DNA from: Oscillospiraceae bacterium
GTDB taxonomy: Bacteria; Bacillota; Clostridia; Oscillospirales; Acutalibacteraceae
DNA length: 45,581 bases
Reading direction: 5' to 3'
NCBI GenBank assembly: GCA_015065425.1
Contig: SVQH01000026.1
Coordinates: forward strand, 1 to 45,581
Shown: positions 1-45,581 of the stretch, in pieces
How the letters are laid out: each line of letters begins with the position of its first letter
How positions within the stretch are numbered: position 1 is the first letter of the stretch
Translations under genes and position numbers: made by a program
Notes under the pieces: generated by a model
Seen by the model: the letters and a program-made list of their open reading frames with translations, nothing else
The model's database searches: none
What the model was told of the DNA's origin: nothing

Positions 1-10
1 GTTCAGCCAT
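1..10 (-). CDS. 5' end of a leftward gene, possibly a BlaI/MecI-type repressor (partial)
   Basis: Only the first three codons (Met-Ala-Glu) lie in the window; the gene runs off the left edge. An ATG on the minus strand is preceded by a weak AAAGG ribosome binding site and, about 50 bases upstream, by a consensus promoter overlapped by two palindromes. The TACA-N-TGTA core of those palindromes resembles operators of the BlaI/MecI/CopY winged-helix repressors, which often regulate themselves. The identity is therefore inferred from the regulatory region alone, and three codons say nothing about the protein. Confidence 0.4.
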
Positions 11-36
11 AAAATCACAACCTTTTTACAATCTAT

Positions 37-77
37 TCTACATCTTGTAGACAACCATATTCTACACCATGTAGAAT
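37..77. promoter_or_regulatory. Pair of palindromic operators, TCTACA-N3-TGTAGA
   Basis: The first palindrome (37-51) has arms TCTACA and TGTAGA around a 3-base centre. The second (59-77) is a perfect 8-3-8 palindrome with arms ATTCTACA and TGTAGAAT. Their centres are 24 bases apart, a little over two helical turns. The right one covers the -10 hexamer and part of the spacer of the leftward promoter, and the left one covers the likely transcription start. This is the arrangement expected for repression. The core resembles BlaI/MecI/CopY boxes (TACA-N2-TGTA) but with a 3-base centre. Confidence 0.65.
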
Positions 78-87
78 GCTTTGTCAA
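59..87 (-). promoter_or_regulatory. Sigma-A promoter for the leftward edge gene
   Basis: On the minus strand a perfect -35 TTGACA (87-82) is separated by exactly 17 bases from a -10 TAGAAT (64-59). It points at the ATG at 10-8, giving a leader of about 45 bases. The -10 lies inside the right-hand palindrome. Confidence 0.75.
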
Positions 88-154
88 CACTTTTTTAGAT
101 TTCTCACACCCAATAACAATAATTGTATTTTCATGAAAATATGATTTAAGTGCC

Positions 155-188
155 AAAATCCCCTGCACCTTTCGGTGCAGGGGATTTT
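155..188. terminator. Bidirectional hairpin terminator after the giant gene
   Basis: A 15-base-pair stem (155-169 with 174-188, core CCCCTGCACC) closes a TTTC loop and is flanked by A and T runs, so it can work in both directions. It lies about 30 bases beyond the stop codon of the leftward giant gene. Confidence 0.85.
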
Positions 189-218
189 TTCAGTTAGTTG
201 CCGTTGGCTTGATTTCTC

Positions 219-3200
219 TTATGAGAAAAGGTTTCTGAAGAAGTCAGCTATCTTCTGGAAGAATTCTGCGATCTTCTGGAAGAATCTGATAAATCCGTTA
301 GGTGCTACTGCATTGTCGTCTATGATGTCACCGGTGTACTTGTTGAGAAGTCCGCCGAGTGAGATTTCAATCTGACGAAGGAATGCAAGGTCGCTTGTTG
401 CGAACAGCTGATTCAGGAATGAGTAGTCACCGTTGAATTCTTCAAGCCAGTCATTTGTCTTATGTGCTGCAACATTTGCTGCATAGAAGATATGATATAC
501 AGTGTACATGATTTCATCCATGCCGCCTTCGGAAGCTGCCATCTGTGAGAAGTTCTCAAGAAGTGAGCAGAGGAAGGTATAACCGTCGCCGCTGAGGCTA
601 TCCTGAAGGAGAGCTTCAATAGCTGTTACATTTTCAGGTACGGAGATGAATGTAAGAACTACACGAAGTATTGTTGTTACAAGGTCAACACTGTCTGCAC
701 CTGTAGCATACTGCATTGTGTAAGCCTTTTCACCGTTCTTGGATGTGAAGGAAACTACCTGACCGAGAGTAAGTTCAGCTATAGCACCGTTCAATGTGTC
801 GGTAAGATCGAAGCCTACTTCTTCAGTAAGACTATTGAGAAGCTGTTCGATAAGACCGTCAATATTTACCTGGAAGTCGAAGCCGATTACTTCATAGAGA
901 TCAATTTCACCTGTAAGAGGTTCGATTGTTTCAAGAACTCTGATTACAGCATTGATAACATTCTTGAATGCAGTATCAAGACCGTTAGAGTTAAGGAAGT
1001 AGATTACTCCGGGAAGGATTCCGAATATCTCGTTAAGAGGATCTGCAAGAATTGTATCAACCTTGTTGAGTAAGGGATCAATAATGTATCTGAGAAGTGC
1101 TTCGGGATCGCCTGCAGCCTTTTCCTTATACTCTGCGGGAGTAAGTACTTCGTCGTGGCAGCCGAGTGCTTCGAGTATCGGGATGATACCGTAAGCATAA
1201 CCTTCTGCACCGTGGATGATAACATAGCTGTTTTCATCAGATACTACAGAACCGTCAATACCGTCATCCTTATTGAAGAATGCGAGATCTTCATCGGTAA
1301 GAAGCCATGCAAGTAAGGGATATACGGGCTGGAGGAATTCGAGAAGTCCGTTCACGAATGCATCCTTATCACCGTCTGCAAATGCCTCTACCTTGTAGTT
1401 ATCCCAAACAGATACGTCTATGCCGAGTGCGGACTTAAGGATTGCTGCAATGTGTGCATAAAGCTCGTCGCCGATGCTTTCCTTAAGGTCACCGATGAGT
1501 CCTGTGATTGCGTCAACTATTGTCTCAAGGAGATCTGTCTTATAGATAGATGTACCGATAAGAGAATCAAGGATATCCTGAAGACCGTCGTAGATTTCAC
1601 CGTTATCATCTTCAACACCAAGAAGAACTATCATTGTGTCAATGAAGGAAGCGAGCCACTTGGTGATGTATTCGCCCATTTCTCTTGTATAGAGAGGACC
1701 GTACATATAATCGTATGAACCGCCCATTGTGATGGGTGAAAGGATTTCGCCTGTGTCAGCCTTATCTGTAAGAATCCAGCTGAAGCCCTGCATGGGAACT
1801 TCAACTTCGCTGTCAGTAAGGAATGCCATAATTACATTATAGATTCCTTCGCCGTCTTCACCGAAGAGTTCTACAAGTGCATCCTTGTTGCCTTCATATA
1901 CGAATACATCAAGAACAACTGAAAGAACTATAGTGATGAAGTCGTGTTCTTCTTCGTCTTCTGTGTAAACCATCTTGAAAGCACCCTTGCCCTGTGCATA
2001 CTCGTAGTATTCGAGTTCACCGAAGTAGAATGTTCCGAGATAATCACCAACTGCACCCCAAAGGTCAATACCTGTTTCTTCTTTAAGTATCTTGCTGATA
2101 CCCTCGAAGCTGAGGTCTGAAAGGTCGAAGCCGATAAGCTCTGCCAAGGACATATCCTCACCGAGAGCACTGCCTACACCTTCAAGAATGTAGTTAACGG
2201 GAAGAAGGATGTTATTTACTGCAGCTGTAAGTCCGTCTGCATTTACGAAGTAGAAGAGGTTAAGAAGAATATCAAATACTTCGTCGAAGGGATTTGCAAG
2301 AATTTCATCAATTCTGTCGCAAACTCTGAGAAGGATTGTTTCAAGAACCTGTTCTGTTACGGAGAGCTCACCCTGTGCTGCGGGAATCTCACCAATGTCT
2401 GTATCAACACCGAGCATTGAAAGGATGGGTGCAAGACCGTTTACATATCCGTCGCCGCCGGAGATTGTAAGAAGAGCGGGTTCGCCGTTTTCAAGCTTTG
2501 TAAGAAGCTCATAGTCTTCGCCGAAGAGAACGAGGTCAAGAATCTCGCCTACACCGCCGAATGCTGTTGCAAGTGCCTTACAGAAGCTTGCCTTGTCGAT
2601 TACATTTGTAGCTTCATAATTTATGAGAGCTTCAACATCTGCACCGAGAAGAGCACCTGCTGCTGTAATGAGATATTCATCAAGATCCTTAAGGAGATCT
2701 GCCACAGCACCGATAATGGTGTTAGCCATTTCGTTGGTGTAGATATTAAGGTTAGATGTAATCAAATCGTTAAGACTTGCGGAATCAGTTGCCATTGCAA
2801 TTACAAGGTCTACGATATCGGGAAGATTGTCAACAAGATATTCAGCTGTTTCTTCGCTCCAGTTGTTATCGTATTCGATGTAGTGGAGTGTACGTTCGGG
2901 AAGCTCGGGAAGCTCGTTGAACTTGCCTTCAAGAACGTTATTTACGGCTGCATCAAGTTCTTCACCTTCAAGGCCGAGGAAGTATACCCAGTTCATGCCT
3001 GTGGGTGTGAATTCCATCTTCTGAGCGAAGAGAGCTGCGATAGTCTTAATGAGACCTTCATCAAGTTCAAGCATTTCTTCAAGTACGCTTGCGTTGTCTC
3101 CGTAGAGAACAAGGTCAAGTGCAAGTGAAAGAACAAGTACGATGATGTCGCCTCTGGACTGCTCTGTGAGATGCATCTTATAAGCGAGTTCGCCTGTGGA

Positions 3201-6200
3201 TGATACATAAGGATCTATATCGCCGATGTAGAACTTCTGAAGAATGTTTTCACCGTTTACATCGCGAACGAATGTTACAGTACCGTCAGCATTTACGGTT
3301 GTGTAACCTCTGAATGCATTGTTGATTTCAAAGTCTCCGAGAACTTCCATATCTTCAAGAAGTGTGAATACAGCTTCAAGATCAAGGTTGGTAATGTCTA
3401 TACCGAGAAGTTCATTGAGGTCAAGATCAACTATGCCGTTTTCGTTAAGTACATCAAGTACATTGAGTACGGAACCTGCAAGGTTGTTAACTGCTGTGCC
3501 GAGACCGTTTGCATTGATGAAGTAGAGAAGGTTGGGAAGAAGCTCAAGAGCTTCATTTACTACGTCGCCCATGATTTCATCATATCTTGCAAGAACTGCA
3601 TCAATAACGGGTCTGAACATTGTAGCACAAGAGGGAGCGGGAACGAGAGTGGGAAGATCCACGCCGATAGCTTCAAGGATGGGAGCAAGACCATACTTGT
3701 AGCCTTCGTTACCTGCTATCTTAAGAAGTGTTGTCTTACCGTCAGTATTCTTTACGAAGAACTCGAAGGAGTCACCGAAGAGGAGCCAGTCAAGAACTCT
3801 GAATACAGGAGTAATAACTTCTGTGAGACCTGCTGCAAATGTTTCTCTGTCATAGATTTCAGCATCTGTGTATTCGAGGCCTTCCCAGAGGGATACGTCG
3901 ATACCGAGAACTGCACCTGCAACTTCGATAAGTTTCTTATCAGCAAGCTCATAAAGCTCAGCAGTAAGATCAACTATTGCATTGAGATATTCAGCCTGAT
4001 AGAGGTTGAAGGAGCCTGCAAGGATTTCTTCAATAGTATCAGCATCTTCTGCAGCACCTGTCATTCCGAGAATGCCTGTGATGAGATTGCCGATGTTGTC
4101 GTAGAAGAAGTTTGCTGTTTCCTGAGTTATATCAGACTTATAAGTAAAGTAGTTGATGAATGCTGTCTTGGGAAGAGTGATATCATAAGTTACGGGATCA
4201 ATTTCGCCGCCCATGTAGTTCCAATCATAATCAACATAATTGGGTTCTGCACCGAGAGTGGGAATGATTTCAATGATATCGGTAATTGTGCCTTCATCAA
4301 GCTCAAGAAGTGTTTCAAGTGCTTTTGCATTGTCTGCACCTGTTTCTTCATTCTTATAAAGTGCTACTTCAAGAAGAAGGTTTACAAGGATGGTGAGCAT
4401 TTCAGCTCCGCCCTCTGTTGCTGAGTAAACCATTCTGAATGCGGGCTTACCGTTAGCAGAGGTGTAATATTCCATCTGACCGAGATAGAACTTGTCGATC
4501 TTAGCATCTGTGAGAACCTCACTGATTGCAAGACCTGTTGCCTTTTCAGCAAGCTTTATAAGGTAGAGAAGATCAAAGTTGTCAAGACTTACTTCGCTTT
4601 CGTCTACGCCAAGAGCTTCAGCAAGGAACTTTTCAATGCTTATTCTGTCTTCTTCGGGAAGTACTTCGTTTACTGTATCAAGGAGACTGAGCACGCCGCC
4701 TGCAAGGTTGTTTACAACTGCGGAAAGTCCGTTTGCATTGATGAAGTAAAGAAGGTTGGGAAGAAGTGCAAGAGCTTCATCTACGGGATTTGCAAGTATT
4801 GCTTCTGCACGGGCAAGAACGTTATTAACAAGAGCATAGAATACGTCTTCTGTCTTGTCGCCTTCCTTAACCTGGGGAAGAGTTACGCCGAGTGCCTCAA
4901 AGAGAGGTACAAATGCGTACTTATAGCCTTCAGCACCGGGAAGGTTGATAAGAATCTGAATACCGTCTTCTGTCTTCTTGTCGAAGTACTGGAGATCGTC
5001 TGCGAAGAGAAGCCAGTCAAGTACGGGGAATGCGGGATAGAGCACCTTGTAAAGTCCGTTTACGAAGGAAACTCTGTCTGTAATCTCGTCATCAGTGAAT
5101 CTTGCCATGGTGTTGAACACACCGAGGTCAACATTGATGATGATGTCAAGAAGGTCTGTGATAGCTGCATCAAGTCCGCTTGTGAGCTCTGTTACGAGGT
5201 CAAGGATAGCGTTAAGATTTTCAGCTGTGTAAAGATCTTCATTGAGTGAGAAGCTGTTTGCAAGGATTTCAGCAACCGTTGTTTCTTCACTGCCTGTCAT
5301 TGAAAGAACAGCGGAGATAAGTTCGTTTCTGTTCTGGAATAAGAAGTCAGCTGTCTGCTTGTTCCAGTCACTTGCATAAGAGAGATAGTTAATAGTTCTG
5401 CCGGGAAGGTCAACTGTTGTTGTTCCGGGAATTACTTCAAAGTTTTCACTGTCGATGCTTTCATCGAAGTAGAACCAGTCAATATCCTTGATTTCTATTG
5501 TGTAGCTTTCCTTGATTGCTGCAACTATAGCCTGAACGAGACCGGGATCAAGGTCTGCAAGTTCTTCAATGGCGGCTGCGTTGCCGTCCCAAAGAGCTAC
5601 GTCAATTACGAAGGAGAGAAGAATTGTGATAAAGTCTGCAAAGTCTTCGTCATTGGAGAATCTCATTCTGTATGCGAGCTTGCCGCTTGCAGATGTGTAA
5701 GGAATGATTTCGCCCATGTAGAAGTATGCAAGCTTATTGCCGACAGCATCAGTAATTTCAAGGCCGGTGAACATTTCAACAAGCTCAAATACATACTGAA
5801 GGTTGATGCCGTCAAGTGTAAATACGAGTTCTTCGTTGCCGGTTGCATCTCTGAGAACGTCCTGAAGAAGTCCGTCTACGCTGAGAGATGAGTCACCTGT
5901 AATTTCTGCGAAGGTATTTACGAGGTTGAGAGGACCTGCTACAAGGTTACCTATTGATACCTGAAGACCGCCTGCATTGATGAAGTAGAGAAGCTCGGGA
6001 AGGAGATTTACTATTTCATCTACGGGGTTATTAAGAATTTCATCAATTCTTGTGAAGAGTGAGTTTGCAAGATCAGTTACGAAAAGTTCCATGTCAACAG
6101 TGATCTTTCCGTTTTCGTCAACTGTCTTATACTTAGCTTCTACGCCAAGTCCTGTGCATCCGAGTGCTTCAAGGAGAAGTGCGAGACCTTCCTTATAACC

Positions 6201-9200
6201 GTCGGAGCCCTGGATTGTAATAAGAACATCATCAGCTGTAGATTCAGTGTTGCCGTTGAAGAATTCATAGCCTTCACCGAAGAGGAGCCATGAGAGAAGT
6301 CTGTATGCGGGTCGGAAGAGAACGGTTGCACCTGTGATGAAATCATCTCTGTCAGAAATAGCATAAGTCTTAACTTCGTGGTCTACACCTTCAACTGTTG
6401 TCATTCTGTATTCGAGACCTGTTTCAGCATCAAGTGTATAGGTTTCGCCTTCTGCTTTAGATTCAAATGCATATTCATAGTTCCAGCCTGTAAGGTCTGC
6501 ACCGAGAACAGCACCGATAAGCTCGATAAGAGACTGGTTGAGAACTGCATCTTCACCGAAGAGAAGAGGACTTATAAGGTCAAGGAGACTCTGAAGTGTT
6601 TCGCCTGTAAAGATATCTTCAAGATTGAGCATTTCCTTAAGTGTATCGGAAAGGTTTGCACCCTCTTCAACAACGCCTGTCATACCGAGAACACCGAGGA
6701 TGAGGTCTTCAAAGCCCTCTGCTGTCTTGGAAGCACTGTCATAAGTCCAGTCAGTTGTGTAGTTAAGATACTGGAATGCATAACCGGGAACAAGGATCTT
6801 ACCGTCTTCATCCTTTTCGGTGAGATCAAGTGTCTCGTCAAAGTAGTTCCAGTTGATATCCTTATAAACTACGCTTTCAGGATCTCTGAGTGCACCGAGA
6901 ATACCGCTTACATAGTCTGTAGCTTCTTCATCGTCACCGTTTATAAGTGCGTCGATAGCCTGAGGATTGCTGTAGGGAACAAGTTCACCGTTTTCACCTA
7001 CATAAGTACCTTCGTCTGCAATTATTTCAACGAGAAGAGCAAGAAGAATGGTAATCATGTCATGACGTTCTTCAACTGTTGAATATTCCATTGTGAAGGC
7101 TGTAAGGCCGTTAGCGGAGGTGTAAGCCTTAAGCTGACCTACATAGAGTGAACCGATATATTCATTAAGTTCGCCGTTTACATAAATACCTGTAAAGCTT
7201 GTTATAAGATTGAATATACCCTGAAGTGTAAGGTTTGTAAGGTCAATACCCTGAATATTTGTAAGGTCGATTCTCTGATCTTCATCAAGAAGTCCGTTGA
7301 TAATATCAAGAACATCAACAAGTGAGTCAACGATATTCATAAGGGATACGGAAAGTCCGTTTGCATTGATGAAGTAAACGAGTCCGGGAAGTGTATCAAC
7401 GAGCCAGTTTACGGGATCAGCAGCAAGAAGGTCAATGAAGTTGGAAAGAATTTCAACGAAATCATGAACGAAGAGCTCTTCGTCATAAATCATGTATCCG
7501 TCTTCATTTACGCCTACTTCATACTTTTCGGGCTTGTAGTTTGAAAGGTCAAGTCCGAGAGCCTCGAAGATGGGGATAATTCCCTTTGCATAAGCATTAA
7601 GACCGTTGATAACAATAGCATCATCACCGTAACCTACTGAGCCGGGGCCGTTGTCAATAGTATAGAACAGTCTGTAGTCCGAGCCGAGGAAGATTACGCC
7701 GAGAAGCTTTGATACGGGAGCAAGAATTTCAGCAATAGCATTGATAAATTCATCTTTTGTATCAATATAATCAGCGGATTCGGGATCTGCCCACCACTTA
7801 TATGAAGCCTTTGCTGTCCATTCATATTCGCCTGTGCCGTTGCCGCCTTCGTCAAGTATTTCTACCTGCTGAACATATTTAGCCCAATTCTGAACCTTAG
7901 TTTCGAGAAGTGTGTCAATAATTGAGAGAAGTTCAAGAGGAATTACATCGAAGAGCTGGCCGATAAGGTCAACAAGTGACTTAACTGTATCAGCTGTAAA
8001 GACTTCAGTTGTAAGAAGTTCGTCAATGAATGAACCGAAATCGGTTGCATCTTCGTCAATCATTGTGATGACATAGTCAAGAACATTCTTGAGAACTTCG
8101 TCAGTTGCCTTTGCTGTGTCCTCTGTCCAGTCTGTGTAGTAGTTAAGGTTGTTGATGGAGTGATACATTGAAAGGTCAGAGTAGGTCTGAAGTGTCTGAT
8201 AGTCACCGTCTACCCATTCCTTGGAAATGTCGGTAATGCCGTCTTCAGCCACACCGAATACCATCTTGTTTTCAAGCAGGTAGTCCCAGTTGGGCTGTTC
8301 ACCCATGGAGTCTGCTTTATCTTCAAGTATTACAAGAAGTGCTTCAAGGATACCCTGTGCGGAAATGTTGTCAAGGTTGCCTTCTTCATCGGGAAGGATT
8401 TCCTGTGCAAAGCCGAGCATTCTGTCAAGTGCGGCAGCATTGTCGCCGTACATAAGAAGGTCGATAATTGCGGAGAATGTAACTGTTAATGTATCGGGTC
8501 CGTTGTAATCGAGTGTATATGCTGTCTTACCGGACTTGGAAGCATAAGCTCTTACACCGTAAGTATTTCCGTCACGCTCATAAGGAACGCACATTCCTTC
8601 AAGAGCATAAGAAAGAGGTGAAAGGTCAATGCCGAACATTGTTTCTACTACGAAGTAGATAGTTTCAAGATCAAGACTTTCTATGGAAAGCTTGTAAATA
8701 CCGTCAACAAGTGCCTTATCTTCTGCTGCCTGTGCTTCTGAGTATTCGGGAGTCTCGAAGCCGAGATCAAGCATACCCATAAGAAGGTCAACAAGAGGAG
8801 CGGAGGGATAATTTACGGTATCATTCTTATCGTAAACGAGTCCGAGGAAGCTTGTTAAGAACTGATGGATAAATGCATCAAGGTCAACGTCAGCTATAGG
8901 ACGGATTGTATCGACAAGATTCCATATAGGATGAAGGAGATTCTTAAGAAGAGTTGAAATACCGTCAGACTGAATGAAATAGAAGAGTGAGGGAAGCATA
9001 TCTATTATCTTCTGAACGGGACCGTATTCAACTATAGCTCCATCCACCATAACGGTATCAATGGTAAGAAGCTCAGTAACTCTGTCAAAGAGCTTATCAA
9101 CAAGGTACTCAAAGCCTGCGGCGGAGTCATCCTTATAATCAGCATTGTATTCTGCCTGGGTCTTCATATCATAAATGCCGAGCATTTCGTAAACGGGGAT

Positions 9201-12200
9201 GATAGCACCTGTGTAGCACTCTGCACCGTTTATAACGATAGCATTATTAAAGAGACCGAGGTCTGTACCTGTGAAGAGGAGACCGAGGATGGGGGCAAGG
9301 GGCTTGAGAAGCTCACAGAAGATTCCTGCGAAGATTTCACGGGCATTGTCAGCACCGTCTACAAGGGGTTCACCGTTTAAGTACCAGTAGTATTCCTTAA
9401 CGGCTTCGCCCTCATCATTTACAGTTTCCTTAACGTCAACTGCAAGTGCGGGGAATTCGTTTACATAGCCTGCTTCACCGGGCTTTAAGGGCTTAAATTC
9501 ATCAACGATGAGTTCGCCTGTCTCTTCATCATACTTATCTGAATAATCATAAGTAAGGTAACCGAAGGACTTATACCAGGTAAGAAGGTCAACACCTGCG
9601 TCTGCACCGCCGGAGGATATCTGGTCTTTAATGAGATTAACGATCATATCCTGATCTTTGAGACCTTCACCGATGCCTACAACAAGGTCGATAACATTCA
9701 TAATACCTTCGTTGTTGAACATCTCGTTAATAAGGTCAAGAAGATATTCGTTAACGCTGCCGTTATGCTCTGCGAGCATTTCGGGGTCTATCATATTGAC
9801 GATGGTGTTAGCCATTGCGTCAACGTTATTATAAAGGTAGGAAGCCTTTTCCCTGGTCCAGTTGTTTGCATACTTTAAGTATACAAAATCTGCAGAAGTA
9901 AGGTTATATCTTGAACCTTCTTCGTTGGACTGATACCAGTCATAATCTTCAAGTGTATAGTCCTGAGGTAAGAACAATTCAACGAGAGCAGCAAGTGCAT
10001 CGTCTGCATTTATACCTGCAAGGATAGCATCTACCTCTGCAGGAAGCTCTGTACCTGCCAATGTTGCCATAAGTCCGGAAAGGTTGCCGTCAACCGCAAT
10101 GAATTTAAGAAGCCAGTCAAGAATTGCATACAGCATATCAGCCTTATCGGCTTCTATTGTGTAACGCTGTTTTCCGCCGAGATTATTATTGAAGTTCTGA
10201 GATCTGATTGAAGAAGCCTGAACTTTAGTACCGAGAGAAGCCCACATACCTGCGTTGATGTCGGGTATGGAGATTGTGGAGAAGTCGATTGCAGGTGTAT
10301 CACCTGATTCATCTTCATCTTCTTCATCACTTACAAGGAAGTTGTTGATGATACCGTTGATGTCGGAAAGGTCTTCGACTTTGAGAAGCTCTTCAAGGTC
10401 AAGAAGACTACCGAGGTTAAGATCAACAGGAACGTCAACTATATCTACAAGAGCATCATTGATAACACCTGTGAACAGACCGAGAAGGCCGCCGAGGTTA
10501 GCCCACTCCCAAAGAGCAGCAGCCTTGTCAAATCCCTGAATTTCAATAGTTGCCTTTATCTGTATCTGAGTTGAAAGAGCATTGAGAAGAGGCTGAACAA
10601 AGCCGTAGGATACAGACTGCATAAGGTTGGGAATAATACCCATAACCGTATCAATGGGCTTTGCAGCCAACTTTTCAACAAGGGAAAGAAGAGGTACAAA
10701 CAATGCATTGGCAAACTGAGCTGCAGTTGCACCGTTTCCTGATGTACCGAAGGTTGTTGAAAGGGGATTTGTAACTGTGGGATTATTGTTGTTTATTGTT
10801 GCGGAAATACCGAGGGTTTCAAAGAGAGTACCCCAGACATTATTGTAGCCCTGAACACCGTTAAGAACGAGCTTAAGGTGACCATAAGCGGAAAGGCCTT
10901 CAATAAATACGTCTGCATCACCGATAACAGGAATATTATATGAAGCTTCAGCTTCGTCACAATAAGCGTAAATAAGTCTGTCGATTCTCGGTGTTTCATA
11001 GGTATAGTTTGTGAAGAGAACCTGAAGAACGGGAATAACAGAAGTGAAAACATCACCGATTACCTGAGTAAAGGTTGTGTAATCGTTAACACCCCATGAG
11101 TAATTTGCAAGGTCTTCACCTGTAACCTCACCGTCATTATTGCCGATTCGGTCAAAATATGTCCAATCTTCATTTGCTGTGCGAAGAGCGGAAATAAACG
11201 CATTGTACTTGCCGGCTTTGCCGTTTGCGGTGGATGCAAGTGCTTCGGCAAGATATACGGGATAAATCTTAATACCGAGATCTGAGAATGCCTTTGCAAG
11301 ACGGGGAGTTCCCTGCTTACCGTTAAAGTATGCATCAAGAACACCCTTTTTAAGGGTAAGGTCCTCAACGCCGCCAAGTCCTGCAAGAATACCGGCAAGG
11401 TCAAGAGCACCGTCTGCAGCACTGTTGGAGGGTGTTGCAAGCCAGGATTCGTCGGGAAGAACTGTTTCGCCGGGAACGAAAAGATTTTCGATAAGACCAC
11501 CGATAAGATCAACGAGCATGGGGAACAGCATTCCGACGATGGTATTGATCATTTCATCGTTGAAGAGCATATCAAGAAGGAGATTCTCAATATATTCGGA
11601 AAGAGTATGGATAGCAGGAAGAACATCGCCTGTTTCGGGGTCGATTTCTTCATTTTCACGGTATACACCGATAAGCTTTGTGAAAGCTTCGGATGTGATA
11701 AATCCGTCGAGTTTACCGATAACGGTAAGAATCTTCTGTTCGTTTACTACATAGTCATCCTGGTCAAGATATTCCTCTCGAACCATATCCTTTTCCTGAG
11801 CATAACGGGTTGTGTAGTAACCGGAGCCTGCGGGAGTGTCAAGCTGAACCTGCTTGAACGCACCCCAAGCCAGTGCTATAACATCTTCAATAGCTTTTTG
11901 GTATTCAGGTATAAAGCTATACCAGGTTTTGAGAGTATACAGGTCATACTGAGAACCTGTGCAATTTGCAAGTACCCATTCATAAAGTGCAACATCAATA
12001 TTAGCGATGTTTCTCTTTACTGCAGAGAAGTTAGCATTTGTAACTTCATCAGCCTGTTTTCCGTCGAAAGCAAGAGTATTTTCATCAATATCAAATGCTG
12101 AGTCAAGAAGATTGAAGAGCTGCTGACGGCTTCTGTTATAAAGAGTCGAATAGAGAGACTTTATAAATTCGTCAATCTGTTCGGGATAGTTACCGTAGAT

Positions 12201-14003
12201 CTGAGCTGCCTTTGTTGAACCGAGCTCTGTTATGGCAGTATTGTAGTCAGCTCTGAGTGCATTAGCCTTAGGCTCTGCATTTGCAATAATATTCTTTATA
12301 GAATTGAAAGAAACAAGATTATACTTTTCATATCTGATGGATTCAAAATATGAATAGAAGTCTGCAAAAGTAACCTCGTGACCGCGGTACTTAACTTCCT
12401 TGATAAGCTCATCTCTGAAAGCCTTAACATCATTAAACGTATACTGACCGCCGTTGTTGTCAGCAAATACCTTTGTAATATTTTCTGCTTCAAAGCTTGA
12501 TTCGATAGCAGTTACCTTTGCATTGAAGTATGCAGCAACCTGCTGAAGCATAAGAGCATCAACGGGGCATTCTTCACCTGCCTGTGTGTAGGGATAGCTT
12601 TCATAATTGATAGCACCCCACATAGCTTCATCTTCATTGTAAATCTCAGTCTCGTCGTGAGTCATACGGAAGATGATTTCATCATAGAGGTCTGTAAGGT
12701 CATAAATCTCAATGAGGTCTGTGAGTGTCTCAATGTGATTTGTGAACATAGCGGGGCTGTATCCGTACTGTGCCTGGAAAGCAGTCTTTGTACCCTCGGA
12801 GCAGCCGTCGATGATGCTGTATATAACGTTAGTATCCTCGAGAAGCTCAACAAGGTTAGCTCTGTTTTCGGGCACACGGACATCTGTCCATGCTTCATAA
12901 CTGTCGCGGTCTAAATAGCCGTCAACATGTGCTCCGTCTCTTATCCATTCAACAAGAGGCAGATATTTTGCAGCTTCAACAGCACCTGTACATGCATTGG
13001 CATACTGATCATAAATGCCAACCTGAGTATTGGTGATGTAGAAGTCAACGTAATAATTGTCAACGTTTGCAAGAGCCTGACTGTAGGGAAGATATGCGGG
13101 CTCTACAGCATTGAGAGTATCAAGGTCCCATGAGTAAATAACACCGGGATTTCCTCTCCATGCATTATAACCTTCCTGGAAGGAAGCTGCATTAACATAG
13201 TTAAGGTAGTTTGTTATAGCAGAAAGGTTGGGAGCGGCTGTTGTGCCATAGCTGTAAGAAGGTGCACCGGAGTTTTCATACCAGCCCTTCATTCTGTAGT
13301 AGTAGTCAGTACCGGAGTTTGTATTCTCATTGGTACCGGAACCAGTCGTTGTGGACCAGTTTGAACCGTAAGAGTCACTCTGTGCAGACTTAGCGGTAGC
13401 TGTTACCGTATAGTTAATCTGCGTATTGACATTTGCGGGAACCGCTGCTGCAGTAGCATAGTCTGTAGTAATAGCAGCCTTTACAGTACGAGTGATAACA
13501 ACAGAATTGGTCATACTTCCGGAGAAGGGAGCTGCAGGCCAGCCACCCTTGTTATAACCGGTATAGTAAGCATCTGAGCTGCTGCTGTACGAATAGTTAC
13601 CGAGAGACGGCAACAGAGTATCAACGAAATTCTGCTGATATGTATTAAGGGAAAGCTTACCCTTAATATAAGTACGCATTCTTTCGTGATGTGTGTAGCT
13701 TGCGTAATCGGCTCTTACGATAGCATACAACAGGTCAGCTATCTTATAATAGTGACCCTTGGCAGTTGTATCCGTAATCGTAACGGAAGTGCCGCTGGGA
13801 CTCGCAGCTACGTTTGCCCCTGTCAAGACACCGTCAAGCTCTGCGGTATCAAAGGCAGCCTGAAGTGCATCCCACTGTGCCTGAGTCGATGCGTCCGCTG
13901 TGGGAACGAGACTCGGAAGAGCAATGGAGAAGCAGCTCACTGCCATAAGCAGGGAGAGAAACATACTAAGAACTTTCTTTGGTAACTTAGCTCTTGTTTC
14001 CAT
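219..14003 (-). CDS. Giant secreted repeat protein (4594 aa), function unknown
   Basis: I do not recognise a named family. The ATG has a strong AGAAGGAG site about 9 bases upstream. Residues 1-39 form a Sec signal peptide (basic start, hydrophobic core, ADA-S cleavage site). Residues about 40-950 are non-repetitive, first Ser/Thr/Tyr-rich, then Asp/Glu/Tyr-rich and probably helical. From about residue 950 to 4560 there are about eight tandem units of 400-550 residues. Each unit has the same ordered signatures: a SDWT..TA block, a VLDWLLFG block, a GYKYG..PILEALG block, LLPNLLYFINANGL, a YTSANGKxAFxM block, and an ITILLSLLLDVAL block. The last residues are three Phe-rich heptads, FFQKIAE, FFQKIAD and FFRNLFS. 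There are no LPXTG, SLH or catalytic motifs. It is probably a surface or extracellular scaffold or adhesin, which is inference. It is monocistronic, with its own promoter region and terminator. Confidence 0.93.
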   Translation of the reverse strand: METRAKLPKKVLSMFLSLLMAVSCFSIALPSLVPTADASTQAQWDALQAAFDTAELDGVLTGANVAASPSGTSVTITDTTAKGHYYKIADLLYAIVRADYASYTHHERMRTYIKGKLSLNTYQQNFVDTLLPSLGNYSYSSSSDAYYTGYNKGGWPAAPFSGSMTNSVVITRTVKAAITTDYATAAAVPANVNTQINYTVTATAKSAQSDSYGSNWSTTTGSGTNENTNSGTDYYYRMKGWYENSGAPSYSYGTTAAPNLSAITNYLNYVNAASFQEGYNAWRGNPGVIYSWDLDTLNAVEPAYLPYSQALANVDNYYVDFYITNTQVGIYDQYANACTGAVEAAKYLPLVEWIRDGAHVDGYLDRDSYEAWTDVRVPENRANLVELLEDTNVIYSIIDGCSEGTKTAFQAQYGYSPAMFTNHIETLTDLIEIYDLTDLYDEIIFRMTHDETEIYNEDEAMWGAINYESYPYTQAGEECPVDALMLQQVAAYFNAKVTAIESSFEAENITKVFADNNGGQYTFNDVKAFRDELIKEVKYRGHEVTFADFYSYFESIRYEKYNLVSFNSIKNIIANAEPKANALRADYNTAITELGSTKAAQIYGNYPEQIDEFIKSLYSTLYNRSRQQLFNLLDSAFDIDENTLAFDGKQADEVTNANFSAVKRNIANIDVALYEWVLANCTGSQYDLYTLKTWYSFIPEYQKAIEDVIALAWGAFKQVQLDTPAGSGYYTTRYAQEKDMVREEYLDQDDYVVNEQKILTVIGKLDGFITSEAFTKLIGVYRENEEIDPETGDVLPAIHTLSEYIENLLLDMLFNDEMINTIVGMLFPMLVDLIGGLIENLFVPGETVLPDESWLATPSNSAADGALDLAGILAGLGGVEDLTLKKGVLDAYFNGKQGTPRLAKAFSDLGIKIYPVYLAEALASTANGKAGKYNAFISALRTANEDWTYFDRIGNNDGEVTGEDLANYSWGVNDYTTFTQVIGDVFTSVIPVLQVLFTNYTYETPRIDRLIYAYCDEAEASYNIPVIGDADVFIEGLSAYGHLKLVLNGVQGYNNVWGTLFETLGISATINNNNPTVTNPLSTTFGTSGNGATAAQFANALFVPLLSLVEKLAAKPIDTVMGIIPNLMQSVSYGFVQPLLNALSTQIQIKATIEIQGFDKAAALWEWANLGGLLGLFTGVINDALVDIVDVPVDLNLGSLLDLEELLKVEDLSDINGIINNFLVSDEEDEDESGDTPAIDFSTISIPDINAGMWASLGTKVQASSIRSQNFNNNLGGKQRYTIEADKADMLYAILDWLLKFIAVDGNLSGLMATLAGTELPAEVDAILAGINADDALAALVELFLPQDYTLEDYDWYQSNEEGSRYNLTSADFVYLKYANNWTREKASYLYNNVDAMANTIVNMIDPEMLAEHNGSVNEYLLDLINEMFNNEGIMNVIDLVVGIGEGLKDQDMIVNLIKDQISSGGADAGVDLLTWYKSFGYLTYDYSDKYDEETGELIVDEFKPLKPGEAGYVNEFPALAVDVKETVNDEGEAVKEYYWYLNGEPLVDGADNAREIFAGIFCELLKPLAPILGLLFTGTDLGLFNNAIVINGAECYTGAIIPVYEMLGIYDMKTQAEYNADYKDDSAAGFEYLVDKLFDRVTELLTIDTVMVDGAIVEYGPVQKIIDMLPSLFYFIQSDGISTLLKNLLHPIWNLVDTIRPIADVDLDAFIHQFLTSFLGLVYDKNDTVNYPSAPLVDLLMGMLDLGFETPEYSEAQAAEDKALVDGIYKLSIESLDLETIYFVVETMFGIDLSPLSYALEGMCVPYERDGNTYGVRAYASKSGKTAYTLDYNGPDTLTVTFSAIIDLLMYGDNAAALDRMLGFAQEILPDEEGNLDNISAQGILEALLVILEDKADSMGEQPNWDYLLENKMVFGVAEDGITDISKEWVDGDYQTLQTYSDLSMYHSINNLNYYTDWTEDTAKATDEVLKNVLDYVITMIDEDATDFGSFIDELLTTEVFTADTVKSLVDLIGQLFDVIPLELLSIIDTLLETKVQNWAKYVQQVEILDEGGNGTGEYEWTAKASYKWWADPESADYIDTKDEFINAIAEILAPVSKLLGVIFLGSDYRLFYTIDNGPGSVGYGDDAIVINGLNAYAKGIIPIFEALGLDLSNYKPEKYEVGVNEDGYMIYDEELFVHDFVEILSNFIDLLAADPVNWLVDTLPGLVYFINANGLSVSLMNIVDSLVDVLDIINGLLDEDQRIDLTNIQGIDLTNLTLQGIFNLITSFTGIYVNGELNEYIGSLYVGQLKAYTSANGLTAFTMEYSTVEERHDMITILLALLVEIIADEGTYVGENGELVPYSNPQAIDALINGDDEEATDYVSGILGALRDPESVVYKDINWNYFDETLDLTEKDEDGKILVPGYAFQYLNYTTDWTYDSASKTAEGFEDLILGVLGMTGVVEEGANLSDTLKEMLNLEDIFTGETLQSLLDLISPLLFGEDAVLNQSLIELIGAVLGADLTGWNYEYAFESKAEGETYTLDAETGLEYRMTTVEGVDHEVKTYAISDRDDFITGATVLFRPAYRLLSWLLFGEGYEFFNGNTESTADDVLITIQGSDGYKEGLALLLEALGCTGLGVEAKYKTVDENGKITVDMELFVTDLANSLFTRIDEILNNPVDEIVNLLPELLYFINAGGLQVSIGNLVAGPLNLVNTFAEITGDSSLSVDGLLQDVLRDATGNEELVFTLDGINLQYVFELVEMFTGLEITDAVGNKLAYFYMGEIIPYTSASGKLAYRMRFSNDEDFADFITILLSFVIDVALWDGNAAAIEELADLDPGLVQAIVAAIKESYTIEIKDIDWFYFDESIDSENFEVIPGTTTVDLPGRTINYLSYASDWNKQTADFLFQNRNELISAVLSMTGSEETTVAEILANSFSLNEDLYTAENLNAILDLVTELTSGLDAAITDLLDIIINVDLGVFNTMARFTDDEITDRVSFVNGLYKVLYPAFPVLDWLLFADDLQYFDKKTEDGIQILINLPGAEGYKYAFVPLFEALGVTLPQVKEGDKTEDVFYALVNNVLARAEAILANPVDEALALLPNLLYFINANGLSAVVNNLAGGVLSLLDTVNEVLPEEDRISIEKFLAEALGVDESEVSLDNFDLLYLIKLAEKATGLAISEVLTDAKIDKFYLGQMEYYTSANGKPAFRMVYSATEGGAEMLTILVNLLLEVALYKNEETGADNAKALETLLELDEGTITDIIEIIPTLGAEPNYVDYDWNYMGGEIDPVTYDITLPKTAFINYFTYKSDITQETANFFYDNIGNLITGILGMTGAAEDADTIEEILAGSFNLYQAEYLNAIVDLTAELYELADKKLIEVAGAVLGIDVSLWEGLEYTDAEIYDRETFAAGLTEVITPVFRVLDWLLFGDSFEFFVKNTDGKTTLLKIAGNEGYKYGLAPILEAIGVDLPTLVPAPSCATMFRPVIDAVLARYDEIMGDVVNEALELLPNLLYFINANGLGTAVNNLAGSVLNVLDVLNENGIVDLDLNELLGIDITNLDLEAVFTLLEDMEVLGDFEINNAFRGYTTVNADGTVTFVRDVNGENILQKFYIGDIDPYVSSTGELAYKMHLTEQSRGDIIVLVLSLALDLVLYGDNASVLEEMLELDEGLIKTIAALFAQKMEFTPTGMNWVYFLGLEGEELDAAVNNVLEGKFNELPELPERTLHYIEYDNNWSEETAEYLVDNLPDIVDLVIAMATDSASLNDLITSNLNIYTNEMANTIIGAVADLLKDLDEYLITAAGALLGADVEALINYEATNVIDKASFCKALATAFGGVGEILDLVLFGEDYELLTKLENGEPALLTISGGDGYVNGLAPILSMLGVDTDIGEIPAAQGELSVTEQVLETILLRVCDRIDEILANPFDEVFDILLNLFYFVNADGLTAAVNNILLPVNYILEGVGSALGEDMSLAELIGFDLSDLSFEGISKILKEETGIDLWGAVGDYLGTFYFGELEYYEYAQGKGAFKMVYTEDEEEHDFITIVLSVVLDVFVYEGNKDALVELFGEDGEGIYNVIMAFLTDSEVEVPMQGFSWILTDKADTGEILSPITMGGSYDYMYGPLYTREMGEYITKWLASFIDTMIVLLGVEDDNGEIYDGLQDILDSLIGTSIYKTDLLETIVDAITGLIGDLKESIGDELYAHIAAILKSALGIDVSVWDNYKVEAFADGDKDAFVNGLLEFLQPVYPLLAWLLTDEDLAFFNKDDGIDGSVVSDENSYVIIHGAEGYAYGIIPILEALGCHDEVLTPAEYKEKAAGDPEALLRYIIDPLLNKVDTILADPLNEIFGILPGVIYFLNSNGLDTAFKNVINAVIRVLETIEPLTGEIDLYEVIGFDFQVNIDGLIEQLLNSLTEEVGFDLTDTLNGAIAELTLGQVVSFTSKNGEKAYTMQYATGADSVDLVTTILRVVLTFISVPENVTAIEALLQDSLSGDGYTFLCSLLENFSQMAASEGGMDEIMYTVYHIFYAANVAAHKTNDWLEEFNGDYSFLNQLFATSDLAFLRQIEISLGGLLNKYTGDIIDDNAVAPNGFIRFFQKIAEFFQKIADFFRNLFS
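249..291 (-). repeat. Short tandem duplication encoding the Phe-rich C-terminal heptads
   Basis: ATCTTCTGGAAGAAT occurs twice in direct repeat 21 bases apart. On the coding strand this gives two nearly identical heptads, FFQKIAE and FFQKIAD, followed by FFRNLFS at the C terminus. Phe-Phe pairs every seven residues would form an amphipathic helix with one aromatic face. Confidence 0.7.
300..11150 (-). repeat. About eight tandem protein-level repeats inside the giant gene
   Basis: The YFINANGL signature recurs near positions 990, 2245, 3515, 4737, 5975, 7365 and 8975, with a degenerate relative (IIPNLMQS) near 10620. Unit lengths from the N-terminal end are about 547, 537, 463, 413, 407, 423 and 418 residues. 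The units near 3.5 and 4.7 kb are also close at DNA level over the signature, differing by only a few bases across about 50. The N-terminal units are longer and more diverged. The pattern suggests growth by recent internal duplication in the C-terminal half. Confidence 0.85.
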
Positions 14004-14102
14004 AAAAACACTCCTTCTTTTTTAGATTAGTTTTGAGAAACTAATACAAATACACCGTATACCCTGTTTTTGGGGGCACTACGGGTATAATATATCATCA
14101 AT

Positions 14103-14132
14103 ATGATACCACAACCCGTCAACACAAGTCAA
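14103..14132 (-). promoter_or_regulatory. Candidate promoter of the giant gene
   Basis: On the minus strand, TTGACT (14132-14127) and TATCAT (14108-14103) are 18 bases apart, giving a leader of about 95 bases. A second TTGAC copy lies just inside the spacer, and TATTAT-like hexamers further downstream leave the exact start uncertain. Confidence 0.4.
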
Positions 14133-14256
14133 CACAGCAGTTTACTGCGATTTATATAAAATTTACAATTCAAAAATGGTTGTTTTTCACAACCAAGGTA
14201 GTAATTGTTTTATCTGCATATAAATTTAATGAACAATTTGTTAACAAAACCAATTC

Positions 14257-14285
14257 TTGACGATTATATATATAATGTATATAAT
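14257..14285 (+). promoter_or_regulatory. Promoter of the three-gene membrane protein operon
   Basis: TTGACG (14257-14262), a 17-base AT-rich spacer and TATAAT (14280-14285) lie just upstream of the GT-C gene. The ribosome binding site GGAAAGG follows at about 14302. Confidence 0.75.
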
Positions 14286-14315
14286 TAAATTATAAATCTA
14301 CGGAAAGGTTGCATT

Positions 14316-16121
14316 ATGGATAAGCTATTAACCAAACTCAAAATACTGTCAAAAACGGATGTTGCGGCTGCTGTTCTTATGGCGGCGGCTTTCGTATATC
14401 TTTTTGTTACGGCGTCCTTTGACGGAACCATATCCGACGAGGCTTTTTACATATCCGTACCTTACCGCTTAATGAACGGTGACGGGCTTTTTACGGACGA
14501 ATGGCATCTGTCACAGCTGTCGGCTGTGCTTTTATATCTTCCCGTAAAGCTGTATACAGGCATTACGGGCGGCACGGCAGGGATAATTCTTTTTATAAGA
14601 AGACTTTTCTGCATTATGCAGCTTACAGTCGGTGCATTTACGTATAAGACACTGCACAAAGAAGGGCTCTCTGCTGTCATAATCAGCCTTTCATTTATGC
14701 TGTATTCAGTAATAGGACTCAACACACTGAGCTATAATACAATGGGAGTCGCTCTCCTTCTTGTCATGATTTGTGTTTCCTATTCTCTTTCCGAAAAGCC
14801 GTCACTTCTCAAAATGTTTTTCCTCGGCTCTCTTACGGCAATGTTTATACTGTGTCAGCCTGTGGGAGTATTTTTATATCTTATATATTTCACAGCCGTC
14901 CTGTGTATCATAATAATATGCAGGGCAAAAAATAAAAATATTCCCTTCCCCTTCAGACCTGTGTCTTTTATGATGACGGTTCTCGGCATTCTGCCTGTTT
15001 TAGCATTTTTCCTGTATCTTCTTCTTAAAAATTCGGACATTGAAACAATTATCAAATGTGTTCCCGGTATACTTTCCGATGTAGAACACATGGAAATTAC
15101 CGATACCCTCGGAATTGAAACCTTTTCTGCAGTGCAATTTTTTATTGATATGACCATGGCGGCAGGTGCAATACCTCTTATTATAACCGCGACGCTTATA
15201 ATCGTCTCTGTCATAATAAAAAAGAAAAATAAAAACCTTGCAGTAATCATCACATCTTCCGCACTCATAGTATTTACCCTTGTTTTCTGGTTCCGTCTGT
15301 TCTTTATGAACAACACCACAGAGACCGACGACATAAACTTCTTTTTCTTCCCCCTCGCACTTTCGGGAATTGCATTTTATCTTCTCAGTGAAAAGAAAAA
15401 CAACATGGTATTCATTCTTTTCTGGTGTACGGGAATACTGTATGCACTGTTTATGACCATAAGCTCAAATCTCCGTCTTCACGCAAGTGTAAACGGCTAT
15501 ATAATTGCCGCCGCAGGCTCTCTCATACTCACAAAAAATCTTCTCGGAGAAATAAAAACAAAAAATACGGGGGACAAGCTTCAAAAAATATCTGCCGCCG
15601 TGCTTATTACCGCTGTTTTCGGTTTTTCCGTATTCCACACAGGTACCGCAGTTTTAAATTTTGTCATATTAAGAGCATCTTTTCAGAGTGCAAAAATGAC
15701 TCAGGGAATATATTCAGGAATGACACTTCCGTCGGATCAGGCACTCACATACACTGATATTTATAATGATGCAATAAAAATCAAAGAGCTTATAAAACCG
15801 GATGATAAGATATTTATTATCGAAAACATACCTGCACTGTATCTCGACGGAGAATTTAATATGGGTGTTCATTCCGGATGGTTTATTGCGGAACAGCTGG
15901 CAGTTCCCGAAATAAGAGACCGTTTCAGAAATTATTATGAAATAAACCCCGAAAACTTACCGGAGTTTGTATATGTCCCGGCTTATACATATACCGAAAC
16001 CGGACTTGCCCCCGTAAATCCGAAAAAACTTTCAGATTTTGCATACGCTCTTTTCGAGGGAGAAGCCGAGGATATCGGAAGCGGTTTACTTATAACGGTA
16101 AAAGGAATAAAAGATGAATAA
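14316..16121 (+). CDS. GT-C fold glycosyltransferase-like polytopic membrane protein (ArnT/PMT, GT39-like)
   Basis: The 601-residue protein has an N-terminal membrane segment followed by an acidic SDEAFY motif at the start of the first extracellular loop (residues about 38-43). That position matches the Asp/Glu dyad of GT-C enzymes, which transfer sugars from polyprenyl-phosphate donors outside the membrane. About ten further hydrophobic segments follow, then a soluble C-terminal domain of about 130 residues. It is the first gene of an operon and overlaps the next gene by 8 bases. The GT-C assignment rests on topology and the dyad; donor and acceptor are unknown. A pure surface-polymer membrane protein without catalytic activity is the alternative. 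Confidence 0.6.
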   Translation: MDKLLTKLKILSKTDVAAAVLMAAAFVYLFVTASFDGTISDEAFYISVPYRLMNGDGLFTDEWHLSQLSAVLLYLPVKLYTGITGGTAGIILFIRRLFCIMQLTVGAFTYKTLHKEGLSAVIISLSFMLYSVIGLNTLSYNTMGVALLLVMICVSYSLSEKPSLLKMFFLGSLTAMFILCQPVGVFLYLIYFTAVLCIIIICRAKNKNIPFPFRPVSFMMTVLGILPVLAFFLYLLLKNSDIETIIKCVPGILSDVEHMEITDTLGIETFSAVQFFIDMTMAAGAIPLIITATLIIVSVIIKKKNKNLAVIITSSALIVFTLVFWFRLFFMNNTTETDDINFFFFPLALSGIAFYLLSEKKNNMVFILFWCTGILYALFMTISSNLRLHASVNGYIIAAAGSLILTKNLLGEIKTKNTGDKLQKISAAVLITAVFGFSVFHTGTAVLNFVILRASFQSAKMTQGIYSGMTLPSDQALTYTDIYNDAIKIKELIKPDDKIFIIENIPALYLDGEFNMGVHSGWFIAEQLAVPEIRDRFRNYYEINPENLPEFVYVPAYTYTETGLAPVNPKKLSDFAYALFEGEAEDIGSGLLITVKGIKDE

Positions 16122-17340
16122 GTTAAAAGATATTTTACTGAAATCAAAATATGAGCTGTCGCTTTTTGCGGCTTTATGCATGAACTTCCTGCTTTTCTTT
16201 ACAAAAAACGATATAATGTCGGATGCGATATATCCCATTCATCTCGTTGATCTGAAGATAGGCTTTATCAGCCGTACCCTTGTCGGGACAATTAACGGTT
16301 TGCTGTTTCAGAATCCGACGAAAGCAGAGGTTACCTTTATACAAACAATAGTATGCATAATAACATTTTTTCTTACTTCGGTTTTTCTGGGGAAATGCAT
16401 ACGAAAAGCTGATGAAAACAGCGGCAGAATTTTGTTTGTTATAAGTCTTATTATCGCAGTATTCCCTTATGGCTTTATGACTTTTATCAATCTTTTTGAA
16501 CTGCTTGACATCTATTGGCTGCTGTCTGCTGTTCTGTGTCTGATTTCAGCCGAAAACAAAGCAACAGCCCTGCTTATCCCCGTATTTATAATAGTGGGAC
16601 TATGGTCACACTACGCCTTTTTACTGGCGTTTATGCCTGTCATATATATTCTGTGTTTCAGTTTTTGTCTTAAACATAAAAGCAAATATGCATATATTCT
16701 CACAGCATTTATGATAGCGGTAAGTGTTCCTGCAACGCTTTATTTCTTTGCAACAAACCGTACTTTCAATGTCATTTCTTTCAGTGAGTTTGAAGACTAT
16801 ATAATGAACAAAGCAGGAGACAAAATAATCTTGTTTGAGCCTTACTGCGGTGAAGTTTTCCGTCCCATGGAAGAATTCCCCTTTGAGCATTACGAAGAGG
16901 TTTATTCTCTCCCCGGCTGGGTAAAAGATGCGTCACCGTCGGTTCAGACTTTATACTGTTCCTTTTTCTTTGCTTTTGCAGACAGCAGTGTGCCCGGAGT
17001 AATAACGGATATTATTCTCGTAATTCCCGTCGTTCTTTTCTTTGAAGCGATATGGAAAAAAGCAATGAGCACGACAGAAGACAAAAAAGAAAAATTCATA
17101 TATTTCCTCTGTCTTATCTCTCCGATAATACAGCTTATTGCTTGTTTAACCTCCTCTGACACATCAAGGTGGCTGTCAATTATGGTAATATCAAGTCTTT
17201 TCTTGCTTGCTTTATTTATAAAAGAAAAAACAGCTCCCGTAAGTGAGGCATTATGCAGCATAACGGAAAAGCTTGAAAAACATAAGGCTCCGCTTTTATT
17301 TGTACTTCTGTTTTATTTAACAATAGTATTTGTATGGTGA
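16114..17340 (+). CDS. Polytopic membrane protein, function unknown
   Basis: The 408-residue protein has about ten hydrophobic segments and a central soluble loop (residues about 210-275) rich in Glu, Phe and Tyr. The ATG overlaps the end of the preceding gene by 8 bases, with an AAAAGGAA site inside that gene, so the two are probably translationally coupled. I recognise no family signature; an early Asp-containing loop (NDIMSDAIYP) after the first membrane segment is compatible with a GT-C or polysaccharide polymerase-like protein, but this is weak. Context suggests it acts with the GT-C-like upstream gene on a surface glycan. Confidence 0.7.
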   Translation: MNKLKDILLKSKYELSLFAALCMNFLLFFTKNDIMSDAIYPIHLVDLKIGFISRTLVGTINGLLFQNPTKAEVTFIQTIVCIITFFLTSVFLGKCIRKADENSGRILFVISLIIAVFPYGFMTFINLFELLDIYWLLSAVLCLISAENKATALLIPVFIIVGLWSHYAFLLAFMPVIYILCFSFCLKHKSKYAYILTAFMIAVSVPATLYFFATNRTFNVISFSEFEDYIMNKAGDKIILFEPYCGEVFRPMEEFPFEHYEEVYSLPGWVKDASPSVQTLYCSFFFAFADSSVPGVITDIILVIPVVLFFEAIWKKAMSTTEDKKEKFIYFLCLISPIIQLIACLTSSDTSRWLSIMVISSLFLLALFIKEKTAPVSEALCSITEKLEKHKAPLLFVLLFYLTIVFVW

Positions 17341-17344
17341 AAGT

Positions 17345-18283
17345 ATGAAAAGAAAAACAAATCACAACAAAATACTTTTTCTGATGCTCCCCCTTACGGC
17401 TCTCGCATTGTATATAATGAGAATAGTATCGGGTTATAATAACTCCGACGGCATGGTCTATATAGGGTATGCTTCATCATATCCTCTGATCCTTTTCACA
17501 GAATATGCATTGATTACACTGCTTTTCATTGTGCATACCGGAAAAACAAAAAAGAACGGTGAACTGAGCTTATACATTTTACCGCTGATGCTGTTTTCCG
17601 CTCTCGGCATGATGAGAATTGATGCCGACAGTATGATAACAAGCCGTGAAGCGAACCACGCACCTGCTGTCATGTTTATTATTCTTTTTGCGGCACTTGT
17701 TATAATGGCATTTTCGGGATTCACCGTGACGGGAGCGACAGGAACCGTTTTGGGAACGGCTCTTTTCCCCGCCTTCGGACTGTCTTTCTCACCCTTTATT
17801 GCCGCCGCCGCTTTCTTACTGAAAGACAAGAGCAAAAAAGATAAAACTCTGTCAATAATACTCAATTCTCTTCTGAGTGTTGCCGCCGCAGTTTACAGTA
17901 TATTCAGACTTGAAATGACAGAGTTTGCTTTCAGCAAAAAATATATCCCCACTCTTTTTCTCACGGTAGTTCTGTTTATATTTTTCACGGTGAAAAAAGA
18001 ATATAAATTAATTCCTCTTGCCGTTCTTCCCCTGTTTCCTCTTATGTCGGGAATACTTTTTGATACTTTTTCAACTCCCGCATATACCCTTGCGGCAAGT
18101 GTTGCACCTCTTGTAATTACTCTCGGCACTGCCGTGACGGCAGGAGAAAATGAAAAATTAAAGGGCTATGCACAAAAACTTGCACATAACCCTGCAGTGT
18201 ATATAATTTCCGCCGTTTTCATTCTTCATACGGCTTGTCTGATATTTGTAAATCCCGGCTTCTTCCGAGATGCTTATGTATAA
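17345..18283 (+). CDS. Polytopic membrane protein, function unknown
   Basis: I chose the ATG at 17345 (312 residues, starting MKRKTNHNK), four bases after the stop of the preceding gene; a TTG at 17330 is possible but has no better ribosome binding site. About nine hydrophobic segments span nearly the whole length, with Lys-rich cytoplasmic loops (KDKSKKDK). It is the third gene of the membrane protein operon. Its last 65 bases overlap the convergent Lgt-like gene, and both reading frames remain protein-like there. No family is recognised. Confidence 0.65.
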   Translation: MKRKTNHNKILFLMLPLTALALYIMRIVSGYNNSDGMVYIGYASSYPLILFTEYALITLLFIVHTGKTKKNGELSLYILPLMLFSALGMMRIDADSMITSREANHAPAVMFIILFAALVIMAFSGFTVTGATGTVLGTALFPAFGLSFSPFIAAAAFLLKDKSKKDKTLSIILNSLLSVAAAVYSIFRLEMTEFAFSKKYIPTLFLTVVLFIFFTVKKEYKLIPLAVLPLFPLMSGILFDTFSTPAYTLAASVAPLVITLGTAVTAGENEKLKGYAQKLAHNPAVYIISAVFILHTACLIFVNPGFFRDAYV

Positions 18284-18962
18284 ACCGGATAATACCGAAA
18301 AGAATCGTAACAACACTTACTGTCTGCCAGAAATTCATACCGAAAAAATATGTTCTTTCGGCTTCAGGATAGTATCTTAAAAACTCAATAAAAAATCTCA
18401 TAACACCGTAAAGGATTAAAGACAGCGGATATGCTGTTCCTTTGCGGTGCTTCTTTTTTGTTACGACAAAACACATCACTCCGAAAAGCACAAAACAGAG
18501 AACACTTTCAAAAAGCTGAACGGGAAAAACCGTATGCTCTTCAAACTGCGTTGATACCCCGGGAGTACACTGTATTCCGTAGCAGCAGCCGTAAACGGCA
18601 CAGCCTATCTTTGAAAATCCCAAAAGAAGATAAATTCCCGGAGAAAAAATATCCGTCACAAGGGAAAAATCCCCTGCAAGATACTTTACGGGAAAATACA
18701 TAAAAACGGGAGTAAAAAGAAGTCCTCCGAATATTCTCATGCGGCTGGGATAAAACGGAAGTCCCGTCAGAGACATAACGAAATTCTGTATCTGTCCCAT
18801 AATTACGGCACCCGAAAAACCGAAAACGAGGGCAAGAGAAATATATATAATAAGTGTTTTTCCGGTAAAACCGTTTTTTTTGCCGATAAAATATCCCACA
18901 AAAGCCGACAATACCGCACCTGAAAAGATGCAAAGATAATAAATAATTAATTTAATATCCAT
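18219..18962 (-). CDS. Lgt-like (prolipoprotein diacylglyceryl transferase family) membrane protein
   Basis: The 247-residue polytopic protein matches the Lgt family in its later half: an IGC-x4-GCCYG block, an FPVQLFES block, then GTAYPLSLILYGVMRFFIEFLR-like sequence near the end. True Lgt moves a diacylglyceryl group from phosphatidylglycerol to the lipobox Cys of prelipoproteins. Here the usual GG-x3-HGG loop with its essential His is replaced by an FGGLLFTP segment, so I call it Lgt-like and suspect a divergent paralogue. It is the last gene of the rhamnosidase operon, one base after the phosphodiesterase stop. The window's two lipoproteins would need an Lgt, but this need not be the one. 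Confidence 0.75.
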   Translation of the reverse strand: MDIKLIIYYLCIFSGAVLSAFVGYFIGKKNGFTGKTLIIYISLALVFGFSGAVIMGQIQNFVMSLTGLPFYPSRMRIFGGLLFTPVFMYFPVKYLAGDFSLVTDIFSPGIYLLLGFSKIGCAVYGCCYGIQCTPGVSTQFEEHTVFPVQLFESVLCFVLFGVMCFVVTKKKHRKGTAYPLSLILYGVMRFFIEFLRYYPEAERTYFFGMNFWQTVSVVTILFGIIRFIHKHLGRSRDLQISDKPYEE

Positions 18963-18963
18963 A

Positions 18964-19662
18964 TTATTCCGTTATAAAATCAGAATAGAGGTCAGATTCT
19001 ATGTAGTCCACACACATAAGGCGACAAAGCTCTAATTCGTGAGGCTGATTTGCCGTCCAGAGACCTACCTTAAGTCCCTTTTCGTGGAAACGGTCTACAA
19101 GAGATTTATAAATTCCCGAATGAGCCATATCTATATCAAAGCCTAACTCAAGACATTTATACACATCCTCATTCGGTTCTCCGCAGGTGAGCATTATCTG
19201 AAGGTCGGGGAATGCTTCGTGTGCTCTTATGAGATTGTCAAGGTCAAACGACTGCAGAGAACACATTTTAAGGTCATAGACCTCTTCTGCCAGAGTGAAG
19301 GCTTCCTTTATCTTTTCATCGGGAAAATGTCCCTTGAATTCAATAAAGCAGACCATGTTTCCGTCACGGCATATTTCAAGATAACGGCGGAAGGTACAGA
19401 TATAAATTTCCGTATCGGTAAACTCGTTGAGAAGAGGCTTTTTCATAAGCTCTTCATAAGTTGCATCACTTACAGCAAGTTCAGTACCGTCATAAAAAAC
19501 TGCTGTTTCATTGTGATTTACAACAAGAATTCCGTCTTTTGTGATTCTTACATCGGTTTCAATACCGCCGGAGCCGTGTTCAACAGCTTTTATAAAAGCT
19601 TCCTCAGTGTTCTGCAAATATTTTCCGCTGTAGCCTCTGTGGGCAATAAAACAAGGTTTCAT
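18964..19662 (-). CDS. Glycerophosphodiester phosphodiesterase family protein (GDPD/UgpQ)
   Basis: The 232-residue protein has the GDPD TIM-barrel signatures: HRG at residues 8-10, NTEEAF at 18-23, ETD at 35-37 and a second catalytic-type His at 50. These match the metal-binding and catalytic residues of enzymes that cut glycerophosphodiesters to glycerol-3-phosphate and an alcohol. It has no signal peptide, so it is cytoplasmic. Its start codon shares one base with the stop of the upstream SGNH gene (TAATG), implying translational coupling. Its length is normal for the UgpQ group. Confidence 0.9.
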   Translation of the reverse strand: MKPCFIAHRGYSGKYLQNTEEAFIKAVEHGSGGIETDVRITKDGILVVNHNETAVFYDGTELAVSDATYEELMKKPLLNEFTDTEIYICTFRRYLEICRDGNMVCFIEFKGHFPDEKIKEAFTLAEEVYDLKMCSLQSFDLDNLIRAHEAFPDLQIMLTCGEPNEDVYKCLELGFDIDMAHSGIYKSLVDRFHEKGLKVGLWTANQPHELELCRLMCVDYIESDLYSDFITE

Positions 19663-20711
19663 TATAAATCATTCTCCTTAATAAATTTACTTATATTCTT
19701 ATAAAAAGCCCAAAAACCGAGGTCATTGGGATGACAGCAGTCAACGGTTGCATTTTCGGGACCGATATCATCATAAAACTTCTGACCGTCAAGGAAATAT
19801 ACATTTTTATCTCCGACGGTTTTTGCATTTTCATAAGTTCTTTTTATAATTTCTTTTCGCTTTTCAATATTTTTTTCACCGAAATAGCCGTCTGCCACAC
19901 TTAACATAAGTACGGGAGTGTAGGGACAATGCTTCCTGAACTGTTTAAAAAATTTTTCATGGGTCTCTTCAAGATACTGAGCCGTCGGTGCATTGTGGTC
20001 ATAATCAAAAACAAGCAGGCTCATGGAAAGTGAGCTTATATATTCGCACATTTCATCTTCAGCCCTGCAGCTTCCCGAGAAGCCGAGATTGAGAATTTCC
20101 CGATTGAGATATCTTGAAATCATGTTGGGATATGCATTTCCCGGATGTGATGCACAGCCGCCCTGAGTTATGGAAGAGCCGTAGAAAACGATGGGGAGCT
20201 TATCCTCAAATTTTCCGCCCTCTTCTGCACTTGCACTCTCTTCAAGAGATATAAAAACACTTCTTACATTATTATAGAGAGGAAAACCTATAAGAACATC
20301 CTTTTCCCCTTCGGGCAAAGTAAGTTCACCCGACCACGTGCCCTTATATTCTTCCGTTGACGGTGCTCTGAAAACTCCGCAGAAATTCCCGTCACAGTAT
20401 ATATCAAAAGATGACGAGCCTGTAAGAGGCATGTGATTCATAAGACACACATCGGGAAGAGTTGCCGTAAGTATTATCCGCACCGAATCCGTCCTGAAAC
20501 GGAGCATACCGCCCGAAGTGTTGTAATTCAACCCTCTTACGCCGGGAGAGACATAATCGGCAACACTTTTATCCATACGAAAAAAACCCTCAGAGTCATG
20601 TTTAAGTCCGTAAAGAGAAAACGGGGGCTTTAATATATCATAGGTTTTCATTCCGTCAAAAACGGGAACACTTGCACTGAAATTCTTATCTATATCTTCA
20701 ATTCTTTGCAT
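19662..20711 (-). CDS. SGNH/GDSL hydrolase with N-terminal beta domain (carbohydrate esterase-like)
   Basis: I chose the ATG at 20711 (349 aa) because an AAGGGATGG site lies just upstream; the ATG at 20720 would sit on top of that site. Residues 1-165 look like the beta-sandwich domain that precedes some GDSL esterases (GSSSFDIYCDG near residue 100). The SGNH core follows: GSSITQGG near 178 with the nucleophile Ser about 180, an Asn in DYDHN about 240, and DxxHPND near 324-327. Such enzymes remove acetyl groups from sugars or polysaccharides. There is no signal peptide. It overlaps the end of the GH78 gene by 14 bases, which points to action on the same glycan, possibly deacetylation before or after rhamnose removal. 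Substrate is inference. Confidence 0.85.
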   Translation of the reverse strand: MQRIEDIDKNFSASVPVFDGMKTYDILKPPFSLYGLKHDSEGFFRMDKSVADYVSPGVRGLNYNTSGGMLRFRTDSVRIILTATLPDVCLMNHMPLTGSSSFDIYCDGNFCGVFRAPSTEEYKGTWSGELTLPEGEKDVLIGFPLYNNVRSVFISLEESASAEEGGKFEDKLPIVFYGSSITQGGCASHPGNAYPNMISRYLNREILNLGFSGSCRAEDEMCEYISSLSMSLLVFDYDHNAPTAQYLEETHEKFFKQFRKHCPYTPVLMLSVADGYFGEKNIEKRKEIIKRTYENAKTVGDKNVYFLDGQKFYDDIGPENATVDCCHPNDLGFWAFYKNISKFIKENDL

Positions 20712-22896
20712 ACATACCATCCCTTGAAATTATAATCTCATTCGTTCCGGATATAAGTTTAATTTTGTTATTTTTGTATCTGAAAATACCTTCTTGCGGA
20801 ATGATAAGCTTAAACCTTGCCGAAGTGTCACTGTATATTATCTCAACAAAAACTTCGCCCTGCGGTACCGTTATTTTTCCGCTGAAAGAGCCTGTAATAT
20901 CTAAGTCGGCAGGTGCAATTATCAGTTTTTCATAACCGAATGAATCATTTTCCTGTGTTATACCGAGAATATAACTGAAAAGATATGTAACAACAGCACC
21001 GAACATGGGATGAGAATGAGAGCGTCTGCCCGTCCAGTATTCCCAGAGAGAAGTTGCACCCTGATTCATTATGTTACCGAAGGAATATTTTCCCTCGGAA
21101 GAGAGAAGCCTTACGGCTAAGTCTCCTCTGCCGTTTCTGAAAAGCACCCTTGTCAGTATATCCGTACCGAATATACCCGTATTATAGTACAGATGCTTTT
21201 TATCATATACCGCACATAAATTCTTAAACGTCTTTTTTGTTCCGATGCCTATATCCACGGCAAAGGCATTTGCACCCTGTATATTTTTTGCAAAGTCTCC
21301 CGTTTTGGGGTCAAAGTAGCGTCTTTTTATTGCCGATACAAGAATATTTCTCTTTTCCTTATATCCTTTTTCTTCATCCCGTGAAAGCTTCAGTACTTCA
21401 CGGCACATAAGTATTTCATCAATGTGCTTGATATAAAAATATGTATTGACGAAGGGAGCCGGAATCCTGATTTTTATGGGTGTGCACCAGTCTCCGAGAC
21501 ACCATTCATCGGGAACATCGTAATACACAAGATTTCCTCTTGAATGTTCATCAAGAAAACGGAAATATTCTTTCATCTGAGGATACAGCTTTACCATAAA
21601 AGACGGGTCGCCGTAGTGCTTATAATACATAAAGGGAACATGAACTATCGCACCTCCCCAACCGCCCGGACCTCCGCCCGAATGGGTATATGGAGCAGTA
21701 TACTGGACATGACCCGATTTTCTGTCCTGACAGTCAGATATGTCTTCTATCCACTTATCATAGAATTTTCTTGCATCTATTGTTGTCATAACCGCATCCG
21801 CGGCAAGCTGACCGTCGCCCGTATATCCTCTTCTTTCAAGGTGAGGACAGTCCGAGGGAATACCCGAATGCATATTTGAAAGCTGAGTATTTATAAATGC
21901 ATCGTAAAGCCATTTAAGAACTTTATCATCGGAATTGAATTCGGAATTCACGCTTACCGCAGTATTTATGACATCAAAGCGTATTACTTTTATATCGGAA
22001 GGCACCCTGAAAAATCTTGAAGCGTGCCAGGTAAATTTCTGAGATACTTCTCTTTCGGTGTCACCGCAGATAAACTCTGCGTGCTGATCCATTATTTTTT
22101 CGGGGTCAATGTCATTATCGGGCAGCTTCTCCTCACTCCCCGTGATTTTTACGCTCTTACCCTTTCGGGCGGGAAGCAGAAGCACGAGATTACCGCTGCA
22201 GTTTTTTCCTATGTCATACACCTTATAATCATCGGTCACTTTAATAATTGCAGGATACAAAGTCTCCGTCACCCTGTCTGCAGGGCAATCACTTAACATA
22301 TATTTTGTTTCGGGAAAATCACACAATCTGACTTTTGCCCATGAAGAAATATCCGTTTCCGTATAAAGCCATGAATCGGAATAATCGGAAAAATCCTGTT
22401 TTTCTCCCTCTGTAAGGTCATATTCCTTTATAAAACCTTCTTTATAATAAACGTCGCCGTCCGAGACTATGCTTGTGATATTCTTATTCACATCTTCAAG
22501 AACAAGGGAGAATATCAGTTTTTTATCACCGAATTTCTCCTGATGAGTATCACTGTACCAACCGTTTCCGAGCATAAAACAAAGGCTGTTTTTTCCTTCA
22601 TTTATAAAAGAAGTGACATCATATTCGGTAACATATATCCTGTGTGCCGTCTCCTCTTCCCAAAAACCGTTTTTCCTTTTCAGTTCTCTTTTGTGAAAAT
22701 CTGTATTGAGAGGAAGAAATCTGTCCTCTGAAATAAGTCTTCCGTTGATATACCCTTCAAAAAAACCCAGCCCTATGACACTAAGCCTTGCATTGACGAC
22801 ATTTTCAGCCGAAAAATCTTTTCTTGCAAGAACAGAAACAGGCTCACCGGGAAACTCCACCCAAAAAGCGGAGCCGAAATATTTTTCTTTTGTCAC
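20698..22896 (-). CDS. Alpha-L-rhamnosidase-like protein (GH78)
   Basis: The 732-residue protein starts at a GTG with a GGGGGTG ribosome binding site about 5 bases upstream. The N-terminal half has beta-domains like those of bacterial rhamnosidases. The catalytic (alpha/alpha)6 barrel carries PSDCPHLERRGYTGDGQ near residues 345-361, the DCPxxxERxGxxGD signature of GH78 with its acidic residues, and a later GATSLWEYWTG block typical of the family. It would release terminal alpha-L-rhamnose from plant or bacterial glycans. There is no signal peptide, so it probably acts on imported oligosaccharides. It is shorter than many GH78 enzymes (about 900 aa). It heads a four-gene operon. Confidence 0.9.
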   Translation of the reverse strand: MTKEKYFGSAFWVEFPGEPVSVLARKDFSAENVVNARLSVIGLGFFEGYINGRLISEDRFLPLNTDFHKRELKRKNGFWEEETAHRIYVTEYDVTSFINEGKNSLCFMLGNGWYSDTHQEKFGDKKLIFSLVLEDVNKNITSIVSDGDVYYKEGFIKEYDLTEGEKQDFSDYSDSWLYTETDISSWAKVRLCDFPETKYMLSDCPADRVTETLYPAIIKVTDDYKVYDIGKNCSGNLVLLLPARKGKSVKITGSEEKLPDNDIDPEKIMDQHAEFICGDTEREVSQKFTWHASRFFRVPSDIKVIRFDVINTAVSVNSEFNSDDKVLKWLYDAFINTQLSNMHSGIPSDCPHLERRGYTGDGQLAADAVMTTIDARKFYDKWIEDISDCQDRKSGHVQYTAPYTHSGGGPGGWGGAIVHVPFMYYKHYGDPSFMVKLYPQMKEYFRFLDEHSRGNLVYYDVPDEWCLGDWCTPIKIRIPAPFVNTYFYIKHIDEILMCREVLKLSRDEEKGYKEKRNILVSAIKRRYFDPKTGDFAKNIQGANAFAVDIGIGTKKTFKNLCAVYDKKHLYYNTGIFGTDILTRVLFRNGRGDLAVRLLSSEGKYSFGNIMNQGATSLWEYWTGRRSHSHPMFGAVVTYLFSYILGITQENDSFGYEKLIIAPADLDITGSFSGKITVPQGEVFVEIIYSDTSARFKLIIPQEGIFRYKNNKIKLISGTNEIIISRDGMYAKN

Positions 22897-22938
22897 AAAA
22901 ACACCCCCGATTATGATTATTATCTTACATATATAATA

Positions 22939-22973
22939 TCCCCTGAGGTAGAAAAATACAATACCTCAGGGGA
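22939..22973 (-). terminator. Hairpin terminator between the YfhO-like gene and the rhamnosidase operon
   Basis: A 12-base-pair stem (22939-22950 with 22962-22973, core CCCCTGAGGTA) and an 11-base loop lie just after the stop of the YfhO-like gene. The following tract on the minus strand is AT-rich but not a clean U run, so read-through into the rhamnosidase operon is possible. The hairpin also overlaps a possible promoter for that operon (TTGTAT, 17 bases, TATTAT). Confidence 0.65.
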
Positions 22974-22977
22974 ATAA

Positions 22978-25056
22978 TTACGGCAATTTAATTGTGATTT
23001 CATGTGTTCCTTCGGAAATTTCCGCACCTGCCATATAACCTGCTATGGTCAGAGTTTCGACTTTTTCGCCGTCAATTTCCAGTGTGACATCCTTTGCGGG
23101 AAGGCTTATCATAAGAACACCGTCGTGTGAAGCCTCCACTGTACCTTTTATTTTTGTTTTGCCGAAATGGGTAATTTCGGTCTTACTCTGAAGAATATTG
23201 TCAATTCCTTTTATAAACTCGGCTTCATTGAGAATATATTCTTCACTCTTATTTTCTTTTATGACACCCGTACCCTTGATGACATCACCCGTGCCTGCAG
23301 CTCTTTTGAATATTTCATTGGTATATGCATGTCCTTTAAGGCTTTCATCAAGGTGGAGGACATCGCTGTTTGCCACATAAAACAGGGGAAGCACCTGAGT
23401 ATTTTCATATACAAACATATTTTCTGCCGTACCGTAATACTCCGAAACCTCATCACCCTTGTTTTCCGTGTTTGCAATATAACGGATACCGAAAAGAGAA
23501 TTGAGAACGGGATTCGGAAGATACTGTATACTTACATTCTTTGCGTAAACACTCATACCGAGCTTTGTAAAGAAATTGTAGCAATCCCCCGACATGGTTG
23601 AAGAATAATGAGAAATTCCGTAATAACCGTGAAGCTGTCCTCCGTTATAACGGTGAGGAACAGTCTCTATTCTCCAGAACTCGTTTTTATCCTTGTCGGG
23701 TGTACAGCTTTCTCTGATTTCAGACAAAGCCTCGGCATTTCTGAGAACCGAGCTTTCACTTACCTTGGGTGTATTTGCAGCGAGCTTTATAACGGCATTT
23801 GAATAAATTTCAAATCCTATGAGAATACAAAGTATCACACTTACTGCCCTCATGATATTCCTTCTGTTTTGCAGAAGTTCCCGTAAGGTCTGAAAGCCGC
23901 AGAAGGCTATCACAAGTCCGAGGAAAACAAACAGAAAGCTCTGTCTTCCGGGAAGCTGATTCGGGAAATGGAAACCGTGCCAGATGTAATCAAGAAGGTT
24001 AAAATTGAAGGATATGAACATAAAGGCAAAAAGTCCCGCAAAGCAAAGCTTTTTTCTTACGGATATCTTTGCAAAAAGGGCAACGATACATAAAAGGAAG
24101 CAGAACAGCCCGAAATAAATATTAGGGGCTTCATAAGCAAGAGACGACTTTGTATAAGGAAACAGCATTGATACCATCTCGGAAAGAGAATGATAAAATT
24201 TAAGCTCTCCCGTAAAGCCCATGCCGGATGCCAGAGTGTTTCCTATGGCTTTTACAAGAGGAAGAAGCACACCTATATTGAGGACACCTGCAAGAAGAGA
24301 TGTTATACCGAAACGGAAAGCTCTTATAAACCAATCTCTTACGGATACCTTTTCCGAAAAAGTGAGAAGGAAAAACCACAGTACGGAGAATATACATACA
24401 CTGAATGCTATATAGAAATTTGAATATATGGTAAGAAAAAGTGCACCTGTGTAAAGAAGCATTCCTTTTCCCTTATAAAGTCTTTCTATTCCCAGAAGCA
24501 CAAGGGGAAGAAGGACCACGGCATCCATCCACATAAACTGATTGATAAATGCAAGTGTATATCCCGAAAAAGCATAAGCACTTGCAAAAAGAAGCATGGA
24601 AGTGGTCTTTTTTCCGAAATGCTCACTGAGATAATAAGAAAACGCAAGACTTGCAAGACCGAAACGGATAAATACTGCCATGTCAACCTGTGCGGGAGTC
24701 AACTCACCCGGCAGTAAAAACAGAAGATACCACAGGGGACTGTTTGTATAATATGCACTCTGAGCCGTCATATCAAAGCCCAGTGCACCCGTAAAAGAAT
24801 AACTGAAATCAAGACTTCTGAAAGCCCGTTTCATTTCTCTGAGCATGGGAAAATACTGTCCCCATGCATCAATAGCCATCAATGTCTTCTCCCCGAAGGG
24901 AGCAAGGTCTGTCGCAACAGCTGCAGCAAGCATTACCGCAAAGGGAATAAAAAAAGCAAGGCAGAAAAATTTTATATCTGACCGTTTTTCCTGTTTCGTA
25001 AGCTTAATTTTTTCTTTTTTCTCAAAAATAAAGATATCCTTTACAAAAGAAACCAT
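22978..25056 (-). CDS. YfhO family GT-C membrane protein
   Basis: The 692-residue protein starts at an ATG with a CGGAGGAA site. After a Lys-rich cytoplasmic start and first membrane helix comes an acidic WGQYFP loop, a GALGFD segment, and about twelve membrane helices including an FPNQLPGRQSF loop. These are signatures of the YfhO family. A soluble beta-rich C-terminal domain (about residues 430-692) follows. In Bacillus the family is implicated in glycosylating teichoic/lipoteichoic acid at the cell surface. Here the acceptor is unknown, but nearby GT-C-like genes support a role in surface polymers. It is transcribed alone from its own promoter. Confidence 0.85.
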   Translation of the reverse strand: MVSFVKDIFIFEKKEKIKLTKQEKRSDIKFFCLAFFIPFAVMLAAAVATDLAPFGEKTLMAIDAWGQYFPMLREMKRAFRSLDFSYSFTGALGFDMTAQSAYYTNSPLWYLLFLLPGELTPAQVDMAVFIRFGLASLAFSYYLSEHFGKKTTSMLLFASAYAFSGYTLAFINQFMWMDAVVLLPLVLLGIERLYKGKGMLLYTGALFLTIYSNFYIAFSVCIFSVLWFFLLTFSEKVSVRDWFIRAFRFGITSLLAGVLNIGVLLPLVKAIGNTLASGMGFTGELKFYHSLSEMVSMLFPYTKSSLAYEAPNIYFGLFCFLLCIVALFAKISVRKKLCFAGLFAFMFISFNFNLLDYIWHGFHFPNQLPGRQSFLFVFLGLVIAFCGFQTLRELLQNRRNIMRAVSVILCILIGFEIYSNAVIKLAANTPKVSESSVLRNAEALSEIRESCTPDKDKNEFWRIETVPHRYNGGQLHGYYGISHYSSTMSGDCYNFFTKLGMSVYAKNVSIQYLPNPVLNSLFGIRYIANTENKGDEVSEYYGTAENMFVYENTQVLPLFYVANSDVLHLDESLKGHAYTNEIFKRAAGTGDVIKGTGVIKENKSEEYILNEAEFIKGIDNILQSKTEITHFGKTKIKGTVEASHDGVLMISLPAKDVTLEIDGEKVETLTIAGYMAGAEISEGTHEITIKLP

Positions 25057-25086
25057 ATATTCCTCCGAAAAATAAATTCTTTGACT

Positions 25087-25115
25087 ATTATACTTTTAAT
25101 TTATCGTTTATGCAA
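25087..25115 (-). promoter_or_regulatory. Promoter of the YfhO-family gene
   Basis: TTGCAT (25115-25110), a 17-base spacer and a perfect TATAAT (25092-25087) point leftward at the YfhO-like gene, leaving a leader of about 25 bases. Confidence 0.7.
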
Positions 25116-25160
25116 GACACAACTGCTTAATTATTATTTAAGTTTTCCCCAAAAAAACAG

Positions 25161-25189
25161 TTTACAGTCGGGCACAATCAAAGTATAAT
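25161..25189 (+). promoter_or_regulatory. Promoter of the cysteine desulfurase-thiI operon
   Basis: TTTACA (25161-25166), a 17-base spacer and a perfect TATAAT (25184-25189) lie 32 bases upstream of the chosen TTG start. Confidence 0.75.
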
Positions 25190-25220
25190 GTATTAGTACA
25201 ATTTATAAAGGGTGAACATA

Positions 25221-26354
25221 TTGGAAAATTATCTTGATAATTCCGCAACCACACGGGTATGTCCCGAAGCGGCACAGGCGGCACTTTCCGTCATGACCGA
25301 CATATACGGCAACCCCTCAGCGGTACATTCCTCCGGAGTAAAGGCAAAAAATGTCCTTGAAAATTCAAGAAGAACTCTTGCAGATGCCCTCTCGGTCGAT
25401 GCTTCGGAAATATATTTTTCCCATTCGGGAACACTTGCAAACAACACTGCCATCTTCGGTGCTGCCGCACTCAGAAGAAAAATGGGCAACAGAATAATCA
25501 CAACAAAGCTGGAGCATCCCTCCGTCATGAGATGCATGGATTCACTTGAAGAGCAGGGCTTTCAGATAGTAAGGCTTTCTCCCGGCAAAAACGGGGCATT
25601 CGAGCCGGAAGAACTGCTCAATGCAATAAATAAAAACACAATTCTTGTTTCCGTTATGCTCGTAAACAATGAAATAGGTGCCATAAATCCCGTGGAGCTT
25701 ATTTCCCGAGCGGTAAAAAGGGTTTCTGCACCTGCACTTATTCATGTTGATGCAATTCAGGCATTCGGGAAAATGAAGGTAAAACCGTCAAAAACGGGAA
25801 TTGACCTTCTCACCGTAAGCGGTCACAAAATACATGCACCAAAGGGTGTCGGTGCACTTTATGTCAGAAAAGGACTGGGCATAAAACCCACGGTACTCGG
25901 AGGCGGTCAGGAGGGAAATCTGTTTTCAGGCACTGAAGCACTTCCCGCAATCGCAGGTTTCGCAGAAGCCGTAAAAGCCCTTCCCGATATATCACGGCAA
26001 TATGAAACAACAAAAAATCTCAGAGACTACACTCTTTCAATGCTGAAGGACATTCCGCAGGTAGTCATAAACTCCCCTTCGGATGCACTTCCTAACATAA
26101 TCAATATGTCCGTCATGGGAATTCCCTCTCAGGTACTTATAAATTATCTGTCAGAAAGAGGAATTTACATCTCCGCAGGTTCAGCCTGTAAAAAAGGACA
26201 CAGAAGTGACGTTCTCACAGCTATCGGGCTTCCCCCCAAGGTCATAGACAGTGCCGTAAGAGTAAGCTTTTCAAGATATACCACAAAGGAAGAGGCGGAA
26301 ATTTTCGTTTCTGCAATAAAAGACGCAGTAAATAATATCAGAACAAAAATATAA
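25221..26354 (+). CDS. Cysteine desulfurase (NifS/IscS family)
   Basis: This PLP enzyme takes sulfur from cysteine as a protein-bound persulfide. The TTG at 25221 (377 aa, starting MENYLDNSATT) is preferred over the upstream GTG at 25212 because the AAAGGGTG site then has correct spacing and the family normally begins near YLDNSATT. PLP-binding Lys203 sits in SGHKIHAPKG and the persulfide-forming Cys323 in SAGSACKKG. It lies 18 bases upstream of thiI, so its main job is probably to feed sulfur to ThiI for 4-thiouridine in tRNA, as the NifZ-ThiI pairs of other Firmicutes do. No Fe-S scaffold gene is adjacent. Confidence 0.93.
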   Translation: MENYLDNSATTRVCPEAAQAALSVMTDIYGNPSAVHSSGVKAKNVLENSRRTLADALSVDASEIYFSHSGTLANNTAIFGAAALRRKMGNRIITTKLEHPSVMRCMDSLEEQGFQIVRLSPGKNGAFEPEELLNAINKNTILVSVMLVNNEIGAINPVELISRAVKRVSAPALIHVDAIQAFGKMKVKPSKTGIDLLTVSGHKIHAPKGVGALYVRKGLGIKPTVLGGGQEGNLFSGTEALPAIAGFAEAVKALPDISRQYETTKNLRDYTLSMLKDIPQVVINSPSDALPNIINMSVMGIPSQVLINYLSERGIYISAGSACKKGHRSDVLTAIGLPPKVIDSAVRVSFSRYTTKEEAEIFVSAIKDAVNNIRTKI

Positions 26355-26372
26355 GAACAGGAAAAACAGAAA

Positions 26373-27557
26373 ATGAAGGAAATAATTTTACTTAAAGACG
26401 GAGAAATAGCTCTCAAAGGTCTTAACCGTTCCACTTTTGAGGATATGCTCATAAAAAACATCAAGGAAAGAATTTCTTCCCTTGGAGAATTTTCTTACAG
26501 AAAGGCACAGTCCACCATTGTTGTCACTCCTGAAAACGAGGATATTGACCTTGATGAGGCTGTTTCAAGAATAGGAAAGGTTTTCGGCACTGTGGGAATT
26601 GCCCGTGCTGCCGTATGCGAAAAGGATATAGACATAATAAGACAAACAGCCTACGACTATCTTAAGGATGACCTTATGTTTGCAAAGACATTCAAGGTAA
26701 CGGCAAAAAGAGCCGACAAGAATTTCCCTCTCAAATCCCCCGAAATATGTGACGAGGTGGGAGGTTATCTTCTCTCAAAAATAAGAGGGCTTAAGGTCGA
26801 TGTACACAATCCCGAAGTAACGGTTGCCGTTGAGGTAAGAGATAACGGTGTATATATTCACGGAAAACAGCTTCCGGGTGCAGGCGGTATGCCCACGGGT
26901 ACAGCAGGCAGAGCCTGTCTTCTCATTTCGGGAGGAATAGACTCCCCCGTTGCAGGCTACATGATAGCCAAAAGAGGCGTCCGTCTCACTGCCGTACACT
27001 TCGCTTCTCCCCCTTATACATCTGAGCTTGCAGAGATGAAGGTTCACGAGCTTCTCGGAAAAGTCTCCATGTACTCGGGAAGAATAAATCTTTTCACCGT
27101 TCCCTTTACTGAAATTCAGGAAGCCATAAGAGATTACTGCCCCGAAGAAATGTTTACGGTCACCATGAGAAGAATTATGATGAAGCTTTCTTCAAGAATT
27201 GCCGAATGGCAGGGTGCAGAAGCACTTATAACAGGTGAAAGTCTCGGTCAGGTGGCAAGTCAGACAATACACGCACTTAAATGTACGGATGAATGTGCCA
27301 CACTTCCCGTTTTCAGACCCTGTATCGGTATGGATAAAAATGAGATAGTCATAATTTCAAGAAAAATCGACACCTTCGACATATCCATCCGTCCCTATGA
27401 GGACTGCTGTACGGTATTCACTCCCCGTCACCCGAGAACAAGACCCACTCCAAAATATGCAAGAGAAGTGGAAGCCATGATTCCCGACCTTGACAAAATG
27501 ATGGACAAAGCCTTTGAAGGTGCAGTACTCAAAATCATAGAAGCATATAAATCATAA
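26373..27557 (+). CDS. thiI: tRNA 4-thiouridine synthase ThiI (tRNA sulfurtransferase)
   Basis: The 394-residue protein has an N-terminal ferredoxin-like/THUMP tRNA-binding region (residues about 1-165) and a PP-loop ATPase with SGGIDS at 186-191, followed by the GESLGQVASQT block typical of ThiI. It lacks the C-terminal rhodanese domain of the E. coli enzyme, as is usual in Firmicutes, so sulfur comes from the partner desulfurase encoded just upstream. It makes s4U at position 8 of tRNA and may also serve thiamin thiazole synthesis. It ends the operon, followed by a strong terminator. Confidence 0.95.
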   Translation: MKEIILLKDGEIALKGLNRSTFEDMLIKNIKERISSLGEFSYRKAQSTIVVTPENEDIDLDEAVSRIGKVFGTVGIARAAVCEKDIDIIRQTAYDYLKDDLMFAKTFKVTAKRADKNFPLKSPEICDEVGGYLLSKIRGLKVDVHNPEVTVAVEVRDNGVYIHGKQLPGAGGMPTGTAGRACLLISGGIDSPVAGYMIAKRGVRLTAVHFASPPYTSELAEMKVHELLGKVSMYSGRINLFTVPFTEIQEAIRDYCPEEMFTVTMRRIMMKLSSRIAEWQGAEALITGESLGQVASQTIHALKCTDECATLPVFRPCIGMDKNEIVIISRKIDTFDISIRPYEDCCTVFTPRHPRTRPTPKYAREVEAMIPDLDKMMDKAFEGAVLKIIEAYKS

Positions 27558-27566
27558 TTTATTGTT

Positions 27567-27609
27567 AAAAAGGTCTCCGCTTATTTTCATATAAGCGTGA
27601 GACCTTTTT
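27567..27609. terminator. Bidirectional terminator between thiI and the SGNH-like lipoprotein gene
   Basis: Two helical parts, AAAAAGGTCTC pairing with GAGACCTTTTT and CGCTTAT pairing with ATAAGCG with one bulged base, form a long hairpin with A and T runs at the two ends. It serves convergent genes on both sides. Confidence 0.9.
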
Positions 27610-27622
27610 GATTTATCGTTAT

Positions 27623-28477
27623 TTACCCTACAGTATTATAATCTACCCATGCGTGGGTGCGGATGTATTCTATTACTTTTGCAAGTCCTTCTTCATTGGG
27701 ATGAAGACCGTCCTTCATCATAAGCTCGGGGATTGCATTTCCGTCTTCGGCTAAAAGAATTGAGAAGCTGTCGAGGTATCTGCAGGCATTTTCCTCTGCA
27801 ATTTCAAGTATCCATGAATTTGCTTCGGTTATCATTTCATTGGTGATATCACCCCAGTTTCTATATGCGGGGGTTATGGGATATATGGACTGACACATAA
27901 GTTTTGTGTCGGGGCTTATTGCCTTTATGTCCGTCACAAGGTCGGTATATTCTCTTTTGAAATATTCCTCATCCATGAAGGATATACCGTTTATCCCCAC
28001 AGCAATTATGAGATATTCGGGCTTGTGCTCTTCCACTACCTGTCTTATGGGCTTTTCTGCGTTGTCATAGGGGTCAAGAATGCAGTAATCACTCTGATAA
28101 GCAAGTGTCATTGTCCCCTCGGGACCCGTCCATATACTGTTGGTATCCGCTCCGTCCTTAAGAAATCCGAAGGGCCACATCCAATATGTGGGAGAATCGC
28201 AAATAAATGTCAGTTTATCAATATATTCCTGTCCCATATCCTCACTTTTTCCGAGTATGGCAGGAGATTCATAGTTTACGGGGGTAAGTTCGGGATGGTT
28301 TTTGTATATCTCTTCTCCGAGTCTGTCAGCCTCTGCTTTCGGTAAAGTGTTACTCTCTTCCGTGGTTATCACAGGCTCATGTATATTTTCTGCTGTGGTA
28401 TTCTCGCCCTCCTTCGCACAGGCTGCAAAAAGTGAAATTATCAGCACTGTACTGATAACGAAAAAAATTTTCTTCAT
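27623..28477 (-). CDS. SGNH-hydrolase-like lipoprotein
   Basis: The 284-residue protein has a lipoprotein signal peptide with lipobox LFAAC (Cys20), followed by a Thr/Glu-rich linker. SGNH-like blocks are visible: ICDSPTYWM in place of GDSxT, VGING for the Asn block, and DGLHPNEEG for the Asp-His block. The nucleophile Ser is retained but the usual Gly is Cys, so activity is likely but untested. It would be an outer-surface esterase or acyl hydrolase. It sits 9 bases after the phosphoesterase gene with an AAGGAG site and is probably co-transcribed with it. Confidence 0.8.
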   Translation of the reverse strand: MKKIFFVISTVLIISLFAACAKEGENTTAENIHEPVITTEESNTLPKAEADRLGEEIYKNHPELTPVNYESPAILGKSEDMGQEYIDKLTFICDSPTYWMWPFGFLKDGADTNSIWTGPEGTMTLAYQSDYCILDPYDNAEKPIRQVVEEHKPEYLIIAVGINGISFMDEEYFKREYTDLVTDIKAISPDTKLMCQSIYPITPAYRNWGDITNEMITEANSWILEIAEENACRYLDSFSILLAEDGNAIPELMMKDGLHPNEEGLAKVIEYIRTHAWVDYNTVG

Positions 28478-28486
28478 ATTGTCTCC

Positions 28487-29659
28487 TTAAAGATACCTGT
28501 TGTTCTTTTTCTGCTCAACACTAATACTGCCGTCAGAGTGAAGTGTTGTAAGCGTTACACCGTAATGGCAGTCTTTTTCGGGGAAATTCAGCTTTTCCGT
28601 CATATTATATGTATTATATCCCGTACACTGGGTATACACCAGATAAACACCGTCATAAATTGCACAGAAATCGTTTATATGGTCATGCCCTGAGAAAATC
28701 GCCTGAAGTGCACCTTTTTCTTTTCCTGCCGCAAAAAATCCGCTGTTAAAACGGGAGGAGCCGACACTTTCATACTGCGTACCGTAAAGAATTTTTGTCT
28801 TACCGGAATCACGGTAATCGTACTCTCCTATTTCATCACATACATATTCATATTCTTTTACGGGAATGTGCATATAGCATAACGACTTGTTTTCGGGTGA
28901 TACCGCAAAAGTCTTATTCATATTGTCCGTGTACCAGTCTATCTGTTCTTTTTTTATAAAGTCATAGGTGTCTGACCACAATTCCTTGGGAACATTGTGA
29001 GAGGTATTATATTCGGGAATCATATCTCTGCCCGAATCAAAAAGATACAGGCTCTTATAATATATTCCGTCTTCATTTTTTATATGTATGGCAGTGTTGC
29101 CGAAGCCGAAAAGCTCCTTTTTTCCGAAAAGGCTGAGACAATGGGGATAATACTGAAGTCCTCTCAAAAGTTGATACTTGTAAAAGCCCTTTTCCTCTCT
29201 CGTTTCATGATTTCCGAAACAGTAAGCCCAGTAAACACCCAGCTTTTCCATCATCTGTGAAAACTGAACGGAATCTATATGCTGACAGTCGGAAAGAATA
29301 CAGTCCCCCGTAATAATTACAAGGTCAGGCTTTTCATCCCTTATCTGTCTCACAAATCGGTCAATGGTCTTGTCGTTAAGCTCAGCTCCGGGAGAACAAA
29401 GATGAAGGTCGGTCGCTGTCATTATCTTAAAATCGGAATTGTCAATTTTACCGTTTTTGTCAGTTTTTGCAATTATAACTTCATCTTCGTTTTTTTCAAG
29501 AACTTTAACATTACTTCCCACATAAGAAAGCTCCGTGTTTGCCGAAAATAAAAACTTCGGTCTTTTCCCGCCCGTAATCTTATGAAGCACTCTTGAAACT
29601 CCGAGAATTCCTACTATTAATTTGTGTCTCATTGCGGCAAGTGGTTTATAATAATTCAT
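28487..29659 (-). CDS. Calcineurin-like metallophosphoesterase
   Basis: I chose the ATG at 29659 (390 aa, MNYYKPL) because AAAAGGAG lies directly upstream; a longer reading frame to 29719 covers the promoter. After a basic, weakly hydrophobic start (possible membrane anchor) the phosphoesterase motifs appear in order: TDLHLCS (DxH), ITGDC (GDxx), FGNHE (GNHE), an MHIPV His, and FSGHDHIND (GHDH). These bind the two metal ions. The substrate could be a phosphomonoester, phosphodiester or nucleotide. It is first of a two-gene operon with the SGNH-like lipoprotein. Confidence 0.9.
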   Translation of the reverse strand: MNYYKPLAAMRHKLIVGILGVSRVLHKITGGKRPKFLFSANTELSYVGSNVKVLEKNEDEVIIAKTDKNGKIDNSDFKIMTATDLHLCSPGAELNDKTIDRFVRQIRDEKPDLVIITGDCILSDCQHIDSVQFSQMMEKLGVYWAYCFGNHETREEKGFYKYQLLRGLQYYPHCLSLFGKKELFGFGNTAIHIKNEDGIYYKSLYLFDSGRDMIPEYNTSHNVPKELWSDTYDFIKKEQIDWYTDNMNKTFAVSPENKSLCYMHIPVKEYEYVCDEIGEYDYRDSGKTKILYGTQYESVGSSRFNSGFFAAGKEKGALQAIFSGHDHINDFCAIYDGVYLVYTQCTGYNTYNMTEKLNFPEKDCHYGVTLTTLHSDGSISVEQKKNNRYL

Positions 29660-29690
29660 AATTTTCTCCTTTTTATTTAATCTGTAAAAC

Positions 29691-29719
29691 AGTATAAAAC
29701 TATTGGCAGAATATGTCAA
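29691..29719 (-). promoter_or_regulatory. Promoter of the phosphoesterase-lipoprotein operon
   Basis: A perfect TTGACA (29719-29714), 17-base spacer and TATACT (29696-29691) lie about 30 bases upstream of the chosen ATG. This supports the shorter start. Confidence 0.75.
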
Positions 29720-29864
29720 AGGATTTGAAAGAAATTCTTAATAGCTCATTAAAATTTTTTCAACGGCATGTTTTTACATTTGTTTAATATTTGTCTTACA
29801 GGGAGGAATAAGCAGTTGAGTTTTATGAAATGCAAATTCTTAATATACTATTAACAAACAATGT

Positions 29865-29882
29865 ATAATTCTTTAGAATTAT
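29865..29882. promoter_or_regulatory. Perfect palindrome abutting the -35 of the hydrolase promoter
   Basis: ATAATTCT-TT-AGAATTAT is an 8-2-8 inverted repeat that ends on the base before the -35 hexamer. That is a usual place for an activator or repressor site. It could also be a chance AT-rich palindrome. Confidence 0.4.
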
Positions 29883-29911
29883 TTGACTTATTTTTTCTTT
29901 TTTGCTATTAT
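29883..29911 (+). promoter_or_regulatory. Promoter of the exported hydrolase gene
   Basis: TTGACT (29883-29888), a 17-base T-rich spacer and TATTAT (29906-29911), about 30 bases before the ATG. Confidence 0.7.
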
Positions 29912-29940
29912 ATTTAAAAACAAACAAAGGAGCGTTTATT

Positions 29941-31602
29941 ATGAAAAAGGTTTTCAAACAAGTGATTTCAGTTATTCTCTGTGCACTTATAATCAGTTGT
30001 CCCCTTATTCCCGGAGTTTCCGCATCAACCTATATACGCGGAGACGGAAACAGAGCAACTCAGGTACCAACAGTTTATGTACAAGGTTACGGCTCGGCAT
30101 TATATGCCGATTCACATGACAAAAACTCTCAACACCTTGTCGGTGGAAGCAAAGATATTCTTACAGACGGTTCTCTTGAAGGAATACTTGACGGTATTAT
30201 GGCTCCGCTTATTGAAGGTATACAGACAGATGACTGGACGAATTACAGTAACTTTCTTGTTGAAAAACTGGTTTCAATCTTAAGCTTTATGGCATTGGAT
30301 AAAAACGGTGAGGCCTCCAACGGCTCGGGTAACCAATGCGAGAGAGATATATATGTCACCAACAGAAATAATTACAACGGCAAATATGACCTTTATGCAT
30401 ACACTCACCTTTATGACTGGAGAATAGATCCGTTTATTTCCGCCGCCGAGCTTAACGATTATATCAAAAAGGTAAAAACCGCAACCGGCTTTGATAAAGT
30501 AAATATTGTCGGCAGATGTCTTGGTGCAAATATCATTATGGCATATCTCAGTGAATACGGCTATGACGATATTAATGCCATTAACCTTTATGTAGGCGGT
30601 CTTGACGGTTTTGAATTCTTAGGTGCCCTCTTCTCCGGTCAGGTTATTATAGAATCAGATGATCTTAACAACTTTCTCCAGTATATGATTGATGATAACG
30701 GAGATCCCGTTATATCCTTTGTAAAATCACTTGTTGCAATACTCAATTTTACCAAAGGACTCAATATCCCTATAGAACTTGTATATAAAATATATGAAGA
30801 AGTTTATTTTGAAGTAATACCGAGAACTCTCAAGGAAACTTTCGGCACAATGCCTGCTTTCTGGTCAATGGTCGGTAAAGACTATTATGAAGCTGCAATG
30901 GAGCTTAACTTCCACTCAGACGAGGACAAAGCAGAATATGCAAAGCTTATTGAAAAAACCGATAAATATTATAATAATGTCACACTTAAAACCGAAAATA
31001 TCCTTAACGGAGCTATCGATGCAGGTGTCAAAGTTTATATTACTGCAAAATACGGCTCTGTAAATATTCCTCTCAGTGATAAAGCGAAGTATCACTCTGA
31101 CGGTATAATTTCCGTTGATACTCAGACTTTAGGTGCAACCTCAGCAATAATGGGCTCAACATTCAGTAGCTCATATATAAAAAAAGCAGAAGAAAACGGC
31201 ACTGCCGGATATATCTCTCCCGACAAAACTATTGATGCATCTACTTGTTTCTTACCGGACCATACATGGTTTATAAAAGGCAGTACTCATGGGGTTATGC
31301 CATACAACATTGATGTTTTACAGGCACAGATATTCAATGCTTCCGGCTACGGCGATGCTTCAGCTTATGTTACTGTAGGCACGCTTCCTGAATTTCCTCA
31401 GTATCTGTGCATGGTATCAGATGATGAATACGCACCTCTTGTTCCTTTGACAGAAGAAAACTCAAACATCGGAGATGAGTGGAATGTAAGCATTTTTGAC
31501 CATTTTTCAAACTTCTTTGAAAAATTATTCAGTTTCATTACAGAACTTGTATATCAGTTGAAAAACATGATACAGTCAGCTGTTACAGAAGTGAAAAAAT
31601 AA
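29941..31602 (+). CDS. Exported LCAT/lipase-like alpha/beta hydrolase with Cys at the nucleophile position
   Basis: The ATG at 29941 (553 aa) has an AAAGGAGCG site. A Sec signal peptide ends near GVSA (about residue 29). The region YDWRIDP...VKTATGFDKVNIVG resembles LCAT/PGAP1-type acyl hydrolases, where a GHSMG elbow normally follows. Here the elbow reads GRCLG, with Cys193 (codon TGT) in place of Ser. A candidate catalytic His is His450 in STHGVMP. The C terminus is a Phe-rich amphipathic stretch (FSNFFEKLFSF) like the tail of the giant protein. It is monocistronic. It may be a Cys-dependent acyl hydrolase or transferase, or a catalytically altered binding protein. Confidence 0.75.
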   Translation: MKKVFKQVISVILCALIISCPLIPGVSASTYIRGDGNRATQVPTVYVQGYGSALYADSHDKNSQHLVGGSKDILTDGSLEGILDGIMAPLIEGIQTDDWTNYSNFLVEKLVSILSFMALDKNGEASNGSGNQCERDIYVTNRNNYNGKYDLYAYTHLYDWRIDPFISAAELNDYIKKVKTATGFDKVNIVGRCLGANIIMAYLSEYGYDDINAINLYVGGLDGFEFLGALFSGQVIIESDDLNNFLQYMIDDNGDPVISFVKSLVAILNFTKGLNIPIELVYKIYEEVYFEVIPRTLKETFGTMPAFWSMVGKDYYEAAMELNFHSDEDKAEYAKLIEKTDKYYNNVTLKTENILNGAIDAGVKVYITAKYGSVNIPLSDKAKYHSDGIISVDTQTLGATSAIMGSTFSSSYIKKAEENGTAGYISPDKTIDASTCFLPDHTWFIKGSTHGVMPYNIDVLQAQIFNASGYGDASAYVTVGTLPEFPQYLCMVSDDEYAPLVPLTEENSNIGDEWNVSIFDHFSNFFEKLFSFITELVYQLKNMIQSAVTEVKK

Positions 31603-31660
31603 AATGTTTTCAGTTTCCCCATTCCAGTGCAACTGAAACATAAGCAAAATAATATTTAAG

Positions 31661-31700
31661 GACAGTAAGCTCAAAAAAAACGAATGCTTACTGTCTTTTT
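31661..31700 (+). terminator. Terminator after the exported hydrolase gene
   Basis: GACAGTAAGC (31661-31670) pairs perfectly with GCTTACTGTC (31686-31695), with a run of five T residues directly after it. Confidence 0.85.
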
Positions 31701-31765
31701 CAGTTTATTAATAAGCACCGGAAATATTACCGGATATAAACAAAATACAAAGTTCCCCCAAAAAG

Positions 31766-31797
31766 AAAAAAACGGCACGAAGCCGTTTTTCTTTTTA
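31766..31797 (-). terminator. Terminator of the ffh-rpsP-khpA operon
   Basis: AAAAACGGC and GCCGTTTTT form a 9-base-pair stem around a 5-base loop right at the end of khpA. On the minus strand it is followed by a long U-rich tract. Confidence 0.85.
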
Positions 31798-32028
31798 GTC
31801 TATTTCCACCTGAATCTTCATGTCCTGTCTGTTGGCGGCACTACGCATTACGGTGCGGATGGCTTTTGCTATTCTGCCCTGCTTTCCGATTACTCTGCCG
31901 ACATCGCTTTCAGCTACATGAAGGTGAAATACTGTTACGCCGTCTTCATTTACTTCGTCGACGGTAACAGCTACTGCATCGGGTTCGTCAACAAGACCCT
32001 TTGCAATACCGAGAAGTAAGTCTTTCAT
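31795..32028 (-). CDS. khpA: KH-domain RNA-binding protein KhpA (YlqC)
   Basis: The 77-residue protein is a single KH domain with the VIGKQG loop (GxxG at residues 48-51). In Firmicutes KhpA works with KhpB (Jag/EloR) as an RNA chaperone linked to cell elongation. It lies 24 bases after rpsP, the usual place. In many relatives rimM, trmD and rplS follow; here a terminator follows directly. Confidence 0.95.
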   Translation of the reverse strand: MKDLLLGIAKGLVDEPDAVAVTVDEVNEDGVTVFHLHVAESDVGRVIGKQGRIAKAIRTVMRSAANRQDMKIQVEID

Positions 32029-32052
32029 TATCTTTGCCTCCGGGTATCGTTA

Positions 32053-32298
32053 TCAGTCGATAACGCCGTTCTTCTTGAGAAGAACCTTAACAGTGTCTGT
32101 GGGCTGTGCACCGTTAGCGATCCACTGCTTTGCCTTATCAGCATCAACCTTGATGACCTTGGGTTCTGTCATGGGGTTGTAATAACCGATTTCTTCAATG
32201 AATCTGCCGTCACGGGGATATCTTGAATCTGCAACAACGATTCTGTAGAAGGGAGCCTTCTTTGCACCCATACGACGAAGACGAATTTTAACTGCCAT
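32053..32298 (-). CDS. rpsP: Small ribosomal subunit protein S16
   Basis: The 81-residue protein matches bS16 over its whole length: [22 protein letters not shown] at the start and an IGYYNP loop. It stabilises the 5' domain of 16S rRNA. The ATG has a strong GGAGG site. It is third in the ylxM-ffh-rpsP-khpA operon, 69 bases after ffh. Confidence 0.97.
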
Positions 32299-32367
32299 TT
32301 TTAATTTCCTCCATTAATAAATATTATATAGTTAAACAATCAGCCACAAGGCTTAGTGTCTGATACC

Positions 32368-33750
32368 TTAAAAACCGGGGAAGCCGCCGGGCATTCCTCC
32401 GCCCATACCTCCGAAGCCTCCGGGGGGCATCATGCGACGCATTCTCTTTTTACTGCCGCCTTTGTTGCCGCCGAGCTGCTTGAAAAGCTTCTGCATCTGC
32501 TTATACTGTGAAAGAAGTCTGTTGACATCCTCAACCTGCATTCCGCAACCTGCCGCAATTCTTCTCTTTCTCGAAGGATTGATTATATCGGGCTTTTCCC
32601 TTTCTTTGGGGGTCATTGAAAGTATAATGGCTCTTGTTCTGTCCATTGCACCTTCATCTATATCCGCATCCTTAATTTTCTTTCCAAGGCCCGGAATCAT
32701 TCCGAGAAGGTCCTTCATTGAACCCATCTTCTTCATTTCATCCATCTGCATGAGAAGGTCATTAAGGTCGAATTTATTCTGAGCGAGCTTCTTTTCAAGC
32801 TCTTCCGCCTTTTTGGCATCAAGGGAAGTCTCAGCCTTTTCAATGAGTGAGAGAACGTCACCCATACCGAGTATTCTCGAAGCCATTCTGTCGGGATGGA
32901 AAACATCAAGGTCATCAAGCTTTTCACCGACACCCACAAACTTTATGGGTTTTCCCGTGACTGCTCTTGCTGAAAGAGCCGCACCGCCTCTGGTATCACC
33001 GTCAAGCTTTGTAAGCACAAGACCGTCAATTCCGAGAGCCTCGTTGAAGGTGGAAGCAACATTTACTGCATCCTGTCCTGTCATTGAGTCAACCACAAGA
33101 AGAATTTCGTGGGGCTTTACTTCTGCCTTTATGTTTTTAAGCTCCTGCATGAGCTGCTCGTCAATGTGAAGACGGCCTGCCGTATCAAGAAATACATAAT
33201 CATAACCCTTATCCTTTGCAAGTCTTACTGCTTCTCTTGCAATGATTACGGGATTTTCAGTGCCCATTTCAAAAACGGGAACTCCTGCCTGTTCACCTAC
33301 TACCTGCAGCTGCTTGATAGCGGCGGGTCTGTAAATGTCGCAGGCGGCAAGAAGAGGTCTGTGACCGTCTGCCTTGAGCTTTTTACAAATCTTTGCACTG
33401 TGTGTGGTTTTACCTGAACCCTGAAGACCGCACATCATAACGACCGTGGGAGGGTGTGAGGCGGAAGCAAGTCTTGCCTGAGTACCGCCCATGAGAGCCG
33501 TCAGCTCTTCATTTACTATCTTAATAACCATCTGGGCAGGTGTCAGGCTTTCCATGACCTTTGCACCTATTGCCTTTTCGGTAACTCTTGCCGTAAAGTC
33601 CTTTGCGACTTTATAGCTTACGTCAGCTTCAAGAAGTGCGAGACGGACTTCACGCATGGCTTCTTTTACATCTGCTTCGTTAAGTGAACCCTTGCTTCTG
33701 AGTTTCTTAAACGCAGAGTCAAGTTTATCGGATAAACCTTCAAAAGCCAT
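32368..33750 (-). CDS. ffh: Signal recognition particle protein Ffh (SRP54)
   Basis: I chose the ATG at 33750 (460 aa, MAFEGLSDKL) with an AAGGAAGTG site; an upstream start would add six residues and bury that site. Domains in order: N helical bundle (1-90), G domain with the GLQGSGKTT P-loop, DTAGR and TKLDGDTRGG motifs, and a Met-rich M domain (from about 300) that binds SRP RNA and signal peptides. The end is a Gly/Met/Pro-rich tail. It targets exported and membrane proteins, of which this window has many. It follows ylxM by 23 bases. Confidence 0.97.
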   Translation of the reverse strand: MAFEGLSDKLDSAFKKLRSKGSLNEADVKEAMREVRLALLEADVSYKVAKDFTARVTEKAIGAKVMESLTPAQMVIKIVNEELTALMGGTQARLASASHPPTVVMMCGLQGSGKTTHSAKICKKLKADGHRPLLAACDIYRPAAIKQLQVVGEQAGVPVFEMGTENPVIIAREAVRLAKDKGYDYVFLDTAGRLHIDEQLMQELKNIKAEVKPHEILLVVDSMTGQDAVNVASTFNEALGIDGLVLTKLDGDTRGGAALSARAVTGKPIKFVGVGEKLDDLDVFHPDRMASRILGMGDVLSLIEKAETSLDAKKAEELEKKLAQNKFDLNDLLMQMDEMKKMGSMKDLLGMIPGLGKKIKDADIDEGAMDRTRAIILSMTPKEREKPDIINPSRKRRIAAGCGMQVEDVNRLLSQYKQMQKLFKQLGGNKGGSKKRMRRMMPPGGFGGMGGGMPGGFPGF

Positions 33751-33773
33751 AAGGTCACTTCCTTTCAATTATA

Positions 33774-34136
33774 TTATTCGGACAAAGACATGGCTATGGA
33801 TTTGATTCTTACGGAAAGATCGTTTATCTCCCTTGAAAGCCCTGTCTTTCTGTTTTCTGCACTTATTTTAGAGGCACATTCTATAATTTCTTCAAGTCCG
33901 CTCTGAACATCCTTGAAGCGTTCAACAAGACCCAGCCTCTGCTCCATTTCGATAAGCTGACATTCAGCCCTCTTTATGGCATCTCTTACCCCCTGACGGG
34001 TTATTCCCACATTTACGGCAATTTCGGCAAGGGAAAGATCCTCATTATAATACAGTTCAAGAAATTCGCGCTGCTTGGGAGTGAGCATATCACCGTAAAA
34101 ATCGAGAAGTATGGTAATTTCGAGATTTTTTGCCAT
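33774..34136 (-). CDS. ylxM: YlxM family helix-turn-helix protein (UPF0122)
   Basis: The 120-residue protein has the YlxM/p13 signature LTPKQREFLELYYNEDLS followed by a sigma-70 region-4-like helix-turn-helix (IAVNVGITRQGVRDAIKRAE). It is almost always encoded directly upstream of ffh and associates with the SRP pathway. The ATG is preceded by GAAAGGAGAG. It is first gene of the operon. Confidence 0.93.
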   Translation of the reverse strand: MAKNLEITILLDFYGDMLTPKQREFLELYYNEDLSLAEIAVNVGITRQGVRDAIKRAECQLIEMEQRLGLVERFKDVQSGLEEIIECASKISAENRKTGLSREINDLSVRIKSIAMSLSE

Positions 34137-34173
34137 TCGTCAGCTCTCCTTTCTCAATTCTGATAACGGAAAA

Positions 34174-34202
34174 CGCCTGTAAAGTCCGAAACTTTACAGG
34201 CG
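34174..34202 (-). promoter_or_regulatory. Perfect hairpin at the 5' end of the ylxM-ffh transcript
   Basis: A 12-base-pair perfect inverted repeat (CGCCTGTAAAGT, five-base loop, ACTTTACAGGCG) starts three bases downstream of the -10 hexamer. It overlaps the expected start site, so either it is a 5' mRNA stem (shortened to about 9 pairs) or a DNA operator. A short T tract (TTTT) follows, which would also allow weak attenuation. Confidence 0.55.
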
Positions 34203-34204
34203 GT

Positions 34205-34233
34205 ATTATATTATAAATATTCCCCTTTGTCAA
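34205..34233 (-). promoter_or_regulatory. Consensus promoter of the ylxM-ffh-rpsP-khpA operon
   Basis: A perfect TTGACA (34233-34228), exactly 17 bases, and a perfect TATAAT (34210-34205). This is the strongest promoter seen in the window, fitting a ribosomal and SRP operon. Confidence 0.88.
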
Positions 34234-34257
34234 GAGCAAATCCTAAATATTTTGTTT

Positions 34258-34464
34258 TTACGCAAAATTACCGTTTTCTATACAGAAACAGCAGCTTTCG
34301 CCCTCTTCGCAAAGGCATTCTTCACTCGTTTCTATCTCTCCTGCTCTTACCGTATCTCTTGCGGTATCACTTCCCACGGCACAGGCAAGCGGAACATACA
34401 AAATGAAGGCAAAAGCACATAAAACACTGTATAAAAGCTTTCTTGCAGGGGTAATTGCAATCAT
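34258..34464 (-). CDS. Small exported Cys-rich peptide, unknown function
   Basis: I chose the ATG at 34464 (68 aa) because GGAGGCGG lies about 8 bases upstream. Residues 1-28 form a signal peptide or membrane anchor (LLYSVLCAFAFILYVPLACA). The mature part is acidic and ends with CLC and CCFC clusters, five Cys within about 16 residues. No family is recognised. It might bind a metal or be disulfide-rich. It ends 24 bases before the -35 of the ylxM promoter and is transcribed in the same direction. Confidence 0.5.
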   Translation of the reverse strand: MIAITPARKLLYSVLCAFAFILYVPLACAVGSDTARDTVRAGEIETSEECLCEEGESCCFCIENGNFA

Positions 34465-34514
34465 AAAATCCGCCTCCGTTCCCTTTTGTGAAAAATTTCC
34501 TTTTGTTACTATAT

Positions 34515-34544
34515 AATTTACCATAAATTTTAGTAGAGTGTCAA
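34515..34544 (-). promoter_or_regulatory. Candidate promoter of the small Cys-rich peptide gene
   Basis: A perfect TTGACA (34544-34539), an 18-base spacer and TAAATT (34520-34515), about 50 bases before the ATG. Confidence 0.45.
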
Positions 34545-34679
34545 TAAAAAACGGAAAGAAAAAATATTAATTTTGTATTAATCTCACACCGTTTTCCGTG
34601 ATTTTTCTTCACAGTGTATATATTTTCGTTCACTGCAAAGAATAACAGTGATTTTTATTTCACAAAAGGCGGAATATAT

Positions 34680-36023
34680 ATGATGAAAAGAAGAAAAAAA
34701 ATAAAGCTCATTGCCTTTTCCCTTGCACTTTTCATTTCCCTCAGTGCATGGGGAATAATCGGCAGTGTACGCAGTGCTGTATATAAAAGACAGATTGAAC
34801 TTAACAATCAGCAGGCACTTACGGGGCTTTGCGAATATCTTGACGGCATAGAGGTTTCTCTCACAAAATCCCTGTATGCGGCTTCTCCCGCAATGCTTTC
34901 ATCCATTACAAGTAAGCTTCAGAGAGACTGTGCAGGTGCAAAGGCAAGTCTGTCTGCCCTTGAAGCGGGAGAGACAAATCTTCAGAACACCTATAAATTT
35001 CTCTCACAGGTGGGCGAATACACCGCATATCTCAGCAAAAAAGTAGCCTCGGGAGAAAAAATCAGTAATGAAGAATATGAAATGATGCGTTCTCTCTCCT
35101 CTTTCGCTTCGGGACTCTCATTAAAGTTTGAGTATATGGCGTCCCTTTTATCCGCAGATTATTTTACCTTTGAAGAAATTTCCGAAAAGCTCAGTGAAGC
35201 CGACAGCGGCAGTGAGTCTACGGTATCATATCTTGACAGCATTTCCGATGCGGAAATGACCTTTGAAAACTACCCCACACTTATCTATGACGGCCCCTTC
35301 TCCGACAATATCCTCACAAAAGAATCGGAGATATTGAAAAACAGTGAAGAAATATCAAAGGAAAGAGCAAAGGAAATTGCTGCAGATACTCTCGGAGTTG
35401 ACGAAAAATTCCTCGTAGAGGAAGAGGATACAAACGGAAAAACAGCCGCTTATTGCTTCAGAACGGAAACCTATGACATTTATATCACGAAAAACGGCGG
35501 GTATGTTCTTGAAATACTTTCAAACATTACCGCCGGCGAGGAAAAGCTTACAAGAGCCGATGCAGTCGAAAAAGCTGCACTGTTTCTCAACACCCTCGGT
35601 TTTCTTGATATGGTGTCCACTTATGAAGCATCAAATGACGGTATATGCACCGTAAATTTTGCTTATAAACAGGATTCCTTTATTTGTTACCCTGACCTTA
35701 TAAAAGTGTCGGTATCTCTTTCTGACGGCAGAATAACGGGTTTTGAAAGCACTGACTTTCTCATAAATCACAGGGAAAGAGACATTCCTCCCTTTTCTCT
35801 TACCCCCGATGAAGCCATGAGAGACATTGCATCTCATCTTCAGGTGAAAAAAATTTCCGCCGCTGTCATACCCACAGACGGCACAAGCGAAAAATACACC
35901 TATGAGCTTCTGTGTGAGGACAACGACGGAGAAGATATTCTCATATACAAAGATATTACCACGGGTGAGGAAGCCGATATACTCATTCTTCTTTACTCCG
36001 ACAACGGAACTTTAACAAAATAG
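34680..36023 (+). CDS. ypeB: Spore germination protein YpeB
   Basis: I chose the ATG at 34680 (447 aa, MMKRRKK) after an AAAGGCGGAA site; the frame is open further upstream but without signals. A signal anchor helix (residues about 8-28) is followed by the YpeB core (YKRQIELNNQQAL, DGIEVSLTKSL) and C-terminal PepSY-like domains with ERAKEIAADTLGV and AVEKAALFLNTLGF blocks. YpeB stabilises and inhibits the cortex-lytic enzyme SleB in dormant spores. No sleB is adjacent, unlike Bacillus. The gene shows the organism sporulates or descends from sporulators. Confidence 0.9.
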   Translation: MMKRRKKIKLIAFSLALFISLSAWGIIGSVRSAVYKRQIELNNQQALTGLCEYLDGIEVSLTKSLYAASPAMLSSITSKLQRDCAGAKASLSALEAGETNLQNTYKFLSQVGEYTAYLSKKVASGEKISNEEYEMMRSLSSFASGLSLKFEYMASLLSADYFTFEEISEKLSEADSGSESTVSYLDSISDAEMTFENYPTLIYDGPFSDNILTKESEILKNSEEISKERAKEIAADTLGVDEKFLVEEEDTNGKTAAYCFRTETYDIYITKNGGYVLEILSNITAGEEKLTRADAVEKAALFLNTLGFLDMVSTYEASNDGICTVNFAYKQDSFICYPDLIKVSVSLSDGRITGFESTDFLINHRERDIPPFSLTPDEAMRDIASHLQVKKISAAVIPTDGTSEKYTYELLCEDNDGEDILIYKDITTGEEADILILLYSDNGTLTK

Positions 36024-36036
36024 AAAGGATGTCATT

Positions 36037-36351
36037 ATGAAAAAAATCAGTATTATTTTTGCCTGTTCTCTCATAGCGGCAACGATATTTTGCCTTGCCG
36101 CATGTAAAAGAGACGGCAGTGCCGACTACACCACAAGTATAGGCGGCAGCACAACAGATAACATTAAAGACAATATGTCGGAATCCACTTCCGATATGGG
36201 AGAAACTGTATCCGACAGAATGGAAAGTGCCTCCGAGACCGTCTCGGACATGATGGAAAACGCCTCTGAAACAGTTTCAGATAAAATGGAGGATGCCTCC
36301 GAAGCCGTCTCCGACCGAATGGAAGAAGCCTCGGAAACACTCTCCCGGTAA
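36037..36351 (+). CDS. Small lipoprotein with 11-residue helical repeats
   Basis: The 104-residue protein has a lipobox LAAC (Cys23) and then a Ser/Thr/Asp-rich stretch. It ends in four and a half 11-residue repeats of the type ETVSDRMESAS (residues about 55-104). An 11-mer repeat with regularly spaced Val and Met suggests a right-handed or LEA-like amphipathic helix. It starts 13 bases after ypeB with an AGAAAGGATG site, so it is probably co-expressed in the developing spore. No family name is assigned. Confidence 0.8.
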   Translation: MKKISIIFACSLIAATIFCLAACKRDGSADYTTSIGGSTTDNIKDNMSESTSDMGETVSDRMESASETVSDMMENASETVSDKMEDASEAVSDRMEEASETLSR

Positions 36352-36369
36352 ATGAACCAATAAATAAAC

Positions 36370-36417
36370 ACACTCTGCACGAAATACCGATCCATTCCGT
36401 GCAGAGTGTTGTTTTAT
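36370..36417 (+). terminator. Terminator of the ypeB operon
   Basis: CACTCTGCACG (36371-36381) pairs with CGTGCAGAGTG (36398-36408), followed by a T-rich GTTGTTTTAT tract. Confidence 0.8.
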
Positions 36418-36483
36418 ATACAAAAATAAAACCAAAAATTTTTGAAGTTTGCTTTTATAATCGTTGGCATTGTTCTTTATCCG

Positions 36484-36906
36484 TTATATCATCCAAACCG
36501 GGACAATGAGGTTATCTCTGTCGAAGGCAGAGAGGCGATCGCTCATACAGAGCACAGCGGATGTGCCGAGCAGCAAGGGCGATTTATCGATAAGACTGAA
36601 GGTTTTTGTTATTCTCTTATCGGGATTTGCCGTTTTCTTGATTTCCAACGGACACAGTTTTCCGTCATCTTCAATGATAACGTCAATCTCTCTTGAATCT
36701 CGGTCACGATAATAGTTGAGATAAGGTTCTTTACCTGCATTTTGATAACTTTTCATAATTTCGGACACTGTAAAGTTTTCAAGTAACGCACCACTCATTG
36801 CACCGCTTTCTGCAACCTCGGGCGAAGACCATTTTCGGGCGGCAACAGCAGTAATAAATCTTGTAAACCTCAAGACATCAACGGAACCCGAAAGCTCGCG
36901 AACATC
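36484..36906 (-). pseudogene. Internally deleted DUF4143-type AAA ATPase remnant
   Basis: The minus strand is open from a TGA at 36909 to a TAA at 36484 and reads RELSGSVDVLRFTRFITAVAAR, then directly KWSSPEVAESGAMSGALLENF and YYRDRDSREIDVIIEDDGKL...LEIKKTANP. These are pieces of the DUF4143 region of a large ATPase family found with restriction and toxin genes. The stretch that normally joins VAAR to the SSPEV block is missing, as is the whole N-terminal ATPase domain. The protein is therefore dead, and the fragment marks the left edge of the accessory region. Confidence 0.8.
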
Positions 36907-37079
36907 TCAGAAAAAGCGAAAACATAACCAAATATAACGTCATTTTCTTGTATAATATAACAAAATATTAAAAAACCTAAAAAAAATCAAAAAACTTTGT
37001 GTTACTTTTTTCTTCTTTTGAGACTACTTATACGAAGAAGGAAATTTCTTCAAAAAAAAACAAAAAGGAGAGCTTGCAA

Positions 37080-40000
37080 ATGTTAAAACGATTATTGAAA
37101 ACTGTATCGATTTTTCTGTGTGCTGTTCTGATTTTCCATACAATGGAAATCGGAGTTCTGGGAGCAAATGAAGTATATCTTGAAGCCCCGAAAGCTGACA
37201 GCAGCATTGAAGAAGATTACACACGTGAACTTACCGTTTTTTCGGGCACACATTCAAAAACTGCAGGCAGAGCAGGAACCTTTTCGTTTAATGATTTTAC
37301 ACTTATCCCTGAGCTTACTTTTGATGCTCTGAACATAACTTCCAACATATATCCGGTAGATATAAAATTTAACTTTAATTCTCCTGAACAAAGATTTCTG
37401 AAAAATGTAGACGGATTAAACAGCAAAATTTACGGTGACGGGTGGTTTGTCAATTACGGAAAGCTTATCTGTGAGGTTAAATACAGTGATACAAGAGAAA
37501 TGTATCTGTTTGACGGCAACGGAAACTGTGAGGTGTTTGTTATAAGTCAAGATTGGCTGGATAAAACAATAACAAATTCGCCTTTTCCCGACAGACAGAT
37601 GTGGGTTTCAAAATACGGATATTCCGATACTGTTGTATATAAAATTGTTGAAAAAGAAATGGATTATTCCACACTTGCAACAAATGTCCCCGAACAGTAT
37701 GCAGTAGTTTACGGTACAGGGGAAACATGCCGTTATGATGCATTCGGAAGGCTCAGAGAAAAAACAAATGCATCAGGAAACGCAAGTCTGACAATAGAAT
37801 ATCTTACAGGCGAAAATGTGGCACCCGAAGCCATTTCAAAAATTACCGACGGTATGGGAAATGAATTCAGATTTACCTATACCGATAACAAGCTTATTAA
37901 AATTAAAGCATACACAGCGGACGGAACTGCCATTGTTGCAGGTGACGGAGATGCTGCGAGAGCACTTGAAGTAAATTTCTCTTACACAGGTGATTTTCTG
38001 ACAGGCTTTTCTTTCCCCGACGGAAAAACAATATCATTTACTTATGATTCAGACGGAAATATGACATCAGCCGTAAATATAGACCTGAACTGCATTGAAA
38101 TGGAATATACGGGAGGCTTTATAAGTAAGCTTACCGAAAAAGCCTATGACAGTGAAAATGAAGCTTATGTAACGGGAAATGTTTTAACGATTACAAAAAA
38201 TTCAGAAACTCAAAGAACTTTTACGGATAATTTTGAAGGAACTCAGATAAAGACCTTTGATGAAAGAGGAAATATTCTTACAATTACGGATGAAAACGGA
38301 AACGTTCTTTTTGATGTAACACAACCACCTGAAGAAGAAACCACCGTGGAAGAAGTAACGGAAGAAGAAACCACGGAAGAGGAATTTATAAGTCTTTGTC
38401 CCTGCGGAGAATGCCCGGAATATGAATGCAGCTGCATTTGTGAAAGTGAAGAAGTCTGCACTTGTGTTCAGTGTAAAAGAAATGTCCATACAGAAACTGA
38501 CGAGTTCGGTAATGTAACCGCAGAAAAAGCCTTTGACGGAACAAAAACACTGATATCGGAGCTTTCCGTTTATTCCGCTGACGGAACACAGCTTTTATCC
38601 TCAACGGATTCCTCCGGCAATACAGCGTATTTTGCTTATAATGATGCAGGCTTCCTCCGAACTGTCACAGCAGGGTCATCTTCGGGAACGGCTGATTATG
38701 ATGCCATGGGAAATCTTATTTCTTTTTCACAGTCCGTAAGCGGTCTTTCTGACGGAAATACAATGTCAAATACCTATACTTACGAAGATGACAGAGTAAA
38801 AACAATTTCACATAACGGTTTTACTTATGAATTCACCTATGATGCATGGGGCAATCAGACAACAGCAAAAATCGGAACAACAGTTCTTTCGGAAAATACC
38901 TACGGAACAGGCGAAAATAAAGACAGACTTTCAAGTACTACCTTTGCAAACGGTCAGACAGTGTCTTACATATATGATGAAAATAACAACATAACCGCAG
39001 TATCATATAACGGTGTTGAAAGATATTCATATATTTATGACGAGGACGGAATGCCGCAGTCTGTTACAGATAATTTATCGGGACTTAAAACAGTATACTC
39101 AGAGCTCGGCACGGAAATAAGAAAAACTGCAGACAACTCCTTACTGTTCGCCGCAACAAGTGACGAAAACGGCAATGAAACCCATAATATTGCGGGAGAC
39201 AGTATAACTTACGTTTATGACGGTGAATATAACAGTGTAACGGGGGTATATACAGACAGTATTTCTTTTGAAAAAACAGGTGCAATAACAAGTGACGGAA
39301 TAACATCAAATTTCTCTACCGATGCCAATATCAATACAGTATCGGACTGGTTCGGCAGAGTTACGGAAAAGTCTCTTGATATTGATATTGTCAGTGATGA
39401 CGTCAATTTTAATCTTGACAGTGCCATAGAACTGACCTATGCCGATACGGAAACTACGGCAACCACAAAAGTAACATCTCTTACATCTTCCGTAACAAAC
39501 GGCTCAAACACGGTCACCCAACAGGAATATTATGAATATGACAGTGTCGGAAACATCACGGGAATATATAAGATTGAAGAAAATGAAAAAGTATATTATA
39601 ATAGATATTACTACGATGAAACAAATCAGATAGTCCGTGAAGATAACCGTCTCGGTGAATTTACTTCCGCTTATACCTATGATGTGGGCGGAAATATAGT
39701 ATCAAGAATAAGATATCCCTATACAGAGGGAGATTTAACCGGACTCACAGCCACTGAAACGCACACATATTCTTATGATAATGCCTCTTGGGGAGATGTT
39801 CTGACAGCATATAACGGGCAGCCTGTCACCTATGATGCCATGGGTAATATCACATCTCTGGGCGGCGACACATACACATGGACTGCAGGAAGACAGCTTT
39901 CCCGTATTACAAAGGCAGATAATTCTTATATTGACTATTACTATGACGATAACGGACTGCTGTCAATGTATAAGATGTATGATGCCGACAATACCCTTGA

Positions 40001-41117
40001 CGGTGGTTCGGAATACTTCTGGGAAGGCACAAGACTTATTGCTGTCAAACTTATTGAAAGTGAAAATGAAACCGACGGTATGACAGCCTTTATGCGAATC
40101 ATTTATGATTCCGACGGAGAACCCTTAGGATTCCTTCTCAATGATGCAATGCCGTTTTTATACACGAAAAATATATTGGGTGACATAACCGGTGTTGTAT
40201 ATTACGAAAATGCCGACTATCTGTTCCGCTATGCTTATGATGCCTACGGAAACTATGAACTGGTTCCCCCGGATGACAGTGTCGCTGCAGAGATAATGGC
40301 AACAATATTCCACGCCCTGAACCCCCTGACCTACCGTGGATATATCTTCACCCCCGCCATAGGCATCAGCCACTACCTCGGCTCCCGTTTCTATGTACCC
40401 CAGCTCTGCAGGTTTATGAATGCGGATATTTATTGCGACACCCTTCAGGGCGTAATCGGAACAAATATGTTTGCGTATTGTAACAATAATCCGATAATGT
40501 TTATTGATCCGGAAGGAACGAATACGGATACACATCAGCCATTAGGGCTTCCTGAGTTTTTTCTTGCATTGTTTATGGTATTTAAAGAATTAATGGTTTT
40601 TGCAGGCATTTCTACAGGTATACTTATATCTATTGCAGTAATCAATGAGTTTGCTGCTTATGTAGATGTTTGTATTGATAATTTGTTTAATGACTTAAAA
40701 ACACATATAAACAGTAAACTATCAAAATTAGAAGATGATTTTCAGAAAGTGATGGATGACCTAATCGAAAAATTTAAGAAAATTAAAAAGAAAAAAAATT
40801 ACAAAACACAAACAGAAAAGCACCATATCTGTGCAAAAGGTGCAAAACGAGCATTAAAGGCAAAGCAAGTTTTGTATGATATCGGTTCTTCTCCTGATCA
40901 GTGGATAAACCTAATAGATTTATATACAGTTGTACATAGACATCTGCATACAAATGCATATTATGCAGTGACAAATACAATAGTCGTGACAGCTTTTGAG
41001 GTCGGAGATACAGACGAAGAAAAAACATTGTATGTGTTATTGGCAATATTTTCTTTGAGAGCATTTTTGGAAAAAATAAACGGAGCCGTTGAAGATATGT
41101 TTCCATACTTGATATAG
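37080..41117 (+). CDS. Secreted Rhs/YD-repeat protein with C-terminal AHH/HNH-like nuclease toxin domain
   Basis: The ATG at 37080 (1345 aa) has an AAAAGGAGAG site. A signal peptide (residues 1-26) precedes a beta-rich head, an acidic Thr/Glu linker, and a Cys-rich insert (nine Cys in 27 residues, about 439-465). About seven YD repeats follow (YDAMGN, YDAWGN, YDSVGN, YDVGGN, YDAYGN). The Rhs core end is at about 1085-1146 (GSRFY-x-PQLCRFMNAD, AYCNNNPIMFIDPEG). After a hydrophobic segment (about 1156-1190), the C-terminal domain carries KHHICAKGAKRA, an Asn, and VVHRHLHTNAYY (about 1245-1305), the H-H...N...H...H pattern of AHH-type nucleases. It is a polymorphic toxin used against neighbours, inferred from the family. 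Confidence 0.88.
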   Translation: MLKRLLKTVSIFLCAVLIFHTMEIGVLGANEVYLEAPKADSSIEEDYTRELTVFSGTHSKTAGRAGTFSFNDFTLIPELTFDALNITSNIYPVDIKFNFNSPEQRFLKNVDGLNSKIYGDGWFVNYGKLICEVKYSDTREMYLFDGNGNCEVFVISQDWLDKTITNSPFPDRQMWVSKYGYSDTVVYKIVEKEMDYSTLATNVPEQYAVVYGTGETCRYDAFGRLREKTNASGNASLTIEYLTGENVAPEAISKITDGMGNEFRFTYTDNKLIKIKAYTADGTAIVAGDGDAARALEVNFSYTGDFLTGFSFPDGKTISFTYDSDGNMTSAVNIDLNCIEMEYTGGFISKLTEKAYDSENEAYVTGNVLTITKNSETQRTFTDNFEGTQIKTFDERGNILTITDENGNVLFDVTQPPEEETTVEEVTEEETTEEEFISLCPCGECPEYECSCICESEEVCTCVQCKRNVHTETDEFGNVTAEKAFDGTKTLISELSVYSADGTQLLSSTDSSGNTAYFAYNDAGFLRTVTAGSSSGTADYDAMGNLISFSQSVSGLSDGNTMSNTYTYEDDRVKTISHNGFTYEFTYDAWGNQTTAKIGTTVLSENTYGTGENKDRLSSTTFANGQTVSYIYDENNNITAVSYNGVERYSYIYDEDGMPQSVTDNLSGLKTVYSELGTEIRKTADNSLLFAATSDENGNETHNIAGDSITYVYDGEYNSVTGVYTDSISFEKTGAITSDGITSNFSTDANINTVSDWFGRVTEKSLDIDIVSDDVNFNLDSAIELTYADTETTATTKVTSLTSSVTNGSNTVTQQEYYEYDSVGNITGIYKIEENEKVYYNRYYYDETNQIVREDNRLGEFTSAYTYDVGGNIVSRIRYPYTEGDLTGLTATETHTYSYDNASWGDVLTAYNGQPVTYDAMGNITSLGGDTYTWTAGRQLSRITKADNSYIDYYYDDNGLLSMYKMYDADNTLDGGSEYFWEGTRLIAVKLIESENETDGMTAFMRIIYDSDGEPLGFLLNDAMPFLYTKNILGDITGVVYYENADYLFRYAYDAYGNYELVPPDDSVAAEIMATIFHALNPLTYRGYIFTPAIGISHYLGSRFYVPQLCRFMNADIYCDTLQGVIGTNMFAYCNNNPIMFIDPEGTNTDTHQPLGLPEFFLALFMVFKELMVFAGISTGILISIAVINEFAAYVDVCIDNLFNDLKTHINSKLSKLEDDFQKVMDDLIEKFKKIKKKKNYKTQTEKHHICAKGAKRALKAKQVLYDIGSSPDQWINLIDLYTVVHRHLHTNAYYAVTNTIVVTAFEVGDTDEEKTLYVLLAIFSLRAFLEKINGAVEDMFPYLI

Positions 41118-41139
41118 TAAAAGAAAGGTAGTTTGCAGA

Positions 41140-41919
41140 ATGAGTATTAATGAAATACAAACAGAAGATTATCTGAAAAAAGCTTCAGAATGTTTATTAA
41201 TAGTTGAAAATATTATTGAAAATTTCGGCAACAATTTTTCCGGTATCATAAAAGAAAATCAAAAACTTGAATACAGGCTCTATTGCAGAAAAAGCACAAT
41301 GCTTTTGGGATATTTTAATCCTTGTCCTGTTGAAGATTTGGTTATCCGAAATGCAAACAGAGGTAAAATTACTTCAAAAAACAGAATAGGAAAGGATGTT
41401 ATTATTTATTATTTTAATAATGATAAAATCAGCATGTGCGAGGATTCATTTTTTACCTATCTTTATTTTTACAAAAATAATGAAAGCAATCTTCAAATAT
41501 TGGGAGTTCCAAAAAGATTATCTTCCGGAGCATTTCCGCAGCTTCTTTTGTGTGCATACGATGATAATAACAGAATAAAGAAATTCACTGTTTTCAATGC
41601 TATTTCAGTTAAAAAAAGCATGCTTGCTTTTTCGTTATTTGATTCGGATTGTTTATTAAAGAGTGAGACAACAGAACAAAAATATATGTTTGAATTCATG
41701 GAAAAAGAATATATTTATTCAGATAATCGCTTGAAAGAAATGAAAGAAGTTAAACTTAACTCAAATTCTCCAAAAATTTCAAATAACAAATACAAATTTG
41801 CTTATGAGGGGGACACCTACGGATTATATACTTATAATGATTTGAATAACTATGTGCCGTTGATAAAGAGGAAATATAATGAATTTCTGTGCCCGCCGAA
41901 ATATTCAGACTTTGTATAA
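41140..41919 (+). CDS. Probable immunity protein for the Rhs toxin
   Basis: The 259-residue soluble protein starts 22 bases after the toxin stop with an AAAGAAAGG site. Immunity genes of Rhs toxins sit exactly there and have to be co-expressed. It has no signal peptide, as needed for a cytoplasmic inhibitor of a nuclease. The sequence is Lys/Asn/Tyr-rich and more AT-rich than the core genes of the window, a sign of transfer. I recognise no immunity family (not obviously SUKH or Imm classes), so the role rests on position only. Confidence 0.6.
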   Translation: MSINEIQTEDYLKKASECLLIVENIIENFGNNFSGIIKENQKLEYRLYCRKSTMLLGYFNPCPVEDLVIRNANRGKITSKNRIGKDVIIYYFNNDKISMCEDSFFTYLYFYKNNESNLQILGVPKRLSSGAFPQLLLCAYDDNNRIKKFTVFNAISVKKSMLAFSLFDSDCLLKSETTEQKYMFEFMEKEYIYSDNRLKEMKEVKLNSNSPKISNNKYKFAYEGDTYGLYTYNDLNNYVPLIKRKYNEFLCPPKYSDFV

Positions 41920-41927
41920 ATAAAGCC

Positions 41928-41978
41928 TATCAGAGAATGAGCCTGTGGGTTACAAAATGCAAATCTATCAGGGTAGCA
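41928..41978 (+). repeat. Intergenic boundary repeat, copy 1
   Basis: TATCAGAGAAT, then CCT-x-TGGGTT-x-CAA, then GTAGCAAAAC. The same elements in the same order recur at 44404-44470. It lies between the probable immunity gene and the propeller-like gene. Confidence 0.6.
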
Positions 41979-42030
41979 AAACCACTGATTTTAATCACCT
42001 GATTTTGACCTCTAAAAAGGTGGAAATAAA

Positions 42031-43082
42031 ATGGAACTTAAAACTATACTTTACAGCTACAAGATACGTGATTTCAATATTTCAAAGGACTTGAATTATA
42101 TTTCGTTTAACAATGGGACACTTTATGTTGCCGACATTAATAAATGCGAACTTCACAAGATAATGAAAAATAATCGCACATACGTAAGTACTTTTTCTGA
42201 AGATAATTCTTTTGCAGTATTTTCAGATCATTCTTCTTTATTTGCTTTGAATGATAATTTCAGCAAAAAAAAGTAATAAGGATGACCGGAAAAGATTCAA
42301 TGTTTTGGGATTTAAAACCTGTTATTAACAAAGACAGCTTTTATTATGTGTTGCGTGAATATGAAAACTCTGATATTCCCGAGACTTTACATAAAGACCG
42401 ACCGCAAACAACAATTACCACAGAGTATATTTATCAATACACAATAAATAAAAAACAATTACTCTTTAAAACTAACAATGTGTATATGTGTAACAATGAA
42501 ATTTACAATGATATTTTATATGAATTGTTTGTTGAAAATCATTGTCAGCCGGGCAAACAAAAAAAACTACACATATATGTTAATAACCTAAAAACCAAAG
42601 AAGAAAATGTACTGCATTACTCATTTGACAAAAACATATCACATGTTCACAATGCCGTCGTGCTCCCACAAAAGAATTTATTGATTTGCGTATGTTCCCT
42701 AATAAAAGATGACTGCAGTTTTGGGGCTGTTGTTTATTCTCTGGAGCTTGAAACATTCAAGATAGTTAACGAAACAAAATTAGAGCAAGAATTGACGTTA
42801 GTTACAGATTTAGTATCACTTTGCAGCGGAAAGTATGTGGCTTTTCAATACAATACAGGTTTTCTGGTAATTAATACCCATAATTTAAGCATAGAAAAAG
42901 ATATATATTTTCCAAGAATCAGAGGTGTACGTAAATGTGACAATGACAGATTTTGTTTTATAAGAGCATGGGAAGACTATGTTTTGTTTACCCCTGAAGA
43001 ATCCCCTGAAGATAATATTCTTATAAATAAAATCGAAAAATGCTTTAATGACAACGGACTTGGGAAGTATTTAATAAAATAA
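42031..43082 (+). pseudogene. Propeller-like orphan gene split by a -1 frameshift at an A8G run
   Basis: The first frame (42031-42276, 81 aa, ATG after AAAGGTGGAA) ends with Ser-Lys-Lys-Lys-stop at 42265-42276. The second frame is open through the same point and continues 266 codons from an ATG at 42282 to 43082. A -1 shift on the A8G run joins them into about 350 residues. Short strands such as NGTLYVADINK, DNSFAVFSDH and NTGFLVINTHNL look like beta-propeller blades. The joint codons AAA-AAG match the A AAA AAG slippery heptamer in the correct phase. It may be a decayed gene, a sequencing artefact, or programmed frameshifting. Its function is unknown; position suggests an orphan immunity-type gene. 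Confidence 0.6.
42265..42276 (+). other. Slippery heptamer A AAA AAG followed by TAA
   Basis: Zero-frame codons AAA AAA AAG TAA, giving the heptamer A AAA AAG in the phase used by dnaX-type -1 frameshifting. The -1 frame is open across it and continues into the 3' part. No strong stem-loop was noticed just downstream by eye. Confidence 0.5.
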
Positions 43083-43192
43083 CGGGAACCTGACAAGGAC
43101 TTTCATACTAATAGTCCCTCGATTTTTTCACTGATTTTGCCCGAATTGAATAACTCAACCTTATATTTTCGGATAAGAGAAGGAGTGTAAAA

Positions 43193-43933
43193 ATGAAAAA
43201 GGCTATTCCATTGATATTATTACTTTCAACTTTGATTTTTCCTGTATATTATATAATCTGCTGTATATCAAACAATTATCTGATAATAAAAATATTTGTT
43301 ATTTGGCCTGTTATTATATTTTTCATTTCACTTTTGTTTATTATTATCAAAAAAATCCCTTTTGCCGTAAAACTTGGCATATCTTTCGTATCTGTTTTTA
43401 TATCAATCGGTCTGATATTCATTAATTATACTTTTTTCTATCCACCTCTTGAATTGCAAATAACTACAGACAATGATGCATTGTCAAAAAGCAATGAATC
43501 CTTTTTCAGAGAAATAGAAAGCTATGAGTCTGCAGTAAACTACTACATTAATTTAGAACAACTCGTCATGCACCAATGTACTAATACTTTGACTGTAAAA
43601 TTTGATGAAAATGATTTTTCGGAAATAGTTGAAGACATAGATGATAATTTTGAGTTCTGTGAAAATCCCGTAAAAGGTGCTGGTTCACTTGAATTTGCTT
43701 GTTACGGTTTCAGTTTCCGTGCCCTCAAAGAAGAGATTTATCCAATAGCAATATCCTTTATCGGCATTAATTACAATACAAACGAAATTGCTTATGTTTG
43801 GTCAAACAATCCACGAAATGGACATTCGGGAACCTTTGAAGAAATTTTTGATTATGCTTGCTTATGGGATTATGTTGACGCTTACAGGCAAGGTGGTATT
43901 TGGAATCTGATGCTTAAACGCCTGACAGAATAA
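43193..43933 (+). CDS. Membrane protein with large C-terminal domain, unknown function
   Basis: The 246-residue protein starts after an AGAAGGAG site. Three hydrophobic segments (residues about 5-27, 31-54 and 61-83) precede a soluble acidic domain of about 155 residues with many aromatic residues. No family is recognised. It follows the split propeller gene by 110 bases that include a TCCCTCGATTTT element repeated at 44821. The sequence is AT-rich like its neighbours. It could be an immunity protein for a membrane-acting toxin, but nothing in the sequence proves it. Confidence 0.65.
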   Translation: MKKAIPLILLLSTLIFPVYYIICCISNNYLIIKIFVIWPVIIFFISLLFIIIKKIPFAVKLGISFVSVFISIGLIFINYTFFYPPLELQITTDNDALSKSNESFFREIESYESAVNYYINLEQLVMHQCTNTLTVKFDENDFSEIVEDIDDNFEFCENPVKGAGSLEFACYGFSFRALKEEIYPIAISFIGINYNTNEIAYVWSNNPRNGHSGTFEEIFDYACLWDYVDAYRQGGIWNLMLKRLTE

Positions 43934-44020
43934 CAATCAAGGGAAAGACAATTAGGGAACGGAAAGGCAATCAAGGGAGATGTAAAAGATGGAACAATCA
44001 GGGGAACAATCAGGGGACGG
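43934..44020 (+). repeat. Cluster of short imperfect direct repeats (CAATCAAGGGA type)
   Basis: CAATCAAGGGA, CAATTAGGGA, CAATCAAGGGA, CAATCAGGGGA and CAATCAGGGGA occur within about 85 bases, the last leading into GGGGACGGTTAGCG. The GGGGACGGTT end resembles a REP-like element common in Firmicute genomes. No gene is seen here. Confidence 0.55.
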
Positions 44021-44108
44021 TTAGCGTGAAGCCTAAGTAATGCTGAGCTGTAAAAAAGCACAACAAACAAAGCCCATAAAATGAGCAAGAAATTCAATTA
44101 AAGAAATG

Positions 44109-44324
44109 TCAGATTTTTAATCTTTCAATAGCAATTGAATTATCGTAAAAAGTATCATTTTCTATCAGAAAATAAATAAGCTTCAGCATTTTCCTTGATA
44201 CCGCAACTATAGATTTCTTATCCCCGATTTTCCCTTTATGTGACCAATACCAAATACTAAAAGGATTTTTTGTTAAATGATTGTGGTTGGAAATATGTTG
44301 AAAGAAGTCAAAACAATATTTTTT
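44109..44324 (-). pseudogene. C-terminal remnant of an IS110-family-like transposase
   Basis: The minus strand is open from after a TGA at 44327 to a TGA at 44109 (71 codons) without a good start. It reads NPFSIWYWSHKGKIGDKK, then SIVAVSRKMLKLIYFLI and ENDTFY. The pattern of a small-residue/Gly-Lys stretch, then an Ala/Val-rich helix with RK-x-L and an aromatic end is the C-terminal end of IS110/IS116/IS902 (Transposase_20) transposases. The DEDD catalytic part is gone. It shows past insertion-sequence activity in this accessory region. Confidence 0.65.
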
Positions 44325-44520
44325 TCAGGATGTTTCATTTGGAAAACTATCCGGTAAAAACTATCAGGCGAACAGCCCCCTGATTTATTGACAGAAAAGA
44401 AATATCAGAGAATATCCCTTTGGGTTGCAATGTGTTGATACAGTTACATCTTGAAAAAAGGTAGCAAAACGAAGTTAAAGACAATACTTTATAATAAAAT
44501 GTCAGATAAGGAGCGAAAAA
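44325..44520. other. Gene-free stretch with boundary repeat and ribosome binding site of the next gene
   Basis: It contains the second boundary repeat and an AAGGAGCG site before the ATG at 44521. Otherwise I see only AT-rich sequence without open frames of note. Confidence 0.5.
44404..44470 (+). repeat. Intergenic boundary repeat, copy 2
   Basis: TATCAGAGAAT, CCT-x-TGGGTT-x-CAA and GTAGCAAAAC occur in the same order as at 41928-41978, with longer spacing. As in copy 1, a new small gene begins about 50 bases later. Confidence 0.6.
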
Positions 44521-44769
44521 ATGAAACCATCAGTTATAATAATCGGGTCTGTTGTTTTTGGTGCAGTTGTTTGGTTGCTGCATAAAGGAGAAAAACGCAA
44601 AAATACGCTTTATCATGCAAGTGCTTTTGCCTTGATAGCCTTACAGTCTCTTTATTCAACATTGGTACAGGAGAGTCATATTTACTATGTTGTTTTTCGG
44701 TTTTTACTAATTTTTGGCATTTCCGTATATTATGTCTTCTTATATTATAAAAACAAAAAAAGAAGTTGA
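44521..44769 (+). CDS. Small membrane protein, unknown function
   Basis: The 82-residue protein has an AAGGAGCG site and three hydrophobic segments (about 4-20, 33-48 and 56-76) joined by a Lys-rich loop, ending KNKKRS. No family is recognised. The clear ribosome binding site and membrane pattern make it a real gene rather than noise. It belongs to the string of orphan genes after the Rhs locus. Confidence 0.6.
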   Translation: MKPSVIIIGSVVFGAVVWLLHKGEKRKNTLYHASAFALIALQSLYSTLVQESHIYYVVFRFLLIFGISVYYVFLYYKNKKRS

Positions 44770-44858
44770 ACATATAGATTTTCCGTTACTTAAATACATA
44801 CGAAGCAAAAATCACCCGCATCCCTCGATTTTCTGATGTATGATTGGAGGTTTTTTTG

Positions 44859-45500
44859 ATGTACCGTATTGTAAGATTGCTGCTTGGATGTATCTTCTTT
44901 TATGTGGCTTTGCTGTTAATTAAGAAATACAAAAAAATAAACGAATATATTGTGGGCAATACTGCCATTGCAACCGTAATTATTGTCGTGCTGTTATCTT
45001 TTTTACCATTTGAAAACCTTTTCATAACTTTTAAATCCCCCGAAACGGCTTATCGGTATATATATTCCGATAAAACAAATGTAACCCTTGTCGCAGAAGG
45101 TGAAAGCTGTGATTTCGTTGTCGGAAATGACAAAGATTCCGAGGAATGTTTAATTATTCCTAAAACAGCAGACGGCTGGAAAACATGCCGCAAAATTGAC
45201 ACATACAGAATACTTCATAAGATTCATGGGGGTATTCTTGTTTATTTTTACCGTTATAAGTCAACAGATGAATTCTTTGTTTCTGTTCTTAATACAACAG
45301 AAAATCAGATAAATGTATCAGACAGTTGTAATTCTCAGTTTTTTCCGTTAGAAAGCGAACTCAATGCATTGAAAAGACCCCTTGTTACATATTATGCTTA
45401 CATTAATGAACCATCATCAGATTATACTATATTTGTAAACGGCGAACAAATTAAATTCTCTTTTCTGATTAAAGAAGGAAAGATATATTCGGTTTCCTGA
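44859..45500 (+). CDS. Membrane-anchored protein, unknown function
   Basis: I chose the ATG at 44859 (213 aa, MYRIVRL) because TTGGAGG lies 8 bases upstream; a TTG start five codons earlier would bury that site. Two hydrophobic segments (about 5-24 and 35-54) are followed by an extracellular or cytoplasmic beta-rich domain of about 150 residues (ESCDFVVGNDKD, GGILVYFYRYKS, SDYTIFVNGEQIKF). No family is recognised. It follows a copy of the TCCCTCGATTTT element. Confidence 0.65.
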   Translation: MYRIVRLLLGCIFFYVALLLIKKYKKINEYIVGNTAIATVIIVVLLSFLPFENLFITFKSPETAYRYIYSDKTNVTLVAEGESCDFVVGNDKDSEECLIIPKTADGWKTCRKIDTYRILHKIHGGILVYFYRYKSTDEFFVSVLNTTENQINVSDSCNSQFFPLESELNALKRPLVTYYAYINEPSSDYTIFVNGEQIKFSFLIKEGKIYSVS

Positions 45501-45507
45501 TTCACAA

Positions 45508-45546
45508 GAAAACGGTTTCGCCGTACGCCTACGGCGGAACGTTTTC
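45508..45546. terminator. Large imperfect palindrome, probable terminator or mobile-element end
   Basis: GAAAACGgTTTCGCCGTA pairs with TACGGCGGAACGTTTTC around a CGCC loop, with one bulge and one mismatch. It lies 8 bases after the stop of the last gene, and both arms carry A/T runs. A second hairpin, GGGAAGT-TT-ACTTCCC, follows at 45564-45579 and is cut by the window end, so a repeat element is an alternative. Confidence 0.55.
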
Positions 45547-45581
45547 GGATAGTCCATCGCCGAGGGAAGTTTACTTCCCGT

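What the first reader, a model, noticed from the sequence alone, without database searches (positions are those of the whole stretch)
219..14003. A 4594-residue secreted protein built from an unnamed repeat
Almost 14 kb is one reading frame with a signal peptide and about eight repeats of 400-550 residues. The repeats share ordered signatures such as LLPNLLYFINANGL and YTSANGKxAF. No catalytic motif, LPXTG, SLH, dockerin or known adhesin domain is visible. A gene this long must be under selection to stay open. It could be a new class of surface fibre or helical scaffold.
Basis: partly seen in the sequence, partly recalled or inferred. Interest (0 to 1): 0.72.

Follow-up and report, generated by a model that had tools for sequence, protein, structure and literature searches.

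The report
Giant secreted repeat protein, shared tail
A rumen-type bacterium encodes a very long secreted protein built from an undescribed, probably helical repeat, and it ends in a short helix that many otherwise unrelated secreted proteins of the same bacteria also carry at their very end, probably to hold them on the cell surface.

Summary
Window 219-14003 (minus strand) is one 4594-codon frame: Sec-type leader, about 1000 non-repeat residues, seven repeat units (two divergent) and a half unit. The unit has no convincing match in Pfam, NCBIfam or PDB sequences. dN/dS against a syntenic orthologue is 0.20. Unit matches: all 26 genus genomes examined, 4 of 10 other genomes of the family, 0 of 23 from other families of the order, no other genome of a 391-genome class sample. 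Frames reach 10,643 codons.

22 of 23 members with a complete end finish in an amphipathic aromatic helix (…SFWQKIIxFFxKIIxWFKNLF-stop); the 1068-aa paralogue does not. A profile from giant tails alone finds 22 places (E<0.1) in the own genome, 19 within 10 residues of a stop, 16 of these in unrelated frames. Over 59 genomes the forward profile gives 381 hits, its reversal 2.

Most likely the tail is a surface-retention module and the giant a surface-displayed helical repeat protein.

The parts
219..14003 (-). whole gene, 4594 aa secreted repeat protein
   Evidence: single open frame; dN/dS 0.20 against the syntenic orthologue in L032
13887..14003 (-). leader, residues 1-39 (Sec-type signal peptide by eye)
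   Evidence: basic n-region and hydrophobic core, highest hydropathy peak of the protein; leaders of the same type in relatives
10866..13886 (-). N-terminal region without clear repeats, residues 40-1046
   Evidence: no self-match at E<=1e-3 before residue 1047; aligned region in relatives with complete N-termini (printed in part); least conserved part, 69-73% identity to the orthologue
9240..10865 (-). unit 1 (divergent), residues 1047-1588
   Evidence: profile match partial
7617..9239 (-). unit 2 (divergent), residues 1589-2129
6210..7616 (-). unit 3, residues 2130-2598
4938..6209 (-). unit 4, residues 2599-3022
3714..4937 (-). unit 5, residues 3023-3430
2460..3713 (-). unit 6, residues 3431-3848
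1212..2459 (-). unit 7, residues 3849-4264
558..1211 (-). unit 8, C-terminal partial unit, residues 4265-4482
   Evidence: relatives with a complete 3' end also finish with a partial unit
222..308 (-). C-terminal amphipathic tail, residues 4566-4594 (VAPNGFIRFFQKIAEFFQKIADFFRNLFS)
   Evidence: alignment of giant tails; profile hits at stop codons; hydrophobic moment 0.76
29902..31602 (+). secreted alpha/beta-hydrolase-like protein ending in an amphipathic stretch that may be a degenerate tail (by eye; not among the own-genome hits of the tail profile)
   Evidence: distant relative beside the 1593-aa paralogue in L019

Best explanation
The gene encodes a giant, acidic, mostly helical repeat protein that is exported by Sec and held at the cell envelope by its last 25 or so residues. 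These fold into an amphipathic aromatic/basic helix that sits on the outer membrane leaflet or on an anionic envelope polymer. The chain of units then projects outward as a surface structure. The same C-terminal helix is a lineage-wide module found on otherwise unrelated exported proteins, with 6-23 profile hits in 25 of the 26 genus genomes examined and 2 in one that is 73% complete. Bearers include hydrolases, a phosphoesterase, InlB-type repeat proteins and probably some single-cohesin proteins. It therefore works as a general surface-retention tag alongside dockerins and sortases. Shown here: the frame, the repeats, the selection, the family distribution, the shared tail, its terminal position and its amphipathic sequence. 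Inferred: export, helical folding, binding to the envelope, and outward display.
For: 1. 22 of the 23 family members whose 3' end is in hand finish in the tail (the window, 19 named loci, and two of three own-genome paralogues, by eye), also where an NPS-repeat linker separates it from the last domain (L050).
2. A profile made from 16 giant-protein tails only (A4) finds 31 places at E<=10 in the own genome. I counted the 22 with E<0.1: 19 end within 10 residues of a stop, and 16 of those 19 are not giant-family members. Of these 16, 13 have a complete N-terminus in hand and 13 of 13 have a Sec-type leader by eye.
3. One search returned 30 loci. 29 of 30 end within 4 residues of the stop; L138, from another family, does not. 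Eight of the 30 are giants by unit match and one is from the own genome; of the other 21 frames, 20 end at the stop.
4. Forward profile A6 at E<=0.01: 381 hits in 59 genomes (360 in 26 genus genomes, 18 in 4 of the 10 other genomes of the family, 3 in 23 genomes of other families; table, sum). The reversed-sequence profile gives 2, one of which is itself a real tail.
5. In some searches units and tails occur in the same five genera of the family (g1, g3, g4, g9, g10) and neither in the other six. Six further genera of the family (g35-g40) have neither at E<=0.001.
6. Bearers include InlB-type repeats with Big_2, alpha/beta and GDSL hydrolases, a metallophosphoesterase and MBG/YDG domains. Two small cohesin-type proteins end in tail-like helices (L104 by Pfam; L183 by its match to L104). 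In R. flavefaciens the anchoring cohesin ScaE is fixed by sortase (PMC4081043, passages).
7. Mean hydrophobic moment of 24 tails 0.74, periodicity about 100 degrees, mean charge +1.9; the body is acidic, net -516, pI 4.05.
Against: 1. No localisation data exist and no structure could be predicted.
2. The genome has three sortases, so the tail is not the only route to the wall.
3. Similar helices also occur near the start of two hydrolase-like frames (L106, L107) and just behind a leader (L105), so position is not absolute.
4. The cohesin tail in the own genome is weak on its own (E 0.85). Among the 20 cohesin matches, the frame end was in hand for 15, and 2 of these show a tail; most others end in dockerin-like sequence.
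5. One of the four family members in the own genome (1068 aa, L018) lacks the tail.
6. A6 contains tails of the own genome and of giants from several of the genomes searched, so part of the 381 is circular; only 30 loci were inspected.
7. In g10 the single tail hit is the giant's own (L137), and in g3 it may be, so the genus match is partly trivial.
8. An amphipathic helix could equally mediate self-association.
Confidence: 0.5

Rival explanations
1. The tail is an assembly helix: tails of the same or different exported proteins bundle with each other, or with a common partner, outside the cell. The giant is then the core of a released or matrix-like complex, not an anchored fibre.
For: Regular aromatic/basic spacing with helical periodicity. 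Many unrelated exported proteins carry the same helix. The reversed control shows that a specific sequence direction is conserved, not only amphipathicity.
Against: Linker-like Gly/Asn/Ser/Asp/Pro-rich stretches precede the helix in many bearers, as before wall anchors (by eye). Sequence varies between bearers while the amphipathic pattern is kept, which suits lipid or polymer binding more than a fixed partner.
Confidence: 0.2
2. The tail is a recognition sequence for an undescribed processing or transfer enzyme (a CTERM-like system) and is removed after export.
For: Terminal position, many-to-one distribution across unrelated exported proteins, and lineage restriction, as in the CTERM systems named in the search listing.
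Against: The tail is an amphipathic helix with K/R and D/E spread along it, not a signature plus transmembrane helix plus basic cluster (the tripartite layout is recalled, and stated for MYXO-CTERM in the abstract start). No partner gene was sought.
Confidence: 0.15
3. The giant protein is mainly a binder or carrier of hydrophobic ligands, each unit being a closed helical pocket, and is not a structural fibre.
For: Units are rich in amphipathic hydrophobic helices (GRAVY +0.19 for unit 5; peaks). Each unit keeps its own identity by position, as specialised modules would.
Against: No similarity to any lipid-binding family. No direct evidence.
Confidence: 0.12
4. It is an ordinary spacer or stalk whose sequence matters little.
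For: Length varies widely between members: frames of 1068 to 10,643 codons.
Against: dN/dS 0.09-0.27 in every 400-codon stretch. Units are conserved by position and are mostly not homogenised.
Confidence: 0.05

Closest known systems
Giant1-5 surface proteins of Apilactobacillus kunkeei (PMC12863079; outline and abstract read)
   Same: Exported proteins of 3,000-8,000 residues that take up a notable share of a small genome.
   Different: Giant1-4 are predicted to carry N-terminal beta-solenoids. Here the units look helical. No direct sequence comparison was made.
Sortase (LPXTG) C-terminal anchors, including ScaE of Ruminococcus flavefaciens (PMC4081043, passages)
   Same: C-terminal, often preceded by a linker, on unrelated exported proteins; in this lineage probably also on some single-cohesin proteins.
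   Different: No LPXTG-like motif in the last 100 residues of 15 non-giant tail bearers and the tailed cohesin (L068 at a contig edge not included). The tail is an amphipathic helix, not signature plus transmembrane helix plus basic end.
CTERM sorting systems: PEP-CTERM, GlyGly-CTERM, MYXO-CTERM (search listing and abstract starts only)
   Same: Short C-terminal homology region shared by many exported proteins of one genome and limited to certain lineages.
   Different: No tripartite architecture. No NCBIfam model matches: best E 0.037 to a porin family, below its cut-off. No processing enzyme known.
Membrane-active amphipathic helices (phenol-soluble modulin alpha, CAP18 C-terminus, FtsA C-terminus)
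   Same: Weak Pfam matches of some tails: PSMalpha best E 0.0011 in 2 of 24, CAP18_C best 0.0097 in 3 of 24, FtsA_C 3 in 1 of 24.
   Different: Those are free peptides or cytoplasmic membrane hooks (recalled), not C-terminal tags of exported proteins. The matches are near chance, and the commonest weak match of all was phiKZ_IP, a phage head protein family (10 of 24, best 0.013; also 2.1e-5, below cut-off, over the tail of L091).

Membership tests
LPXTG/sortase-anchored surface proteins | LPXTG-like motif near the C-terminus | tested here: not met
   None in the last 100 residues of 15 non-giant tail bearers; only three internal loose matches in the giant (2342, 2767, 3277). Sortases themselves are present in the genome.
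LPXTG/sortase-anchored surface proteins | C-terminal transmembrane helix followed by basic cluster | tested here: not met
   In the giant the only listed hydropathy peak without charges is the leader; the tail is amphipathic with charges throughout.
S-layer-homology anchored proteins | SLH domains | tested here: not met
   No Pfam match at E<=1 in the whole protein.
Cellulosome scaffoldins | cohesin repeats or dockerin in the giant | tested here: not met
   No Pfam match, although the genome has 42 dockerin and 15 cohesin matches, 36 and 13 of them over the cut-off.
CTERM sorting systems | C-terminal homology region on many unrelated exported proteins of a genome | tested here: met
   19 of 22 own-genome hits (E<0.1) at the stop codon, 16 of the 19 outside the giant family; 13 of 13 with known N-terminus have a leader by eye.
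CTERM sorting systems | signature motif + transmembrane helix + basic end | tested here: not met
   Amphipathic helix only; no NCBIfam CTERM model matches 24 tails at E<=10.
CTERM sorting systems | dedicated processing enzyme co-occurring with the tag | not tested
   No phylogenetic profiling of partner genes was run.
Any described domain family for the repeat unit | significant profile match | tested here: not met
   Pfam on the whole protein; NCBIfam; PDB sequences by phmmer and by profile: none. Pfam on 18 members: only single-member matches, best HD_4 8.5e-4.
Any described fold for the repeat unit | structural match | not testable with these tools

The most novel reading that the evidence does not exclude
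A lineage of rumen Oscillospiraceae uses a general, non-covalent C-terminal address tag: an amphipathic FWxKIIxFFxKIIxWFKNLF helix. It puts this tag on up to about twenty exported proteins per genome, including giant helical repeat proteins of up to 10,643 residues and anchoring cohesins, so that it takes over jobs that sortase or SLH anchors do in better-known cellulosome bacteria.
Probability: 0.35. Interest if true: 0.8.

Novelty: new variant of a known kind. Interest (0 to 1): 0.62.

Why it matters
If true, it adds a new kind of C-terminal surface address to Gram-positive-type bacteria and lets one predict part of the surface proteome of a poorly studied gut lineage from sequence alone. 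It would also suggest how some cohesin proteins and hydrolases stay on the cell without LPXTG or SLH. The giant repeat family codes for a unit with no relative that I could find, and more than a hundred unit sequences are already in hand (126, some near-identical), so one solved unit would open the whole family.

Tried and rejected
Domain and structure-sequence searches with the whole protein, with the 18-member alignment and with single tails gave nothing convincing. A first joint alignment of 71 stretches was too gappy (3998 columns) and was replaced by 18 end-anchored rows. I considered that the giant is a scaffoldin because the genome is rich in dockerins and rejected it: no cohesin or dockerin in it. 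I considered a conserved operon. The divergent three-gene membrane operon and the genes up to 25056 are syntenic in one close species (L167); no match was found in L017, L018, L019 or L047, and L033 and L038 are cut inside the giant so that their upstream side could not be seen. A plasmid search with 14316-18283 gave no match. A strict DNA pattern for the motif found nothing in the own genome. Eight literature searches listed no paper that, by title, abstract start or the passages I read, describes this unit or this tail; a text search for tail letters returned 2 unrelated papers.

Full report
What is there. Window 219-14003 on the minus strand is one open frame of 4594 codons; chance persistence is about 10^-128 at the window's composition. 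From N to C it has a Sec-type leader (by eye), about 1000 residues without clear repeats, two divergent and five clear units (408-542 residues in my register), a final partial unit, and a 29-residue tail. A crude propensity and amphipathicity script on a 30-unit alignment suggests mostly helix (41% helix, 10% strand). The body is acidic (net -516, pI 4.05), and its hydrophobic peaks all carry charges, unlike the leader. Pfam at E<=1, NCBIfam, and PDB sequences by single sequence and by profile gave no match. Among 18 relatives scanned against Pfam at E<=0.1, eight families matched one member each, best HD_4 at 8.5e-4, which I take as chance.

Selection and history. A syntenic orthologue (L032, Oscillospiraceae bacterium SIG574) is 79.8% identical over 4573 aligned codons, with dN/dS 0.20 overall and 0.09-0.27 in each 400-codon stretch. 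Of 124 units with matches both inside and outside their own protein, 119 match better outside, 76 of these at the same position counted from the C-terminus; near-identical proteins in the set (L043/L044 for instance) add to that count. Within-protein best identity has a median of 33%, and only L038 and L042 contain pairs above 60%. The array is therefore old and largely position-specific.

Distribution. The unit profile hits 30 of 59 related genomes at E<=1e-5: 26 of 26 of the genus (own included), 4 of 10 other genomes of the family (g3, g4, g9, g10), and 0 of 23 genomes, one from each of 23 other families of the order. In a class sample of 391 genomes only the own genome matched; that sample held eight genomes of six further genera of the family, without a match, and the scan scored only a few candidates per genome. 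A scan of named genomes with one peptide pattern, so not exhaustive, gave 23 loci, labelled Clostridia, Clostridiales, Oscillospiraceae, Ruminococcaceae or Ruminococcus. 16 of the 23 titles name a ruminant or deer gut site. Frames reach 10,643 codons (G016, G021) and 10,516 (G014). The own genome holds three further members of 2695, 1593 and 1068 codons.

The tail. Of 23 members whose 3' end is in hand, 22 finish in an amphipathic aromatic helix (window, L032-L040, L042, L045, L047-L054, L017, L019, by eye); L018 does not. In L050 an NPS-repeat linker precedes it, and in L049 further residues follow it. A profile from 16 giant tails only (A4) gave 31 places at E<=10 in the own genome. I counted the 22 with E<0.1. 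Nineteen end within 10 residues of a stop codon. Three do not: L072, and L077 and L080, which lie near the start of their frames. Three of the 19 are family members. The other 16 include InlB-type repeat proteins with Big_2 domains, alpha/beta and GDSL hydrolases, a metallophosphoesterase, GLUG and MBG/YDG proteins, and several with no family. Three of these 16 are cut by a contig edge; the other 13 all have a leader by eye. A broader profile (A6, which includes own-genome tails and tails of giants from several searched genomes, and so is partly circular) gave 381 hits at E<=0.01 in 59 genomes: 360 in 26 genus genomes (2-23 each), 18 in g3, g4, g9 and g10, 0 in six other genera of the family, and 3 in 23 genomes of other families (sum). 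Its reversed copy gave 2 hits, one of which is a genuine tail. Of the 30 loci returned, 29 end within 4 residues of the stop and L138 does not; 8 are giants by unit match, 1 is from the own genome, and of the other 21 frames 20 end at the stop. In the class sample, 8 of the 390 other genomes had one hit each at E<=0.001. Four of these eight lie at a C-terminus, two in the last 80 residues and two near a start, so isolated cases exist elsewhere.

How it may work. The tail has a mean hydrophobic moment of 0.74, helical periodicity and a mean charge of +1.9. Among its faint profile resemblances are membrane-active helices, next to an apparently meaningless phage family. An exported protein with such a helix at its end would lie on the outer membrane face or on an anionic envelope polymer. 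The acidic repeat chain would then point away from the anionic wall. This step is inference. Two small cohesin-type exported proteins end in similar helices (L104, tail E 0.85; L183), out of 15 cohesin matches whose frame end was in hand. In R. flavefaciens the anchoring cohesin ScaE is fixed by sortase (PMC4081043, passages). The review of cellulosome bacteria lists LPxTG, LysM, C-terminal TM helix and Cu-amine-oxidase-like domains as non-SLH anchors; the word amphipathic does not occur in its main text (PMC11557425, passages). The genome also has three sortases, so the tag would be an additional route.

Against this reading. Nothing here shows localisation. Self-assembly or enzymatic processing would give the same distribution. 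The tail-like helix also occurs near the start of two hydrolase-like frames (L106, L107), and the 1068-aa paralogue lacks it. The match between tail and giants by genus is partly trivial: in g10 the single tail hit is the giant's own (L137), and in g3 the single hit was not inspected.

Novelty. Giant surface proteins and C-terminal sorting tags are both known kinds; the repeat unit and this tag are, as far as these searches go, undescribed (papers; listings, abstracts and passages only). I file it as a new variant of a known kind.

Noticed in passing
window 36999-41117 (+): A 1372-aa RHS-repeat protein with a C-terminal AHH nuclease domain, looking like an interbacterial polymorphic toxin; the frame after it (41140-41919) has no Pfam match and could be its immunity gene (guess).
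   Followed up: no
window 29902-31602 (+): Secreted lipase-like protein ending in FSNFFEKLFSFITELVYQLKNMI..., perhaps a degenerate tail; a 29% relative lies next to the 1593-aa paralogue in L019.
   Followed up: partly
G000 C55, C37, C51, C1 and others: The genome is cellulosome-rich: 42 dockerin and 15 cohesin matches, and two sortases close to a cohesin/dockerin frame on contig C1.
   Followed up: partly
L106 and L107, first 60 residues: A BD-FAE-type esterase and a frame that looks like a GH16 glucanase (from its sequence, not searched) begin with a tail-like amphipathic helix and show no ordinary leader by eye.
   Followed up: no
L142, L143: Exported-looking proteins (frames of 284 and 291 codons) in another Clostridia family end in NFFTSVGDFFKSIGDFFVNLFGGGN: similar C-terminal helices exist singly outside this lineage.
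   Followed up: no
L043 and L044 (handles G021 and G016): The 10,643-codon giants of two species-level MAGs share units that are 100% identical (three unit pairs), far above the similarity of most other giants: recent transfer, shared contigs or binning error.
   Followed up: no
L033, L036, L050, antisense strand: Antisense frames of up to 5254 codons lie opposite giant genes, perhaps a codon-usage effect; a trap for gene callers.
   Followed up: no
L018 5248-8451 (-): The 1068-aa family member without the tail lies next to an ABC/FtsX-like transporter frame (the transporter named from its sequence, not searched).
   Followed up: no
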